Part shown: positions 1-64,000 of the stretch, one piece after another | Position numbering within the stretch: the stretch's first letter is position 1 | Layout: each line of letters opens with the position of its first letter | Source: Caenispirillum bisanense | GTDB lineage: Bacteria; Pseudomonadota; Alphaproteobacteria; Rhodospirillales; UBA2165 | Length of the DNA: 64,000 nucleotides | Direction: 5' to 3' | Assembly: GCA_945877815.1 (NCBI GenBank) | Contig: CAMDWJ010000001.1 | Coordinates: 62,001-126,000, forward strand | Translations under genes and position numbers: made by a program | The notes under the pieces: generated by a model | Told to the model about the DNA's origin: nothing | The model's database searches: none | What the model saw: only the letters and a program-made list of their open reading frames with translations

Positions 1-5
1 AAGCG

Positions 6-227
6 GTGGCCGGTTCGATTGTCGGCGGTGTCGCTCAGGCCCGCCAGCTCGCGGAGCTCTCGCATCTCAGCGACCGCCAGCTTGCCGATATCGGCATCAA
101 GCGCTCGGATATCCCGCGCGTCGTGATGGGCGAACCGGTCGGTCGTCATCGCATTTCGGTGCCGGGCCTTGCCGGCTGGACGCCAAGTACCGCGTCCAAC
201 GATTGGCGCGGTTCCGCCGCGGCCTAA
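6..227 (+). CDS. DUF1127 family small protein (5' end may lie outside window)
   Basis: This 73-residue product carries the DUF1127 signature near residues 15-38 (AELSHLSDRQLADIGIKRSDI). The motif is typical of small alphaproteobacterial proteins, some of which act in RNA binding and phosphate or carbon stress responses. The first usable codon is a GTG six bases from the window edge, so the true start may be upstream and missing. A strong terminator follows the stop, so the gene is probably monocistronic. A role in phosphate physiology, suggested by the pho locus next door, is only inference. Confidence 0.72.
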   Translation: MAGSIVGGVAQARQLAELSHLSDRQLADIGIKRSDIPRVVMGEPVGRHRISVPGLAGWTPSTASNDWRGSAAA

Positions 228-271
228 TCGCCGAGACACAGTTCCACAGTTTGTACCTCCCTGTTGAACTT

Positions 272-308
272 GCCCCGACCGCTCCCGCGGTCGGGGCTTT
301 TCTTTTTT
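272..308 (+). terminator. Rho-independent terminator after the DUF1127 gene
   Basis: A perfect 11-bp stem (GCCCCGACCGC with GCGGTCGGGGC) closes a 4-nt loop and is followed by TTTTCTTTTTT. It separates the DUF1127 gene from phoR. Confidence 0.92.
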
Positions 309-386
309 GACTTAGGCATCGGCTCGGGAGTAGGACAGGCCACTCGACGTCACGCCATTCAACAATTGTAACCGGGAGGCGAGAAC

Positions 387-1448
387 TTGGCGGACATGGT
401 GCCGGGAGTCTCGGCGGGCGATGAATTCGCGGCGCTTGATAACCTTCCTGATCCGGTGATCCTGCTGGGCGCCAGGCGCGCCGTGGTGTTCGCCAATCGC
501 GCTGCCGTGGATTTGCTGCAAGCAAGCTACCGCGAACGCGATCTGGCCCAATCATTCCGCCATCCTCTCGTCCTCGAGATTGCCGATGCCGTGCTCGGCG
601 GCTTGCCCGAACGCAGCGCGGAGATCGATCTCTTGCTGCCGGTACCGCGTTTCCTGCTGGCGCGGGCCGTAGCACTCCCCGGCGAAGGGCCGGTGCGCGC
701 AATGTTGACCTTTCGCGACATGACCGATTCGCGCCAGGTGGAACAGATTCGCGAGGAGTTCGTCGCCAACGTCAGCCACGAATTGCGCTCGCCGATCTCC
801 GCGATCGTCGGTTTTATCGAAACCTTGCGCGGTCCGGCGCGCGAAGATTCGGCAGCACGCGACCGATTCCTGGGTATCATGGCCGAAGAGGCGCAGCGCA
901 TGGCGCGTCTGATCGACGATCTTCTGTCCTTGTCGCGGGTCGAAGCGACGGAACATGTGCGGCCACGCGAGCCGGTCGATGTCGCGGCCATCCTAGGGGC
1001 GGTGCGCGACCTTCTCGCCCGCCGCGCCGCTGACCGGAAGATGGAAATCCGTCTCGAGCTTGAAGAAAATTTGGCGTCTATTCCCGGCAACCGCGATGAA
1101 TTGAGCGAGGTGTTCCACAACCTGATCGACAACGCGATCAAATATGGTCGCGCTGAAACGCCGGTGCGGGTTGTGGCCCAGGCGGTCGAGCGAATTCCGC
1201 ATCTCGGGGTCGCCGGGCTCGCCATTTCGGTCGAGAATCATGGCGACGGTATCGAGGCCGAGCATATCCCGCGGCTGACCGAGCGATTCTATCGCGTCGA
1301 CAAGGGCCGCTCGCGCAAGCTTGGCGGCACGGGCCTTGGGCTGGCCATTGTCAAGCATATCGTCAGCCACCATCGCGGTCGCCTGGCCATTGAAAGCGCG
1401 GTCGGAACGGGCGCACGATTTACGGTTTATTTGCCCGGACGAAGCTGA
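387..1448 (+). CDS. phoR: Phosphate-regulon sensor histidine kinase PhoR, without a membrane segment
   Basis: The 353-residue kinase senses phosphate status with the Pst-PhoU complex and phosphorylates PhoB. It has a PAS-like region (about residues 15-115), a HisKA helix with the phospho-acceptor His131 (NVSHELRSP), an N box at about 245 (HNLIDNA), and ATP-binding G boxes at about 287 (GDGIE) and 314-320 (GTGLGLA). The start is TTG: GGGAGG at 374-379 sits 7 nt upstream, while the nearest ATG (396) is badly spaced, and an in-frame TAA at 369-371 excludes a longer protein. Classical PhoR proteins carry N-terminal transmembrane helices; none is present here. phoB lies at the far end of the locus. 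Confidence 0.93.
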   Translation: MADMVPGVSAGDEFAALDNLPDPVILLGARRAVVFANRAAVDLLQASYRERDLAQSFRHPLVLEIADAVLGGLPERSAEIDLLLPVPRFLLARAVALPGEGPVRAMLTFRDMTDSRQVEQIREEFVANVSHELRSPISAIVGFIETLRGPAREDSAARDRFLGIMAEEAQRMARLIDDLLSLSRVEATEHVRPREPVDVAAILGAVRDLLARRAADRKMEIRLELEENLASIPGNRDELSEVFHNLIDNAIKYGRAETPVRVVAQAVERIPHLGVAGLAISVENHGDGIEAEHIPRLTERFYRVDKGRSRKLGGTGLGLAIVKHIVSHHRGRLAIESAVGTGARFTVYLPGRS

Positions 1449-1487
1449 AAAGTCTCTGATTTCCGGGCTTTCGGCAGGATTGCCGCG

Positions 1488-1520
1488 TGTCACAAAATCG
1501 TAACATAACCGTCATAAAAT
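1488..1520 (+). promoter_or_regulatory. Pho box: three 11-bp direct repeats upstream of pstS
   Basis: Three consecutive 11-mers, TGTCACAAAAT, CGTAACATAAC and CGTCATAAAAT, match the 11-bp PhoB half-site pattern (CTGTCAT plus an A/T-rich 4-mer). They end 75 bp before the pstS ATG. They predict PhoB-activated transcription of pstS and the downstream pst genes under phosphate limitation. Confidence 0.87.
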
Positions 1521-1595
1521 ATACGTGAGGCCTTCTTAGGGTCGCGGATCGGTGAAGTCGCCGACACACTTCCTAATTCCCAGGAGAATAGCCAC

Positions 1596-2606
1596 ATGAC
1601 CATGAAATCCTTCGCCCTGGCTGCCGTTGCGACCGTGTTGGTCGTCGGCGCCGCCGAGGCTCGCGACCAGATCCGCGTTGTCGGATCCTCGACCGTGTAT
1701 CCCTTCACCACAACCGTTGCCGAGCAGTTCGGCAAAGGCGGCAAGTTCAAGACGCCCATCGTGGAAAGCACGGGCACCGGCGGCGGCTTCAAGCTGTTCT
1801 GCGCCGGCGTCGGGGAAGGCCATCCGGACGTGACCAACGCGTCGCGCGCGATCAATAAGAACGAATTCGCCGATTGCACCAAAAACGGTGTCAAAATGAC
1901 CGAAGTGAAAGTCGGCTTCGACGGCATCGTATTCTCCAACGCGAAGAGCGGGCCGACCGTTAATATCACCAAGGGCCATATCTGGCTCGGTCTTGCCAAG
2001 GAAGTCCCGGTCGGCGGCAAGATGGTTGCCAACCCGTACAAGACCTGGGCTGACGTCGACAAGTCGCTGCCGAACGCGAAGATCGAAGTCCTGGGTCCTC
2101 CGCCGACCTCCGGCACGCGCGATTCCTTCGTCGAACTCGTGCTCCAGGAAGGCTGCGCTGAAATTCCTGCCGCGAAAGAACTCGGCATGGCCGGTGCGAA
2201 GTGCGCCGCGATGCGCGAAGACGGCTCATGGATCGATGCCGGCGAAAACGACAACCTGATCGTCCAGAAACTCATCGCCAACCCCGCCGCTTTCGGCGTG
2301 TTCGGCTACAGCTTCCTCGATCAGAACAGCGATAAGATCAAGGGTGCCAATATCGAAGGCGTCATCCCGACCTTCGAAAATATCCAGACCGGTAAATACA
2401 AGGTCGCCCGTCCGCTGTTCATTTATGTGAAGAACAACCACGTCGGCTCCATCCCCGGCATCAAGGAGTTCGTGACGGAATATACGAGCGAAAAATCTTG
2501 GGGTAAGGACGGCTATCTCGGCGTGAAGGGCCTGGTCCCGCTGCCCGATGCTGACCGCAAGAAAGGCGCTCAGGGCGCGCAGTCCATGACCGAGTTCACG
2601 ATGTAA
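1596..2606 (+). CDS. pstS: Phosphate ABC transporter, periplasmic phosphate-binding protein PstS
   Basis: The 336-residue protein binds inorganic phosphate in the periplasm and delivers it to PstCAB. Residues 1-22 form a signal peptide ending in AEA. The mature protein opens with the family motif IRVVGSSTVYPF, which starts the phosphate pocket, and the STGTGGGFKLFC and SGTRDSF segments supply further ligands. GGAG at 1582-1585 serves the chosen ATG. A Pho box lies upstream and a strong hairpin directly downstream, an arrangement that would give more PstS than membrane subunits. Confidence 0.95.
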   Translation: MTMKSFALAAVATVLVVGAAEARDQIRVVGSSTVYPFTTTVAEQFGKGGKFKTPIVESTGTGGGFKLFCAGVGEGHPDVTNASRAINKNEFADCTKNGVKMTEVKVGFDGIVFSNAKSGPTVNITKGHIWLGLAKEVPVGGKMVANPYKTWADVDKSLPNAKIEVLGPPPTSGTRDSFVELVLQEGCAEIPAAKELGMAGAKCAAMREDGSWIDAGENDNLIVQKLIANPAAFGVFGYSFLDQNSDKIKGANIEGVIPTFENIQTGKYKVARPLFIYVKNNHVGSIPGIKEFVTEYTSEKSWGKDGYLGVKGLVPLPDADRKKGAQGAQSMTEFTM

Positions 2607-2617
2607 TTTAACAAAAA

Positions 2618-2656
2618 CGGCCGCCGGCATCGCCGGCGGCCGTATCTTCTTCTTTG
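2618..2656 (+). terminator. Hairpin between pstS and pstC (terminator or attenuator)
   Basis: An 11-bp perfect stem (CGGCCGCCGGC with GCCGGCGGCCG) has a 3-nt loop and is followed by a pyrimidine-rich tract, TATCTTCTTCTTT. It lies just upstream of the pstC start and could terminate part of the transcripts or protect the pstS 3' end. Confidence 0.82.
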
Positions 2657-2663
2657 GGTTCCC

Positions 2664-4046
2664 ATGAATAATCTCATTTTCATCGCCGTGGTGCTCGCTA
2701 TAACTGCGCTGGCGTATCATTACGGGCGCCGCCATGCACTTGGCGTCGTGGGCGGCAAGGCACGGGACCTGCATTCCCTGCCAGGCTATTATGGCGCCTA
2801 TGTCGCGCTCTGGTGTCTTATTCCCGCGATGACCTGCGCGGTGCTGTGGTTTCTCATCGAACCCCTTGTGTTGAAGCAGATGATCGTCGGTTCCATACTG
2901 GAAACGCGCCCGGGACTTTCCGGCGACGAGATCGGTTTAGCGGTCAACGAAATTCACAGTCTGTCGATCAACGCTTACGCGTTTGCCTCGGCAACCGCCG
3001 ATAAAAAGGCGCTTGTCGGACGTTATCTTGAAATAAAGTCGATCGGCTCGATAGCCATGGTCGTTCTCGCATTCGCTTTGGCGGCGGCGGGCCTGTATTA
3101 CGCCCGCAAAATGATCGCGCCGCGTCTGCGCGCGCGCCAGGCGGTCGAGAAAGCGATCATGTGCGCAATGATCGTCTGCTCGACCATCGCCGTCCTGACG
3201 ACGATCGGCATCGTCTTTTCGCTTCTGTTCGAGGCCATGCGTTTTTTCGCACACGTCTCGCCGATCGACTTCCTGTTCGGTCTGCAATGGAGCCCGCAGA
3301 TCGCGATGCGTTCAGACCAGGTGGGATCGTCCGGCGCGTTCGGCGCGGTTCCCGTCTTCGCCGGCACGCTGTTGATTACAGCCATCTCGATGGCTATCGC
3401 CGTACCGATCGGCCTTTTTTCGGCGATCTACATGGCCGAATATTCGAGCCATAAGTTCCGCGCCTGGGTTAAGCCCATACTCGAAGTTCTGGCAGGCATC
3501 CCGACTGTCGTCTACGGCTTCTTCGCGGCATTGACGATGGCGCCTTTCGTGCGCGACGTCGGCCAAGCGGTCGGTCTCGATGTCGCCTCTGAAAGCGCGC
3601 TCGCAGCCGGAATCGTCATGGGGATCATGATCATTCCATTCGTGTCGTCGCTGTCGGACGACGTGATCAACGCGGTTCCGCAAAGCTTGCGAGACGGCGC
3701 CTATGCGATGGGTGCAACCAAGTCCGAAACCATTCGCCAGGTTGTCATTCCGGCGGCATTCCCGGGCATCGTCGGTTCGATCATGCTGGCGGTCAGCCGC
3801 GCCATCGGCGAAACCATGATCGTGGTCATGGCTGCCGGCCTTGCGGCCAATCTGACGGCCAATCCATTTGCGGCGGTCACCACTGTAACGGTGCAAATCG
3901 TTACTCTGTTGATCGGTGACCAGGAGTTCGATAGCCCGAAGACGCTCGCCGCATTCGCGCTCGGCCTCGTGCTGTTCGTCGTCACCCTCATCCTCAACAT
4001 CATCGCGCTCACCGTCGTGCGGCGCTACAGAGAGCAATATGAATAG
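2664..4046 (+). CDS. pstC: Phosphate ABC transporter permease PstC
   Basis: This 460-residue inner-membrane permease has an N-terminal extension of about 180 residues with helices at about 1-18, 46-72 and 130-150, as is common in alphaproteobacterial PstC. The canonical six-helix permease domain follows (about 170-455). The EAA-type cytoplasmic loop that docks PstB lies near residues 335-365 (SLRDGAYAMGATKSETIRQV). The gene overlaps pstA by 8 bp, which suggests translational coupling. Its own ribosome-binding site is weak. Confidence 0.94.
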   Translation: MNNLIFIAVVLAITALAYHYGRRHALGVVGGKARDLHSLPGYYGAYVALWCLIPAMTCAVLWFLIEPLVLKQMIVGSILETRPGLSGDEIGLAVNEIHSLSINAYAFASATADKKALVGRYLEIKSIGSIAMVVLAFALAAAGLYYARKMIAPRLRARQAVEKAIMCAMIVCSTIAVLTTIGIVFSLLFEAMRFFAHVSPIDFLFGLQWSPQIAMRSDQVGSSGAFGAVPVFAGTLLITAISMAIAVPIGLFSAIYMAEYSSHKFRAWVKPILEVLAGIPTVVYGFFAALTMAPFVRDVGQAVGLDVASESALAAGIVMGIMIIPFVSSLSDDVINAVPQSLRDGAYAMGATKSETIRQVVIPAAFPGIVGSIMLAVSRAIGETMIVVMAAGLAANLTANPFAAVTTVTVQIVTLLIGDQEFDSPKTLAAFALGLVLFVVTLILNIIALTVVRRYREQYE

Positions 4047-5337
4047 CGCCCTACCTGCTGCGGTCGCCAAAGGACCGGATCTTTCCAAAGCCCGTATCAA
4101 ACGTCGTTATGCGACGGAGGCACGGTTCCGCCTTTACGGCCTTGGTGCGATAACCTTCGCAATCGTATTTCTGGTGATCCTTCTGGGAACGATCATCTCC
4201 AATGGTTATTCGGCTTTTGTGGCAACGACGATCGCGCTCGACGTGAACCTGGACAAAGCGGCAATCGATCCGGACGGCACGAAAAATCCCGAGACAATCG
4301 CTCAGGCCGATTTCCGCGGCGTCGTGCGCACCAGCATTCGCTCGCTGTTTCCGGAAGGCACTGAACGCAGTCAGGAACGCGTATTGTTCGGCATATTCTC
4401 CGAAGGTGCCCAATACGATGTCCAGAAGCGCGTTGTGAACAACCCGCAACTGATCGGCACCACGCAGCGCTTTTGGGTCAAGGCAGCCCCAGACATCGAT
4501 ATGCTGCGCAAAGGTTATCTGGTCGCGGCCGACGACGGCACGGCGCGCGTGAATTTGACGCAGGAAGGCTTTTACAAGCGTCTTGAAAAAGACGGTCGTG
4601 TGCGCACTGAGTTTAATACGACGTTCTTCACGGCGGCGGATAGCCGCGAACCGGAACAAGCCGGTGTTCTTGGTGCCATGGTCGGCACGTTCATGACCCT
4701 CGGGGTGTGTTTGCTCTTGGTCCTGCCGATCGGCATCGCGGCGGCGATATATCTTGAGGAGTTCGCGCCCAAGAACCGCTGGACCGATCTGATCGAGGTC
4801 AATATCAATAACCTGGCTGCGGTTCCCTCGATCGTATTCGGGCTCTTGGGCCTCGCGGTGCTGCTCAACTGGTTCGGCATGCCGCGCTCGGCACCTCTCG
4901 CAGGTGGCGTGGTGCTGGCTCTCTTGGTGTTGCCGACGATCATCATCGCCGGGAGATCGGCACTGAAGGCGGTTCCGCCGTCGATCCGCGAAGCGGCGCT
5001 TGGCGTCGGGGCCTCGCACTTGCAGACTGTGGGCCACCACGTCCTGCCGCTGGCGATGCCAGGCATCCTGACCGGCACGATCATCGGCATGGCGCATGCT
5101 TTGGGTGAATCGGCGCCGCTCCTTATGATCGGAATGGTCGCTTTCGTGGTCGATACGCCGACCAGCCTAACCGACGCATCAACCGTGCTCCCTGTTCAGA
5201 TTTTCCTCTGGGCGGATGCGCCGGAACGTGCCTTCGTCGAGCGGACTTCGGCCGCGATCATGGTGTTGCTGGTGTTTCTGATTCTCATGAATCTTGTTGC
5301 TATTCTTTTACGAAGAAAATTCGAAAGGCGTTGGTAG
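4039..5337 (+). CDS. pstA: Phosphate ABC transporter permease PstA
   Basis: The partner of PstC in the phosphate channel, 432 residues from the ATG at 4039. A longer in-frame start at 3916 lies deep inside pstC and gives low-complexity sequence, so it is rejected. A first helix at about 35-57 is followed by a large loop of about 150 residues ([11 protein letters not shown] to SREPEQAGV), then the permease domain with its EAA loop near residue 315 ([17 protein letters not shown]). AGAGAG at 4029-4034 can act as ribosome-binding site. The loop is characteristic of alphaproteobacterial PstA. Confidence 0.93.
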
Positions 5338-5338
5338 G

Positions 5339-6157
5339 ATGAAAGACATGGCAGAAATCAACGTCGCGCTCTCGGCGCGTGACAGCTCGGCCCCTACCGG
5401 AAAGATTAAGCTCTCAGCGCGAAACGTAGGCGTCTTCTATGGTGCGGCGAACGCGTTGCGCGACGTCAACATGGATTTCGAGGAACATCAGGTCATCTCG
5501 TTGATCGGCCCGTCAGGCTGCGGCAAGTCGACCTTCCTGCGCTGCATCAACCGGATGAACGACACCATTCCGGGCTGCCGCGTCGTCGGCTCGATCAACA
5601 TGGACGGCACCAATATTTATGGCCCGGACATCGATCCCGTCGAGCTGCGCGCGCGCGTCGGCATGGTGTTCCAGAAGCCGAACCCGTTTCCGAAATCGAT
5701 CTATGACAACGTCGCCTATGGTCCGCGCATCCATGGCATGGCGGCCGGCAAGGCGGAGCTTGATGAAGTGGTCGAATGGGCCTTGCGCTCGGCCGGCCTG
5801 TGGGAAGAAGCCAAAGATCGGCTTCAGCAACCGGGAACCGGCTTGTCCGGCGGTCAACAGCAACGCCTCTGCATCGCGCGTGCAATTGCCGTCCACCCCG
5901 AAGTCATTCTGATGGACGAACCCTGTTCGGCGCTCGATCCCATCGCGACAGCGAAGATTGAGGAACTGATCGACGAATTGCGTCGGAGCTTTACGATTAT
6001 TATCGTCACCCATTCGATGCAGCAGGCCGCTCGCGTGTCGCAAAAGACGGCGTTCTTCCACATGGGCAATCTTGTCGAAGAAGGCCCGACGGACGTGATC
6101 TTCACGAAACCCCATGATCCGCGCACCGGTGCTTATATCACCGGTCGTATCGGCTGA
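5339..6157 (+). CDS. pstB: Phosphate ABC transporter ATP-binding protein PstB
   Basis: The ATPase that powers phosphate import, 272 residues. Walker A is at 57-64 (GPSGCGKS), with the ABC signature [14 protein letters not shown] and Walker B VILMDEP followed by the switch His in IVTHSMQ. The first ATG after the pstA stop (5339) is used; the next in-frame ATG at 5348 is equally plausible because AGGA lies 8 nt before it. A start inside pstA (5294) is in frame but unlikely. PstB completes the Pst complex that also signals to PhoR through PhoU. Confidence 0.95.
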
Positions 6158-6181
6158 TTGCCGCAAGAAAGGAATCCGGAG

Positions 6182-6895
6182 ATGGATAAAAACCATATCG
6201 TCCACTCTTATGACGCGGAGCTGAGTCAGCTCCAGAATATGATCGCGGAGATGGGCGGTCTCGCCGAAATGCAGCTTGCCCGCGCGATCGCAGCGCTGGT
6301 GAAATACGATGCCGATGCTGCCAACGACATCGTCGAGAAGGACCGCCGTATCGATGCGCTGGAAGACGAGATCGACGAACTTGCGGTCCGCCTGATCGCC
6401 AAGCGCCAGCCGATGGCGAGCGATCTGCGCACCATCATCACCGGGTTGAAGGTCGCGGCGAATCTCGAGCGGATCGGCGACTACGCGAAGAACATCGCCA
6501 AGCGTACCGTGACGATCTCGAGTGCAACCGGCTTGCGCGGCCCGATCAGCACGATAGCACGCATGGCGGGATTGGTCCAAGGCATGATCAAGAACGTGCT
6601 CGATGCCTATATCGCTCACGATGCCGATAAGGCCGACGATGTGCGCGCCCGCGACCAGGAGGTCGACCAGATCCATTCCGGACTGTTCCGCGAATTGCTG
6701 ACCTATATGATGGAAGATCCGCGCAACATCACGCCCTGTACACATCTTCTTTTTATCGCCAAGAACATCGAGCGCGTCGGCGATCACGTGACGAGCGTTG
6801 CCGAACAGGTGCATTATATGGTGCATGGCGAGCTTCCGTTGGGCGAGCGGCCTAAGCAGGATTTGTCGAGTTTCACCTTGGTGGAGCCCAAGTGA
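6182..6895 (+). CDS. phoU: Phosphate transport system regulatory protein PhoU
   Basis: This 237-residue helical protein links Pst transport state to PhoR and restrains the Pho response when phosphate is plentiful. It contains two three-helix PhoU repeats (about 15-105 and 120-215) with the metal-binding-type motifs EKDRRIDALEDEID and ARDQEVDQIH. AAGAAAGGA at 6166-6173 positions the ATG at 6182. It lies 24 bp after pstB and 25 bp before phoB, so it belongs to the same transcript. Confidence 0.94.
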   Translation: MDKNHIVHSYDAELSQLQNMIAEMGGLAEMQLARAIAALVKYDADAANDIVEKDRRIDALEDEIDELAVRLIAKRQPMASDLRTIITGLKVAANLERIGDYAKNIAKRTVTISSATGLRGPISTIARMAGLVQGMIKNVLDAYIAHDADKADDVRARDQEVDQIHSGLFRELLTYMMEDPRNITPCTHLLFIAKNIERVGDHVTSVAEQVHYMVHGELPLGERPKQDLSSFTLVEPK

Positions 6896-6920
6896 CGGCA
6901 CGCAAACAAATGAGGGCCGC

Positions 6921-7613
6921 ATGAGTTTCCATATCCTCGTCGTCGAGGACGAACCGCCGCTGATTGAGGTGCTGCGCTACAATCTGGAAAGTGAAGGCTT
7001 TCGGGTTTCCGTCGCCACCGACGGCGAGGACGCCTTGCTGATGGTGGACGAAGAGGCGCCCGATCTTGTCATCCTCGATTGGATGTTGCCGAAGCTGTCC
7101 GGCATCGAAGTTTGCCGACGGTTGCGTTCGCCGACGATCAACAACCGCATTCCCATCATTATGCTGACGGCGCGCGGCGAAGAGGGCGATCGCGTGCGCG
7201 GCCTTGAATCCGGTGCCGACGATTATATCGTGAAGCCCTTTTCACCGGCTGAATTGATCGCCCGCGTGCGTGCCGTTCTGAGGCGGGCCGAGCCTTCGTT
7301 GTCCGAGGATAAGCTGAATTACGGCGGGATCGAGATGGATTTGGCCTCGCACAAGGTCTATCGCAACGGCCGGTCCATTCATCTCGGTCCGACCGAATAT
7401 CGCCTGCTCCAGGTTTTGATGGAACGGCCGACCCGTGTATTCTCGCGCGAACAGCTGCTCGATAAGGCCTGGGGGCGTGACATCTACGTCGAGGAACGCA
7501 CGGTCGATGTCCATATCCGAAGATTGCGGCGTGCGCTCAATTGCGACGATGCGCCCGACCTCATCCGTACGGTTCGGCGCGGCGGTTACGCGATCGATAG
7601 CGAGGCTGCTTAG
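6921..7613 (+). CDS. phoB: Phosphate-regulon response regulator PhoB
   Basis: This 230-residue OmpR-type transcription factor binds Pho boxes such as the one upstream of pstS. The receiver domain has acidic residues at 10-11, phospho-acceptor Asp53 (ILDWMLP), Thr83 and Lys105 (VKPFSP). A winged-helix domain follows at about 130-228 (RPTRVFSREQLLDKAWG, RTVDVHIRRLR). TGAGGG precedes the ATG. phoR and phoB flank the pst genes, so the whole regulon core is one block. Confidence 0.95.
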   Translation: MSFHILVVEDEPPLIEVLRYNLESEGFRVSVATDGEDALLMVDEEAPDLVILDWMLPKLSGIEVCRRLRSPTINNRIPIIMLTARGEEGDRVRGLESGADDYIVKPFSPAELIARVRAVLRRAEPSLSEDKLNYGGIEMDLASHKVYRNGRSIHLGPTEYRLLQVLMERPTRVFSREQLLDKAWGRDIYVEERTVDVHIRRLRRALNCDDAPDLIRTVRRGGYAIDSEAA

Positions 7614-8586
7614 ACCGGCCTTGGCGGCACTCGCATTTTTTGCGACAACCGCTGCCTCGCCGCCGCCGCCGCTCATCCCGGAAGACAATCCGGCGACGCG
7701 TGCGAAAATCGAACTCGGCCGGCGTCTGTTTTACGACACCCGGCTATCCGTCACCGGCGTTTATTCTTGTGGCTCGTGTCATATGCCGGCCCGCGCTTTC
7801 ACCGACGGTCGGGCGGTTGGTATCGGGGCGACCGGCGAGGCCAATGCCCGCAATGTGCCCTCGCTCGCCAATGTCGTCTATCGTCCCGTGCTGACCTGGG
7901 CCGATCCGAAATTGCGCCGTCTCGAAGATCAGCTTTTGGTCCCCTTGTTGGGAACCCATCCGGTCGAACTCGGCGGTCGGGAAGATAAGATCCTAACCGT
8001 CATGGCCGAAGATGCGACCTATCGCGGGTTGTTCGTCCAAAGCTTCGCTGGCGAGATTACGCTGGCCAATGTCGCCAAGGCGATCGCCACGTTCGAGCGC
8101 ACGCTCATCAGCTTCGACTCGCCCTGGGATCGCTATCGCGACGGCGACAACGGCGCGATCTCGCCCGAGGCCAAGCGAGGCGAGGCGCTTTTCTTCAGCG
8201 AACGGACGCAATGTTTCCGCTGCCATCCGGCGCCGCATTTCACGGACAGTTATAAGTCGGCGGATTTGCCGTACGAAGAGATTGCCTTTCACGATATCGG
8301 GCTCGATGTGCCCGATACCACCCGCGCGCGGGCACCCTCGCTGCGCAACGTCGCCGTCACCGCGCCTTATATGCATGACGGTTCGCTCGCGACCCTGGCC
8401 GACGTGATCGATCTTTACGCTGCGGGCGGACGCGCGGCGGCGCGTGGCCGTCCGTCGAAAAGCACGTACATACGTCGCTTTGTTCTGAGCGATGCAGAGA
8501 AGCGCGAGCTGATCGCATTTTTGGAAAGCTTGACCGATACCGGTTTTCTCAACGATCGCCGCTTTTCCGATCCATTCGCGCGCTGA
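7549..8586 (+). CDS. Di-haem cytochrome c peroxidase / MauG family protein
   Basis: An exported di-haem protein of about 345 residues, probably periplasmic. Two c-type haem sites are visible: CGSCHM, soon after a RRLFYDTRLS segment, and CFRCH near the middle. The late motif APYMHDGS is typical of the bacterial cytochrome c peroxidase/MauG family, which reduces H2O2 or oxidises protein or small-molecule substrates. The start is uncertain. ATG 7549 gives a plausible signal peptide but overlaps phoB by 65 bp, while TTG 7621 just after phoB gives a very short one; neither has a clear ribosome-binding site. The stop overlaps the convergent symporter gene by 38 bp. Confidence 0.82.
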   Translation: MRPTSSVRFGAAVTRSIARLLRPALAALAFFATTAASPPPPLIPEDNPATRAKIELGRRLFYDTRLSVTGVYSCGSCHMPARAFTDGRAVGIGATGEANARNVPSLANVVYRPVLTWADPKLRRLEDQLLVPLLGTHPVELGGREDKILTVMAEDATYRGLFVQSFAGEITLANVAKAIATFERTLISFDSPWDRYRDGDNGAISPEAKRGEALFFSERTQCFRCHPAPHFTDSYKSADLPYEEIAFHDIGLDVPDTTRARAPSLRNVAVTAPYMHDGSLATLADVIDLYAAGGRAAARGRPSKSTYIRRFVLSDAEKRELIAFLESLTDTGFLNDRRFSDPFAR

Positions 8587-10300
8587 TCTGATCCAACTGC
8601 GCGCGCGTCAGATCGGCCAGGCCGTAGTTGCGGCCGAGCAGCCAGATCAAGCCGATGCCGCTGGCCCATGACAGCAATTGCCAGACCGCGATCGACGGGA
8701 TCGGAAAGTCCCATCGTCCGGGCGCCAGGTTGGGCGCTCCGAACAAATCGTTGCCGATGACGATTCCTGGGCCGACCGCAAAAAAGGTCCAAAGCAGGAT
8801 AGCGAAAAGAGATAGGACGCGCCGGCCGCTATCCGGTCCGCGCTCGTCGGACGGACGGGCGAGAATTTCGGCTAACGTCTGCTGGATTTCGCTACGCAGG
8901 CCGCGCATCGCATCCGTCGGACGGGCGAGCGATATCGCCAGCGCCGCCACGCTCGCAGTCAGTAAGCCGGATATCGCCGCATGGACGGCGACATCGGCGG
9001 TGAGCGATTCCAATCCGACCACCGCCGCGCCGAGCGCGAGACCTGCGAGGATGCCGCCGCGCGTAATTTTCGGGAACCAGCATGCTGCCGCGATGGGAAG
9101 CGTGGCCAGGGGCGCCATGGACACGGCGAGCGTGCTCGCGATGGCGAGGTCCTCGCTGGGTAAAAGCGCGATCAGTGCCGCGCCGATCGCGATCCCAGCC
9201 GCGGCCCCTTGCGATGTGCCGATTTCGCGCGCCGGGCCGCGCGGGCCGGTTGCGCGTCGCATCCAGATTGGGCGCAATGCGCCTACCGCAGAACCCAGCA
9301 GCGACAGCGAGAGGGCGTGCAACGCGGCGGCACAGCCAAGGCCGAAAATAACGGCAGCCCCCCAGAGACGTTCGCCGGCAAGGGCATTAACAAGACTGCC
9401 GATCTCGTTCGCGGCGGGCGTTTGACCGGAAAAAGGCACATACGGCAGCCCAACGCTGGCGGGATAGCTGGTCATTGCGGCGAGCCCGAGGACGAATGTG
9501 ACGGCCAGTAGCAGCCCGCTGCCCAAGGCACCGCCAAAGCCGGTCTGGCGCGCAAATCGCCGGGCGTCGGCCGAAGCCAGCGCCCATGGCACCCAAACTA
9601 GGACCAGGAGCGTTCCACCGACGGCAATTTGAACCGACAGAATTGTGGTGCCTGTCCAAACTGTTCCGGACCCGACCCCTCCGGCGACCGCGAGCGCCAA
9701 GTTGTAGTCGCCGCCGCCGCGCCCGTCGGTCGATCCCCAGTCCAACGTTCGCGCCAGGGCGGCGAGGGCATCGACAACGGCATCGAAGCCGCCGAGGCGG
9801 ACAACCACGAGAATTATGCCGGCACCCGCTCCGAGCACGACCAGCCAGGTGTGAAGGTGGGCCAGCTTTCCTGCGGCGCGGATGCCGGCGGGCGCGCCGG
9901 TCAATAGCAGCACGAGAGCGGCCAGATTGAGGGCAACCGGGTGGGTGACCGCGCCGCCAATCATTGCTTCGACGAGGCTCGCCGCCGTGACCAGCACGAG
10001 CGCCAGCAGGATCGTGGCCGAGGTGGCCATGATAACCCCTGCCAGAATCGCGACCCCGCTGCCGTAACTTCGGGCCAGCAGTTCGCCCGACCCGTGAGCG
10101 CCGAGCAGCCGGGCGACGGCCCATCCGCGTAAGCCCACGAATACGGCGGCAAGCGGTACCGAGATGCCGATCAGGGCGGTCGCTGTGGCGGGATAGCCGC
10201 CGACGCGGGCAAGCCACGGCATCAGGAAAAAGCCGATCGCGGCGAAAGCCGCCGTCGCCACGCCGGCATCCGGAAATAGGCTGGCCCCGGCGGTCCCCAA
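8549..10300 (-). CDS. Sodium:solute symporter-like membrane protein, true N-terminus upstream of any canonical start
   Basis: A highly hydrophobic protein (583 residues from TTG 10300) with about 13 predicted helices, resembling the cation:acetate symporter branch of the sodium:solute symporter family. The C-terminus adds two helices after an amphipathic linker (residues about 490-583). The same frame continues upstream through another hydrophobic helix (VIAFIALACVFAIYGLYAS, about 10335-10400), but it contains no ATG, GTG or TTG before an in-frame stop. A run of six G's lies at the presumed start. The substrate cannot be told. The coordinates give only the portion after the first canonical start. 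Confidence 0.68.
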   Translation of the reverse strand: MGTAGASLFPDAGVATAAFAAIGFFLMPWLARVGGYPATATALIGISVPLAAVFVGLRGWAVARLLGAHGSGELLARSYGSGVAILAGVIMATSATILLALVLVTAASLVEAMIGGAVTHPVALNLAALVLLLTGAPAGIRAAGKLAHLHTWLVVLGAGAGIILVVVRLGGFDAVVDALAALARTLDWGSTDGRGGGDYNLALAVAGGVGSGTVWTGTTILSVQIAVGGTLLVLVWVPWALASADARRFARQTGFGGALGSGLLLAVTFVLGLAAMTSYPASVGLPYVPFSGQTPAANEIGSLVNALAGERLWGAAVIFGLGCAAALHALSLSLLGSAVGALRPIWMRRATGPRGPAREIGTSQGAAAGIAIGAALIALLPSEDLAIASTLAVSMAPLATLPIAAACWFPKITRGGILAGLALGAAVVGLESLTADVAVHAAISGLLTASVAALAISLARPTDAMRGLRSEIQQTLAEILARPSDERGPDSGRRVLSLFAILLWTFFAVGPGIVIGNDLFGAPNLAPGRWDFPIPSIAVWQLLSWASGIGLIWLLGRNYGLADLTRAQLDQISARMDRKSGDR

Positions 10301-10519
10301 CGACAGATGCGGCGTTCCCGGGTCGCGCAGGCTGGCGGCGCTTGCGTAGAGACCATATATGGCAAAGACGCAGGCGAGCGCGATAAAGGCGATAACGTCT
10401 AAGGTGATGGCTTCCCCCCTATCGCTGACACAGAGCCGATTTCGGACGCTGCGGTTTGCAGCGGTCCGGGCGCTGAGTTAAAACCCGGCCAACTTAACCA
10501 ACCCACCCGGGGACGGTCC

Positions 10520-12202
<1,683 letters not shown>

Positions 12203-12234
12203 CTTTTTTTCCTGTTACCTTGCGGTTTCAAGTG

Positions 12235-12254
12235 ATCTGATTGTCGGATCAGAT
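12235..12254. promoter_or_regulatory. Inverted repeat upstream of gstA
   Basis: ATCTGAT and ATCAGAT form a perfect 7-bp inverted repeat with a 6-nt spacer, 29 bp before the gstA ATG. It could be an operator or a small hairpin. There is no T tract, so it is not a convincing ettA terminator. Confidence 0.35.
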
Positions 12255-12283
12255 TACCTGAATCCACAACAGGGAGACATTTC

Positions 12284-12892
12284 ATGAAACTCTTCTATGC
12301 ACCAGGCGCATGCTCGATCTCGCCGCATATCGTGTTGCGCGAGTCCGGCCTCAAGTTCGATCTCGATAAGGTCAATTTCGCCGAAGGGAAAACTGACGGC
12401 GGCCTGGACTTCAAGGCGATCAATCCGAAGAGCCAGGTTCCGACCCTACAACTCGACGACGGCAGCGTACTTACCGAGGGCGCGGTCATCGTTCAGTATA
12501 TCGCCGACCAGGCGCCGCAATCGGGACTGATCCCGGCGGCCGGAACCATGGAACGCTACCGCGTCCAGGAATGGCTGAATTTCACCGCCTCCGAGCTGCA
12601 CAAGAACATTGCACCTTTGTTCCGCCCAACCACGCCCGACGCGTATAAGGAGATCGCGAATCAGACCATGGATCGCAAGCTCAACGATCTCGAGCGTCAC
12701 CTGAAGGGCAAACAGTACGTCATGGGTGACAAGTTTACGGTTGCGGACGCCTATTGTTACACGGTCCTGCGTTGGACGCCGCGCGCTAAGATCGATCTCG
12801 CCAAATATCCGGCGGTGAAGGCCTATTTCGATCGCGTCGCCGCGCGCCCGAAGGTGAAGGAAGTTTTGGAAGCCGAGGGCCTGACGGCGTAA
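12284..12892 (+). CDS. gstA: Glutathione S-transferase, GstA (beta-class) type
   Basis: A 202-residue cytosolic glutathione transferase close in layout to Escherichia coli GstA. The N-terminal thioredoxin fold begins MKLFYAPGACS, whose Cys10 is the beta-class active-site cysteine. The cis-Pro segment is KSQVPTLQLDDGSVLTEG, and an all-helical domain follows with the N-capping motif FTVADAYCYTVLRW. GGGAGA precedes the ATG. It would conjugate glutathione to electrophiles or act as a thiol peroxidase or reductase. The gene ends 2 bp from the convergent thioredoxin-like gene. Confidence 0.9.
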   Translation: MKLFYAPGACSISPHIVLRESGLKFDLDKVNFAEGKTDGGLDFKAINPKSQVPTLQLDDGSVLTEGAVIVQYIADQAPQSGLIPAAGTMERYRVQEWLNFTASELHKNIAPLFRPTTPDAYKEIANQTMDRKLNDLERHLKGKQYVMGDKFTVADAYCYTVLRWTPRAKIDLAKYPAVKAYFDRVAARPKVKEVLEAEGLTA

Positions 12893-12894
12893 GG

Positions 12895-13473
12895 CTAGGG
12901 CTTAAGGGACTCGCTCAGCGCCTGAAGCAATTTTCGCGCTTCGGGCTCGTCCCATTCTGCGGGGCCGCGCAAGCGTCCGGCCTCGCGGCCAGCTGCGTCG
13001 AATATCACGGTCGTCGGCATGACCTCGATGCCGAGTGTCTTATAGGCGCGGCTGTCGCCGTCGTGATGGAAAGCAAGCCCGTCGAGTTTCAGCCGGCGCA
13101 GCATGGCGCGCGCTTTTTCGGCCCCCTCGGCGCCGCGATCGATGCTGAGCACGACGACTGAAATCGGCGCGGAACCGAGTTTTTCCTGAAGACGGAGAAG
13201 CGACGGCAATTCGGTGATGCAGGGCGCGCACCAGGTCGCCCAAAAATTCATGACCACCATTTTTCCGGCATAGGAGGCGAGCGAGGTTTCGCTGCCGCCC
13301 GCGTCGCGCCAAGTGAAGGCGGGCATCGGTTTGCGTTCAGCTGCGATTTCGAAATTCTTGACCGTGCCGGCCGGTTTGTAATCGGCGGCGAAGGCTGGCG
13401 TCGCCAGGGCCAGCACGAGCAAGACCGCATGGATCAAACGATACCGTCTGAGAAAAAGAGCTCGCACGGTCAC
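12895..13473 (-). CDS. TlpA/ResA-family periplasmic thiol:disulfide oxidoreductase
   Basis: A 192-residue exported thioredoxin-fold protein. A signal peptide (LIHAVLLVLALATPAFA, about 13-29) precedes a redoxin domain with the redox motif WCAPC (Cys82, Cys85) and a cis-Pro in EVMPTTVIFD. The GTG start at 13473 overlaps the TGA of the LysR gene (GTGA), so translation is probably coupled. A longer frame reaching 13680 lies inside the LysR gene and lacks sense before the signal peptide. Its substrate (apocytochrome c or another periplasmic thiol protein) is unknown. Confidence 0.87.
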   Translation of the reverse strand: MTVRALFLRRYRLIHAVLLVLALATPAFAADYKPAGTVKNFEIAAERKPMPAFTWRDAGGSETSLASYAGKMVVMNFWATWCAPCITELPSLLRLQEKLGSAPISVVVLSIDRGAEGAEKARAMLRRLKLDGLAFHHDGDSRAYKTLGIEVMPTTVIFDAAGREAGRLRGPAEWDEPEARKLLQALSESLKP

Positions 13474-14399
13474 TGTTCGCCCGTCGCGTTCGCCATCGCC
13501 CGGCGGGCGAACCGATGAAGGTCCTGGCAGAAACTGTTCACGATCGCCGATTTCCGCTTGGTCGATTGGCACAGAATCCCGATGGGGCGATGCAGGACGG
13601 TCCTGTCGGGCAGCAGCTCGACGATCGTACCGTTTTCGATCATCGGCGAAACGGCAAATCGCGGAACCATGGCGACGCAATCGGATTTGCGCACGATTTC
13701 CATCATCACGGCGGTGGATGGCGTCTCGTAGGTGATATCGATCGACGATACCCCGATATATTTGAGCGCGTTCTCGATTTCCCAGCGCAGGCGGGTATGG
13801 GCCCGCGGCACGATCCAGTGTGCGCGCGCGAGAATTTCGCTGGCTGCTCCGTTGATGCCACGCAGCGGATGATCCTTGCGGCCGACGACGGTCAGATAAT
13901 CCTTGATCAGGGGTTCGAGATGCAGGCCGCTAGAATTCGTGAGGGCGCCGAATTGGCCGAGCGCGAGATCGGCCTCGCCCAGGGTCACGATTTCGATCAA
14001 CTCGTCGACGGTTCCGCTCTGCACGAGACAGCTGACCTCGGCGCGCTTGTTCATGAATTGGGTCAAAGGATCGATCAGGAAGTTTCCGGCGATGAGTTGC
14101 GTCGCGGCAATGCGGAACTGACTGGCCCGCGGAGAGCCGACCGAGGTCATCACGGAATTGGCCTGCGTGTTCGCCGCGCCGATCACGGTGCCGTACTGGG
14201 CCAGGGCGGCGCCTATTTCCGTGGGGACCGCGCCGCGGCGGCCGCGCTTCAGAACGGGAGCTCCGACCCGTTCTTCCAGGGTCTTGATGTTTCGGCTCAA
14301 GGCCGATTGGGCGAGATCCAGCCGGGCCGCAGCTTCCGCGAAGGAGCCGGTATCGGCGATGGCGGCCAGTTGGATCAGATGTCGTGGGTCAATAGACAT
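13470..14399 (-). CDS. LysR-family transcriptional regulator
   Basis: This 309-residue regulator has an N-terminal winged helix-turn-helix (residues 5-64: LIQLAAIADTGSFAEAAARL, LAQSALSRNIKTLEERVG) and a periplasmic-binding-protein-like effector domain from about residue 90. It is divergent from the ConA-like/arylsulfotransferase/sulfatase genes with a 218-bp gap. That is the usual geometry for a LysR regulator and its target operon. It is translationally coupled to the thioredoxin-like gene downstream. The effector is unknown. Confidence 0.9.
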   Translation of the reverse strand: MSIDPRHLIQLAAIADTGSFAEAAARLDLAQSALSRNIKTLEERVGAPVLKRGRRGAVPTEIGAALAQYGTVIGAANTQANSVMTSVGSPRASQFRIAATQLIAGNFLIDPLTQFMNKRAEVSCLVQSGTVDELIEIVTLGEADLALGQFGALTNSSGLHLEPLIKDYLTVVGRKDHPLRGINGAASEILARAHWIVPRAHTRLRWEIENALKYIGVSSIDITYETPSTAVMMEIVRKSDCVAMVPRFAVSPMIENGTIVELLPDRTVLHRPIGILCQSTKRKSAIVNSFCQDLHRFARRAMANATGEQ

Positions 14400-14467
14400 A
14401 ACGATTTGTTATAGAAGCATGACGAACTGAGAATCAACCGAATCCGGCATTCTGCGTATCATGGACC

Positions 14468-14569
14468 ATGATCCGCAGGCTCATATTGAAACTGGTAAGA
14501 CTGCTGTTCGGCCCGCGCTATCATCCGGAACGTCACTATATGCGGGGTAAGTCTTCGCGGCCGGAATAG
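14468..14569 (+). CDS. Possible 33-residue basic small protein
   Basis: A short frame starting at ATG 14468 reads MIRRLILKLVRLLFGPRY and then HPERHYMRGKSSRPE. It has an amphipathic or hydrophobic N-terminal helix and a basic tail, and its composition looks protein-like rather than random. No clear ribosome-binding site is visible. It lies in the gap between the LysR gene and the sulfatase operon. Function unknown; it may be noise. Confidence 0.3.
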   Translation: MIRRLILKLVRLLFGPRYHPERHYMRGKSSRPE

Positions 14570-14617
14570 TGAAAAAATCGCGATCGACGCGAAAATATAC
14601 AATAGGGAGTTACCAGT

Positions 14618-15241
14618 ATGCAGATGCCCACTTTCTCAATAACTGATCTCGCAACGCTTTCGCCCAATCATGTAATTCCTAGCATTACGACTCACGATGG
14701 GCATAAGGCATTGCGCCTTGTTCTGGCGCCCGATGCAAAAACCCCCGACGAGCCAAATTTCGCTATCCTCAAGGATGTCGAGATGCACAACGGGACAATC
14801 GAGCTTTGGCTGGCGGGGCGGCGTGCGCCGGATGCGCCGCTCGAGGTTCGCGGCTTCGCGGGGGTTGCCTTCCGGATCGCGCCCGATTGCGCGAAATTCG
14901 AATGCGTCTATTTGCGACCCGATAACGGCCGTGCGGAGGATCAGCTTCGGCGCAACCGGTCGATTCAGTATTTTTCTTATCCGGACTACAAATTCGATCG
15001 ATTGCGACGCGAAGTCCCAGGCCAATACGAAACCTATGTCGATCTCGTTCCAGGCACATGGACGCAGCTGCGGATCGTTGTCGACGGTGCGAAGGCTCGC
15101 GTTTTTGTGCACGATTCCGAGCAGCCCACCTTGGTTGTCAACGATCTCAAACACGGCGCGGATTTGCGGGGGAGCATCGGACTGTACATCGATCGCGGCA
15201 CCGAGGCATTCTTCCGCGATCTAACCGTCACTTTAAAATAA
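14618..15241 (+). CDS. ConA-like lectin/glucanase-fold protein of unknown function
   Basis: A 207-residue protein without a signal peptide. Alternating beta-strand patterns (NGTIELWLAGR, FAGVAFRIAPDCAKFECVYLRP, WTQLRIVVDGAKARVFVHD, GSIGLYIDRGTEAFFRDLTV) match the jelly-roll fold of LamG/DUF1080-type domains that bind or cleave sugars. It is the first gene of a three-gene block with an arylsulfotransferase-like protein (12 bp downstream) and a sulfatase. A carbohydrate- or sulfate-ester-binding role is therefore possible but inferred. AGGGAG precedes the ATG. Confidence 0.72.
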   Translation: MQMPTFSITDLATLSPNHVIPSITTHDGHKALRLVLAPDAKTPDEPNFAILKDVEMHNGTIELWLAGRRAPDAPLEVRGFAGVAFRIAPDCAKFECVYLRPDNGRAEDQLRRNRSIQYFSYPDYKFDRLRREVPGQYETYVDLVPGTWTQLRIVVDGAKARVFVHDSEQPTLVVNDLKHGADLRGSIGLYIDRGTEAFFRDLTVTLK

Positions 15242-15253
15242 TAGAGAGCAGGG

Positions 15254-16324
15254 ATGAGATATCTTCAGCGCGGTTTGACAACACGCGACCCTTCGGCATA
15301 CCCCGGATTCACTATCTTCAGCCCGCAATATAACAAGACGGTTTACGTCGTGAACATGGCGGGCGAGGTCGTCCATACTTGGGAATTGCCGGAACGGTCC
15401 GGCAACTATGCCTACCTGCTGGAGAACGGCAATCTGCTGGCTTCGAGTTGGGCGGGTGGCGGGCCGGACGGATTGGCTGCCCGCGGCGGTCTGATCCAGG
15501 AGATCGACTGGAACGGCAAGGTGATCTGGGAATATCGCGACGAATACCAGCATCACGATTTCCGGCGCCTGCCGAACGGAAACACGATCTATCTTGGATG
15601 GGAACTGGCGCGCCCCGAGAATGTGATGCGGCTGCGGGGCGGAAAGCCCGGCAGCGAACACAAGGACGGTATCTGGGCCGACTACGTGCGCGAGGCCGAT
15701 CCCGCCGGTAAGACGGTGTGGGAATGGCATGCGCAGGATCATATGGAGATCGAGAAATACGTGCTCGGTCACGATTCCAATCGCCATGAGATGGCACACC
15801 CGAACACGATCGTACCCATGGCGGACGGCAATGCCATGATTTGTTTTCGTCATATCGATGTGGTCGCGGTCATAGATCGTAAAACCGGGGCTTTCGCCTG
15901 GGAACGGCATGAGCCCGATTGGGGCGGACCGCACGATTTCCAGATCCTTCCCAATGGCAATTATATGGTGTTCGCGAACCGCCAGGGGCAGATGCCGCGC
16001 GGCTCCAAAATCGTCGAATGGGAATCCAAGAGCGGCAAGACGGTGTGGGAATATTGGGGCAATCCGTCGCATACCTTCGATAGCCACTTCATTAGCGGCT
16101 GTCAGCGTCTTCCGAACGGCAATACTTTGATCTGCGAAGGATTGTGGGGCCGCTTCTTCGAGGTGACAAAGGAGGGCGACATCGTCTGGGAATATATTTC
16201 TCCCTTCACCGTGCCGCGTGAGACGGGGCCGACGAAGGGCGATCAGAGCACCGTCTTTCGGGCCTATCGTTACGCGCCGGACAGTCCGCAGATCCGCAGT
16301 CGACTCGCCGGCAAACTTGGTTAG
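15254..16324 (+). CDS. Arylsulfotransferase (ASST)-like beta-propeller protein
   Basis: A 356-residue propeller built from repeated W-E-Y/W-x-x and LPNGN motifs (VHTWELPERS, VIWEYRDEYQHHDF, RRLPNGNTIYL, VWEWHAQDH, RLPNGNTLICEG, IVWEYISPF), as in PF05935-type aryl-sulfate sulfotransferases that move sulfate between phenolic compounds. Several conserved histidines occur (HHDF, HEMAHPN, GGPHDF). Unlike the well-known periplasmic ASST, it has no signal peptide. It sits between the ConA-like gene and the sulfatase, so a joint role in sulfate-ester turnover is likely. Confidence 0.83.
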   Translation: MRYLQRGLTTRDPSAYPGFTIFSPQYNKTVYVVNMAGEVVHTWELPERSGNYAYLLENGNLLASSWAGGGPDGLAARGGLIQEIDWNGKVIWEYRDEYQHHDFRRLPNGNTIYLGWELARPENVMRLRGGKPGSEHKDGIWADYVREADPAGKTVWEWHAQDHMEIEKYVLGHDSNRHEMAHPNTIVPMADGNAMICFRHIDVVAVIDRKTGAFAWERHEPDWGGPHDFQILPNGNYMVFANRQGQMPRGSKIVEWESKSGKTVWEYWGNPSHTFDSHFISGCQRLPNGNTLICEGLWGRFFEVTKEGDIVWEYISPFTVPRETGPTKGDQSTVFRAYRYAPDSPQIRSRLAGKLG

Positions 16325-16365
16325 CCGATTCCTCGAACCGATATTCAATTGAAGGCAGAGTAGCT

Positions 16366-17967
16366 ATGGCCCGCACGCGTCCCAATTTCATCGTCATCAT
16401 GACCGATCAGCACCGCGCCGACTATCTCGGTTGTGCCGGCCATCCCTTTTTGCGTACCCCGGCGATTGACGCTCTGGCAGCCACCGGCACGCGCTTCACG
16501 CGGTTCTACGTCTCCTCGCCGGTCTGTATGCCGAACCGCGGAACCTTCATGACGGGGCGCCTGCCCTCCGTCAATGGGGCGCGCGGCAACGGCCTGCCTC
16601 TGCCGCTGCAAGCCAATACCTTCGTCGATCTGATGCGCGACAAGGGCTACCGCACGGCCTTGGTGGGCAAAAGCCACCTGCAAACCATGACGGCGAACGC
16701 CGCCTTGTGGAAACACGAAATCCCGGACGGGATGGAGGCGCCGGGTGCCGGATTCGAGGAAGCCTTGAAGCCGTGGGCTCCGCCCGAGAAATACGATCAG
16801 GAAAATGTCAGCCGCTGGGATGCCGACCCTACGGCGGAACTCGATCTGCCGTTCTATGGTTATGAGCGGGTCAATTTGTGTATCGATCACGGCGACAAGG
16901 TGCGTGGCGATTACGCACGCTGGGTCGCGCGCAAGGGCGGCGATCTCACAAAACTCTCGGGGCCCAAGAACGCAATGCCGTCCGACGTTTCGGTGCCGCA
17001 GGCCTGGCGCACGTCGGTCCCGGAAGAGATGTATCCCACGCGCTATATCCAGGAACATGCCTGCCGGGCGATCGAGGATTGGGCCGGCGACGAGGCTCAT
17101 CCGTTTTTCATGAGCGTCACCTTTCCCGACCCGCATCATCCCTTCACGCCGCCCGGCAAATATTGGGACATGTACAAGCCCGAGCAGGTGAATTTGCCGC
17201 GCAGCTTTTATGCGCGTGTGTCCAATGCAGATGGCGCGGTGCAGCGCGCGCAGCGCAGCGACGAGGAAAAAAGTTTCAACCGCGATAACACGATGGTGTT
17301 CATGCCGGTGGCCGAGCGCGAGGCCAAGGAGGCGATTGCGCTCAGTTGCGGAATGATCAGCATGATCGACGATGCGGTCGCCGCGATCATGGCCAAGTTG
17401 CGCGCGACTGGTATCGATCGCGACACCATCGTCGTCTTCACCGCCGACCACGGCGATTTCATGTCGGATCATGGCCTGTTGTTGAAAGGGCCGCTGCATC
17501 TGCAATCGATCGTCAAGGTGCCGTTCGTCTGGAGTGATCCGCAAAAGCGGGGTGCTCCCACCTGCGATGCGGTGTCCGGGACCATTGATCTGCCCTCGAC
17601 CATTCTCGCGCGCGCCGGTCTTGCCGGCTTCAACGGGATGCAGGGCCGGAGCCTCTTGCCCGAAATCGCGGACGGCGCCGACCACGGTACCGGCGCGCAT
17701 ATTGTGGAAGAAGAATCGCAACGCGCCTCGTTCGGGCTGCCGGCGCCGGTGCGCCTGCGCACCCTTGTGACCCAGGATTGGCGCCTGACGCTCTATGAAA
17801 GCGATCAGCTCGCCGAATTGTACGATCTCAAAAACGATCCCGAAGAACTCAACAATCTGTGGGACGATCCGGGCTCGCTCGCGATGCGCGCCGAATTGCT
17901 GACCCGCATGGTGCGCGAGAACATTCGTCTAAGCGATTTGAGCCCGGTGCCGATGCGGCGGGCGTGA
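16366..17967 (+). CDS. Type I sulfatase (arylsulfatase or choline-sulfatase-like)
   Basis: This 533-residue enzyme would hydrolyse organic sulfate esters. The signature CMPNRGTFMTG contains Cys54 in a C-x-P-x-R context and would be converted to formylglycine. Metal ligands include Asp14 (MTDQH) and the later TADHGDFMSDHG motif. There is no signal peptide, so it acts in the cytosol unless secreted otherwise; the maturing enzyme is not in the window. It is 41 bp downstream of the ASST-like gene in the same orientation and shows full family length. Confidence 0.92.
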   Translation: MARTRPNFIVIMTDQHRADYLGCAGHPFLRTPAIDALAATGTRFTRFYVSSPVCMPNRGTFMTGRLPSVNGARGNGLPLPLQANTFVDLMRDKGYRTALVGKSHLQTMTANAALWKHEIPDGMEAPGAGFEEALKPWAPPEKYDQENVSRWDADPTAELDLPFYGYERVNLCIDHGDKVRGDYARWVARKGGDLTKLSGPKNAMPSDVSVPQAWRTSVPEEMYPTRYIQEHACRAIEDWAGDEAHPFFMSVTFPDPHHPFTPPGKYWDMYKPEQVNLPRSFYARVSNADGAVQRAQRSDEEKSFNRDNTMVFMPVAEREAKEAIALSCGMISMIDDAVAAIMAKLRATGIDRDTIVVFTADHGDFMSDHGLLLKGPLHLQSIVKVPFVWSDPQKRGAPTCDAVSGTIDLPSTILARAGLAGFNGMQGRSLLPEIADGADHGTGAHIVEEESQRASFGLPAPVRLRTLVTQDWRLTLYESDQLAELYDLKNDPEELNNLWDDPGSLAMRAELLTRMVRENIRLSDLSPVPMRRA

Positions 17968-17982
17968 TTAGAACCTAAGGCT

Positions 17983-18010
17983 CCCTCTCCCCTATAGGCG
18001 GAGAGGGTTT
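17983..18010 (+). terminator. Hairpin after the sulfatase gene, possible terminator
   Basis: CCCTCTCC pairs with GGAGAGGG across CCTATAGGC, followed by TTTGTCG. The stem is good but the T tract is short. Similar CCCTCTCCCC hairpins also occur as dispersed repeats in alphaproteobacteria, so it may be a repeat unit. Confidence 0.5.
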
Positions 18011-18045
18011 GTCGAATATATCCCCGCTTAATTGGAATTATTTTC

Positions 18046-18075
18046 TTGACTTGCGACAATCGTTCGCGCTAGACT
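18046..18075 (+). promoter_or_regulatory. Sigma-70-like promoter in the sulfatase-glmS gap
   Basis: TTGACT (18046-18051) and TAGACT (18070-18075) are separated by 18 nt. The promoter would drive transcription rightwards through the 11-bp repeat array towards the 3' end of glmS, where no protein gene is evident. Confidence 0.4.
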
Positions 18076-18178
18076 GATCGCAGTTCACGACCTCGACGTC
18101 CTCGTCCATCGTGCCTTCCCAACAAAGGAAGTGCCGAAGCGGTCACGTTTTCGGCCCCGAGTCGGCCGGTCAAAAAAA

Positions 18179-18299
18179 ATGTCGATGAGGTGTTTATTTC
18201 CTGTCGATCCCCGGATTATCAAATGTCGATTCGATGTCGATGAAATGTCGATCCAATGTCGATGAGATGTCGATGCGATGTTGATCCAATGTCGATGCA
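18179..18299. repeat. 11-bp tandem repeat array (ATGTCGATNNN)
   Basis: Eleven consecutive 11-bp units run from 18179 to 18299. Seven adjacent units at 18223-18299 keep ATGTCGAT (one ATGTTGAT) followed by three variable bases: TCG, GAA, CCA, GAG, GCG, CCA, GCA. Units at 18179 and 18201 also match, while 18190 and 18212 are degenerate but keep the phase. The period is close to one DNA helical turn and is not a multiple of three, so it is not a coding repeat. The gap at 17968-18386 otherwise holds the hairpin and the promoter-like sequence listed here. Confidence 0.9.
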
Positions 18300-18386
18300 T
18301 CGGGACGCGGATATCGCGAAAATCCAGGATTTTTGGAGCAGAGAGCGACGAATTCAGCGGAGAGCGACGATGACGGAAGCGGCCTG

Positions 18387-20210
18387 TTACTCCACCGTCA
18401 CGCTTTTCGCGAGATTGCGCGGCTGGTCTACGTCGGTGCCTTTGACCACGGCGGTGTGATAGGCGAGCAACTGCACCGGGATCGCATGCAGGATCGGGGC
18501 GACGAAGGGATCGACCTGGGGGAGCGCAATGCAGGCCGATGTGGTGCTGCCGAGCTTGCGGGCACCCTCGATGTCGGTGAAAAAAATCACCCGTCCGCCG
18601 CGCGCCATTACTTCCTGCATATTGGACGCGGTCTTGTCGAACAGCTCGTCGGTCGGCGCGATGACGATGACCGGCACGTCTTTATCGATCAGCGCGATGG
18701 GGCCGTGTTTCATTTCGCCGGCCGGATAGCCCTCGGCGTGGATATAGGTGATCTCCTTCAGCTTGAGTGCACCTTCGAGCGCGATCGGATAGCTGGTGCC
18801 GCGCCCGAGATAGAGCACATCGCGTGCTTGGGCGACTTCCTTGGCCAGCGTGCGGATGCGGGCATCGTGGTTGAGCACCTCGGCGGCCCGGGCCGGCACC
18901 TCGGCGAGCGCTTGCGCAAGAGTCGCCTCGCGTTCATGTCTGATGGCGCCGCGCGCGCGCGCCGTGGCGACGACGAGACAGGCGAGCACAGTTAGCTGTG
19001 CCGTCAGCGCCTTGGTCGAGGCGACGCCGATCTCCGGCCCGGCATAAGTTGGCAAGACCACATCGGATTCGCGCGCGATCGAGCTTTCGGGAACATTGAC
19101 GATCGACAGAATATGCTGGCCGCGCTTCCGGCATTCGCGCAAGGCGGCCAAGGTGTCCGCCGTTTCGCCGGATTGCGTGACGAAAATGGCGAGACCGCCT
19201 TCGGGCAGCACCGGATCGCGATAGCGCAATTCCGAGGCGACCTCGACATCCACGGGCACGCGGGCGATGCGTTCGAACCAGTATTTCGCCGTGAGCGCCG
19301 CATAAAAAGCCGATCCGCAGGCTGACAAGGTGATCTTGGGCACAGCCGCCAGATCGAACGGCAGGGCGGGCAAAGTGATGGTCCGCTCGGCAGGATTGAG
19401 GAAGCTTCTCAGCGTATCGCCGATCACCTGTGGATGCTCGTAGATTTCCTTGAGCATATAGTGCGGATGGCCAGCCTTGCCGGCGAGTGCGCCCGAGACT
19501 GCGGTTTCGCGGATCGCGCGTTCGACCGTTTCGCCGGCGGCATTGCGGATGGTAACGCCAGCGCCGTTGATCACCGCCCAATCGCCGTCTTCTAGATAGG
19601 TGATGCGTTGGGTCATGGGGGCCAGCGCCAGGGCGTCGGACCCGATGAACATTTCTCCGGTGCCGTAACCGATGGCGAGCGGACTTCCTTTGCGCGCCGC
19701 GATCATCATGTCTTCGTGGCCGGCGAAAATGATGCCGAGCGCGAAGGCGCCGTCGAAACGCTTGAGCGCCTTCGCCGTCGCATCGGCGGGGCTAAGACCC
19801 TCGTCGAGATATTGCGAGATCAAATGTGCCGCGACCTCGGTATCGGTTTCGGAGGCGAGCTTGCGTCCCTTGGCTTCCAGCTCCGCCTTCAGCTCGCGGT
19901 AATTCTCGATGATGCCGTTGTGGACGAGGGCGACCTTGTCGGTCGCATGCGGATGGGCGTTGATCTCGTTTGGTACGCCATGCGTCGCCCAACGCGTATG
20001 GCCGATGCCGATGATGCCGTCCGGTTTGTCGTTGCGGATGCGCTTGGCGAGATTGTCGAGTTTGCCTTCGGCGCGGCGGCGTAGGATCGCGCCCTTGGAT
20101 ATCGTCGCGATGCCCGCCGAATCATAGCCGCGATATTCGAGGCGGCGCAGGCCTTCGATCAGACGATCGGCCACCTGTTCCCTGCCGACGATTCCGACGA
20201 TACCACACAT
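18387..20210 (-). CDS. glmS: Glutamine:fructose-6-phosphate aminotransferase GlmS
   Basis: A 607-residue cytosolic enzyme that makes glucosamine-6-phosphate for cell-wall synthesis. The N-terminal glutaminase domain begins MCGIVGIVG with the nucleophile Cys2. Two SIS isomerase domains occupy about 285-430 and 455-597 (CGSAFYA, VTQSGETADT, LGRGTSYPIALEGALKLKE), and the C-terminus ends LAKSVTVE as in the family. Its ATG overlaps the last base of the glmU stop, so the two are coupled. No glmS ribozyme is apparent upstream, as expected outside Gram-positive bacteria. Confidence 0.96.
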   Translation of the reverse strand: MCGIVGIVGREQVADRLIEGLRRLEYRGYDSAGIATISKGAILRRRAEGKLDNLAKRIRNDKPDGIIGIGHTRWATHGVPNEINAHPHATDKVALVHNGIIENYRELKAELEAKGRKLASETDTEVAAHLISQYLDEGLSPADATAKALKRFDGAFALGIIFAGHEDMMIAARKGSPLAIGYGTGEMFIGSDALALAPMTQRITYLEDGDWAVINGAGVTIRNAAGETVERAIRETAVSGALAGKAGHPHYMLKEIYEHPQVIGDTLRSFLNPAERTITLPALPFDLAAVPKITLSACGSAFYAALTAKYWFERIARVPVDVEVASELRYRDPVLPEGGLAIFVTQSGETADTLAALRECRKRGQHILSIVNVPESSIARESDVVLPTYAGPEIGVASTKALTAQLTVLACLVVATARARGAIRHEREATLAQALAEVPARAAEVLNHDARIRTLAKEVAQARDVLYLGRGTSYPIALEGALKLKEITYIHAEGYPAGEMKHGPIALIDKDVPVIVIAPTDELFDKTASNMQEVMARGGRVIFFTDIEGARKLGSTTSACIALPQVDPFVAPILHAIPVQLLAYHTAVVKGTDVDQPRNLAKSVTVE

Positions 20211-21571
20211 CAGGTTTTCTTCTTCTGTTTCGCGCGGGTCTCTCTGCGTCGTTTGGCCCAGCCTTTGATTTCTTTCTGTTCGGCGCGTGTGACGACGAGA
20301 GCGTCGGCAGCGACGTCCTTGGTCACCACGCTACCGGCGCCAATCACCGCACCATCGCCGACTTTGACCGGGGCGACCAGCGCCACGTCGGAGCCGATGA
20401 AAACATTGGCGCCGATGTCGGTATGATACTTGCCGTAGCCGTCGTAATTGCAGGTGATGGTGCCGGCTCCGACATTGGTTTGTGTGCCGACGCGCGCATC
20501 GCCGAGATAGGTGAGATGATTGGCCTTCACGCCGTCTTCGAGCGTCGCGTTCTTCACTTCGACGAAATTGCCGACATGGACGTCGGCGCCGAGTTTCGCG
20601 CCCGGCCGCAACCGGGCGAACGGCCCGATGATATTGCCGGGTCCGATGGCGGCTCCTTCGATATGGCAGAATGCGCGGATCTGCACGCCATCGGCGACGC
20701 TCACGCTTGGGCCGAAAACAACGTTGGGTTCGATGACGATGTCGCGGCCAAGCTTCGTATCCCAGGTCAGAAACACCGTCGTCGGATCGATCATGGTGAC
20801 GCCGCCGGCTAGGGCATCCATGCGCAGCCTGTGCTGCATCTCCTGTTCGACGACGGCGAGATCGAAGCGCGAATTGACGCCGAGCGGCTCTTCCGCGCTG
20901 CATTCCACGATGGCTGTGCCGAGACCTTGTTTCGCAGCAATGGCGACCAGATCGGTGAGGTAATATTCCTTTTGGCTGTTGGCGTTCTTGACCTTGGCGA
21001 GCAGCTTGAATAGATGGCGCCCATCGGCTGCCATCGCGCCGCCATTGCAGATATCGGAGACGTCCATATCGGGCGTGATGTCGCGCGCTTCGACGATGCG
21101 CGTCGGTGCGCCGTCGGGTCCGAGCGCGAAGCGGCCATAGCTGCCGAGATCGTCGGGACGGAACCCGAGGAAGGCGAGGGTTGGCTTCTTCCTGCTCTTC
21201 AAGGCGCGGACCATGCGCTTCAAAGTCTCGGCGCGGATCAGCGGCGAATCTCCGAACAGCACCAGCACTGTTCCGTCGAATTTGCCGAGCGTCTTTTCGG
21301 CCGCGCGCACGGCATGGGCCGTGCCCAGCCGTTTCTTCTGGATCGCGACCTGCGCATTAAGCGAATGGGCTTGCGCTTGGTTGGCGACGCCTTCGGTGTC
21401 GGGCCCGGCGACGACGACGGTGCGTTTCGGCTTCAGCCTTGCTCCTTCGTCCAGCACGAGATCGAGCATGGTGCGGCCGGCCACCCGATGCAGCACCTTG
21501 GGCGTTGCGGATTTCATCCGGGTGCCCATGCCGGCGGCGAGCACGATGATGGCGATTTGGTCGCGGCTCAT
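20210..21571 (-). CDS. glmU: Bifunctional N-acetylglucosamine-1-phosphate uridyltransferase / glucosamine-1-phosphate acetyltransferase GlmU
   Basis: A 453-residue enzyme that makes UDP-GlcNAc from GlcN-1-P in two steps. The N-terminal pyrophosphorylase domain has the nucleotide loop VLAAGMGTRMKS (11-22), and the C-terminal half is a left-handed beta-helix of hexapeptide repeats (VFGPSVSVADGVQIRAF, IGPGNIIGPF, VGAGTITCNYDG) that forms the acetyltransferase. It directly precedes and overlaps glmS. Divergent from the LVIVD gene with a 160-bp gap that should hold both promoters. Confidence 0.96.
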   Translation of the reverse strand: MSRDQIAIIVLAAGMGTRMKSATPKVLHRVAGRTMLDLVLDEGARLKPKRTVVVAGPDTEGVANQAQAHSLNAQVAIQKKRLGTAHAVRAAEKTLGKFDGTVLVLFGDSPLIRAETLKRMVRALKSRKKPTLAFLGFRPDDLGSYGRFALGPDGAPTRIVEARDITPDMDVSDICNGGAMAADGRHLFKLLAKVKNANSQKEYYLTDLVAIAAKQGLGTAIVECSAEEPLGVNSRFDLAVVEQEMQHRLRMDALAGGVTMIDPTTVFLTWDTKLGRDIVIEPNVVFGPSVSVADGVQIRAFCHIEGAAIGPGNIIGPFARLRPGAKLGADVHVGNFVEVKNATLEDGVKANHLTYLGDARVGTQTNVGAGTITCNYDGYGKYHTDIGANVFIGSDVALVAPVKVGDGAVIGAGSVVTKDVAADALVVTRAEQKEIKGWAKRRRETRAKQKKKT

Positions 21572-21731
21572 AAGATTACCAATGCTTGATTCGCGGCTTC
21601 TTTGCCACAGGGGTCTGCAAGGGCCAAGTCAAATTGCGTTACGAACTGTTGCAGCGAGGGACTGGGAGCCAAGTGTTTGGATTTGCGTCAGGCCCGATGC
21701 TACGTTCCATCAACGCTACGGGAGGTGTTCT

Positions 21732-22856
21732 ATGCCTGAGGTCAAAGGAATTCGCGAAGTCGCCTATGTCGATTGCAAAGGCGGCGGCCAGGTTGTGGTT
21801 GAGAAGGGGGTCGCCTATGTCGGCCATACCGAGGGTCCCGAGGCGACGACCGTCATCGACGTGCGCGACCGCAAGAATCCCAAGATCGTCGATACGATCA
21901 TGTGCAAGCATCAGGGCACCCACGCCCATAAGGTACGCGCCAAGAACGGGCTCATGCTCACCAACTACGAAGCGCTCGATTACACGGGTAAGCCGGGCGA
22001 TGGCTTCCAGGCCGGCCTCACCATCTACGATGTCGAAAATCCCTTAAAACCCAAGCCGATCCATTTCTGGGGCACCGAGGGCAATGGCGTTCACCGCTTC
22101 ACCTTCGACGGCACGCTTGCCTATCTTTCGACCACCATGCCCGGTTATTCGGGGCGCATCGTGCTGATCGTCGATCTCTCGGATCCCACCAAACCCAAGG
22201 AAGTTGGGCGCTGGCATTGGCCGGGCCAGCATATCGCCGGCGGTGAGACGCCCGATATCCCGAAAGCGCATCTGACCTGCCATCATCCGATACGGCGGGG
22301 CGACCGGCTCTATGTGAGCTATTGGCATGCCGGTTGGGCGATCCTCGATATCTCGGATATCACCAAGCCCAAGATGATCTCGCGCATGACGTGGCAGCCG
22401 CCCTTCGCCCATCCGTCCCACACCTGCCTGCCGATCCCGTTCAAGCTCAAGGGCATGGACGTGATGGTGGTGGCCGACGAGGACGTCGCCGCGACGCGCG
22501 AATCGACCCCGGCCTTCGCCTGGATGGTCAATATTTCGGACGAGAAGCATCCGATGCCGTTTGGCAGCCTCCAGGTACCCGGCCTCAATACCGGGGTTCC
22601 CGCCCCGGCCCAGACCGGTTGCCACCAGCCGGTTGAGGAAGTCAAATCGAGTGAAATTCCGTTCGCATGGTTCGCGCAAGGGTTGCGTATCTTCGACATC
22701 GCCGATCCCTTTGCGCCCCAGGAAGTCGCTTATTTCAAGCCGGACCCGCATCCGGACTATAAGCGGATCAGCGCCAATGACGTGTTCCAAGATGACGACG
22801 GATTGATCTATCTGATCGATCGCAGGCGTGGGTTGCATATTTTGGAGCGAATCTGA
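21732..22856 (+). CDS. LVIVD-repeat (beta-propeller) protein
   Basis: A 374-residue protein with repeated strands ending in LVIVD-type motifs (TVIDVRDRKNPKIVD, LTIYDVENPLKPKP, VLIVDLSDPTKPKEVG, AILDISDITKPKMIS, LRIFDIADPFAPQEVAY). These indicate a seven-bladed propeller like those in the LVIVD/choice-of-anchor family. GGAGG at 21721-21725 sets the ATG at 21732; longer in-frame extensions run antisense through glmU and are rejected. There is no signal peptide. Conserved histidines (HQGTHAHK, HLTCHHP) hint at metal binding. Function unknown. Confidence 0.82.
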   Translation: MPEVKGIREVAYVDCKGGGQVVVEKGVAYVGHTEGPEATTVIDVRDRKNPKIVDTIMCKHQGTHAHKVRAKNGLMLTNYEALDYTGKPGDGFQAGLTIYDVENPLKPKPIHFWGTEGNGVHRFTFDGTLAYLSTTMPGYSGRIVLIVDLSDPTKPKEVGRWHWPGQHIAGGETPDIPKAHLTCHHPIRRGDRLYVSYWHAGWAILDISDITKPKMISRMTWQPPFAHPSHTCLPIPFKLKGMDVMVVADEDVAATRESTPAFAWMVNISDEKHPMPFGSLQVPGLNTGVPAPAQTGCHQPVEEVKSSEIPFAWFAQGLRIFDIADPFAPQEVAYFKPDPHPDYKRISANDVFQDDDGLIYLIDRRRGLHILERI

Positions 22857-23113
22857 CCATCGCCCAAAATTTGACGCAAATTCTGGGTACTAAACACATT
22901 GACCCTGGAATGGGCGGGCCTAAATTGGCTCAGAATGAGACTATTCGTGTATCTGAATTTTGGCCTGAGCGGGAAGAAAACGGGGCGAGCGGCATTTATA
23001 TGTTGGCGTCAGGACAAATTGGTGGTGGACGCGAGTAAGAGTACTGAGTGTTTGGGATCGTGGCAGAGGGTCGGGGTCAGGGGATTCCGACTGGTTTCGA
23101 AAGGGAAAATCTC

Positions 23114-23602
23114 ATGCGTATGACGCGCATTATTACTCTCGTTGTTGCAGGCAGCCTTCTGGCCGCTTGCGCGCAGCAGCAAGGTGCACCGAAACAGACC
23201 GGCGGCGCCCTCATCGGTGCGGCCGCAGGCGGTCTGTTGGGGTCGCAGTTCGGCGGCGGCGCCGGTAAGCTGGCGGCCGTGGCACTCGGCGTTCTGGGCG
23301 GCGCCTTCCTCGGAAGCGAGGTCGGCAAGTCGATGGATACGGTCGATAAGCAAACGGCTGCGAACACGCAGCAGGTGGCGCTCGAAAACAATCGGGTTGG
23401 CCAGGCCTCGACCTGGAGCAATCCTGATACGGGCCACAGCGGAACGGTGACCCCGATCCGCACCTATCAGGCGCCGTCTGGGCAGAATTGCCGCGAATAT
23501 CGCCACGACGTGAAAATCGGCGATAAGTTCGAACAGGTGATCGGCCAAGCCTGCCGCCAGGCGGATGGCACGTGGAAGGTCGTCAGCGACGGCACCACCT
23601 AA
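23114..23602 (+). CDS. Glycine-zipper (17 kDa surface antigen-like) outer-membrane lipoprotein
   Basis: A 162-residue lipoprotein with a signal peptide and lipobox LAAC (Cys at about 18). A glycine-zipper two-helix segment (GGALIGAAAGGLLGSQFGGG, then LGVLGGAFLGSEVG) comes next, and the C-terminal domain contains the NCREY motif (QNCREYRHDVKIG) seen in rickettsial 17-kDa antigen-like proteins. AAGGGA at 23100-23105 precedes the chosen ATG. Probably an envelope-stability protein. The 257-bp gap before it contains no convincing gene. Confidence 0.87.
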   Translation: MRMTRIITLVVAGSLLAACAQQQGAPKQTGGALIGAAAGGLLGSQFGGGAGKLAAVALGVLGGAFLGSEVGKSMDTVDKQTAANTQQVALENNRVGQASTWSNPDTGHSGTVTPIRTYQAPSGQNCREYRHDVKIGDKFEQVIGQACRQADGTWKVVSDGTT

Positions 23603-23627
23603 AACTAATCCCGTTTTAAGATTTTGG

Positions 23628-23660
23628 CGCCCGCGCGGGGCAACTCGCGCGGGCGTTTTC
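23628..23660 (+). terminator. Rho-independent terminator after the glycine-zipper lipoprotein
   Basis: A perfect 10-bp GC stem, CGCCCGCGCG with CGCGCGGGCG, has an 8-nt loop and is followed by TTTTC. Confidence 0.86.
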
Positions 23661-23671
23661 GTGTGCTTTCC

Positions 23672-23700
23672 TTGACGTTGTGGAGTCCGGTCTTTATATC
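23672..23700 (+). promoter_or_regulatory. Promoter of tRNA-Val
   Basis: TTGACG (23672-23677) and TATATC (23695-23700) are separated by 17 nt. The -10 lies 21 bp before the first tRNA base, as expected for a stable-RNA promoter. Confidence 0.72.
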
Positions 23701-23721
23701 CCGGCCATCGTCACCATTGAC

Positions 23722-23796
23722 GGGCGCATAGCTCAGCGGGAGAGCACTGCCTTCACACGGCAGGGGTCGTAGGTTCAATCCCTACTGCGCCCACCA
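23722..23796 (+). tRNA. tRNA-Val (anticodon CAC)
   Basis: A full cloverleaf of 75 nt including the encoded CCA. The acceptor stem GGGCGCA pairs with TGCGCCC; the D arm has AGCTCAGCGGGAGAGC. The anticodon stem CTGCC/GGCAG encloses TTCACAC with anticodon CAC at 23754-23756, which reads valine codon GUG. The T arm carries GGTTCAATC. It stands at the left edge of the accessory catabolic region. Confidence 0.96.
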
Positions 23797-23872
23797 TTTC
23801 TATTGAAGATTTCAGTGTTTCGTCGGTACGCAGAGGAAATGCGGAATTTCCGACGCGTGCCGGGGAAAAAAC

Positions 23873-25594
23873 TCAACCTGCACCAACGCGGGCTCCTTCC
23901 GTGATGACGTTGAGCAGAACCTGCTTTCCGTCGGCGACATGCTTGAGGGCGCGTTCGAGTGCGGGGATCAGTTTTTCAGGGTCTTCAATGCGTTCGCCGA
24001 TGCCGCCGCAGCTTTCGACTGCCTTTTCGAAATCGGGCGACGGCGTCAGCGAGGTCAGCGGCATGACGTTGGCGCGCGAGGCGGCTCCGCTTGGACTGAC
24101 GCGGAGGGTGGCTTCACGCACCGCGACCCATTCCGCATTATTGCTGACGATCGTCAGCGTCGGCAGGTTTTGCGCGCGGCCGACGAAGTGCGCCGCGATC
24201 GGACAGCCGAACATATAGGCGCCGTCGCCGACGGATGCGATCACCTGACGTTCGGGAGCCGCCAATTTGGCGCCCAGCGCGCCGCCGAGTCCGCGGCCGA
24301 GACCGCCTGCGCCGCTGGCACCGAACGTGCTGTTGGAGGATTCGAATTCGAGGAAGCTTGCCGGCACGCCGAGTTCATTGACGACGATGGCACTCTTGTC
24401 CTTCACCTGATTGATGCAATGCGCGAGCCAGATGGGATGGATCGGGCGCGAGGACTTCACGTCCTGGATCATCTTAGCCTGACGTGCGCGTGCCTTCTCC
24501 CGCATTTCGGCGACCATGCCTCGGCGCTTGTCTGCGGCCTGTCCCTTGGCCTTGAGCTTCACCTGCAACGCGTCGTTCAGCATCCGCATTGCGCCCGTCG
24601 TATCGCCGGGGATCAACACGTCGCTCTCATAGCCGCGGAACGGGATGCGGGTGAACATGGGATCGTTGCCGAGGTGGATAAGTTTTGTCTCCGGGCGCGG
24701 GCGTGCGCCGGACGGCATCCACGGCACCAATGTGTCGATCACGACGATTACGTCCGCCCATTCGAGCAGGGCCTTGCTCGGCGCGCCGAGGCTCATCGGA
24801 TGCGACGACGGCAGATTGACGCCTGTGGTCTGTGTGACTGGGATAGCGTGGGTCTCCGCCAGATCGGCGAGTGCCTTGAACCCCTGCGGCGTGCGGCCGG
24901 CGCGGCTGGTGATGATCAGCACCTTGTCCGTGGCTGCGATCAGCGTCGCCGCCTTCTCGATCGCTTCGGCGGACGGCATGGTGAGCTCCATCCCCAGGGG
25001 ACGATTGCGCGGCATCGGCCCAACATTGCCGGCGTCGTTCGCCAGGACTTCGCGCGGCAAAGTCAAATACACCGGGCCCTTCGGGTCGCTCATCGCGATG
25101 TCGAGCGCGCGTCCGACAACGGTATCGATCGGCTGACCGGCGCGCAGTTCGTAATCCCATTTGACGTATTCGCGGAGCATACTGCCCTGATCGTAGGATT
25201 CCTGTCCCCAATGGACGGTTCCGTTGCGCGATGTTGGAAATCCGCTTTCCGTAATCGGGGTGCGGCCGGCGGCAAGAAGGACAGGAATATTCTCGCGCGA
25301 AGCATTCATCAGTCCGCACAGGGCGTTGGCGGTACCCACTGTCACATGAACCATGACGGCGGCCATCTCGCCACAGGTTTCGAAATAACCGTTCGCCATC
25401 GAGATCGCGACGTTCTCGTGCGGCACGATCATGAATTCCGGAATCCGGGTGCCGGTCTCCTTGGCGCGTGCGATTGCCTCGATGATCGGTCCGAAATCGG
25501 TGCCGCTATTGGCGAAGACGTATTTGATCCCGCGCCGCGCTAAAGCCTGGAGGTAGCCGTCGGCCACGGTCTGCGTGATGTTTGTCGCGTCCAT
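23873..25594 (-). CDS. ThDP-dependent decarboxylase/acetolactate synthase-like enzyme (full length)
   Basis: A 573-residue cytosolic thiamine-diphosphate enzyme of the acetolactate synthase / benzoylformate decarboxylase superfamily. The N-terminal Pyr domain holds the ThDP-activating Glu60 in VPHENVAISMANGY. A central domain follows, and the C-terminal PP domain has the metal/ThDP motif GDGAYMFGCPIAAHF ending in SNN. AGAGGA precedes the ATG. Substrate specificity cannot be read from the sequence; the catabolic setting suggests a 2-oxo acid decarboxylase. A paralogue lacking the Pyr-domain start lies at 31385-32756. Confidence 0.87.
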   Translation of the reverse strand: MDATNITQTVADGYLQALARRGIKYVFANSGTDFGPIIEAIARAKETGTRIPEFMIVPHENVAISMANGYFETCGEMAAVMVHVTVGTANALCGLMNASRENIPVLLAAGRTPITESGFPTSRNGTVHWGQESYDQGSMLREYVKWDYELRAGQPIDTVVGRALDIAMSDPKGPVYLTLPREVLANDAGNVGPMPRNRPLGMELTMPSAEAIEKAATLIAATDKVLIITSRAGRTPQGFKALADLAETHAIPVTQTTGVNLPSSHPMSLGAPSKALLEWADVIVVIDTLVPWMPSGARPRPETKLIHLGNDPMFTRIPFRGYESDVLIPGDTTGAMRMLNDALQVKLKAKGQAADKRRGMVAEMREKARARQAKMIQDVKSSRPIHPIWLAHCINQVKDKSAIVVNELGVPASFLEFESSNSTFGASGAGGLGRGLGGALGAKLAAPERQVIASVGDGAYMFGCPIAAHFVGRAQNLPTLTIVSNNAEWVAVREATLRVSPSGAASRANVMPLTSLTPSPDFEKAVESCGGIGERIEDPEKLIPALERALKHVADGKQVLLNVITEGARVGAG

Positions 25595-25849
25595 ATTGCG
25601 AATCCTCTTGTCGATCTGTTCAGCAATTTGCCCGGGAGGGCGGATTATCCTATTGCGCCGCGGTCCGTGTCGAGGATGGCGACGATTTCGATGCGCGGCA
25701 TACCGGTTCTATACCTGACGTTGCGGTCGATATTTGACGTGCCAAAATCGAATAGCCATAGTTAGCTTGCTGATGGAAAAGAGCCAAATTCAAGTGCCGT
25801 CCGTCAACAAATATAGAGCCGAAGCACTCATTAACAGGGAAGTGCCGTC

Positions 25850-26332
25850 ATGGACGATATGCTTGGCCGCCGATCCGTCTCCGCCGCAATTCGCGAAAAG
25901 CTCGATCACCCCGTCATCGACGCGGACGGACACATCATCGAATCGCGTTTCGCGCTTCCTGATTTTTTGAAGCAAGTCGGGGGAGCTAGCTTGGTCAACC
26001 GTTTCGAAAAGGAAATGGCGGAGCCGCGGGGGAATAGTCCCAAGCAGAATTTCTGGCCCGCCCACAGCGCAAAGAGAACGCTCGATCGCGTCACGTGCAT
26101 GCTGCAAAAATTCTATGCGCAGCGGCTCCAAGAGGCGGGTGTGGATTTCGCGACCCTCTATCCGACATTCGGCTTCCGCGTATTCAGAACCTCAGATCCT
26201 GAACTACGCCGCGGCCTCGCGCGCGCGCTGAATATGATGTACGCTGATATGTTCCGTGACGTTCGACACTATATGACTCCGGCCGCGGTCATTCCGATGC
26301 ATACGCCCAGCGAGGCCCACGATCGAGCTTGA
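25850..26332 (+). pseudogene. Amidohydrolase (ACMSD-like, Amidohydro_2) gene, 3'-truncated
   Basis: The N-terminal 155 residues or so of a metal-dependent amidohydrolase/decarboxylase: DADGHIIESRF supplies the first metal-binding region (D-x-D/H-x-H type), then LDRVTCMLQKFYAQRLQEAG and MTPAAVIPMHTPSEA. Relatives are about 330-400 residues, so more than half is missing, including the remaining metal ligands. Homology stops at about 26313-26320, where the sequence runs into a binding-protein fragment in another frame. GGGAAG precedes ATG 25850. It diverges from the ThDP enzyme; the 255-bp gap should hold their promoters. Confidence 0.8.
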
Positions 26333-26639
26333 GCAGCGCGACGACGTCAAATGGCAAGACGGCGAGAAATTCGACGCCGACGACATGGTGCCCACGCTCA
26401 CCTGGGCGAGCGATCCCAAAGTGCAGCTCCGCTTCAAGGGCAATTGGGAATGGATCGACAAGGTCGAGAAGACTGGCCCCCACAGCGTGCGCATCGTTGC
26501 CAAGGAGCCGACCCCATATGCGCTGACGAGCTTGGCTTAGCTGACGTCGATGGAGGCCGAACTCGCGCACGGCAAGGCCGAAGATAAGGTCGTATACCGC
26601 GCCTACGGCGTCAATCCGCAGGGCATACGTTGGAACTAG
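26322..26639 (+). pseudogene. Remnant of a family-5 solute-binding protein gene
   Basis: One frame from 26322 reads RDDVKWQDGEKFDADDM, SDPKVQLRFKGNWEWIDKVE and GPHSVRIVAKEPTPYAL. This matches the first-lobe segment of the intact binding protein at 45280 (WHDGQKLTADDIVYTLNYL and onward). A TAG at 26538-26540 interrupts it. After that the frame continues with about 30 residues ending VNPQGIRWN and a stop, which resembles the last residues (VNPHEFGWK) of the intact paralogues. The signal peptide, N-terminus and central 300 residues are gone, so it is a doubly deleted relic. Confidence 0.82.
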
Positions 26640-26817
26640 GGTGCTTGAAATAGGACGGGAACAAACGATTGAAGAAATGTGAGGGGGCGGCGGACTAGGC
26701 GAGGCAATGGCCCCGCTGCCCGAACGAATGACCATCGTCGAGCTTGCGGGTTAGACTGCAAAGGTCATTGACACAAATATAGATAAATCAGCACAAAATA
26801 AAATCGGGAGGCCTATC

Positions 26818-26901
26818 ATGCAAAAGATCTTGATCTTGTACCTCGCCCTGATCGGCGCAATGCCGATAACATATTGCGGAGAGGTGCGCCGAACACATTA
26901 A
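26818..26901 (+). pseudogene. Orphan signal-peptide-like start, probable gene relic
   Basis: A well-placed GGGAGG (26805-26810) precedes an ATG and 27 codons, MQKILILYLALIGAMPITYC then GEVRRTH. They look like the start of an exported protein, comparable to the binding-protein signal peptides nearby, and then stop. The gap from 26640 to 26975 contains nothing else that I recognise. Confidence 0.35.
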
Positions 26902-26975
26902 CCTGCACGAATACGACTGGACGTAACCGGCGGCGCTTCTATTCTCAAGCAACAGCGTCGCACGAGGAGTGACAA

Positions 26976-27983
26976 ATGATGACGGATATCTGCCGGCACA
27001 TTATCGACCATCCAAGTGCATGGACCGCGGCCGAACTGGGCGGGAAGGCCGCCATCACACGGAGGTTGAATGCGGAACAGATCGCGGGATTCGATGCGCT
27101 TCTGGCTCGCACCGTGCATCTAGCGCCGCAAACCGTGACTCGGAAGGATTTCGACCATCCGGTTGTCAACGAACTGGTTGCCGAGGTTCGCCACGAACTT
27201 ATGGACGGACGTGGCGTAACACTACTGTCCGGCCTCGATCCGGCGCGCTACACCCCTGAGCAATTCGAGCGCATTTATTGGGGTATAGGCATGCATCTCG
27301 GGATACCGGCCGTGCAAAGCAGCAACGGAGACCGCCTCGGAAGGGTTCAGGAAGAAGAAAACGATCCTGTGGCGCGAGGTTATCGCAGCTCTGCCGAATT
27401 GAAAATGCACACGGACGCTTACGAAATCGTAGGCTTGATGTGCATACGGCAGGCCGCCAAGGGCGGTCAGAGCGCGCTCGTCAGCTCTCTGGCGCTTCAT
27501 AACGAAATCTTACGCACGCGGCCCGAATTCCTTGAGCCGCTTTACGATGGATTCTACATGGCCCTCGCTGAAGCCCAATTCAGCAGCAAACCGATCACCG
27601 AAGAAAGAATTCCAGTCTTTTGTTATGTCGACGGCAAGGTGAGCAGCATCTACTCCGGCCGGTTCATGCATGACGCAGCACGCAAGCTCAATGTCGCTTT
27701 GCCCAAAGGTCTTGCAGAGGCGCATGCCTATATGGCTTCACTCGCTGAACGTGACGATCTCGCACTTCGATTCATGCTGGAACCGGGCGAGATGGTTTTG
27801 TGGCATAATTTTTTGAATTTGCATTCGCGAACGGAATTCGAGAATGACGCAAGTCATAATCGTTTGCTATTGCGATTGTGGCTCAGCGTTCCGAATGGAC
27901 GTCCCGTCGTTCCCCAAGTCTATGCACGCGGCCAGACCTATGACCGGCTCTATCAAGAATCTAGTTCCACCGGAGTCTCTTAA
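26976..27983 (+). CDS. TauD/TfdA-family Fe(II)/2-oxoglutarate dioxygenase-like protein
   Basis: A 335-residue protein with the double-stranded beta-helix signature of TauD/TfdA dioxygenases. The iron ligands His145 and Asp147 are in LKMHTDAYE, the distal His is probably His283 in NFLNLHSRTEF, and the 2-oxoglutarate-binding Arg is near 300 (NRLLLRLWL). The family hydroxylates taurine, 2,4-D, carnitine precursors and similar acids. AGGAG precedes the start. It stands alone between broken genes and a binding-protein gene, so its substrate is open. The 220-bp gap after it holds only a doubtful ferredoxin-like start at 28098. Confidence 0.85.
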   Translation: MMTDICRHIIDHPSAWTAAELGGKAAITRRLNAEQIAGFDALLARTVHLAPQTVTRKDFDHPVVNELVAEVRHELMDGRGVTLLSGLDPARYTPEQFERIYWGIGMHLGIPAVQSSNGDRLGRVQEEENDPVARGYRSSAELKMHTDAYEIVGLMCIRQAAKGGQSALVSSLALHNEILRTRPEFLEPLYDGFYMALAEAQFSSKPITEERIPVFCYVDGKVSSIYSGRFMHDAARKLNVALPKGLAEAHAYMASLAERDDLALRFMLEPGEMVLWHNFLNLHSRTEFENDASHNRLLLRLWLSVPNGRPVVPQVYARGQTYDRLYQESSSTGVS

Positions 27984-28203
27984 GCCGGCGGCAATGTTTC
28001 GGCATGCCATTAGTCGGTCCAAACGGGGTTATGCCTAACCCCCGCTGCGGTATCGTTCGCTCTTTATGAACGATTGTGAAAGGCGGAAGCGCGAGGATGC
28101 CATCGATCGTATTTGTTAGAAGCGATGGTACTTGCGCCACGCATTCAACCACTGCGACACTGACCTCGTTGCCAGTATCCATTGGAAGATCGCAAAGAGA
28201 TAT

Positions 28204-29739
28204 CTATTTCCAGAACCAATCGCCGATATTGAACGCGGCGATGGTATGGGGATTTGCCTGGGGCGACAAATAGTTCCAATGAGCCCACAGTGTCGGATAT
28301 TCCGTCATCGGGTAGACATAGGCTTCGCTGTTCACCCGGTTTAGGACTTCGCGATAGATCGCGGTCCGTTTGGCTAGATCGAATTCGACCGTCGCTTTGG
28401 CGGTGGCCTGCGCGATCATCGGATCGCCCGTATAATCGCGTTCGCCACCGAAGAAGAAGTCCATCAGGTTCGTGACAGTGGGTTCGCTGAATGTCGGGTA
28501 GGCTGATCCATAGACCGTGAGTTCGCCATGTCCACGTCGCCGTACGGCGGCCGTGCGTGGCGCGAATTCTACATTTGCCCGGATACCCGCCTTGCGTAGT
28601 TCGCCGGCAGCGGCCAGCGTTATGTCGCGATATTGGTCAGTCCCGGTGATGACGATATCGATGCCGTTTGGATAGCCCGCTTCGGTCAACAGCCTTTTAG
28701 CGCCTTCCAGGTCATATTCGATCACCGGCTGAGTGGGATCGCAGGCCACGGTCGACTTGAAACAGATACCGTTGGGCAGCTCCGCGATTTCCGGCGCGGA
28801 GATGAATTTCTGCCGCAACAAATCGCGTGGGATTGCCTTGAAAAAAGCCTGCCTTACTAACTTGTTTGTAAACACCTTATTGGCGGACCGGCCCGCCGCG
28901 TCGAGGGTCATATAGACCAAGAACTTCGAATTCACGGGCGTGATGGCAAGACCAGAGATCTTCAAGATCTGCTCTTGCATATCTGGTGTGATATTGCGAA
29001 TAGCGTCAACTTCTCTAGTCATGAGCTTGGCGAGTTGAACCTGGCGGTCGGGGACCGGTACGGACAGGATGCGTTTGATCGGCGCTCGGCGGTGATCCCA
29101 TTTTCCGACGGCGACATCGAACCGTTCGACCAGCAGACCGGCGTTCTTATCGACGGAAATCGCGCGATACGGTCCGGTGGCCGATGCCGAGACGCGACCG
29201 TAATCGGCCTTGTCGGCAAGGGATCTGAATACGGCCGAATCGTAGAAATAGAAGCGGTACGAAATCGAATGCAGATCTTCCGCGAAAGGTTCTTTCGAAA
29301 CGATACGAACCTTGTAGGGGCTCAGAACCTCGACCGTTCGGACCCAATCGTAGCGTCCTTGAAAGCGTATCGTGGTCTTGGGATCTATCAGATAGTCGAT
29401 CGTTTCCTTCACATCCTGCGCGGTGAACTTGTTTCCAGAATGGAAAACGATGTCGTCGCGTAGATCGAATTCCCAAGTCTTCTCGTCGATTCGTCGCCAA
29501 GCTTTGGCAAGTTCCGGTATGAATTGCCCGCTACGCTCATCATAGACGACAAGGTAGCCATAGACATTTCGGACGAACTGTTCAAATTCCGATGAGGGGT
29601 CGTGGTAGTAGTCCAGCGCGCTCAAGAATTCGATGGTCGAAAGGCGGAGTTTGTCGTCCGCCTTCTGAGCCTGCGCGCTTATCGGAGAGATGAGAATCGC
29701 GACGAGTGCTGCGAAGATGCGCAGATAAATTTTGATCAC
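28204..29739 (-). CDS. Family-5 (Dpp/Opp-type) solute-binding protein 1
   Basis: A 511-residue periplasmic binding protein (SBP_bac_5). The GTG start at 29739, preceded by GGGAGA, gives a signal peptide ending AQAQ followed by the cluster's shared KADDKLR motif. A C-x6-C pair (ICFKSTVACDP) lies in the second lobe, followed by YDLEGAKRLLTEAGYPNG; the protein ends GDWFWK. No transporter subunits are adjacent. It is head-to-head with the similar gene at 29914 (174-bp gap) and is its closest relative here, as judged by eye from shared KADYGR and DFFFGGERDY segments. Confidence 0.9.
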   Translation of the reverse strand: MIKIYLRIFAALVAILISPISAQAQKADDKLRLSTIEFLSALDYYHDPSSEFEQFVRNVYGYLVVYDERSGQFIPELAKAWRRIDEKTWEFDLRDDIVFHSGNKFTAQDVKETIDYLIDPKTTIRFQGRYDWVRTVEVLSPYKVRIVSKEPFAEDLHSISYRFYFYDSAVFRSLADKADYGRVSASATGPYRAISVDKNAGLLVERFDVAVGKWDHRRAPIKRILSVPVPDRQVQLAKLMTREVDAIRNITPDMQEQILKISGLAITPVNSKFLVYMTLDAAGRSANKVFTNKLVRQAFFKAIPRDLLRQKFISAPEIAELPNGICFKSTVACDPTQPVIEYDLEGAKRLLTEAGYPNGIDIVITGTDQYRDITLAAAGELRKAGIRANVEFAPRTAAVRRRGHGELTVYGSAYPTFSEPTVTNLMDFFFGGERDYTGDPMIAQATAKATVEFDLAKRTAIYREVLNRVNSEAYVYPMTEYPTLWAHWNYLSPQANPHTIAAFNIGDWFWK

Positions 29740-29913
29740 GCGTTCGTCTCCCTGTTTCTGGTTTGCCCGATATCGGCATCTATTGATAGCGATGCTATCG
29801 GTCGATGCTGGTATGGACAAGGGATCGTTCGTTATGAGAAGAACTATGTTAACGAAGAGTTTGGCGCCGATTGCATCGATGAAATGCGGCAGGCAGGCGA
29901 AGCGGGGAGAGAA

Positions 29914-31446
29914 ATGCGGACGCTAATTTTGTTTGTTGTTCTAGGCATTAGTTTGGTCGTCGGCACGACAGAGGTACGGGCGCAGAAGGCTCAGGATACG
30001 ATCCGCCTCGCCATCAATGATCCCTTTAACGTTCTGGACAGCTATACGGTCGGGCAGGAAGAAGCCAATACCTTCAACCGCGTGATCTATCAACACCTCA
30101 TCGCCTACGACGAATACAAAAAGAAATGGGTGCCGATACTCGCGAAGTCCTTCAAACGCATCGATCCCAAGACGCTGGAATTCGAACTCCGCGACAACGT
30201 AAAATTCCACAATGGGAATACGTTCGACGCAGCCGACGTTAAATACATGGCAGACTGGGTCACCCATCCGGAAAGCAAGGTGGTCTTTAAGGACCGTTAT
30301 AGCTGGATCAAGCAAGTCGAGGTGTTGGGCCCTCATAAGATCCGTCTGCATTCGACCGAAGCCTTTTCGACCGACCTCGGCGCGCTCGCCTATCGCTTCC
30401 GTATTTACGACAAGGAAACACACGAGGCGTTGGCGGATAAGGCCGATTATGGCCGCGCCGGTAACGGCACGGGTCCATACCGGCTCGTCTCGCTCGATCG
30501 CAACAAAGGCGTCGTGACGGAACGGATCGACAATTACTACGGTGATGAAGGTTATTTTCGCGCTCCGGTTAAACGTGTGCAAGCCATCCCCATTCCCGAC
30601 GCTCAGACCCGGGTCGCGCAATTACTGACGGGCGGCATAGATTTGATGCGTAATATTGGTCCGGATGAGGCCAAAAATCTCGCCGGCAATCCGAATTTGG
30701 GCATTACCGTGACTGATAGCGGCGTCCTGTTGTACGTGACGTTCGATGTGGTCGGGCGGTCGGCCAATAAGGTCATGACCGACGAGCGCGTGCGCAAGGC
30801 CTTCATCATGGCCATCGACACCGACCTGCTGGTCAAAAACCTCATTCCGGGGGGCGACAAGGCTCATATCGCGAAGGCGATTTGCCTGCCGTCGGTGTTC
30901 GGTTGCGCACCAACGACGGAGCCCTACAAATTCAATCCAACCGAAGCCAAGCGCCTATTGGCGGAGGCGGGCTACCCGAACGGTATGGATCTGACGCTTC
31001 ATGTGCATGGCACTGTCAGGAACATCGCCGAGGCGATTGCCGGCGAAGTGCGCAAGGTCGGCTTCCGCGCCTCGGTCGAATCGATGCCGCTTTCCGTCTA
31101 TGTCAAGAAGCGTGGCGACGGCGAGTTCACGACTTTCGTGAATACCTATCCGACCTATACCCACCCCGATATGGCCACCTTGTGGGATTTCTTCTTCAAT
31201 GGGGACCGCGATTATTGGCACGATCCATTCATCGAAAAGACCATGACCGACGGAAATCTCGAATTCGACGATGCGAAGCGGACGGCGTTGTACACGCCGG
31301 CCTTGGATCTGATCAACCGCAAGGCATATATCCTCCCGATCTCGGAGGTGCCGATGCTATGGGCGCATCAGAAGGACGTCGTCGTCATGCCCGATCTTTT
31401 GAGCGCATCGTCGCCGGTGCTCGGCGATTTTGGATGGAAGCAATAG
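29914..31446 (+). CDS. Family-5 solute-binding protein 2
   Basis: A 510-residue periplasmic binding protein. The ATG at 29914 has CGGGGAGAGA upstream and starts a signal peptide ending VRAQ, followed by KAQDTIR. Longer in-frame extensions run through the promoter gap and are rejected. The C-x6-C pair is CLPSVFGC, followed by FNPTEAKRLLAEAGYPNG, and the C-terminus is GDFGWKQ. Its 3' end overlaps the convergent truncated ThDP gene by 62 bp. The ligand is unknown; family-5 proteins bind peptides, but also opines, nickel, sugars and aromatic acids. Confidence 0.9.
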   Translation: MRTLILFVVLGISLVVGTTEVRAQKAQDTIRLAINDPFNVLDSYTVGQEEANTFNRVIYQHLIAYDEYKKKWVPILAKSFKRIDPKTLEFELRDNVKFHNGNTFDAADVKYMADWVTHPESKVVFKDRYSWIKQVEVLGPHKIRLHSTEAFSTDLGALAYRFRIYDKETHEALADKADYGRAGNGTGPYRLVSLDRNKGVVTERIDNYYGDEGYFRAPVKRVQAIPIPDAQTRVAQLLTGGIDLMRNIGPDEAKNLAGNPNLGITVTDSGVLLYVTFDVVGRSANKVMTDERVRKAFIMAIDTDLLVKNLIPGGDKAHIAKAICLPSVFGCAPTTEPYKFNPTEAKRLLAEAGYPNGMDLTLHVHGTVRNIAEAIAGEVRKVGFRASVESMPLSVYVKKRGDGEFTTFVNTYPTYTHPDMATLWDFFFNGDRDYWHDPFIEKTMTDGNLEFDDAKRTALYTPALDLINRKAYILPISEVPMLWAHQKDVVVMPDLLSASSPVLGDFGWKQ

Positions 31447-32756
31447 CGTCGCCGACTTCGTTCACGTGACCACCCGCCGCGACGATTATGTTGAGAACCG
31501 CAGGGCTGCCGTCATCGATGGCGCGCAGCCCGCGTTCGATGGCCGACGTAAGTTTCGCCGGGTCTTCGACCTTCTCGCCGTAGCCACCGACATATTCGAC
31601 GATCTTTTCGTAGGCCGCTGATGGGCTAAGGTCGACCATCGGCAGCGAATTCGCCTTCGACGCTCGTCCGCCAGGATACATGACCTCGGCCGCACTCTTT
31701 ACGGCGTACCATTGCGCGTTGTTGGAGATGAGCGTGAGCGTCGGTACATTCTCTGAGCGTTCGACGAAGTGGCAAGCCGATGGGACGTTGAACATGTAGG
31801 ATCCGTCTCCGACGAGGGAGATTACCTGGCGGTTCGGTTCGGCAAATTTGACGCCGATTGCCTCGCCGACACCCTTGCCAAGGCCGCCCGCACTTCCACC
31901 CGACGCCAGCCAGCAATTGGGCTCGTCGAGTTCGACGAACGATCCCGGAACGCCGAGTTCATTCGAAATTATGGCGTCCTTGTTTTTCACCTGATTTAGG
32001 CAGTGTGCGATCCAGGCGGGGCTGATCGGGCTTGCCGTTTTTGCCCGCTGCAGGACGCTCGCGCGCCGCGCCAATATGATACGTCGCATATCGCCGAGTT
32101 CCGCGCGCCGTTTGTCCACAAGAGTCTGCTTGCCGCGTAACTCCGTTTTCAACAGGTCGTTGAGCATGGGTATCGCGTGGGCGACGGAACCCATGATCGC
32201 CATATCCATTTCAAAACCCCGATAGGGGTAACGGGCGAAATGAGGATCGATACCGATGTGGATCAGCTTGGCATCCTTCTTCGGCCCGACGAAGCGGGGA
32301 ATCCATGGAACAGGCGATTCAAGAACAACGATCAGGTCCGCCCACACCAACATCTGCTCATTGGCAGAGCCGAAATTCATGGGATGACTGGACGGTAAAT
32401 AGGAACCAGCGCCAGGCGCACAGGCAATGGCATGGGCTTCCGCGAGAGCCGCGAGATCGAAGAAGGATTCCGTTACGTCGCCAATAATCAATGGGCGCTC
32501 GGCTGACGCGATCAATCTCGCGACTTCTGCCATGGCGTCCGTTGCAGGCATCGGGGGAAGGGCGCCCAGCGTCCGGTTGCGCGGCTCGGGTCCATTATCG
32601 ACAGCGGGATCGCCCAGAATTTCACGCGGCAAGGTAAGATAGACGGGGCCTTTCGGTTCTGTCATCGCGATATCGAGGGCGCGTCCGACGACGGTATTGA
32701 TCGGCTGCCCCGCGCGCAGCTCGTAGTCCCAGCGCGTGTACTGACGGATCATTCCG
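31385..32756 (-). pseudogene. ThDP-dependent decarboxylase paralogue, 5'-truncated
   Basis: From GMIRQYTRWDYELRAG onwards this matches the intact enzyme at 23873 (GSMLREYVKWDYELRAG), including the PP-domain motif GDGSYMFNVPSACHF ending in SNN. The first 140 or so residues, including the ThDP-activating Glu of the VPHENVA motif, are absent. Upstream of 32756 the frame stays open to 32872 but has no similarity to the family. The C-terminus is longer than in the paralogue because it reads into the binding-protein gene. Without the Pyr domain it cannot be an active ThDP enzyme. Confidence 0.86.
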
Positions 32757-32776
32757 CAACGGCTCGTAGCGCATTT

Positions 32777-33385
32777 GTGCCTCGTTTCATGGACGTGCTC
32801 GGAATTGCGCGTGCCGCTCTCGTCGGGCATTCGATCGCCGGCGGCCTGGCGCTCGGTCTCGCCTTTGCCCATCCGGAGCGGATTTCAGCCGTGGTCGTGC
32901 TCGGCAGCGGACCACTTCTACCGCCTTTGCCTGTGGCCGGCGCACATTTGAGTCCGAGGCGGGCTGGAGCAGAAACAGGCGCGCCATCGGAACCGACATT
33001 GGAAGAAACGCGCAGTGGTCTTGAAGCGATGCTTTATCATCGCGAAATTGTCACACCAGATGAGCTTGCTCTTTACCACAGCCACAGTACCGGCCGTTGC
33101 TTCGAGGCCTCCGTTTTGCGGCTGAAGAATTCGAATGGTCCAATAACCGATCCAGATTTGTGGAAGCGTTTGAGTGAAACGCCGGTGCCGCTACTTATGA
33201 TTTATGGGGCACAGGATCGGGCAGATGCCGGCGCACGCGCTCAGTTGCTGAAAAAACTGCAACCCGGACTCGATCTTCATATTGTCGAAAATTGTAAGCA
33301 TTTGGTTCAATGGGACGCCGCTGCTGACTTCCATCGACTCGCGATACCATTCTTGGTGCGAGCGCGGACGGTGTCCGCGATCTGA
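32777..33385 (+). pseudogene. Alpha/beta hydrolase gene, 5'-truncated
   Basis: The frame opens at GTG 32777 directly into the segment before the nucleophile elbow (FMDVLGIARAALVGHSIAGG). The usual first 75-90 residues, with the oxyanion-hole HG motif and first strands, are missing. The rest is intact: the lid region, acidic residue in YGAQDRADAG and catalytic His in NCKHLVQWDAA. It abuts the truncated ThDP gene head-to-head, so one deletion probably removed both 5' ends. The gap at 33386-33679 (294 bp) contains no gene that I recognise. Confidence 0.8.
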
Positions 33386-33679
33386 AATATCTGGTGGCGT
33401 ATGCGCTAAAGGTGTCGGGTATCGTCGGCGCCGGACTCGATGCCATCGCCTGCTGAAATTCAGGCGCGACCTTGACGATCTGCGTCCGCGATTTCGAGAG
33501 TAGCCATTCGACCTTAGAATAGGTTTTCAGACTGGCGTCTCTTATAAAGATGCCATATATGGCGTGAATTCGGAATCGCGAATTTTCAATCGCACGCGAA
33601 TGTCTAAATGCAGCATGAAAATTTCACGACATCCTTTAGACAATGCTAATTCGCCGAGATATTCGCCTGGGAGACGAGC

Positions 33680-35212
33680 ATGAATCTGTATTCGCTACTG
33701 GCTACAATAACGATCATTCTGATTAGTGGCGCTGCCGGTGCTCAAAAAGCGAATGACACGCTGCGCATGTCGGTCAACCAGCCCATCCGATTGCTCGACT
33801 CGATACAAAACCCAAACCCTGAAGCGAGTCTGATTAGCCGCAATGTTAATGAGACGCTCTTGGCATACGACGTTACGGAGCGCCGGCTTAGCCCCCGCTT
33901 GGCGGCAGATTGGCGGATGGTGGATGAGCGAACTGCGGAGATAAAGCTGCGGCCTGGCGTCAAGTTCCATGACGGCACGCCATTTACTGCGGATGATGTT
34001 ATCTACACCTTGGAGTACGTAACCGATCCGAAAACCAATTTTCTGTTCAAGGATTCGCGTTTTGGGTGGATCGAGGCTTTTGAGAAGATTGGCGCCGATA
34101 CGGTGCGGATTCGCTCGCGCGAAGTGAAGGCAACGATTCTCACAAAATTGGTTCAAGTGCCACCCATCGTTCCGGCTCACCTCTACAAAGAAAATCCGAT
34201 GGACTTTGGGCGAGCCCCTGTTGGAACGGGCCCATTCAAGGTGTTATCCGTCGATTCCGCCAAAGGCATCGTTCTCGAGAAATTCGCTGGATACACGGAA
34301 GTTGGGATAGACCCGGCTGCGCAGGTGCGGCGTATCGAAGTGGCCTCAATTGCCGATATCCAAACCAAGATTGCCAAACTCATGGTTGGCGAACTGGATC
34401 TTGTCTTCGATCTCGACGCCGATACGGCGCAAAGCTTAGTAAATCATCCGACGTTGAAATTAACATCGTCGCCAACTTTATCTTTTAGTTACATAGCGTT
34501 AGATGCGGCGGATCGTTCAGGTATCAAAGTATTGAAAGATAAGCGCGTCCGAGAGGCGCTATTTCGCGCGATCGATCGCGATAAACTTCGCGCCGCCTTA
34601 TTGTCGAAGGAAATGGCCGACAAACCGGCACAGGAAGCAATGTGCCACCCGTCCCTGATCGGATGCTCGTGGTCGCAAAAACCGGTTTCCTACGATCCGG
34701 CGCGGGCAAAGGCTTTGCTTGTCGAGGCAGGATTTGCGGACGGGTTCGATCTGGAAATCTCAACCTGGGGACAGCCAAGGAGGGCTGCCGAGGCTGTGGC
34801 GGGTGAACTACGGAAGATTGGAGTGCGCGCTACGATCTCGAACCAAACGGCGAACGTATTCCAGAAGAACCGAGGCGACGGAAAGGTGCAGGCGATGATT
34901 GTTCTGTGGGACAATGCCGCCGGCCAGCCGGATGTCGAGTCGACATCAAATTTTTTCTTCGCGGATAGTTCGCGTAATTATAACGCGGACCAAGACCTTA
35001 TTCGTTGGGATCGTGAAGGATCCATCACCCAGGATCTGCGCGCCCGCGAAGACATTTATCGGAAGCTCTTCGACAAGGTGACCGAAGAGCGTTACGCGAT
35101 GCCTTTGGTCGAACTTCCGGCGGTTATAGCCCATGACAAAGATCTTCTGCTTATGGGCGGAAATGGCCGTCCCGAGGGGTTCAACCTAAACCGTGTGGCA
35201 TGGAAGAAATAA
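33680..35212 (+). CDS. Family-5 solute-binding protein 3
   Basis: A 510-residue exported protein with a signal peptide ending AGAQ, then KANDTLRMSVNQPIRLLD. The lobe motif FHDGTPFTADDVIYTLEYV is typical of the family. The C-x6-C pair is CHPSLIGC, followed by YDPARAKALLVEAGFADG; the C-terminus is NRVAWKK. GGGAGA at 33670-33675 precedes the ATG. No permease or ATPase gene flanks it. It is the most diverged of the five intact copies by eye, with an FFFADSSRNY segment where others have FFFxGxRDY. Confidence 0.9.
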   Translation: MNLYSLLATITIILISGAAGAQKANDTLRMSVNQPIRLLDSIQNPNPEASLISRNVNETLLAYDVTERRLSPRLAADWRMVDERTAEIKLRPGVKFHDGTPFTADDVIYTLEYVTDPKTNFLFKDSRFGWIEAFEKIGADTVRIRSREVKATILTKLVQVPPIVPAHLYKENPMDFGRAPVGTGPFKVLSVDSAKGIVLEKFAGYTEVGIDPAAQVRRIEVASIADIQTKIAKLMVGELDLVFDLDADTAQSLVNHPTLKLTSSPTLSFSYIALDAADRSGIKVLKDKRVREALFRAIDRDKLRAALLSKEMADKPAQEAMCHPSLIGCSWSQKPVSYDPARAKALLVEAGFADGFDLEISTWGQPRRAAEAVAGELRKIGVRATISNQTANVFQKNRGDGKVQAMIVLWDNAAGQPDVESTSNFFFADSSRNYNADQDLIRWDREGSITQDLRAREDIYRKLFDKVTEERYAMPLVELPAVIAHDKDLLLMGGNGRPEGFNLNRVAWKK

Positions 35213-35316
35213 GGGTGTTGCGAAACTCGTCCATCTCGCGCGGTCTCTAACCGGATACCATCGTGGCTTTCAACGTCCACGATCGAGTCTAAAAATGGAA
35301 CAAGTCCGCTCGCGCG

Positions 35317-36906
35317 TCAGGTGCGGCCGGACACTTTTTCTATAAGTCCGCCGGCATCGGCGGGCGTCGCATCGCCGGTCCAGACGACGTATTGATCGGG
35401 GCGCACCAATATGAGGCGCGTTTCGTACTCCTCCCTGCCGTCGGCATAGCTGTCGCGCACGACCTTGAGCGGCACGTTCTTCGCCGCCGCAGTGCGTTCC
35501 AAGGCGCTAACCGCCGCATCGTCCGCGCCCAGGGCGACCAAGGTGAATTCCGGCCCCAGCTCCTCATACAGATTTCGGCCCGAGGAGAGAGCCATTGGGG
35601 CTAGGTGATGGCCGGCGCGCGCCTTGACCATATGCTGGCCATGCGCGCTGCAAACTGCCCCTTCCGGGCCCATCACAATGGCGGACCCTTCGTAGTTTGG
35701 CTCATAGGTCGGTGCGCGGAAGCCCAAACCTTTGACCCATTCCCCCCACGCGCGGTCGAAGGCTTCCTTGTTCTCGTCCGGGGCGATGCCTTCGAGGAAC
35801 TCTCGGTCCATATTGACGCGGGTGGCGATGAAATCTTCGCCGGTTTCCTTGAACACCGGGCGGCGTTCCTCGGAATAAGAATCGATCAGCTTGTCGCCGC
35901 CCCATCCCTTTATTCGCGCGGCAAGCTTCCAGCCAAGATTGACGGCATCCTCTAGACCGCTGTTAAGGCCGAATCCACCGTAAGGCGGATGGCTATGGGC
36001 GGCGTCACCAGCGATGAAGACGCGTCCGGCTTGATAGTTCTCGGCGACCGCGACACGCATCTGCCAATAGCCGATGTGGTCGAATTCTGCCGCGAAACGG
36101 CAGCCTGCGGCGTCTTCGACCAAGGCATGGACGGCAGCTATGTCCATGTGCGCGTCCGAGTTCGCGGGCGAATGAAAGAACCAGCTTTCCTCGGCGTCCA
36201 CGCGGCCGAAAAACTGCCAGTAACCCTTAAGGTGTGGTTGCATGGCCCGATAGGTCGACGATTGCGGCATTTTCGCGACCAATGCCCGATGCAGCTCCTT
36301 GGATCGAAAGACGGCCAGCACCATGCGCTGCTCGAAATCTGACCCCGACTGTTCAATGCCGATCTGCCGGCGAATGACCGAATGCGCACCGTCGCAGGCG
36401 ACCATATAATCGCAGTCAAGGATCTGCCGACTGCCATCGTCGCTCGATACGGTCAGACGTACGCCGGAAGTGTCCTGCTCGACCGATTCTCCGGTCCACC
36501 CATACATCGTCGTCACGCTCGGCAGTTCGGCCATCTTGGCACGCAGGACGCGTTCGGTTTCGTATTGCGGTAGACGTTCCGGCAACTGGAAATAAAATTT
36601 CCGAGGATTGCCGCGCTGTTGTGCCAACGCGCTGCGATACTCGCTCATCAGATTGCCGTAGGTCGTCATCATCCCAGCATCGTAATTGCGCGGCGTTGTC
36701 CGTGCGGCGCGCAACTCGTCGACAATGCCCCAGAAATAGAAATGCTCGAGCGTGCGCGACGTGAGGTTCTGCCCCTTGGGCACCGGGGAAAGGCTCCGCC
36801 GACGTTCGACGACCGCGCAGTCGATGCCGCGTTCGCCAAGCTCAATGGCGAGCGCCACGCCGACGGGCCCGCCACCGACGACGACAACTTGATAGCGTTT
36901 GGACAT
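35317..36906 (-). CDS. FAD-dependent aromatic hydroxylase (MhpA/PheA/TfdB type)
   Basis: A 529-residue flavoprotein monooxygenase (FAD_binding_3). The Rossmann GxGxxG is VVVGGGPVGVALAIELGERG near the N-terminus, the DG motif is YMVACDGAHSVIRR, the GD motif is VFIAGDAAHSHPPYGGFGLN, and a thioredoxin-like C-terminal domain follows (LVRPDQYVVWTG). Relatives hydroxylate 3-(3-hydroxyphenyl)propionate, phenols and similar rings using NAD(P)H. ATG 36906 lies 11 bp after the binding-protein stop; an in-frame TTG at 36927 is less likely. It is the last gene of the six-gene catabolic operon. Confidence 0.91.
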   Translation of the reverse strand: MSKRYQVVVVGGGPVGVALAIELGERGIDCAVVERRRSLSPVPKGQNLTSRTLEHFYFWGIVDELRAARTTPRNYDAGMMTTYGNLMSEYRSALAQQRGNPRKFYFQLPERLPQYETERVLRAKMAELPSVTTMYGWTGESVEQDTSGVRLTVSSDDGSRQILDCDYMVACDGAHSVIRRQIGIEQSGSDFEQRMVLAVFRSKELHRALVAKMPQSSTYRAMQPHLKGYWQFFGRVDAEESWFFHSPANSDAHMDIAAVHALVEDAAGCRFAAEFDHIGYWQMRVAVAENYQAGRVFIAGDAAHSHPPYGGFGLNSGLEDAVNLGWKLAARIKGWGGDKLIDSYSEERRPVFKETGEDFIATRVNMDREFLEGIAPDENKEAFDRAWGEWVKGLGFRAPTYEPNYEGSAIVMGPEGAVCSAHGQHMVKARAGHHLAPMALSSGRNLYEELGPEFTLVALGADDAAVSALERTAAAKNVPLKVVRDSYADGREEYETRLILVRPDQYVVWTGDATPADAGGLIEKVSGRT

Positions 36907-36917
36907 GGACGTGAGCT

Positions 36918-38453
36918 TCACTTCCAACCGAATTCGTGTGGATGGACCTGGCCTGCGCGAAGGCCCGTCGCGATCAGCTTGATTTCCTTGCTGTGGGTGA
37001 AGATCACCCGCGTTGGCAGCATCGGGAAAAGATAGGCATTGTCGTGCGCATAGTCCATGAGCCGAGCGACCGCTTTACGGCGTTCACCGTCGTCCATGAG
37101 CGTCGACGAGGTCTCGGCCATTTTCACCAGTTCCGGATCGTCGTACTCCTTGCTGAGGAAATGGCGTACGAGCTGCCCTGTAACCCCGAACATGCTCCCG
37201 CCGCTCCAGCCATAATAGCTGATATCGACCTTGCCCTGACTGAGAAGTTGGACGCGTTGCGCGACGGGATGTGTGCGCACATTGGCGCGGATTCCCACCG
37301 CGCGCAGCATGCCCACAACTGCAGTTGCTTCAGTAATGTTGTTTGGAAAGGTGCTGAGCGTGACGTCGAACCCGTCCTGATAACCCGCCTCGGCGAGCAG
37401 CTTCTTGGCGCCGACGAGGTCGTAGGCGGGTACCATCTTGGTGTAGCCGCAGCCGAGCTGTTCCTTCGAACATAATCCTTCGACCGCACCAATGCTTTTT
37501 GAAATCTCTCCGTATTCGGCCTCGACGACCACGGGACGGTTAATCGCCTTGATAATCGCCTGTCTGACACGGATGTCTCCGAGTGCCTTGACGTTCTCCG
37601 AGCCCTTCGTCGGGAAGCCGATGAAGGAATAACCAAGCGCTGGTGGCGACAATGTGAATTCGAACCGACCGCTGTCACGCAGGGCAACAGCCTGATCACC
37701 CGGCAGGTCGCGCGCCAGATCCGTGTCCCCGCGCAGCAATTTGGCGATCAAAGTACCTTGGTCCAAGACCGGCTCCGCCGTGATGCGGCCGATTGGGGCC
37801 GCGAATTTTTGCGGCTTGGGACTGAAATTGATATTCCTCTCGGCTACGATACCCGTATTCTTGTCGATCTTGACGATACGAAGCGGGCCGGACCCGATCG
37901 GCCGCTTGCCGAAATCGCCTTTGTCGGCGAGCGGCTCGTGCAAATGCTTGGGAAAGATCGGCGTACTCGTCGCCAGCGTCAGCAGGCCCTCCGGCTGCGG
38001 CAATTTCGACGTGACGCGAACCTTAAGCGGACCGAGTTTCTCGACCGATGCGACCCAGTTCCAATTCGCCTTGTAGCGGAGATTGACACTCGGATCGATG
38101 AGATAGTTCAGGGTATAAACTACGTCGTTGGCGTCGAGTATTTGACCATCTTGCCATTTCAGATCGTCATAGAGTTCGAATTCATAGGTGGTCGATGTGG
38201 GTTGCGACCAGTTTTTCGCCAGCATCGGAACGAAGGCGACCTTGTTCGGATCGAACATCACGAGATTGTCGAAGACCGCCGGCGACCATTCGCTGCTGAA
38301 CACGCCGCCCGCAACGAGGTAGGGATCCAATTCCGCGGCCGCTTCGGCGAGCGGATACCGCAGCGTATCTTTGGCTTTCTGGGCCAATGCGGGCTGCACG
38401 ACGCACAAGGCTGTAAAACCGACAACGGCAGCGGTGATATTCGTGTATTTCAT
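36918..38453 (-). CDS. Family-5 solute-binding protein 4 (in catabolic operon)
   Basis: A 511-residue exported protein: signal peptide ending ALAQ, then KAKDTLRYPLAEA. It carries WQDGQILDANDVVYTLNYL, a C-x6-C pair CSKEQLGC and the end HEFGWK. It is very similar to the copy at 45280 (both have SGPLRIV then DKNTGIV, and GYSFIGFPTKG versus SYYFIGFPATG). It is embedded in an operon: 25 bp after the amidohydrolase and 11 bp before the FAD hydroxylase. The ligand is therefore probably the pathway substrate. Confidence 0.91.
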   Translation of the reverse strand: MKYTNITAAVVGFTALCVVQPALAQKAKDTLRYPLAEAAAELDPYLVAGGVFSSEWSPAVFDNLVMFDPNKVAFVPMLAKNWSQPTSTTYEFELYDDLKWQDGQILDANDVVYTLNYLIDPSVNLRYKANWNWVASVEKLGPLKVRVTSKLPQPEGLLTLATSTPIFPKHLHEPLADKGDFGKRPIGSGPLRIVKIDKNTGIVAERNINFSPKPQKFAAPIGRITAEPVLDQGTLIAKLLRGDTDLARDLPGDQAVALRDSGRFEFTLSPPALGYSFIGFPTKGSENVKALGDIRVRQAIIKAINRPVVVEAEYGEISKSIGAVEGLCSKEQLGCGYTKMVPAYDLVGAKKLLAEAGYQDGFDVTLSTFPNNITEATAVVGMLRAVGIRANVRTHPVAQRVQLLSQGKVDISYYGWSGGSMFGVTGQLVRHFLSKEYDDPELVKMAETSSTLMDDGERRKAVARLMDYAHDNAYLFPMLPTRVIFTHSKEIKLIATGLRAGQVHPHEFGWK

Positions 38454-38478
38454 GAAGAAATTCCGGCCGTTCCGAAAA

Positions 38479-39480
38479 TCACGATAAATTCAGATGCGTG
38501 AATATTTTGCGGGCATTGCCCTCGAATATTTTCTTGCGATCGTCGTCCGTTAACCATTCGATACTTTCGATAACCGGTTTCAGATCGTCGCCCGGACGTC
38601 CGGTGTGCGGATTGATCGATGAGCCTGAGCCCGGCGTGTCTGTCCCGAACAGGCAATTGTCGACCCCCACGATTTTGATCAGAAGTTCGATCGGTTCCTT
38701 CGCGTAGAGCACCGTATCGAAATAGAATTTGCGCATCCGATCATCGAAGGTTTCGTCTTCGCGCGACTTATGGCGGCTGTACACGCGGCTAAGTCGGAAC
38801 CGCCCGGCCTGATAGGGCAACGAACCGCCGCCATGCGCCACGATCAGCTTCAGATTTGGAAAGTTTGAAAAGACCGGCGATCGCAAGATGGACAGCGCCG
38901 CGATGCTTTCCTCGGTGATGAAATGCTCGCCCTGCGTCTCACGCCCATTGTTGACGTTCCCGGTATGGATCATCCCGGGAACGTCCAATTGCACCATCTT
39001 TTCGTAGAGCGGATACCAATATTCATCGCCCATGGCCGGAACCGTGCCCGCACCTTCGCTCGGATCGGGATTGATCATGCAGCCGACGAAGCCGAGTTCC
39101 TTTACGCAGCGTTCGAGTTCCTCCACGCAGTTGGCGGGAGAAACGCTCACCGATTGCGGCAATCCCGCCATGCCGCGGAAACGCGTGGGATGCGCCTTGA
39201 CCTGACGCGCGATGAAATCGTTGGAAGCTTCGGCCATCCAACGAACGAGTTTTTCGTTCGTCTCGGCATGCGGCAGCCCCCAAGGGCGCGGCGGCGTCAG
39301 TTGTAGATCGATCTCATAATCATCCATCATCTTAAGATGACGTTTCAGCGAATTTTCCATCGCCTCGTCGCTGATGGTCGGCGCTCCCTTGCCGAACTCG
39401 CCGCGATTGACCATCAGTTTATAGTTATAGCCATAGAGCGCGTCGGGCGCGGTCGTATGGGCATGGCTGTCGATGATCAT
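38479..39480 (-). CDS. Amidohydrolase-family (ACMSD-like) decarboxylase or hydrolase
   Basis: A 333-residue TIM-barrel enzyme of the Amidohydro_2 family. The first metal site is DSHAHT at 4-9, a later metal His is in LIVAHGGGSLPYQAGR, and the catalytic Asp is in CLFGTDTPG. The family includes 2-amino-3-carboxymuconate-semialdehyde decarboxylase, resorcylate decarboxylases and 4-oxalomesaconate hydratases, all acting in aromatic degradation. GGAGA precedes the ATG at 39480; the longer frame to 39705 lies in the upstream gene. Whether it decarboxylates or hydrates a ring-cleavage product cannot be decided. Confidence 0.88.
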   Translation of the reverse strand: MIIDSHAHTTAPDALYGYNYKLMVNRGEFGKGAPTISDEAMENSLKRHLKMMDDYEIDLQLTPPRPWGLPHAETNEKLVRWMAEASNDFIARQVKAHPTRFRGMAGLPQSVSVSPANCVEELERCVKELGFVGCMINPDPSEGAGTVPAMGDEYWYPLYEKMVQLDVPGMIHTGNVNNGRETQGEHFITEESIAALSILRSPVFSNFPNLKLIVAHGGGSLPYQAGRFRLSRVYSRHKSREDETFDDRMRKFYFDTVLYAKEPIELLIKIVGVDNCLFGTDTPGSGSSINPHTGRPGDDLKPVIESIEWLTDDDRKKIFEGNARKIFTHLNLS

Positions 39481-39494
39481 ATTGTCTCCATCCG

Positions 39495-40559
39495 TCAGGC
39501 TTGCACGATGCCCAGCTTGCCGTTCTGCCAGACGCCGAGGTAGAGCATACTCTCGGGCAATCCGGTTTCGTTGAATTTGAGTTTGCCGCAAACGGTCGTG
39601 AATGTTTCGCGCAGGATCGCCCCGCGCAACGCTTCCGCGTTCCAGGTGACGGTTGAGGCGGCTGCCTGAGCCAGAACTTCGCCACAGGCGTACCCGCCCG
39701 CGCAATGGAACTCCGCCGCTTCGCCGAAGGCTGCCTGATAATCATCCGCGAACTTCCGCGAGCGCGGATCGGGAATCTCGGGCGCCCAGGTGATCCGCAT
39801 GTGAACACCCTGATTGGCGGGGCCGAGCTTGTTATCCGAAGCTACGGGAAAATCGGAATGCCAGATCGTGTTGCCGGCAATCCCCGCTTCGTGCGCTGCC
39901 TTCAGGCACGAGACGCGCGGATCGTCGTTGCGCCCGTGATCGAGCCCGATCAGAAGGGCCTCTGCCCCCGAGGCCTTCACACGGGCCATCAGGGCCGCAT
40001 AGTCGTAGGGTTCGGCGCCGATCTTCTCGTCGAACACGATGTCGATACCGAGAGGCGCGGCGTAGTGTCGGATCCCACGCGCGACGGATTGGCCGATGCG
40101 GCCGTCGGTATAGACCAGCGCCGTCGTCGACTTCTTGCCGGCAATCAGGTTCAGATAGGGTTTCGCATAGTCGAAGTCCGAGCCTGGCCAGCAGAGGAAC
40201 TGCCATTTGAGTTCCTTTTGAAAATCCGCATACGAGCCATGTGTGCCCTGCAACAGCAGTGCATGCGAGGCCTCGGCAATCGGTGTCACCGCGCCCATGA
40301 GCGCCGTGTGGCACGGCCCCAGCAGTACATCGAGGCCGTTCTCGTCAATTAGGCGACGGTAGTTGGCCGCTGCCTTTTCGGGATTGCTTTCGTCGTCGTA
40401 GGTGACGAGACGGACGGGCTTGCCGAGAATGCCGCCCCGAGCGTTCACGTCCTTCACCCACAACGCATAGGCGTTGGCGTACCAAGGCGCTCCCCGTTCC
40501 GCGAAGCGACCGGTCAGCGACAGACTGCATCCGAGCGTGATTTCGTCCGTGTTCTTCAC
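39495..40559 (-). CDS. LivJ/AmiC-type (periplasmic-binding-protein type I) ligand-binding protein, no signal peptide
   Basis: A 354-residue branched-chain amino-acid/amide-binding-fold protein (EITLGCSLSLTGRFAERG, VNARGGILGKPVRLVTYDDESNP, LLGPCHTALMGAVTPIAEA). It starts at GTG 40559, 11 bp after the cyclodeaminase stop, and goes straight into the first beta strand. No signal sequence is possible without reading back through the upstream gene. It could be a cytosolic ligand sensor like AmiC, or an exported protein that lost its leader. No liv-type permease lies nearby. Confidence 0.84.
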   Translation of the reverse strand: MKNTDEITLGCSLSLTGRFAERGAPWYANAYALWVKDVNARGGILGKPVRLVTYDDESNPEKAAANYRRLIDENGLDVLLGPCHTALMGAVTPIAEASHALLLQGTHGSYADFQKELKWQFLCWPGSDFDYAKPYLNLIAGKKSTTALVYTDGRIGQSVARGIRHYAAPLGIDIVFDEKIGAEPYDYAALMARVKASGAEALLIGLDHGRNDDPRVSCLKAAHEAGIAGNTIWHSDFPVASDNKLGPANQGVHMRITWAPEIPDPRSRKFADDYQAAFGEAAEFHCAGGYACGEVLAQAAASTVTWNAEALRGAILRETFTTVCGKLKFNETGLPESMLYLGVWQNGKLGIVQA

Positions 40560-40570
40560 CTTGTTGGACC

Positions 40571-41530
40571 TTACATCGGCAGCTTGACGCCGACGCCGCG
40601 CTCGCGCGCTTTTTGCAGGACGAAGGCGGCGACAGCAACGTCTTCGGCGCCCACGCCGATGGTATCGACGATGGTAATCGCATCCTCGAACGGGCGGCCC
40701 TTGACGCGGCCCGAGACTATATCGTGCATCTCGCGCACCGATTTCCATTTCAGGGCGCGGTTGTGCGCGGCGTAGATCAACTCGCCGCATTCCGCCATGG
40801 ATTGTTCCAAATTCTCGACCGCGATCAGATCGGCGCGCCTGACTGCTTCAAGATCCAATTCGCGCCGGAACAGCGATGTGGCGCCGATGGCGCAGATATG
40901 TTGGCCCGGCTGCAACCATTCGCCGAATAGAACTGGATCGTCCGCAGCCGAGACGGTGATGATGATGTCGGCGTCCTCGACGGCCGACTTCGCATCCTCG
41001 CACGGGATCACTTCGATGCCGTGACGCTCCTGTACATCCTTAGCGAACGAGGCGCGGTTTTCGGCCGTACGGCTCCAGCATTTAATGCGCTTGATCGCGC
41101 GGACCGACTTCATCGCGGCGATTTGCCCACGCGCCTCGCGTCCGGTGCCGATAATACCGATATTGGCGGCGTCCTTGCGCGCCATATGGTTGGCACCGAC
41201 AGCGGACACGGACGCCGTGCGAATTTCGCCCAAATCCTTGGCGTCCATAATCGCATCCAAGCTGCCGTCCTTAGTGTTGTAGAGCAGTACGAGATAACGC
41301 ACGCCGATCGGGCCGGGGACACGGCCGTAGGTCTTCAAGCCATAAGCGCCAAAACCATAGGCGCCGCCGACCTTGGTCCGATGGAAGCCTTTCGGCAGAT
41401 TAAGCGACGTTGTTGGGAAGTTTTCGGCATCGCCTTCCGCCTCGTGGCGGAATAGGTCGTCGATGACTTTGACACAATCCTCGTAACTCAAGAGGCTGCG
41501 CACGTCGTTGTTGCTGAGATAGATCGTCAT
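40571..41530 (-). CDS. Ornithine cyclodeaminase / mu-crystallin family protein
   Basis: A 319-residue NAD(P)-dependent enzyme with the family's substrate region (ARKDAANIGI preceded by TASVSAVGANHMA) and Rossmann loop IGTGREARGQIAAM. The C-terminal part runs IYAAHNRALKWKSVREMHDIV. The family includes ornithine cyclodeaminase, ketimine reductases and alanine dehydrogenases. In an aromatic operon it may reduce or deaminate an imine intermediate, which would hint at a nitrogen-containing substrate. AGAGGGGGA precedes ATG 41530. It lies 49 bp after the extradiol dioxygenase gene. Confidence 0.89.
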   Translation of the reverse strand: MTIYLSNNDVRSLLSYEDCVKVIDDLFRHEAEGDAENFPTTSLNLPKGFHRTKVGGAYGFGAYGLKTYGRVPGPIGVRYLVLLYNTKDGSLDAIMDAKDLGEIRTASVSAVGANHMARKDAANIGIIGTGREARGQIAAMKSVRAIKRIKCWSRTAENRASFAKDVQERHGIEVIPCEDAKSAVEDADIIITVSAADDPVLFGEWLQPGQHICAIGATSLFRRELDLEAVRRADLIAVENLEQSMAECGELIYAAHNRALKWKSVREMHDIVSGRVKGRPFEDAITIVDTIGVGAEDVAVAAFVLQKARERGVGVKLPM

Positions 41531-41579
41531 ATTTGTCCCCCTCTTGATCCGAACAGTATTTCTGCCGGATTGAATTTCA

Positions 41580-42551
41580 TTAGTTCCAGGTCGCAAACCC
41601 CATCGCGCAACCAGTGCCCGCGCGCGTGCGATAGCAGGGCACATAACGGGTCTCGGTCATCTCCAGATGTTCTACGGCGCCGGCAGTCGCAATCCATAAA
41701 TTCGACTCGGACGTACCCGCCTGCATCCGCTTCTTTGGAAGTCCATAGATCGTCTTTGTATCCAGATCCTTCATCGCCTTGAGCATGATCCGGTCCAACT
41801 CTTCATCGATCGTGAAGTGGCTGAGCCCGCCCGACGCCACCACGCCGACGCGAATGTCCTTGGGCCAATCTGCGATCGCGGCTCCGACCGCACGGCCAAG
41901 TTCATAGCAGCGCTTCGAACTCGGCTGATTGGGCGCGAAATAGGTATTGATCCAAATCGGAATCGTCGGGATATGATTGTCGCCCAAGATACGCCGATGC
42001 ACGAAGGCGAACGGATGGCTGATGCTGCGCCCTGCCTCGATGCGATTTGATTGACTGACATCGATGTCATTCGCACACAGATGCTCGATGATGTGACGGC
42101 CGAGATCGCCGACCGCCGGGATCGTGCGCGGCTGTTCCCAGGAATAGGCGGGCAGGGCGCTTAGGCGACCTTCGCCCCGAATGATCGGAAACTCGTTCCC
42201 CCAGAAGACGCTGAAGGTCGGCAGAAGCTCTTCGAGGAACAATTCCTTCTGGTCGTCACCGAACATCACCAAGACATCGGGACGGGCTTTTTCGATCACA
42301 TCGGTCAACCAAGCGAGATTTGACTGACATTCGTCGTAACGCGCCCGGAATTTATCGATCGTCACTTCCTTGTCGATGGCCGGCGTCGCGCGCGCTTCCA
42401 ATTCCTCGAAACTGATCCGTTCCCCCGACGGAACGTTGTAAAGCTCGAACCCGGGACGGCTGAATCGATCCGCGCCTTCGGGCCATTTTTCGGGTAGCGT
42501 CGAAAGCTGCGGGCTGTGCGACGTGCCGATGCCGAGTACGATCTTTGCCAT
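41580..42551 (-). CDS. Class III (LigB-type) extradiol ring-cleavage dioxygenase
   Basis: A 323-residue catalytic subunit in the LigB superfamily. Iron-ligand histidine candidates are His12 (GTSHSPQL) and the later DDQKELF and SHPFAFVHRR region; SGGLSHF carries the conserved catalytic His. Such enzymes open catechol-type rings using Fe(II) and O2, as in protocatechuate 4,5-cleavage. No separate LigA-type small subunit gene is visible. GGAAG precedes ATG 42551. It is the first gene of the operon downstream of the LysR gene, after a 243-bp gap with no recognisable gene. Confidence 0.89.
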   Translation of the reverse strand: MAKIVLGIGTSHSPQLSTLPEKWPEGADRFSRPGFELYNVPSGERISFEELEARATPAIDKEVTIDKFRARYDECQSNLAWLTDVIEKARPDVLVMFGDDQKELFLEELLPTFSVFWGNEFPIIRGEGRLSALPAYSWEQPRTIPAVGDLGRHIIEHLCANDIDVSQSNRIEAGRSISHPFAFVHRRILGDNHIPTIPIWINTYFAPNQPSSKRCYELGRAVGAAIADWPKDIRVGVVASGGLSHFTIDEELDRIMLKAMKDLDTKTIYGLPKKRMQAGTSESNLWIATAGAVEHLEMTETRYVPCYRTRAGTGCAMGFATWN

Positions 42552-42794
42552 TTGGTCGTTCTTCCAGTTGCGGAGGCGGCGAATTCTTTTCCGATCAATA
42601 GGGACCGATCCGACAATGGCCAATCGCGGCCATTGCAGGCGTGAGCCATCGATGAAAGAAGCAATACTCCCTGTCCGTTCGAATTATAACGTTTGTTGAA
42701 TTATATCTGTTTATTGCGGCACGCATAGGCGCGAAATCCGGACCCGATCCGACAGCTATCGGACCCTGACGTAGGCATTTCTTCGGCGCTCCGT

Positions 42795-43715
42795 TCAATC
42801 CATCAGTGAGTGACATCCGGAAAAATGTTTTTGCGTGATTACATTTTTTACTTCTTCTTTCGTTATATCAATTACCGCTGAAAGGGCTTGAGACTGACGC
42901 CATGTTCGCTTTGCGATCAGAGTGCGGAGCAGATCAAGCCCAGTTATTTTTATCAAAATAAAATCGTTGATGTCGTTGGGGAAAGCCGATCGCGTCAATA
43001 AAGCGTAAGCGAGTCTTCGTCTTACAAAATCCTTTACGGTAGCTTGAGTATTGGTCTCGTAATGGACGTCGAGGACGGCGTGTGTCTTGGCAATAACCTT
43101 ATCGATGGCTTTACGTGGCCCGGTCAATTTCGGATAGGTTACAAGAGGAAAATGTTGCAACGACGTCGTTTTGATAGGCCCCTTGGGAAGTGCTCGGTCT
43201 CCTTGCAGGCCCACCAAATATAAGGCCTCGGAAAACAAAGGTATGATCTCGATGTCGTCTTGATGATCGGGGTCGATCATAAATGCGCAGTCGATCTCAT
43301 TCTTTTCGAGGCCGGCCAGCATGTCGTAAGAATGCCCCTCACTGAACTTGATTTTTATCGAAGAATGGGCGGCCTGTGCACGTTGTGCGATAGGCGCAAA
43401 AAAATGTTGCCCGACGCCAGGAGCGGCGCCGATACAAACAGTCCCGGTAATCTTGATGCTGTCGCCGGCCAGATGTTCGATAAGCCTGTTGGCTCGCCGT
43501 AGCATGTCCTCCGCATAGGCAACGAGTCTTTGTCCCTTTTGGGTCAGTGTCATGCCCGTTGGATGCCGCTCAAACAGTGCGCTACCGATTTCTTGTTCAA
43601 ACGAATTAAGCAATCGGGATAGAGCCGGCTGGGTGATATTCAGCCTTCGAGCAGCTTTGTTGAGGCTTCCGCTGTCGGCTATCTCAAGAAAAAATTTTAG
43701 CTGCCGCAGTTCCAT
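42795..43715 (-). CDS. LysR-family transcriptional regulator of the catabolic cluster
   Basis: A 306-residue regulator. The N-terminus MELRQLKFFLEIADSGSLNKAARRL with TQPALSRLLNSFEQEIG is the winged-helix domain; the effector-binding domain starts near residue 90. ATG 43715 fits the family start, and the 35-residue extension of the open frame is rejected. It stands between the minus-strand ring-cleavage operon and the plus-strand Rieske block, with a LysR-type palindrome in its upstream gap, so it probably controls one or both. Confidence 0.91.
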   Translation of the reverse strand: MELRQLKFFLEIADSGSLNKAARRLNITQPALSRLLNSFEQEIGSALFERHPTGMTLTQKGQRLVAYAEDMLRRANRLIEHLAGDSIKITGTVCIGAAPGVGQHFFAPIAQRAQAAHSSIKIKFSEGHSYDMLAGLEKNEIDCAFMIDPDHQDDIEIIPLFSEALYLVGLQGDRALPKGPIKTTSLQHFPLVTYPKLTGPRKAIDKVIAKTHAVLDVHYETNTQATVKDFVRRRLAYALLTRSAFPNDINDFILIKITGLDLLRTLIAKRTWRQSQALSAVIDITKEEVKNVITQKHFSGCHSLMD

Positions 43716-43736
43716 GCCAAAAACCTTGCTCCCCGC

Positions 43737-43753
43737 TATGCTCTGTGAGCATA
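43737..43753. promoter_or_regulatory. LysR-type operator palindrome (AT-N11-AT)
   Basis: TATGCTC and GAGCATA form a perfect 7-bp inverted repeat with a 3-nt centre, matching the T-N11-A LysR box. It lies 22 bp upstream of the LysR start and 97 bp upstream of the Rieske gene start, the usual place for an autoregulatory and target-activating site. Confidence 0.7.
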
Positions 43754-43849
43754 TCTTTCTATACGAATATAGCATTAGATTGGCATAGTATCGCTGCTTA
43801 TAGTCCCGGCTGCTAGCCATGAAACAACTTCCCCGGCGGAGGAAATAAA

Positions 43850-45124
43850 ATGCTCGCGATGGCTCAAAATGACCTGCTCACGCAGACCGGGCCCGGCACT
43901 CCCGGCGGCAAGTTGCTTCGCAGCTATTGGCAGCCGATCTCGACTGTTGAGGAAATGCCCGTCGGCGGCGCCCCTTTGCCGATCAAGATTCTAAGCGAAG
44001 ATCTGGTGCTGTTTCGCGACGACAAAGATCGCCTGGGCCTGATCGGGCTGCACTGTCCGCATCGCGCGACCGACCTATCTTATGGCCGTGTCGAGAATGG
44101 CGGCCTGCGCTGCCTCTATCACGGTTGGCTATTCGACATTAACGGGCAATGCATCGATCAGCCGGCAGAGCCTGAGGACAAAAAATTCTGTCACAAGGTA
44201 CGCCATACTTCGTACCAAGTGAAAGAATATGGCGGCGTGATCTGGACTTACATGGGCGAAGGCGATGCCCCGCAAATCCCCGCCTTCCAGTTCCTGTCTG
44301 CGGCACCCGAGAACCGGCTGGCCTTCCGCGTTATCCAAGACTGCAACTGGTTGCAGGGGTTGGAAAGCTCGACCGATCCGTCGCACACCTCATATCTTCA
44401 TCGCATGGGCCCGGGGCCGGGCGACGAGCGCTCTGGCGCTGATGCGCGGCTATTCAGTGAAGATACCCGCCCGCGGCTCGCTATTGAAAGTACGAGCTAT
44501 GGCTGTCGCATCTATGCAATGCGTAAGATGGCGACGGGCGAAAATTACCTTCGCGTAAACAATTATATTTATCCGTGCGGCACCACGCCGGTCACCGAAC
44601 TTCCGGGTGTCGCTGGCTACCAGGGCCGTTGGTACGTGCCGCGCGACGACAAGAGCCATACCCGTTTCGAGTTCTTCTACAAATCGCGAGTACTCGACAA
44701 GGATGCGATCCGTGCGATCCGCGATCAGAATGTCGGACCTGACAATCGCCACATTCGCAATGCCGCCAACCGCTACTTGCAGGATCGCGACGAACAGAAA
44801 CGCGACGATTCTTTCTGCGGTATGGGTCGCTACATCCCCGCGCACGATGCCTTCGCCATCGAAACACAGGGCCAGATCCAGGACCGCACCCAGGAACATC
44901 TGGGTTCGACCGACGTCGTCATCATCGAGGTCCGCAAGGCTCTGCTTGGCGCGATCAAGCATATGCAGGACGGCAATGATGCGCCGGGCCTGTTGCGCGA
45001 TATCCGCGAGAACAATTTTCCGGACTTCATCTGTGCTTCGGATTACATTCCTGACGGCGAGGATGGGCCGGCATATTGCAAGCGGATGCTCGGCCAAGGA
45101 CAAAACAAAGTGGCGGCGGAATAG
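43850..45124 (+). CDS. Rieske non-haem iron oxygenase, alpha subunit (phthalate-dioxygenase type), copy 1
   Basis: A 424-residue oxygenase component. The Rieske [2Fe-2S] ligands are Cys69, His71, Cys88 and His91 (CPHRATDL and CLYHGW). The mononuclear iron motif is DPSHTSYLH in the catalytic domain. The overall form is that of the phthalate 4,5-dioxygenase/vanillate demethylase family, which dihydroxylates or O-demethylates aromatic acids. GGAGG precedes the ATG. No reductase or ferredoxin gene is adjacent. A closely similar copy follows at 46970 with a binding-protein gene between. Confidence 0.92.
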   Translation: MLAMAQNDLLTQTGPGTPGGKLLRSYWQPISTVEEMPVGGAPLPIKILSEDLVLFRDDKDRLGLIGLHCPHRATDLSYGRVENGGLRCLYHGWLFDINGQCIDQPAEPEDKKFCHKVRHTSYQVKEYGGVIWTYMGEGDAPQIPAFQFLSAAPENRLAFRVIQDCNWLQGLESSTDPSHTSYLHRMGPGPGDERSGADARLFSEDTRPRLAIESTSYGCRIYAMRKMATGENYLRVNNYIYPCGTTPVTELPGVAGYQGRWYVPRDDKSHTRFEFFYKSRVLDKDAIRAIRDQNVGPDNRHIRNAANRYLQDRDEQKRDDSFCGMGRYIPAHDAFAIETQGQIQDRTQEHLGSTDVVIIEVRKALLGAIKHMQDGNDAPGLLRDIRENNFPDFICASDYIPDGEDGPAYCKRMLGQGQNKVAAE

Positions 45125-45279
45125 AAGTTAAGCGGTCGTTCCCGCACTTTGGCTTGCTTTGCATGTGAAAACGCTCGAAGGGAAATCCGGTCTTGCAATC
45201 TAAGGCCCCATTGCTCGGCTGACGGCGCTCAACGGCGTGGTGAGGCGGCGGTGACGAGCTAAAAACGACAGGGATTACA

Positions 45280-46809
45280 ATGATGAACTTAAAACGGCTT
45301 CTTGCTTTCGTTCTGTTCGCCATGGGCCTTGCCTTGCCCGCACTGGCGCAGAAGTCGAAGGACACTTTGCGCTTCCCAGTGTTCGATCCGGATGCCGGGA
45401 TCGACACCTACACCATGCCCAGTTCCTTCGCCAACGTCTGGGGTCCATCGGCTTATGACATGCTGCTGGCCTTCGATCCTCAAAAGGGCAGCTTCGTCGG
45501 CCATATTGCCAAATCTTACAAACAGCTCGATCCGGTTACCTATGATTTCGAGATCCGCGACGATTTGAAATGGCACGATGGGCAGAAACTCACTGCCGAC
45601 GATATCGTCTATACGCTGAACTACCTCACCGATCCGAAAGTGACTCTCCGCTACAAGGCCTATTGGCAGTGGATCAAATCGGTTGAGAAAATCGGCCCGC
45701 ATACGGTGCGCGTCGTCGCCAAAATCGTCGCACCCGATAGCTTGATGTATCTCGCCATGCGTACGCCGATGTATCCGAAGCACGCGCATGAACCGCCCGT
45801 CAACAAGATCGACTTCGCAACCAAGCCGGTCGGCTCAGGCCCGCTTCGTATTGTCCAGATGGACAAGAATACCGGCATCGTCGGCGAGAAATACAAAGAT
45901 TACGTTCCAAGCTCAGTGAAAGCGGCGTCCGGCGTCGGACGTGTCGTTTCCCAGCCGATCAAGGATCATGGCACGCTGACGGCAACACTGATGGTGCAAG
46001 GCGCCGATGTGGCAACCGATCTGCCGCCCGATCAGGCGGACGCGCTTGTTAAGAGCGGCAATTTCGAAACGACCCTTGGGCCGCCTAGCACCAGTTATTA
46101 CTTCATCGGCTTTCCGGCGACCGGCTGGGCCAACAACAAGGCACTCGCCGATGTCCGCGTGCGCCGCGCGATTCTGATGGCGATTGACCGCCCGGCGCTG
46201 GTCAAAATTAAGTACGGGCCGCTTGCCAAGGGTATCGAGCCGGAAGAAGGGCTGTGCTCCAAGAGTCAGCTCGGCTGCGGCTTCACCAAGCCAGCCTATC
46301 CCTACGATCCGGCGGGTGCGAAGAAGCTGTTGGCAGAAGCGGGTTATGCGGACGGCTTCGATGTCGTGATCAGTTGCTTTCCAATCGCTTTCACCGAGGC
46401 CCAGGCGGTCTCAGGAATGTTGCGCGCGGTCGGTATTCGCGCCAACGTGCGCACGCACCCGACGGCGCAACGCCAGCAGCTCATCAGCGATGGCAAGGTC
46501 GAGATCGGCAATTACGGCTGGTCGGGCGGCGGCATGTTCGACGTCGCCGGGCAACTTGGCCGCCATGTCGAAAGCAACGATTATGGCGATCCCGAATTGG
46601 CGAAGCTCGCCGAAGTGGTGCCGACGATCATGGATGACAAGCTGCGGCGCGCCGCCGCCGCCAAGGTCTTCGATCGCATCACCGAGATGGCCTATGCCGA
46701 GCCGACCGATCCGAACCGACCGGTGTTCGTGCATACGAAAGAGGTCGTTCTAAATGCGCGCACGATCCGCGCCGAACAGGTCAATCCGCATGAATTCGGA
46801 TGGAAGTGA
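45280..46809 (+). CDS. Family-5 solute-binding protein 5 (between two Rieske genes)
   Basis: A 509-residue exported protein, signal peptide ending ALAQ, then KSKDTLRFPVFDP. It has WHDGQKLTADDIVYTLNYL, the C-x6-C pair CSKSQLGC, YDPAGAKKLLAEAGYADG and the end VNPHEFGWK. It is the closest relative of the copy at 36918 and of the wrecked copy at 26322. It is placed 155 bp after Rieske copy 1 and 160 bp before copy 2, all on the plus strand, so co-expression is likely. Confidence 0.91.
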   Translation: MMNLKRLLAFVLFAMGLALPALAQKSKDTLRFPVFDPDAGIDTYTMPSSFANVWGPSAYDMLLAFDPQKGSFVGHIAKSYKQLDPVTYDFEIRDDLKWHDGQKLTADDIVYTLNYLTDPKVTLRYKAYWQWIKSVEKIGPHTVRVVAKIVAPDSLMYLAMRTPMYPKHAHEPPVNKIDFATKPVGSGPLRIVQMDKNTGIVGEKYKDYVPSSVKAASGVGRVVSQPIKDHGTLTATLMVQGADVATDLPPDQADALVKSGNFETTLGPPSTSYYFIGFPATGWANNKALADVRVRRAILMAIDRPALVKIKYGPLAKGIEPEEGLCSKSQLGCGFTKPAYPYDPAGAKKLLAEAGYADGFDVVISCFPIAFTEAQAVSGMLRAVGIRANVRTHPTAQRQQLISDGKVEIGNYGWSGGGMFDVAGQLGRHVESNDYGDPELAKLAEVVPTIMDDKLRRAAAAKVFDRITEMAYAEPTDPNRPVFVHTKEVVLNARTIRAEQVNPHEFGWK

Positions 46810-46969
46810 TGCGGCGCCACCGGAGTTAAATAGAAAGGCCGCAGGCACTCCAGGCGGCAAGCTTCAACGCAGCAGTCGGTTTTAGCCTATCGCGCGGGAC
46901 GAAATGCGCGCTTCGCAGGTCTTGGCCATCCACGAATTCGCCTAGAAATAAGAAACACGGAGAAACCCC

Positions 46970-48262
46970 ATGCTATCTAAACAGCAGAACGATCTGATCA
47001 CGCAAACCGGTCCCGGCACACCCGGTGGCAAATTGCTGCGCAGCTATTGGCAGCCGGTCGCCACGATCGAGGAAATGCCGATCGGCGGCGCACCCATGCC
47101 GATCCGCATCCTGAGCGAGGATCTTGTGCTCTTCCGTGACGACAAGGATCGTCTCGGCCTGATCGGCCTGCACTGCCCGCACCGCGCGACCGATCTTTCC
47201 TATGGCCGCGTCGAGAATGGTGGGCTGCGTTGCCTTTATCACGGCTGGCTCTTCGATATAAACGGCCAATGCATCGATCAGCCCGCCGAGCCCGAGGACA
47301 AGAAGTTCTGCCACAAGGTGCGCCACACCGCTTATTCGGTGCAAGAATACGGTGGCGTGATCTGGACCTATATGGGCGAAGGCGAGGCGCCGCTCATCCC
47401 GGCCTATCAGTTCCTCGATTGTCCGGAAGAGAACCGCATCGCCTTCCGCCTCATCCAGGAATGCAATTGGGTGCAGGGCCTCGAAAGTTCAATTGATCCA
47501 TCGCACACGTCCTATCTGCATCGTATGGCGCCGCTGAAAAGCCCGGCCGATGCCCAACTGGCCGGCAATCCCTATTACGCCGAGGACACCAATCCCCGCC
47601 TCGACATCGAACATGTCAGCTACGGCGTGCGCATCCATGCGCTGCGCAAGGTAAGCGGCGGCAAAGGGTATCTGCGCGTCAACAACTACATTTATCCGGG
47701 CGGCACCACGCCCGCGAGCAGCGAGCCGCCGCCGGTCAGCGGTTACGGCGGACGCTGGTACGTTCCACGCGACGATTACAGTCATACCCGCTTCGAGTTC
47801 ATCTACAAGCACGGCACGCCGGTCGATAAAGCGGCAGTGACGCGGACCAAGCAGCAGCATGTCGGTCCGGACAAGCGCCATGTCCGTCGCGTCGAGAACC
47901 GCTACATGCAGGATCGCGAGGAACAGAAACGCGACGACACATTCTGTGGGCTCGGACGCTACATCCCGGCGCACGATACCTTCGCAATCGAAACCCAGGG
48001 CGCAATCCAGGACCGCACCCAAGAGCATTTGGGTTCGACCGACGTCGTGATCATCGAGATGCGCAAGGCGCTGCTCAGTGCCATCAAGCAGATGCAGGAG
48101 GGCAAGGAAGCCCCCGGCCTGTTGCGCGATCCCAAGCAGAACCAGTTCCCGGACTTTATCTGTATCTCGGATTTCGTGCGCGACGGCGAGGACGGACCCG
48201 CCTATTGCAAGCGTGTGCTCGGCAGCAGTCCCGGTGGACCGACGAAAGCCGCCGCAGAATAG
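46970..48262 (+). CDS. Rieske non-haem iron oxygenase, alpha subunit (phthalate-dioxygenase type), copy 2
   Basis: A 430-residue paralogue of the oxygenase at 43850. The N-terminal 130 residues are almost identical (same CPHRATDL and CLYHGW Rieske ligands), and the iron motif DPSHTSYLH is conserved. The middle (residues about 185-260) is more diverged (MAPLKSPADAQLAGNPYYAED versus MGPGPGDERSGADARLFSED), where substrate-contacting loops are expected. It probably acts on a related substrate. A hairpin follows the stop. Confidence 0.92.
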   Translation: MLSKQQNDLITQTGPGTPGGKLLRSYWQPVATIEEMPIGGAPMPIRILSEDLVLFRDDKDRLGLIGLHCPHRATDLSYGRVENGGLRCLYHGWLFDINGQCIDQPAEPEDKKFCHKVRHTAYSVQEYGGVIWTYMGEGEAPLIPAYQFLDCPEENRIAFRLIQECNWVQGLESSIDPSHTSYLHRMAPLKSPADAQLAGNPYYAEDTNPRLDIEHVSYGVRIHALRKVSGGKGYLRVNNYIYPGGTTPASSEPPPVSGYGGRWYVPRDDYSHTRFEFIYKHGTPVDKAAVTRTKQQHVGPDKRHVRRVENRYMQDREEQKRDDTFCGLGRYIPAHDTFAIETQGAIQDRTQEHLGSTDVVIIEMRKALLSAIKQMQEGKEAPGLLRDPKQNQFPDFICISDFVRDGEDGPAYCKRVLGSSPGGPTKAAAE

Positions 48263-48277
48263 TCGTAGAAAATAAAT

Positions 48278-48319
48278 CGTCACGCTCGGCCAGGTTGGAC
48301 CGGGTGTGACGCTCATTTT
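48278..48319 (+). terminator. Hairpin after Rieske copy 2, probable terminator
   Basis: CGTCACGCTCGG pairs with CCGGGTGTGACG (12 bp with two G-U pairs), followed by CTCATTTTGG. The T tract is weak. It closes the catabolic region; the rest of the gap at 48263-48578 shows nothing else. Confidence 0.55.
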
Positions 48320-48578
48320 GGCGCAATCGATCGGGGTCTCTTGCGGCATTTTGACAGGAGTGAGTTCGTGGGCTTGCTGACAGGCCGCGAGCAATAAAAG
48401 ACAACTTGGAAAGGTTGCGCGCGCGATGACAGCGTGTCTGAAGGTCATTAAGCGGTAGTATCGCGGGTGGCGCCTTGGCGGAAAATCACCTTCGAGCGAG
48501 CGTCAGCAGTTCGGTTTGTGGGCCTTCGGTTCGGGAGCGAACCGGTCTATAGCGGTCATGACTTTGGGGAGTTCCACG

Positions 48579-49283
48579 ATGACACGCGGTCTGTCACGCT
48601 TCGTATGGGCGATCTCGATCTTCATGATGATCGCGTCAGGCACGCGGATCGGGCTCGCACTTTTCGCAGGCGATCATTTCTCTTCCGAAGAGTGGCGCGA
48701 ATTTCTGACTCTAGGGTTCGTCTACGATGCCGTCGTCGCGTCGTGTTTTGCATTGCCGTGGGCAAGTTACGATGCGTTTGTTCCGGCGGCGCGCCGCATG
48801 CGGTCCACTAGTCGGTTGGAACGGATTTGGGCCGCCGGCTGGGCGATTGCTTATGTATTCATCGTCATTTGTATTGCGGCGATGGAATTTGTCTTCTGGT
48901 CGGAATTCGGCAGTCGCTTCAATTTCGTTGCCGTCGATTATCTCGTCTATACGCACGAAGTGATTGGCAATATCCGGCAGAGCTACCCTGTGGGGGCTTG
49001 GTTGGCGGCGGCCTTTGGTGTGTCGCTCGTCGTGTGGTGGGTGAGTTGGCCGAGACGTTGGGCGGATACGGTCGCGCGACGGCATTCGCGATTTGCGCTA
49101 TTGGCATTCGCGGTCGCCGCCTGCGTGTCGGCGGTTGCGGTGACGCGGTTCGATACGAGCGAACGTGACGCCAATGTCGTTGTGCGCGAACTTTCGATGA
49201 ATGGAGTCTATGCGTTTTTCTATGCCTTCGCACACAACGAACTCGACTACGCGCGCTACTATCCAAATCTGCCATCCGATTAG
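48579..49283 (+). CDS. LtaS/MdoB-type phosphoglycerol transferase, N-terminal membrane half (gene interrupted by TAG)
   Basis: This 234-residue product consists of about five transmembrane helices (residues about 5-28, 40-62, 82-110, 140-160, 175-195) and the start of a periplasmic linker (VVVRELSMNGVYAFFYAFAHNELDY), as in lipoteichoic-acid synthase/OPG phosphoglycerol transferases. GGGGAG at 48567-48572 fits ATG 48579. The frame stops at TAG 49281-49283, and exactly the same frame resumes with the catalytic half. The full-length family protein is about 600-650 residues. Confidence 0.8.
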   Translation: MTRGLSRFVWAISIFMMIASGTRIGLALFAGDHFSSEEWREFLTLGFVYDAVVASCFALPWASYDAFVPAARRMRSTSRLERIWAAGWAIAYVFIVICIAAMEFVFWSEFGSRFNFVAVDYLVYTHEVIGNIRQSYPVGAWLAAAFGVSLVVWWVSWPRRWADTVARRHSRFALLAFAVAACVSAVAVTRFDTSERDANVVVRELSMNGVYAFFYAFAHNELDYARYYPNLPSD

Positions 49284-49286
49284 GTC

Positions 49287-50489
49287 TTGTCGCTGACACG
49301 ATCGCTTGTTGCTCAGAAAAACACGCGCTTCTTGACCGGCGACGGGATCGATCGGCGGGTGAATGCGGCGGGCCCGGAACGGCATTTCAATGTTGTTTTG
49401 ATTAGTGTCGAAAGTCTTTCGGCCGATTATTTGGGCACGTTCGGGAATAAGGACGGGTTGACCCCACAACTCGATGCGCTTGCCGACAAGGGTTTGTTGT
49501 TCACCAATCTTTATGCAACGGGAACGCGTACCGTGCGTGGCCTTGAAGCCTTATCAGTCGGCGCACCACCGATTCCCGGCAACAGCATCGTGCGTCGGCC
49601 GAATAACCAAAACCTCGAAACCCTGGGCGAGGAACTGGGCGAATTCGACTGGTCGCCGCAATGGATTTATGGCGGTTACGGCCTGTTCGACAATATGAAT
49701 GCCTTTTTCGCCGGGAACGGTTACGGGGTGACCGATCGGCGCGATATGGAGCGCGAGAAAATTGCCGTTCATCACGAGACAATCTGGGGCGTAGCGGACG
49801 AAGATCTCTATTCCCTGGCGATGGCTCGCTTCGACGAGATCCATGCCGATGGAAAGCCCTTCTTCGGACATATCATGACGACCTCCAATCACCGACCCTT
49901 TACCTTCCCCGAAGGCAGGGTTGATCGGCGGCAAAAAACCCACGAAGGCGGTGTTCAATATACCGATTGGGCAATCGGGGATTTTATCCGCCGGGCGGCA
50001 GACAAGCCGTGGTATGCGAATACGCTGTTTGTCATTACGGCCGACCATACGGCGAGCGCCATGGGCAAGAGCGACCTTCCCGTCGAACGCTATCACATCC
50101 CAATGATCTGGTACGCGCCGGATCACGTCGAACCTGGGCGGATGGACCGCCTCATGAGCCAGATCGATATTCCGACGACAATCCTTGGTTGGCTGGGCTT
50201 GACCTACGAAAGCAGATTCTTCGGTTACGATATGTTCGCACTCGAGCCCGGACGCGAGCGCGCCTTTATCAGCAATTATCAAACGCTGGGCTATATGCGG
50301 AACAATCGTCTTGTCGTTCTCGGTTTGCAGCGCCCTGCGATGGTAACGAATGGAACGCCCGCGCATCCTGTAGAGCCTGTCGATATCGACGACGAGTCAT
50401 TGACGCGCGAAGCGATCGCCTATTACCAAATGGCCAATTGGATGTTCCGTTCGGGTGAGATGCGCGAGCATGACGAGGTTGTACCCTAG
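49287..50489 (+). CDS. LtaS/MdoB-type phosphoglycerol transferase, C-terminal sulfatase-fold catalytic half
   Basis: This 400-residue segment holds the alkaline-phosphatase-fold domain: a metal Glu in LISVESLSADYLG, the catalytic Thr in ATGTRTVRGLEAL, and the metal Asp-His in VITADHTAS. It continues the membrane half in frame, separated only by TAG 49281-49283 plus one codon. The TTG start at 49287 is merely the first possible reinitiation codon. Without the helices it has no membrane anchor or signal peptide. It either needs readthrough or is a recent pseudogene half. Confidence 0.8.
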   Translation: MSLTRSLVAQKNTRFLTGDGIDRRVNAAGPERHFNVVLISVESLSADYLGTFGNKDGLTPQLDALADKGLLFTNLYATGTRTVRGLEALSVGAPPIPGNSIVRRPNNQNLETLGEELGEFDWSPQWIYGGYGLFDNMNAFFAGNGYGVTDRRDMEREKIAVHHETIWGVADEDLYSLAMARFDEIHADGKPFFGHIMTTSNHRPFTFPEGRVDRRQKTHEGGVQYTDWAIGDFIRRAADKPWYANTLFVITADHTASAMGKSDLPVERYHIPMIWYAPDHVEPGRMDRLMSQIDIPTTILGWLGLTYESRFFGYDMFALEPGRERAFISNYQTLGYMRNNRLVVLGLQRPAMVTNGTPAHPVEPVDIDDESLTREAIAYYQMANWMFRSGEMREHDEVVP

Positions 50490-50978
50490 TCAGCAATTGG
50501 CGCCCGTGGTCTCGGCCATTTCGACGCGCACCGGCGCGAGACCCTGGCGAATGAAACCGAGATCGCCGGCACTCTTTTGCGAAATGTCGAGGATACGGCC
50601 TTTCTTGAACGGGCCGCGATCGTTGATCGTGAGAATTGTCTTCTGGCCGTTTTCGAGATTGGTGACCCTGATGCGGCTGCCGAACGGCAAGTTACGGTGC
50701 GCCGCGGTAGGCGCGTTCCAATCCAATCGTTCGCCGCTGGCCGTTTTGCGAATTTGGCGCGGCTTCCCATACCAGGACGCGACACCTTCCTCGGCATAGG
50801 TCACGAATTCCGTGCAACCTGTGACTCCGCCTTTGTTATTGTCCACTTCGCCGGCGCCATGATCGAGCGGTCCTGCGGGGGCCAGGGTCGTTGGGTTGAT
50901 AGGCTGCTGACAGCCGGCCAGCAGAACGAGGCAGACCGCAAGAATCGCCCAAGTGTGGCGGATGCTTCCCAATTTCAT
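50490..50978 (-). CDS. rlpA: RlpA-like lipoprotein with double-psi beta-barrel
   Basis: This 162-residue lipoprotein has a signal peptide with lipobox LAGC (Cys at about 23). Its double-psi barrel domain has the RlpA motifs GVASWYGKPRQIRKTASGER, AAHRNLPFGSRIRVTN, LTINDRGPF and GRILDISQKSAGDLG, with the catalytic-type His and Asp present. RlpA proteins cleave peptide-free glycan strands at the septum. There is no SPOR domain, as is usual in short alphaproteobacterial forms. It is convergent with the phosphoglycerol transferase gene, the two stops abutting. Confidence 0.9.
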   Translation of the reverse strand: MKLGSIRHTWAILAVCLVLLAGCQQPINPTTLAPAGPLDHGAGEVDNNKGGVTGCTEFVTYAEEGVASWYGKPRQIRKTASGERLDWNAPTAAHRNLPFGSRIRVTNLENGQKTILTINDRGPFKKGRILDISQKSAGDLGFIRQGLAPVRVEMAETTGANC

Positions 50979-51017
50979 GGGTTTTGATAGCGATCTACAT
51001 GCGGTTGGGCAATGCTT

Positions 51018-51755
51018 TCAGGCGAGCGCGACTTTCCGCCAGGATTGTCCGTGCCGTTGCATGGCCCAGGTCAGGCCCCAGCGCGATACCTCGCCGAAAT
51101 GGCGCCAAACGGCCAAAGTCACGCCGGGATGGAACAATAATCCAGTCTCCGGATCGCGTACATATTCGGTGCCGAGTTCGGCCCATTTGATGGCCAGCGG
51201 CAGATTGCATTCGTTATATAGAACCTCGAGATCGTCGCCGCAGATCAGGCCGCCGTCCCGCACGAGCGGTTTCGCGTTGACGATATCCTTGGCGACCTGC
51301 GCATAGGAATGATCGCCGTCGATATAGACGATATCGAACGCGCCCGCCGGGAGCGCGGGCAGGATGTCGTCGCTCTCGCCGCGGCGCACCTCGATCGTGT
51401 CGGACGCACCCGCGCGTTCGATATTGTTTTGGAAGGATGCGAAGGCGGTGCGGGCATTGAGCTGACGCGTTTGTTCGGCATCCAAGAGTTGGCCGATTCC
51501 GGCCTTGCCCTCATAGGGCTGCCATGGATCGACGCAGATCACTCGGCCCGACCCGGCGCAAAAATCGCGCAAGGCCCCGTGCCACATGATGGCCGACTCG
51601 CCGAGCCACGATCCGACCTCGACGATATCGAGGGGCTGTCCAGGTCGCGCTTCGGCCATCAAGGCGACGAAGGAACGCAGGCATCGTTCCTTGCGCGCGC
51701 TGATGTCTTCGCCGCTCATCGAAGGAGGCGACGACGGACCGTCCGCCCAGTGCAT
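51018..51755 (-). CDS. Class I SAM-dependent methyltransferase (Methyltransf_24/CmcI-like)
   Basis: A 245-residue protein with the SAM-binding motif IVEVGSWLGESAIMW (about 44-58), the acidic strand-2 residue in VICVDPW and a motif III-like FDIVYIDGDHSYAQVAKDI. That DGDH signature marks the Methyltransf_24 group, which methylates sugars or small metabolites. The start may instead be Met13. It lies 39 bp upstream of rlpA on the same strand. The substrate is unknown. Confidence 0.82.
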   Translation of the reverse strand: MHWADGPSSPPSMSGEDISARKERCLRSFVALMAEARPGQPLDIVEVGSWLGESAIMWHGALRDFCAGSGRVICVDPWQPYEGKAGIGQLLDAEQTRQLNARTAFASFQNNIERAGASDTIEVRRGESDDILPALPAGAFDIVYIDGDHSYAQVAKDIVNAKPLVRDGGLICGDDLEVLYNECNLPLAIKWAELGTEYVRDPETGLLFHPGVTLAVWRHFGEVSRWGLTWAMQRHGQSWRKVALA

Positions 51756-51787
51756 AGGTCCGTCGCCTGTTTCATGCGCAATATCGC

Positions 51788-52426
51788 CTAGGCGGCTTTT
51801 GCCGCTGTCGCCTGAAGTTCAGCTGCGGCGATCTGAGCCGGGCGCGCGCGGCATTTGTCGAGCCATGCCTTGAAGTGCGGGAATTTGGATAGATCGACAT
51901 TGAAACGGATCAGGCTGCCGGCGATCGACGCGAGATTGAGATCCGCTATGGAGAATTTATTGCCGAGCAGATAGGCGCTTTTCGACAATACCTTCTCGAT
52001 CGCCTGGAGGGGGCGCTGCAACGCCTCTTTGGCGCGTTCGGCCGTGTTTGCATCGCGCTTGGCTTCGGGCAACAAAAAGGTGTGCATCAAGATATCTGTG
52101 GTGTGGCGTTCGACATTCCACATGGACCACAGACTCCACTGCATCGCATGGCTTTCATCCTGTTCGCTGAGCTTGCCGAGTTCGCCACCGGGATATTTCT
52201 TGGCGAGGTAGAGATTGATCGCCAGGCTCTCGTGAATGACGATATCGCCGTCCTTCAGGGTTGGGATCGTCGGCATCGGGTTCATGGCAAGGTATTCGGG
52301 CGTATTGGTTTCCCCTTTGCGGAAATCCCAAGGCACGTTTTCGTATTCGACCCCGAGTTCTTTCAAAGCCCACAAAACGCGTGTGGCGCGCGAGTTAGGT
52401 GTTCCGTACAGCGTGACTTTGGCCAT
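51788..52426 (-). CDS. Glutathione S-transferase family protein
   Basis: A 212-residue GST with a thioredoxin-like N-terminal domain (MAKVTLYGTPNSRATRVLWAL, cis-Pro in PMPTIPTLKDGDIVIHES with the glutathione-binding ES pair). A helical domain with the FSIADLNLAS capping motif follows. Ser12 is a likely catalytic residue, as in theta/phi-like bacterial GSTs. GGGAGG sets ATG 52426. It is distinct from the beta-class GST at 12284. Confidence 0.9.
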   Translation of the reverse strand: MAKVTLYGTPNSRATRVLWALKELGVEYENVPWDFRKGETNTPEYLAMNPMPTIPTLKDGDIVIHESLAINLYLAKKYPGGELGKLSEQDESHAMQWSLWSMWNVERHTTDILMHTFLLPEAKRDANTAERAKEALQRPLQAIEKVLSKSAYLLGNKFSIADLNLASIAGSLIRFNVDLSKFPHFKAWLDKCRARPAQIAAAELQATAAKAA

Positions 52427-52518
52427 GTTGCCTCCCAAGATGATGTTTGTTCCTAACGGGACTCATAGCCCGGTCGAGCGGAAGGTAAAAGTCGATTTAA
52501 AATAAGGGAGTTACTTAT

Positions 52519-53754
52519 ATGTCGGGCGAAGGTGCGCCGCGCGTGAGGCGGTTCGAGGAGCAACGCTGGATTCTTGACAATCTAATCCAGACCGTCGGGG
52601 TCGAGTGGGACCAGCCGCGGGTCAATTACATGAGCGCCCCGGGCGGGCCGGAAGCGTTGGGCGATTTTCGTGCGGCCGCAGCCCGCATCCAGAAATATGC
52701 CGATGTCGATCGCGAATTCATGGCCGCTGCCCGGCGTCGCCAGGCCAAGGCGGAGGCCTTCGAGGCAGCCGGGCGCAGCGTATCGGCGCGCGAAAGCTAT
52801 TTCATCGCGGCCCTTCTATGGGCGACTGCGCGCTGGCCGATCCACGAAGCGAACGCGCGGCTGCTCGACCTTGAGGTCAAGATGAACCATTGCTACGCAA
52901 AGTTCATCCAATATGCGGATCGCCCCATCGAGCGTGTCGAAATTCCCTTCGGCAATCAATTCCTTCCTGGCTATCTGCATCTGCCGCACCGGCCGGCGCC
53001 GGGCGAGAAGTTTCCCTGTGTTGTCACCTCGCACGGCATGGATAGCTGCAAGGAGTCGGGCGTTTTCATGTATGGCGACAAGCTGCTGGAGCGCGGACTC
53101 GCCATCTTTGCGCTCGACGGCCCGGGGCAGGGAGAATGTTTCTCGCGCCGCGTTCTGGTGACCGAGGATAATCATAAGGATGCAGTCGCCGCCGCGCTCG
53201 ATTATCTCGAACGGCGGCCCGAGATTGAAGCCAAGAAATTGGCGTATCGTGGTGTCAGCTTCGCTTCTTACTTCGGCACCGTCGCCGCCGCAGCGCTTGG
53301 CGATCGGCTGAAGGCCTGCGCCGTTTTCGCGGTCTGTCACGAGCCGGGAGCGGGAACGATTTTCAATATCGCCTCGCCCACTTTCAAGATGCGTTTTATG
53401 TATATGGCGGGCTTCGTGGACGAAGAAAAATTCGACAAATTCATGCCGAAGCTCGATCTGCGGCCGATCGCGCACAAAATTACGTGTCCATATCTAGCGG
53501 TCGCCGGCGGCGATGATGAATTGTCGCCGATCGAGCATACCGAGAATCTTATGGGGCTCATCAAGGCGCCAAAGAAACTCGTGGTCTATGAAGGGGCACG
53601 TCACGCGCTCGGCGCCGCGCCATCGGTGATGCTTGGCGAAAATCCGCTGAATTTGGTGTCCGATTGGATCGTTGATCGTCTCGCCGGAAAACCGATGATA
53701 TCGGAAAAGGTCTATTTCGACTCGACCGGGCGCGCGACCGTTACGCCCTATTGA
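52519..53754 (+). CDS. Alpha/beta hydrolase with helical N-terminal region (FrsA/dihydropseudooxynicotine-hydrolase-like)
   Basis: A 411-residue hydrolase. Residues 1-130 are helical, then a strand LPGYLHLPHRP leads into the core: HGMDSCKE (oxyanion hole), DGPGQGE, nucleophile Ser in YRGVSFASYFG, acid in GGDDELSP and catalytic His in GARHALG. The layout matches the DUF1100/FrsA family, which includes C-C bond hydrolases of heteroaromatic breakdown. AGGGAG precedes the ATG. It overlaps the convergent reductase gene by 14 bp. The substrate is undecided. Confidence 0.86.
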   Translation: MSGEGAPRVRRFEEQRWILDNLIQTVGVEWDQPRVNYMSAPGGPEALGDFRAAAARIQKYADVDREFMAAARRRQAKAEAFEAAGRSVSARESYFIAALLWATARWPIHEANARLLDLEVKMNHCYAKFIQYADRPIERVEIPFGNQFLPGYLHLPHRPAPGEKFPCVVTSHGMDSCKESGVFMYGDKLLERGLAIFALDGPGQGECFSRRVLVTEDNHKDAVAAALDYLERRPEIEAKKLAYRGVSFASYFGTVAAAALGDRLKACAVFAVCHEPGAGTIFNIASPTFKMRFMYMAGFVDEEKFDKFMPKLDLRPIAHKITCPYLAVAGGDDELSPIEHTENLMGLIKAPKKLVVYEGARHALGAAPSVMLGENPLNLVSDWIVDRLAGKPMISEKVYFDSTGRATVTPY

Positions 53755-54853
53755 GTTCGCGCGGCAGCGCGCAACTGCGCGCGAGGCCGCGCAGGAGACC
53801 GGGTAGCACGGTCAGGACGCCGGTCAAGATGGAGTTCCCGTAGGGATTGAGAATCAGACGCGACACCATGACAGATCGTCGCACGACCGGTCTCATCTGA
53901 TCGGCAAACGACATCTGGAAGGACTGCGCCGGTGTCTGTGCCAAGAGGGCGACGGAGGCCAAACGCGCGCTGCGCAACGCCATGCCGATACCTGCGCCGG
54001 CAAAGGACGGGATCACTGCCGCTTGATCGCCGAGCCACCACGGACCGTCGGTGACGGTGCGCAGATAGCCGTAGGGAATCCGTCCGACTGCCAGGGGTTT
54101 CGGCCACAGGGGTTCCGCCCCGGATAGAAGATCGGCGAGATAGGGATGTTCGTCTTGCAGCGTGCGTAGAATCAGGTCCCATGACGCCGGCCCATGATCG
54201 AACAGCGATCTGCGTACCACGAGGCAGAGATTGGCGTGATTCATCCCGATCGGCTGTAAGCCGGCATAGCCGCCTCGGAACGCAACCAGCACGACCCGGC
54301 CGTCGATACATGCGCGGCTGGTGGCCGATATCGTCAGATGGAGCTTGAAGCCAATGTAGTCCGATTTGACATCGAAATCGCGCCGAGCGTCCTTGAGATC
54401 TTGTTTCCCCGTCGCGATCAATAGGTGTCGCGCGACGAGGCGCTGGTGTCCCGCGTGTACGATGTATCCCGTCCCGGTCGTTTCGTACCCGCCGACATGA
54501 ATGTTGCGACGGATCGTTGCGCCCGCGCCGGCGGCGGTGTCCAACAAATGCCGGTCGAGCGTTTGGCGCGAAAGCGACATCGCGGGTTCGGCGAGCGCCG
54601 TTTCAACCAGCCGGTCGCCGCGAATGATCGCGAGAGTATCGATGGTCGTCGCGCCCAATGCGGGCGTGTCTATTCCGAGGCATTGAAGCTCGTCGAGGGT
54701 CGCCGCCTCGAGAAATTCGCCGCAGACCTTATGCGGATCGCCGATCGTGCGTTCGAACAATGCGACCTCACGGCCCGCACGCGCCAAGCGGATCGCGGCG
54801 GCCGCTCCGGCCGGACCGCCGCCGATGATGGCGACATCAATTTGGGATGACAT
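53741..54853 (-). CDS. FAD-dependent oxidoreductase, geranylgeranyl-reductase-like, of the type III PKS operon
   Basis: A 370-residue flavoprotein with the dinucleotide motif IIGGGPAGAAAAIRLARAG near the N-terminus, CGEFLEAATL, and WLGDQAAVIPSFAGAGIGMAL as the FAD GD motif. Close to geranylgeranyl reductase and aromatic hydroxylase folds. Its ATG overlaps the upstream methyltransferase by 17 bp, so the three genes are tightly coupled. It likely oxidises or reduces the polyketide made by the PKS. Confidence 0.87.
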   Translation of the reverse strand: MSSQIDVAIIGGGPAGAAAAIRLARAGREVALFERTIGDPHKVCGEFLEAATLDELQCLGIDTPALGATTIDTLAIIRGDRLVETALAEPAMSLSRQTLDRHLLDTAAGAGATIRRNIHVGGYETTGTGYIVHAGHQRLVARHLLIATGKQDLKDARRDFDVKSDYIGFKLHLTISATSRACIDGRVVLVAFRGGYAGLQPIGMNHANLCLVVRRSLFDHGPASWDLILRTLQDEHPYLADLLSGAEPLWPKPLAVGRIPYGYLRTVTDGPWWLGDQAAVIPSFAGAGIGMALRSARLASVALLAQTPAQSFQMSFADQMRPVVRRSVMVSRLILNPYGNSILTGVLTVLPGLLRGLARSCALPRELNRA

Positions 54854-55580
54854 CGGTTTTCACGCGCGACACGCAGAGGCGGAACGGAAACCAGGATTCG
54901 AGTCGGGCCTTGGATTCGAGGATCTCCGTTGCCGCGACAATCGAATGCCAATCGGATCGACGGAAGGCGCGCGCGATGGACAGCGGCCCGTCATGTTGCA
55001 CGAAGCGATGCCACCGAAACAGGCGCGCTAAAGCCGCAAATCCCCAATATGACACCGGATGACGGAGCAGATCGTTGACGAACCAACCGCATCGGGCAGT
55101 ATCTTCCATCCATCGCACGAAGCGAAGCGGGCCATCGCCATCGAGATGATGGGTGAACAAGGCGCTCACGATGATGTCGGGCCGGTCGCCAAGGACCTCG
55201 TCGAGTTCAAACATGTCTCGTTCGATCCATGTTATTTTCGGATAATCGAGGCTCGCTTCCCGCGCAGCACGGATCGACCAGGGATTGAGATCGATCCCGG
55301 TCAATCGGACCTCGATGCCGCGTCGATTCGCCCAGCGATGAATCGCACGCAAGGTATCGCCATAACCGCTGCCGACATCGACGATATGAACCGGCCGCCC
55401 GATCGGCATCCGTCCCTCACGCGTCATCCGCGCGAGAAAACCGAGCGTCGGACGATAACCGAGGGTCACCCGATTGACCGATGCGAGGTCGCGCAGGCAA
55501 TCGCGCAGATCTTCGTAGCCGCAATCTTCGGTATCCATGAGCTCCGGTTCGCTTGCCCGGCGGCAGACGTCGAACCGCAC
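54837..55580 (-). CDS. Class I SAM methyltransferase of the type III PKS operon
   Basis: A 247-residue methyltransferase with SAM motif VHIVDVGSGYGDTLRAIHRW, acidic residue in LTGIDLNPWS and motif IV-like DIIVSALFTHHLDGD. GTG 55580 follows the PKS stop by one base. An alternative ATG at 55538 has GGAG close upstream and is equally credible. It probably C- or O-methylates the PKS product. Confidence 0.85.
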   Translation of the reverse strand: MRFDVCRRASEPELMDTEDCGYEDLRDCLRDLASVNRVTLGYRPTLGFLARMTREGRMPIGRPVHIVDVGSGYGDTLRAIHRWANRRGIEVRLTGIDLNPWSIRAAREASLDYPKITWIERDMFELDEVLGDRPDIIVSALFTHHLDGDGPLRFVRWMEDTARCGWFVNDLLRHPVSYWGFAALARLFRWHRFVQHDGPLSIARAFRRSDWHSIVAATEILESKARLESWFPFRLCVSRVKTDVIPN

Positions 55581-55581
55581 G

Positions 55582-56646
55582 TCACGCTGCTTTTTTGAAA
55601 TGCATCGCCTCGACCGTCAGCCCGGGACCGAAGGCGAGCGCGCATCCGGACCGCGCTCCTGGCTCGCTTCGCGCGAGAAGACGTTCGAGAACGAATAACA
55701 CCGTTGCCGAGGACATATTGCCGAATTCGCGCAAAATGGTGCGTGAGGAGTCCAGCGCGGAGGGCGGCAGGCCGAGCGCCTGTTCCACAGCATCGAGGAC
55801 GGAGCGGCCGCCGGGATGTACAGCCCAAAGATCGACATCGGACCCGATGAAATCGGAGAGCGCGGCATTGTCGCCGTTCAGCGCGGTGCCAATCGCGGAG
55901 GGCACGCGGCCGGACAAGACCATATCGAAGCCCTGATCGCCGATGCCCCAGGTGATGAGTTTGGCCGCCTGCGGCAGGACCTGACTGAAGAAGCCTTCGA
56001 GTGCGAAGCCGGTCGGTTCGTTTGAGACGATCGCCGCAGCGCATCCATCGCCGAAAATCAGGAAGCAGAGCAATTGTTCGAGGTCCACGCCGTCCTGAAG
56101 ATGCAAGGTGCACAGTTCGACCGAAACGATCAGGACTCGCGCCGCCGGTTCGGACCGCACGATGTGGCGCGCCAGCTTCAAGGCATTCAGGGACGCGGCG
56201 CACCCCATGAAACCGATGCCAACACGTTCTACCGACGGCGACAATCCGAAGCGTTGGATGATTTCCTGATCGACGCCCGGCGCGGCGAACCCGGTGCAGG
56301 TGACGGTGATCAAATGAGTGATGTCGGATATCGACATATCGCTCTGCAGCTTCTCGACCGCCCGGATCGCCAGCGCGGGGGCTTCGCGTTCATAGATTTT
56401 CATGCGCGCCGCCGTTGTCGGGAAAGCTCCCGGTCGGAAGAAGCCGTTCTTCGCCGGCCCCTCATTGCCGCCCGGCGGTGTGGGTTCGAGCGATGAAAAC
56501 CGATGCTCGATCTGGCCGCGCTCGACCATGCGCCGGAACAACGGCTGTTGCTGCGCGGTAAGCATGGTCTGGGCGAAATCGATAAAGGCACCATGGACGT
56601 CATGCGCCGGAACAGCCGTCGCGATGCTGTTGAGATAGGCCGTCAT
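55582..56646 (-). CDS. Type III polyketide synthase (chalcone/stilbene-synthase fold)
   Basis: A 354-residue homodimeric ketosynthase. All three catalytic residues are present: Cys149 (GFMGCAASLNAL), His277 (DLWAVHPGG) and Asn310 (EFGNMSSAT). AAGGA upstream supports ATG 56646; a 21-residue longer frame is rejected. Bacterial relatives make alkylresorcinols or alkylpyrones from fatty acyl-CoA and malonyl-CoA. Followed immediately by a methyltransferase and an FAD oxidoreductase, a combination that suggests a methylated, oxidised phenolic or quinone lipid. Divergent from the PRC-barrel gene. Confidence 0.93.
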   Translation of the reverse strand: MTAYLNSIATAVPAHDVHGAFIDFAQTMLTAQQQPLFRRMVERGQIEHRFSSLEPTPPGGNEGPAKNGFFRPGAFPTTAARMKIYEREAPALAIRAVEKLQSDMSISDITHLITVTCTGFAAPGVDQEIIQRFGLSPSVERVGIGFMGCAASLNALKLARHIVRSEPAARVLIVSVELCTLHLQDGVDLEQLLCFLIFGDGCAAAIVSNEPTGFALEGFFSQVLPQAAKLITWGIGDQGFDMVLSGRVPSAIGTALNGDNAALSDFIGSDVDLWAVHPGGRSVLDAVEQALGLPPSALDSSRTILREFGNMSSATVLFVLERLLARSEPGARSGCALAFGPGLTVEAMHFKKAA

Positions 56647-56902
56647 GCCCGTTCCTTTAAAAAATCGTCCGGCGAGTAACATCAACGGGAGGTGGGCCGG
56701 GCAGGCCACCGATGCCGACTTAAGGCCGAGGAAGCACGAAGTTTATTGCATCAATTCAGTAAACACCTAGAAGCGACAAAAATTCCCTTTGGCGCGCTCT
56801 GTGTCAATTGGAACCTCTTCGCGGCTTTCTTATGACACACGGAGGTCTATCCGATTTGTGTATATCTGAACTCACACACGTCATCTCCTAAAGGAAATAA
56901 TT

Positions 56903-57295
56903 ATGAAACGTTCTGTGGCACTTCTCACTGCCGCTGCCGCCCTTCTCACGGTTGGCATCACGGCTCCGGCTTTCTCGCAAGGCACGTCGCAAACGCTGGC
57001 GCTGATCAAAGTCGATCTGCAGTCGTTGGCATCAGGCTATCGCACGTCAAAAATTGTTGGGGGAAAAGTTGTCAACGAAGCCGACGAGACGGTCGGTACG
57101 ATCGACGATTTGATCGTGACGTCCAACGAGAAAGTGCCTTTCGCGATCGTGTCGGTTGGTGGCTTCCTCGGCGTGGGGACGAAATTGGTCGCCGTTCCGT
57201 TCAGTGCGGTCGAAGTCAGCGACAAGCAGATGTTGCTGCGCGGCGCGACGAAGGAGTCCCTGATGGGCCTTCCGGAATTCAAATACGCAAAATAG
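56903..57295 (+). CDS. Exported PRC-barrel domain protein
   Basis: A 130-residue protein with a signal peptide (ending APAFSQ, about 26) and a PRC-barrel (YRTSKIVGGKVVNEADETVG, IDDLIVT, AIVSVGGFLGVGTKLVAVPF, LPEFKY). Such small periplasmic barrels are common in alphaproteobacteria, with unclear roles, possibly stress-related envelope functions. AAAGGA precedes the ATG. A strong hairpin follows the stop. Confidence 0.87.
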   Translation: MKRSVALLTAAAALLTVGITAPAFSQGTSQTLALIKVDLQSLASGYRTSKIVGGKVVNEADETVGTIDDLIVTSNEKVPFAIVSVGGFLGVGTKLVAVPFSAVEVSDKQMLLRGATKESLMGLPEFKYAK

Positions 57296-57302
57296 CTGAT
57301 CA

Positions 57303-57336
57303 ATGGGGAGCCGATGCTTTCGGCTCTCCATTTCTT
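57303..57336 (+). terminator. Terminator after the PRC-barrel gene
   Basis: ATGGGGAGCCGA pairs with TCGGCTCTCCAT (12 bp, one G-U) around a 5-nt loop, followed by TTCTT. Confidence 0.78.
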
Positions 57337-57420
57337 ATGACATGGAGCGTTTCAATAGAACGGAGATAAACATGGGGCGCGCCATTCTATTTTGGCTGAT
57401 AGGTCAAACTGGTTAAACCG

Positions 57421-58074
57421 TCGCTCGCGATGGAAATGCGCCCCGATGGGACGAGCAATTGGAACCTCGCGCCAAGTTGTCGCCGAGGCCGTGGCGCCCG
57501 ACGAACGCAGCGAAGTGTCGCTGTTCGGCCGTTTGGACATTCAGGATGGCAAGTCGCACTACGCCGACACGAAATCGTCGGGCTCGATGTGGCGGAGTCG
57601 TTGGGACTGTGGGCCACCAAGGATAAGAATGTTCAAATACGCTGCATGGTCGCCGATCTCGGGGTTCGCAACGGCATCGTCGATCCGCGTCTGTTTCTGC
57701 TCGACACCACGGACAGCACCTTACTGATCGATGGCGGTGCCGATCTCAATTCGGAGCTCATGGATATCCGGGTCAAAGTGCAGCCCAAGGATATGAGCGT
57801 CTTTTCCGTGCGCACGCCGATCAGGATCAGAGGATCGTTTGCCGAACCAAGCCTCGGCGTCGACAAGGCCGCGCTGGCCGCGCGCGGGGCCGCCGCGCTG
57901 GGGCTCGGCCTGCTCCTGACCCCGCTTGCCTCGATTCTGGCTTTCATCGAGCCCGGATTGGCGGAAGACAGCGACTGCGCGGCCCTGTTGGCGACCGTGC
58001 AATCCCCGGCAAACGTCAAAACCCGCGATAAAGTCGAAGCTCCTCCTACCGCGCCACAAAATTCCATCAAGTAA
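57421..58074 (+). pseudogene. AsmA-family protein gene, C-terminal relic with frameshifts
   Basis: The last 150 residues are recognisable as an AsmA C-terminus: IRCMVADLGVRNGIVDPRLF, LLDTTDSTLLIDGGADL, SVFSVRTPIRIRGSFAEPSLG, ASILAFIEPGLAEDSDCAAL. Further upstream, MEMRPDGTSNWNLAP is in this frame, but RLDIQDGKSHYADTKSSGS, an AsmA-like segment, is in the +1 frame. At least two frameshifts are therefore needed. AsmA proteins are 600 residues or more, so most of the gene is absent. AsmA-like proteins act in lipid transport to the outer membrane. Confidence 0.8.
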
Positions 58075-58227
58075 AATTCTTCCTCTGGCGGCGAAAGCCA
58101 ATCAGCGCTAGAGTCCGTTTTACGTATCAGGTTTCCTGACATAGATCAGGAGGTGTGGATCCGAACGAGGGTGATCCGCTCTATAAAAAATGATGCGCGG
58201 GACGACTTTAAAAAGGGAGATTCATCA

Positions 58228-59361
58228 ATGCTATTCAAGCGAAGCTTTGCGCTCGCCGCGGCAGGTTTGGCCTTGGCGACGATTTCCGGCACGCCGGTTT
58301 CGGCGGCCGAACTGACCTACGGTTCGTGGCCGCCGGCCGGTAGCATTCAAAATCGTGTGGCGATGCCTAGGATCTTCAAGGAAATCGAGGAAGAGACCAA
58401 GGGCGAGATCAAATGGAAACTCGTCGCGGGCGGACAGTTGGGCGGGCCGAAGGAATCCTTCCAGGCGACATCCGACAACATCTCGCAGGGCGCGCTCGGT
58501 ATCATCATTTCCAATCCGACTGCTTCGCCGTCGCTCAACACGATCTACAATTACCTGGTCTTCGACGGCGCCAGTTCGATTCAGGCCTCTCCGGCGGCAC
58601 TCGAAACCATGACGCTCGATTGCCAGGGCTGCTTGGATGAATTCAAGAAGCAGAACCTTGTGCCCTTGGCCGGTTGGACGACATCTCAATATTACCTCGC
58701 CTGCACGCAGCCCTTCACCAAGGTGGAAGACCTTAAGGGCAAGCGCATCCGCGGTCAGGGTGGACCGGCGCAGCTTTGGGAAATGGCTGGCGCAATACCG
58801 GTCTCGGCGACGCTGCCCGAGGCCGTCACGCTGTTGCAGCGCGGCGGTCTCGATTGCATGCACACGACCTATACGTGGCTGCAGACCTTCGGCTACGGCG
58901 ATTTCGCCAAGAACGTGCTCGATGTACCCATGAGCCTGTCGGGCCCCGCGGTCGGCCTGATGCTCAATCGCGACACCTGGAACAAGTTCACGACCGAGCA
59001 GAAGATCATCCATCTGAGGAAGGCGGCGTTCCTGAGCGCGAATATCGCGATCGAGGAATTCACCACGGATAACCAAGCCAACCTGGAAAAGGTCATCAAG
59101 GAAAAGGGCGTGAAGCTCATTCCGGTCGAACAAGCTGGGTTCAAGGCGCTCGTCGAGAAATTCGACGCCGCCCAGCGCCAGACCATCATCGAAACTTCCA
59201 AGAAGCTCGGCGTGAAAGAACCGGAGAAGCTTCTCGACGCCTACAGGAAGAATCTCGACAAGTGGAAAGGCCTGACCGCCGACGTCGGAACGGACATGAA
59301 CAAGCTGTCTGATCTGATCTGGCAGCACATCTACTCCAAGGTGGACGTCACCAAGCTCTAA
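58228..59361 (+). CDS. dctP: TRAP transporter solute-binding protein DctP
   Basis: A 377-residue periplasmic protein with a signal peptide ending VSAAE. The DctP fold follows (YGSWPPAGSIQNRV, GGPKESFQATSDNIS, GKRIRGQGGPAQLWEMAGAIPV, EAVTLLQRGGLDCMHTTYTW). Arg in the KRIRGQGG loop is the usual carboxylate contact, so an organic acid is the likely ligand. AGGGAGA precedes ATG 58228. It heads a complete TRAP operon; a hairpin lies between it and dctQ. Confidence 0.92.
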   Translation: MLFKRSFALAAAGLALATISGTPVSAAELTYGSWPPAGSIQNRVAMPRIFKEIEEETKGEIKWKLVAGGQLGGPKESFQATSDNISQGALGIIISNPTASPSLNTIYNYLVFDGASSIQASPAALETMTLDCQGCLDEFKKQNLVPLAGWTTSQYYLACTQPFTKVEDLKGKRIRGQGGPAQLWEMAGAIPVSATLPEAVTLLQRGGLDCMHTTYTWLQTFGYGDFAKNVLDVPMSLSGPAVGLMLNRDTWNKFTTEQKIIHLRKAAFLSANIAIEEFTTDNQANLEKVIKEKGVKLIPVEQAGFKALVEKFDAAQRQTIIETSKKLGVKEPEKLLDAYRKNLDKWKGLTADVGTDMNKLSDLIWQHIYSKVDVTKL

Positions 59362-59403
59362 CCGGCTTGGAACGGCGACTTACGTAACGCACATCGGCGC
59401 AGT

Positions 59404-59433
59404 CGCGCGGCTCCAGGGGGGTGGGGCCGCGCG
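59404..59433 (+). repeat. Intercistronic hairpin between dctP and dctQ
   Basis: CGCGCGGC and GCCGCGCG form an 8-bp GC stem with a 14-nt loop and no T tract. Such hairpins between binding-protein and permease genes commonly stabilise the upstream message and keep binding protein in excess. Confidence 0.55.
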
Positions 59434-59453
59434 ATGCTAATCGGGGGGATACG

Positions 59454-60008
59454 ATGAAAGCGCTGTTCAAGTGGCTTGATTACATCATTGTCGCTCTGAC
59501 ATGGGTGGCGCTCGCGGTCGGTGTGCTGATGATGCTCCATGTCAGCGCCGACGTGGCCGGACGCTTCTTCGGCAGGCCCTTTCCGGGAACGAACGAGATC
59601 GTCGCCGGCTACTATATGATCCTCCTGATCTTCCTGCCGTGGGCCCATGTGACCCGCGACAACAACCATATCTGCGCGGAGATGTTCGTGCAGCACATAC
59701 CGCCCGCCGTCATGGAGTGGATCGAAATCGGTATCAAGCTTCTGACGCTCGTCTACATCGGCGTTTTCACGTGGCAGACATGGCTGCGCGCGATGCAGCA
59801 GATGCGCAACGGTGAAGCACTCCAGATTGTGACGAGTTATCTGCCGGTCTGGCCGAGCCGCTTTGCGCTTCCGATCGCTGGCGGCCTCATGACGCTCTAT
59901 CTCGTGCTGCGCATCATCTCCGATGTCCGCGATCTCTTGTCGTCGAACCGCGATCCGAGCTCGCCCGATGAACACGAGGCCATGCTCAAGACGGGAGATG
60001 GGCTATGA
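59454..60008 (+). CDS. dctQ: TRAP transporter small permease DctQ
   Basis: A 184-residue membrane protein with four helices (about 8-30, 45-65, 86-108, 130-152) and the DctQ signature RFFGRPFPGTNEIVAGYYM. GGGGGGA precedes ATG 59454. Its TGA overlaps the dctM ATG (ATGA). It pairs with DctM to form the sodium- or proton-driven importer. Confidence 0.92.
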   Translation: MKALFKWLDYIIVALTWVALAVGVLMMLHVSADVAGRFFGRPFPGTNEIVAGYYMILLIFLPWAHVTRDNNHICAEMFVQHIPPAVMEWIEIGIKLLTLVYIGVFTWQTWLRAMQQMRNGEALQIVTSYLPVWPSRFALPIAGGLMTLYLVLRIISDVRDLLSSNRDPSSPDEHEAMLKTGDGL

Positions 60009-61324
60009 GTACGGGCGTCCTCGCATTCGCCAGCCTTGTGCTGATGTTGTTTCTGTTGGGCATTCGCGTGCCCATTGGCGTCGCCATGGGCGCCGTCGCT
60101 TTCGGCGGCTTCTGGTATATCGGCAATATCAATATCGCGCTCGCTGTTGTGCGCGACACGCCTTTTTCCTTCGCCGCGAGTTGGGACCTTTCCGCGATCC
60201 CGATGTTCCTGCTGATGGGATCGATCGCCAGCAACGCCGGAATTGCATCGGGATTGTTCCGCGCGGCGCGCGCCTGGTTCGGCGGGCTGCCGGGCGGTCT
60301 CGCGGTCGCCACCAACTGGGCCTGCGCGGGCTTCGGCGCGGCGTCAGGTTCCAGCATCGCGGCCGCCGCGGTTGTCGCGCGCATCGCGGTGCCCGAAATG
60401 CTGAAGGCGAAATACGACAAAGGATTGGCGACCGGTGTATGCGCCAGCGGCGGTACGCTCGATGCGCTGATCCCGCCCAGCATCACTTTCGTCATCTATG
60501 GCATCTTCGCCGAGGTGTCCGTCGCCCAGCTTCTGCTCGCGGGCGTCATGCCGGGAATCCTGACGGCGGTCGTCTATATGATAATGATCATCGGACGCTG
60601 CTGGTGGAATCCCAAACTGGCCCCGCCGATCGTGTACGAAGACCGCGCGGCACTTTGGCGCGAACGTTGGTCGTCGCTGACCGAGATCTGGCCGATCAGC
60701 GTGCTGATCCTCGGCGTCATCGGGGGACTTTATACCGGCACGGTCACGCCGACCGAAGGTGGCGCCACGGGCGCGCTTTTGGCCATCGTCATCGGGTTGG
60801 TGCAGCGCCGGCTGAGCTGGCAAGGCTTCGTTGATGCGGTGAAGGATGCGATCGGTACGACGTCGCAGCTTCTGTTCGTGGGCGTCGGCGCGATCATGTA
60901 CACGAAATTCCTGGCGCTCGCCGGAATCGGCCCCGTGTTGGTCGAGATGGTGGGAAGCTGGTCGATCGATCCGCTACACCTCGTGATCGCGGCGTCGATC
61001 GTCTATCTCGTCCTGGGGACCTTCATGGACCCGCTTGGCATGATCCTGCTGACCATCCCCGTCTTCATACCGATGTTCCAGGCGCTGCATATGGATCTCG
61101 TCTGGTTCGGGGTGATCGTCGTGAAGTATATCGGCATCAGTCTTCTGACCCCGCCGGTCGGTTTCAACATCTATGTCGTGGCGAGTGCCACCAATAACGA
61201 AATCCCGCTGAAAACGATCTACCGGGGCTGCTATTGGTTCCTGGGCGCGGAGGTTGTCATTATGATCCTTCTGATCGCCTTTCCGGAAATCTCGCTCTGG
61301 CTGCCGCGCTCGATCTGGCGATAG
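60005..61324 (+). CDS. dctM: TRAP transporter large permease DctM
   Basis: A 439-residue membrane protein of the ion-transporter superfamily with about 12 helices. It shows the family motifs LLGIRVPIGVAMG, IPMFLLMGSIASNAG, ASGGTLDALIPPSITFVIYG and LTPPVGFNIYVV. It directly follows dctQ by a 4-bp overlap and completes the P-Q-M set. The cargo is probably a carboxylate. Confidence 0.94.
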   Translation: MSTGVLAFASLVLMLFLLGIRVPIGVAMGAVAFGGFWYIGNINIALAVVRDTPFSFAASWDLSAIPMFLLMGSIASNAGIASGLFRAARAWFGGLPGGLAVATNWACAGFGAASGSSIAAAAVVARIAVPEMLKAKYDKGLATGVCASGGTLDALIPPSITFVIYGIFAEVSVAQLLLAGVMPGILTAVVYMIMIIGRCWWNPKLAPPIVYEDRAALWRERWSSLTEIWPISVLILGVIGGLYTGTVTPTEGGATGALLAIVIGLVQRRLSWQGFVDAVKDAIGTTSQLLFVGVGAIMYTKFLALAGIGPVLVEMVGSWSIDPLHLVIAASIVYLVLGTFMDPLGMILLTIPVFIPMFQALHMDLVWFGVIVVKYIGISLLTPPVGFNIYVVASATNNEIPLKTIYRGCYWFLGAEVVIMILLIAFPEISLWLPRSIWR

Positions 61325-61337
61325 AATCGGCGGATAC

Positions 61338-61562
61338 ATGGGGAAACTGACCGAGATCGCGCGTTATTGTGCTTCGAACGGCGTGCCGCGGCGATCCTTG
61401 ATCGTCGCGGCGATCATCGGAACGATCATCAATCTTATCAATCAGGGCGATACACTCGTCGCCGGCGGTGATCTCAATTGGATCAAGATCGGGCTGAGCT
61501 ATATTTTGCCTTATTGCGTCGCGACTTACGGCGCGGTCTCGGTGCAGATGAGCCGGCGCTAG
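61338..61562 (+). CDS. NrtS-like small membrane protein
   Basis: A 74-residue protein with two predicted helices (SLIVAAIIGTIINLINQGD and IGLSYILPYCVATYGAVSV). The NLINQGD and PYCVATYGA motifs match the NrtS family, annotated as nitrate/nitrite transporter-associated. It starts 13 bp after dctM, so it is likely in the same transcript, though a functional link to the TRAP carrier is not established. Confidence 0.8.
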   Translation: MGKLTEIARYCASNGVPRRSLIVAAIIGTIINLINQGDTLVAGGDLNWIKIGLSYILPYCVATYGAVSVQMSRR

Positions 61563-61571
61563 GCGGCCCGT

Positions 61572-62312
61572 TTAGGCTTCGCTTTTGTAGCTATCGTCGA
61601 TGACGCCGGCCTTGGCCGCGACGCCGACGTGATAGCTCCACAGCTTGCCCGTATGCCAGTTACGGTCGAAGGACGAGAGGAAGGATTTGGCTTCCTCCGC
61701 CGTCAGCGGATTGACGCGTCCGATGGCGGCTGCGCGATACAGCGCCTCGGCATTCTCCTCGAAATGGACGCAATCGACGAACAAGGCGCGGACGTCTTCG
61801 GCCACAACCACCGCGCCGTGGGCGCGAATCAGCGCGGCCTCGTAGGCGCCGAGCGTGTCGGCGAGTGCCCGGCCTGATTCCTTGCTGTCGATATGGCTCG
61901 GATCGGGATGCACCGGGGTGCCGGCGATCCAGCGCGCGGCGTGATTCTTCACCGGAGCAAAGGCGACATCGTCGGTCAATGTGAACAAGGTTGCCGTTTC
62001 GGGGTGGAAATGGGCGATGGCGCCGACGTCGGGCCGGGCCTTCATGATCTCGGTATGGATGAAAACCTCGGACGGCGGCTTGCCGTTCTCTTTGCCGGCC
62101 AGCACGTTGCCATCGAAATCGACGACGACGAGGTCTTCCGGGTTCACTTCGTCGCGGCTGCGCAATCCCGGCTGGATCAGGAGGGCATCGCGTCCCGGTA
62201 AGCGCGCGCTTATATGTCCGCTATAGCCCAGGATATTCTCATGCACGAGCATGCGCGTGCAGGCCGCGATATCGCGCCGCAAGGCTGCTTCTGAATTGGA
62301 AAGTGTGGCCAT
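61572..62312 (-). CDS. Class II aldolase/adducin family protein
   Basis: A 246-residue metal-dependent aldolase or decarboxylase-like protein. Zinc-ligand histidines are in AHFHPETATL and RAHGAVVVAEDV; the N-terminal GYSGHISARLPG and LIQPGL are family motifs. AGGAGG precedes ATG 62312, so the 10-residue longer frame is rejected. The family cleaves sugar phosphates such as fuculose-1-phosphate or acts on hydroxy acids; the true substrate is unknown. It converges with the NrtS-like gene, 9 bp apart. Confidence 0.9.
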   Translation of the reverse strand: MATLSNSEAALRRDIAACTRMLVHENILGYSGHISARLPGRDALLIQPGLRSRDEVNPEDLVVVDFDGNVLAGKENGKPPSEVFIHTEIMKARPDVGAIAHFHPETATLFTLTDDVAFAPVKNHAARWIAGTPVHPDPSHIDSKESGRALADTLGAYEAALIRAHGAVVVAEDVRALFVDCVHFEENAEALYRAAAIGRVNPLTAEEAKSFLSSFDRNWHTGKLWSYHVGVAAKAGVIDDSYKSEA

Positions 62313-62417
62313 CGATGCCTCCTGTTTCGCGCACTGTTCCATATGCGTCGGGAGCGGGCAATTGCCTTATTCGGCCCGACGGCGATAGAATTGGCACATC
62401 GACAAGGAGGCGTCGTC

Positions 62418-62741
62418 ATGATTGCCCGCATTTTCCCCTATCTTGCGTTGGCTGTTGTTGCGTTGGCACCGCGAATTGCCGTGGCCGATTCGATCGATGG
62501 CAACTGGTGTTCGTCCGACGGCCGCCATTTTGAAATCGCCGGCTCGCAGATCGTCACATGGGCTGGAACGCGCGTGCCCGGGGATTACGATCGGCACGGC
62601 TTTCGCTACGTCGTTCCACCGACTGAAAAAGGCGCTGGGGCCAAGATCGACATGCGTTTGATGGGCGAATATGCCGTGCAGGTGATGACCGACGGTGCCG
62701 CACCGCAAACCTGGAACCGCTGCGCGAAGCCGACCAGCTAG
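62418..62741 (+). CDS. Small exported protein of unknown function
   Basis: A 107-residue protein with a signal peptide (ending AVAD, about 23) and a compact domain with cysteines in WCSSDGRHFEI and WNRCAKP that could form a disulfide. AAGGAGG immediately upstream gives a well-supported ATG. No family is recognised. It converges with the Bcr/CflA gene, overlapping by 4 bp. Confidence 0.72.
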   Translation: MIARIFPYLALAVVALAPRIAVADSIDGNWCSSDGRHFEIAGSQIVTWAGTRVPGDYDRHGFRYVVPPTEKGAGAKIDMRLMGEYAVQVMTDGAAPQTWNRCAKPTS

Positions 62742-63961
62742 CCGTGTCGCCGCGCGTCTGACTCGAGATTCCTTGCGGCGAACAGATAGACCAGCAGGAC
62801 CGAGATGCCGGCAATGGCGGTGATGGATGCCATCGGAACCGCGCTATGTTTCGGCAAAAGCCCGACTGCGATCGAAGAGAGGGTGCTGAGCAATCCCTGC
62901 ATGATGCCGATGAGCGACGAGGCGGCTCCGGCGCGGCTGGCGAAGGGAACCAAGGCGCCCGCCAAGGCGGGCGATTGAACGAAGGCCATGCCGACCATAT
63001 AGGCCATCATGGGGATGACAATCGCCCAGATCGAACGGACGTCTGCGAGCGCCAGGATCAGTTCCGTGGATCCTGCGAGTGCACAGAATACCGTGCCGCC
63101 GAACAACATCGGCGCGATGCCAAAGCGCGCGATCAGATGTGCATTTACGAAGGCGGCCGCGGCGTTGCAGGCCATGATCAGAGCATAGAAAAAACTGAAG
63201 GTATCGGGATCGAGGCCGCGCGCCCCGATCAGCACGGCGGCCGAGCCGGACAGAAATGCGCTCAGGCCTAATGGGCCGCCAACCGCGAGCGCCGCGTAAA
63301 CCAGGAACATCCGATTGCGGCCGATCTCGATGAAGTTGATCAACATTGTCATCGGCTTGACTGCGTGAATATTTTTTTCGACGAGCGTCTCATCGACATA
63401 CCGCCAAAGGAGAATCCACAAGGCGGCCGTGAACAAAGCCATGAACAAAAACACCGCTCGCCAATCGAAATGGATCACCAGTTGAGCGCTGATCACCGGC
63501 GCGAAGATTGGAATGCTGGTGCCGATGACTGTCATGTAGGACAAGACCCGAGCGGCAATGTCGCGCGCATAAAGGTCGCGCACGATGGCTCGTACGACGA
63601 TGCGCCCCGACGATCCCGCGGCCCCTTGCAGGAAACGCAGCCCGATCAGCACCCAGACGTCGGCGGCCCAGATCGCGAGGGCCGCTGTCAGCGAATAGAG
63701 TGCGATCCCGGTCAGCAGCACCGGCCGGCGGCCGAAACGGTCGGCGAGCGGCCCGACGAAGGCTTGGCCGATCGCGCCGCCCAAAAAGAAAGCCGCGACC
63801 GCGAACTGAATGCGGCTCATATCAGCTTCGAGTGCGTGTGAAAGAACCACCATTATCGGGAGGAATGCGTCGGTGCCGAGCGCGCCCAGGAATGTGGCTG
63901 CACCGAATCCCGCCGTCAGGACAAGGCGGGGTTCGCCTGTGGCCTGCTTGGGGGCCGACAT
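62738..63961 (-). CDS. Bcr/CflA-type multidrug efflux transporter (MFS)
   Basis: A 407-residue 12-helix drug:proton antiporter. It carries the MFS loop 2-3 motif GPLADRFGRRPVLLTG, the Bcr/CflA-typical N-terminus LGALGTDAFLPIMVVLSHAL, and motif C region AGSSGRIVVRAIVRDLYA. The last 39 bases of the window hold no further gene. Confidence 0.92.
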   Translation of the reverse strand: MSAPKQATGEPRLVLTAGFGAATFLGALGTDAFLPIMVVLSHALEADMSRIQFAVAAFFLGGAIGQAFVGPLADRFGRRPVLLTGIALYSLTAALAIWAADVWVLIGLRFLQGAAGSSGRIVVRAIVRDLYARDIAARVLSYMTVIGTSIPIFAPVISAQLVIHFDWRAVFLFMALFTAALWILLWRYVDETLVEKNIHAVKPMTMLINFIEIGRNRMFLVYAALAVGGPLGLSAFLSGSAAVLIGARGLDPDTFSFFYALIMACNAAAAFVNAHLIARFGIAPMLFGGTVFCALAGSTELILALADVRSIWAIVIPMMAYMVGMAFVQSPALAGALVPFASRAGAASSLIGIMQGLLSTLSSIAVGLLPKHSAVPMASITAIAGISVLLVYLFAARNLESDARRHG

Positions 63962-64000
63962 GGCGTACTAACCCTGTTGAATGGTACGGATGTTCTCGGC

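Follow-up and report, generated by a model that had tools for sequence, protein, structure and literature searches.

A putative six-gene aromatic ring-cleavage operon of Caenispirillum bisanense containing an ornithine-cyclodeaminase-family gene and a leaderless LivJ-fold protein

The closest described system to the locus reported here is the LigZ–LigY pair (with LigX) of the 5,5'-dehydrodivanillate (DDVA) pathway in Sphingobium sp. SYK-6, in which a ring-cleavage dioxygenase is accompanied by LigY, a zinc C–C hydrolase that acts once the ring has been opened. The same dioxygenase fold is used in the degradation of gallate (DesB) and in protocatechuate 4,5-cleavage (LigAB, LigJ, LigK); the canonical LigAB iron site is a 2-His-1-carboxylate arrangement of His12, His61 and Glu242, and LigJ belongs to the amidohydrolase superfamily that is also represented in our locus. 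A further point of comparison is AmiC, the cytosolic amide receptor of Pseudomonas aeruginosa, which is a leaderless protein with a type-I binding fold encoded in a catabolic operon. The genes of the DDVA pathway are listed in PMC12997858. Closest to our locus by relationship of both its dioxygenase and its amidohydrolase are uncharacterised plasmid clusters of Rhodococcus koreensis and Bradyrhizobium, in which genes for these two enzymes occur with a Rid-family gene and two RraA genes.

We analysed a 64,000-nucleotide stretch of Caenispirillum bisanense DNA (hereafter the window). Six intact open reading frames on its minus strand, from 42551 to 35317, and their immediate neighbours are as follows:

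41580..42551, minus strand: LIGB, class III (LigB-superfamily) extradiol dioxygenase of the 'DDQ' subfamily (PF02900, AlphaFold model, alignment)
40571..41530, minus strand: OCD, NAD(P)-dependent enzyme of the ornithine-cyclodeaminase/mu-crystallin family (PF02423, solved relatives)
39495..40559, minus strand: LIVJ, leaderless protein with a type-I periplasmic-binding-protein fold, predicted to be cytosolic (PF13458, no signal peptide, model)
38479..39480, minus strand: AMH, LigY-side amidohydrolase, probable Zn-dependent C–C hydrolase (or hydratase) (solved relatives, tree)
36918..38453, minus strand: SBP5a, family-5 periplasmic solute-binding protein with a signal peptide (PF00496, hydrophobic leader)
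35317..36906, minus strand: FAD, group A flavoprotein aromatic hydroxylase, RebC-like (FAD_binding_3, Rng_hyd_C)
42795..43715, minus strand: LysR-type regulator (HTH_1, LysR_substrate)
43850..45124, plus strand: Rieske oxygenase of the LigXa_C/phthalate-dioxygenase type (PF19301 LigXa_C 4.6e-32, Rieske)
45280..46809, plus strand: second family-5 solute-binding protein (SBP5), between two Rieske genes
46970..48262, plus strand: second LigXa-type Rieske oxygenase

The gaps between the six genes are 49, 11, 14, 25 and 11 bp, exactly as given in the initial annotation of this DNA, and co-transcription is proposed from this spacing. Start codons read from the DNA were ATG at 42551 (LIGB), ~41530 (OCD), 39480 (AMH), 38453 (SBP5a) and ~36906 (FAD), and GTG at ~40559 (LIVJ). 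The family assignments of the initial annotation were confirmed by Pfam, with scores far above cut-off for LigB (65 bits versus 26.3), OCD_Mu_crystall (200 versus 24), Peripla_BP_6 (165 versus 31.7), Amidohydro_2 (161 versus 26.4), SBP_bac_5 (189 versus 32.4) and FAD_binding_3 (243 versus 22). Scanning the region for promoters and terminators gave no more matches than shuffled sequence did, and an Rfam search of it returned nothing useful. The LysR-type gene is on the same strand as LIGB, 243 bp upstream of it, and diverges from the Rieske gene that starts at 43850 rather than from the operon; its product is likely to regulate the operon, this Rieske gene or both. The closest solved structure to the product of that Rieske gene is a phthalate-dioxygenase-type Rieske protein (1.6e-66), and the enzyme is a possible companion of the operon, as a demethylase or hydroxylase. 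Elsewhere in the window (31385-32872), the reading frame of a TPP-dependent enzyme has no match to the N-terminal TPP domain and may be truncated or have a wrongly assigned start.

We give roughly even chances to the reading that the operon encodes a LigZ/LigY-type pathway of meta-cleavage followed by C–C hydrolysis for a phenol, together with a branch that handles imines and a ligand sensor in the cytosol. SBP5a would capture the substrate in the periplasm and pass it on to an Opp/Dpp-type permease that is shared with other systems and encoded at another site. The phenol would then be converted to a catechol by the FAD enzyme, or by a neighbouring LigXa-type Rieske oxygenase through hydroxylation or demethylation, after which LIGB would open the ring adjacent to the diol and the LigY-like AMH would cut a C–C bond of the ring-opened product, or hydrate it. 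OCD may reduce or oxidise an imine/enamine or an alpha-keto/amino-acid intermediate, in the place held by a Rid-type imine hydrolase in the sister clusters, and LIVJ would bind a pathway compound in the cytosol. With the LigZ–LigY system the operon shares the ring-cleavage dioxygenase and the LigY-type amidohydrolase, and LigXa-type Rieske genes are neighbours in the window; by comparison with that system it adds the FAD hydroxylase, the OCD-family enzyme, the leaderless LIVJ and SBP5a. Hydroxylation and ring opening, two of the steps attributed to the operon by the initial annotation, are supported. However, the operon encodes no downstream hydratase or aldolase, and this counts against a LigZ/LigY-type reading, as do Gln101 in LIGB, an Asp in AMH, the lack of an AmiR-like partner, the absence of OCD-family genes next to LIGB in the other clusters read and moderate tree supports, all described below.

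Both its Pfam match and its fold place LIGB in the class III LigB superfamily. The AlphaFold model (pLDDT 86.9) had DesB as its top fold match (Z 31.6, 2.2 Å over 253 residues), with LigAB at Z 30.4 and the 2-aminophenol dioxygenases of the same fold superfamily weaker at Z ~24; the absence of other folds from the match list was not counted as evidence. The canonical iron site is incomplete in LIGB: His12 and Glu282 are conserved but Gln101, within a GDDQ motif characteristic of the subfamily, occupies the position of LigAB His61. This Gln was found in 10 of 11 subfamily relatives from the same genome, the exception (L013) having His, and in all five aligned plasmid relatives. Because Gln101 replaces a His ligand, we filed LIGB in a divergent subfamily of the LigB superfamily rather than as a canonical LigAB-type enzyme. 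His12, His179, His245 and Glu282 were invariant in the alignment; His179 and His245 correspond to the acid-base residues His124 and His192 of DesB, an equivalence drawn by alignment only. Enzymatic activity is assumed for the DDQ subfamily as a whole. No paper on a Gln substitution at a class III iron-ligand position was found in the literature searched, and a PHROGs search with LIGB returned nothing. Eleven further DDQ-type LIGB paralogues (L009-L019) are present in the same genome, on contigs C27, C2, C5, C6, C71, C52, C1, C83 and C16.

The solved relatives of AMH are LigY (E 2.6e-83), LigJ (1.5e-64) and gamma-resorcylate decarboxylase (4e-27). AMH has 42% identity to LigY and falls in a separate group, which on the LigY side of the tree joins it with proteins of Rhodococcus koreensis, Bradyrhizobium and pNL1 (support 88/94), with LigJ apart (100/100). 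By sequence AMH is thus nearer to LigY than it is to LigJ or the decarboxylases, and a decarboxylase function, which the initial annotation had credited to the operon, was rejected on sequence distance and on this grouping. LigY and LigJ carry a metal-ligand Glu in an LFGSE motif, whereas AMH has LFGTD, with an Asp that is known at this position from other amidohydrolase-2 enzymes; because of this replacement we call AMH LigY-like and not a LigY. Its relationships suggest that AMH is probably a Zn-dependent C–C hydrolase (or hydratase).

LIGB grouped with genes from Rhodococcus koreensis and Bradyrhizobium (support 81/83), the same partners as in the AMH tree, although both key groupings have moderate support. 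Since the two trees agree, LIGB and AMH probably travelled as a pair. Genes of the two types adjoin, or are no more than a few kb apart, in the plasmids that match best (Rhodococcus koreensis, Aminobacter, Bradyrhizobium and Polymorphobacter). In Polymorphobacter the neighbour of a DDQ-type LIGB is an AMH-type protein with 70% identity to LigY; this hints, but does not prove, that LigZ too belongs to the DDQ type.

These relationships also bear on a gallate- or protocatechuate-type route, in which LIGB would open a polyhydroxy benzoate to an oxalomesaconate-like acid, AMH would act as a LigJ-like hydratase and RraA-type aldolases would be supplied from elsewhere in the genome. We consider this route unlikely. 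DesB heads the fold matches of LIGB, LigJ comes second only to LigY among the solved relatives of AMH, and RraA/CHA-aldolase genes are present in the sister clusters; however, AMH lies on the LigY side with LigJ firmly apart, the operon has neither RraA nor another aldolase gene, and the OCD-family gene would be left unexplained. The RraA-like genes of this genome are only on contigs C12 and C43. LIGB differs from the dioxygenases of these pathways in its Gln for a His iron ligand.

A LigZ/LigY-type pathway in turn has to accommodate OCD. Its membership of the family is clear from the 200-bit PF02423 match and a dinucleotide-binding motif (GTGREARG), and among solved structures it is most closely related to an archaeal alanine dehydrogenase and a pyrroline-2-carboxylate reductase (E ~1e-36). 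Loss of the substrate Arg was considered and dropped, as an Arg was found aligned in the comparison with alanine dehydrogenase 1omo. Comparison with the curated subtypes EutC, AlaDH, BhcD, LhpI and SbnB gave scores below the NCBIfam equivalog cut-off in every case. OCD is probably an imine reductase or dehydrogenase. The initial annotation had regarded a cyclodeaminase-family member as unexpected in an aromatic pathway, and indeed no paper in the literature searched reports an extradiol dioxygenase together with an ornithine cyclodeaminase. Nor did any of the other clusters read have an OCD-family gene next to LIGB; the nearest case is a gene in the same genome ~4 kb from a LIGB gene (locus L011, contig C5; 35% identity). 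At L011:3016-6206 a leaderless SBP_bac_11 protein adjoins OCD-family and FAD_binding_2 genes, a second pairing of OCD with a leaderless binding fold.

In the sister LIGB/AMH clusters of Rhodococcus and Bradyrhizobium, and with amidohydrolases of the pNL1 type, these genes adjoin or are accompanied by a gene for a Rid-family protein whose PAR motif is conserved, whereas the window operon has no Rid or RraA gene and has OCD in that place, as well as LIVJ. Since Rid proteins with this motif occur in the sister clusters, imine/enamine chemistry gains independent support. The hint of a nitrogen-containing or heteroaromatic substrate in the initial annotation is somewhat strengthened by these Rid neighbours, but the OCD family also takes in amino-acid dehydrogenases and OCD reached no equivalog cut-off, so that a nitrogen-bearing substrate is plausible but unproven.

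In its fullest form this idea has LIGB cleaving an aminophenol-type ring (of an aminophenol, aminobenzoate or N-heteroaromatic) and OCD reducing the resulting imine. The OCD fold with its imine- and amino-acid-dehydrogenase relatives, the Rid neighbours and the presence of 2-aminophenol dioxygenases in the fold superfamily of LIGB all speak for it. Nevertheless, those dioxygenases are much weaker matches than the top one (Z ~24 versus 31), the presence of an OCD or a Rid protein is no proof that the starting compound contains nitrogen, and the operon has no deaminase or amide hydrolase; we place little weight on this scheme.

The control element proposed for the LigZ/LigY-type pathway is LIVJ, which has neither a signal peptide nor an accompanying permease. 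No leader can be added upstream because the DNA there lies within the OCD gene, and the missing signal peptide speaks against classing it as a periplasmic protein. The nearest relatives of LIVJ (32% and 27% identical) carry leaders, among those checked with a readable start, and permease genes follow LIVJ relatives in loci L126, L128 and L129. The LIVJ model, built with three sequences, is of moderate quality (pLDDT 74.8) and clearly of the type-I fold, its matches being LivJ-type proteins with AmiC among them. LIVJ thus shares with AmiC a type-I binding-protein fold without a signal peptide and a place in a catabolic operon; the two are ~16% identical. However, the operon encodes no AmiR-type partner, and the one regulator close by is of the LysR type; for this reason LIVJ may be said to work like an AmiC but not to be one. 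These features suggest that it is most likely a cytosolic ligand sensor acting in the AmiC manner. Leaderless proteins resembling NMT1/phosphonate-binding proteins were seen at L014:3974-4969 (beside LIGB, contig C52) and L027:2334-3323, both of which we take to resemble 4,5-dihydroxyphthalate decarboxylases, and a similar one lies near LIGB in Diaphorobacter.

The same gene order was sought in other genomes, as the initial annotation had proposed, and the full set was not found by an OCD-based scan of genome contigs, via LIVJ in 297 genomes of the order (best match 27% identity) and 398 of the phylum (32%), via OCD in 385 genomes of the class, or via LIGB in 24 genomes of the family, one of them of the same genus. 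These searches covered samples of genomes, in which absence is not proof; the set is therefore rare or lineage-specific. The literature searched likewise gave no match to a described pathway, in agreement with the initial annotation; the parts are known and their combination is new among the genomes sampled and literature searched. The more specific proposal, a LigZ/LigY-type pathway in which Rid has been replaced by an OCD-family imine reductase, with control by a cytosolic LivJ-fold receptor and a dioxygenase of the Gln-for-His subfamily, is put forward tentatively and is in our view rather unlikely as a whole. If true, the locus would represent a biaryl/phenol meta-cleavage variant that combines imine chemistry with an unusual receptor in the cytosol. 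It would further draw attention to class III dioxygenases carrying Gln at an iron-ligand position, a large and apparently uncharacterised group, and to the extreme multiplication, in one bacterial genus, of orphan family-5 receptors linked with aromatic oxygenases.

The FAD enzyme matches Rng_hyd_C besides FAD_binding_3, is related to RebC (E 1.4e-56) and has intact GxGxxG, DG and GD motifs. Its relatives lie near solute-binding-protein genes of several kinds, once beside an SBP5 gene with Opp permeases. A loose cluster, in which genes of the SBP5, Rieske, LIGB and FAD types have been reshuffled across the genome and the six genes have no common substrate, would fit the scatter of SBP5 and DDQ-type LIGB genes beside varied partners, the occurrence of FAD relatives in unrelated clusters and the absence of the full set from other sampled genomes, but is improbable given the very tight same-strand spacing (11-49 bp) and the concordant LIGB and AMH trees.

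SBP5a itself has a hydrophobic leader and no adjoining permease. It is 56% identical to the SBP5 at 45280-46809 and ~53% identical to those encoded beside Rieske genes on contig C52; a plasmid search with SBP5a at E 1e-60 found nothing. The genome (4.0 Mb) has ~84 SBP_bac_5 genes versus only three OppC_N matches, a count that misses OppC-type permeases without an OppC_N match. A genus-mate was similar (96 versus 93 first-look candidates of family-5 receptors), with 2 to 20 in other genera of the family. Escherichia coli MG1655 has nine family-5 receptor genes (PMC9602780). SBP_bac_5 genes lie in the window at 28207-29667, 29983-31389, 33680-35212, 36918-38453 and 45280-46809, together with an SBP5 gene fragment with an in-frame stop (26304-26588), apparently a decayed copy. 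LigXa-type Rieske and SBP5 genes alternate in tandem in the window (43850-48262) and at L014 (contig C52:1-14000), where a LIGB gene is also present, and at L015:4925-10850 (contig C1, same genome) LIGB, Rieske, SBP5, Rid and PhoD genes form a run on one strand.
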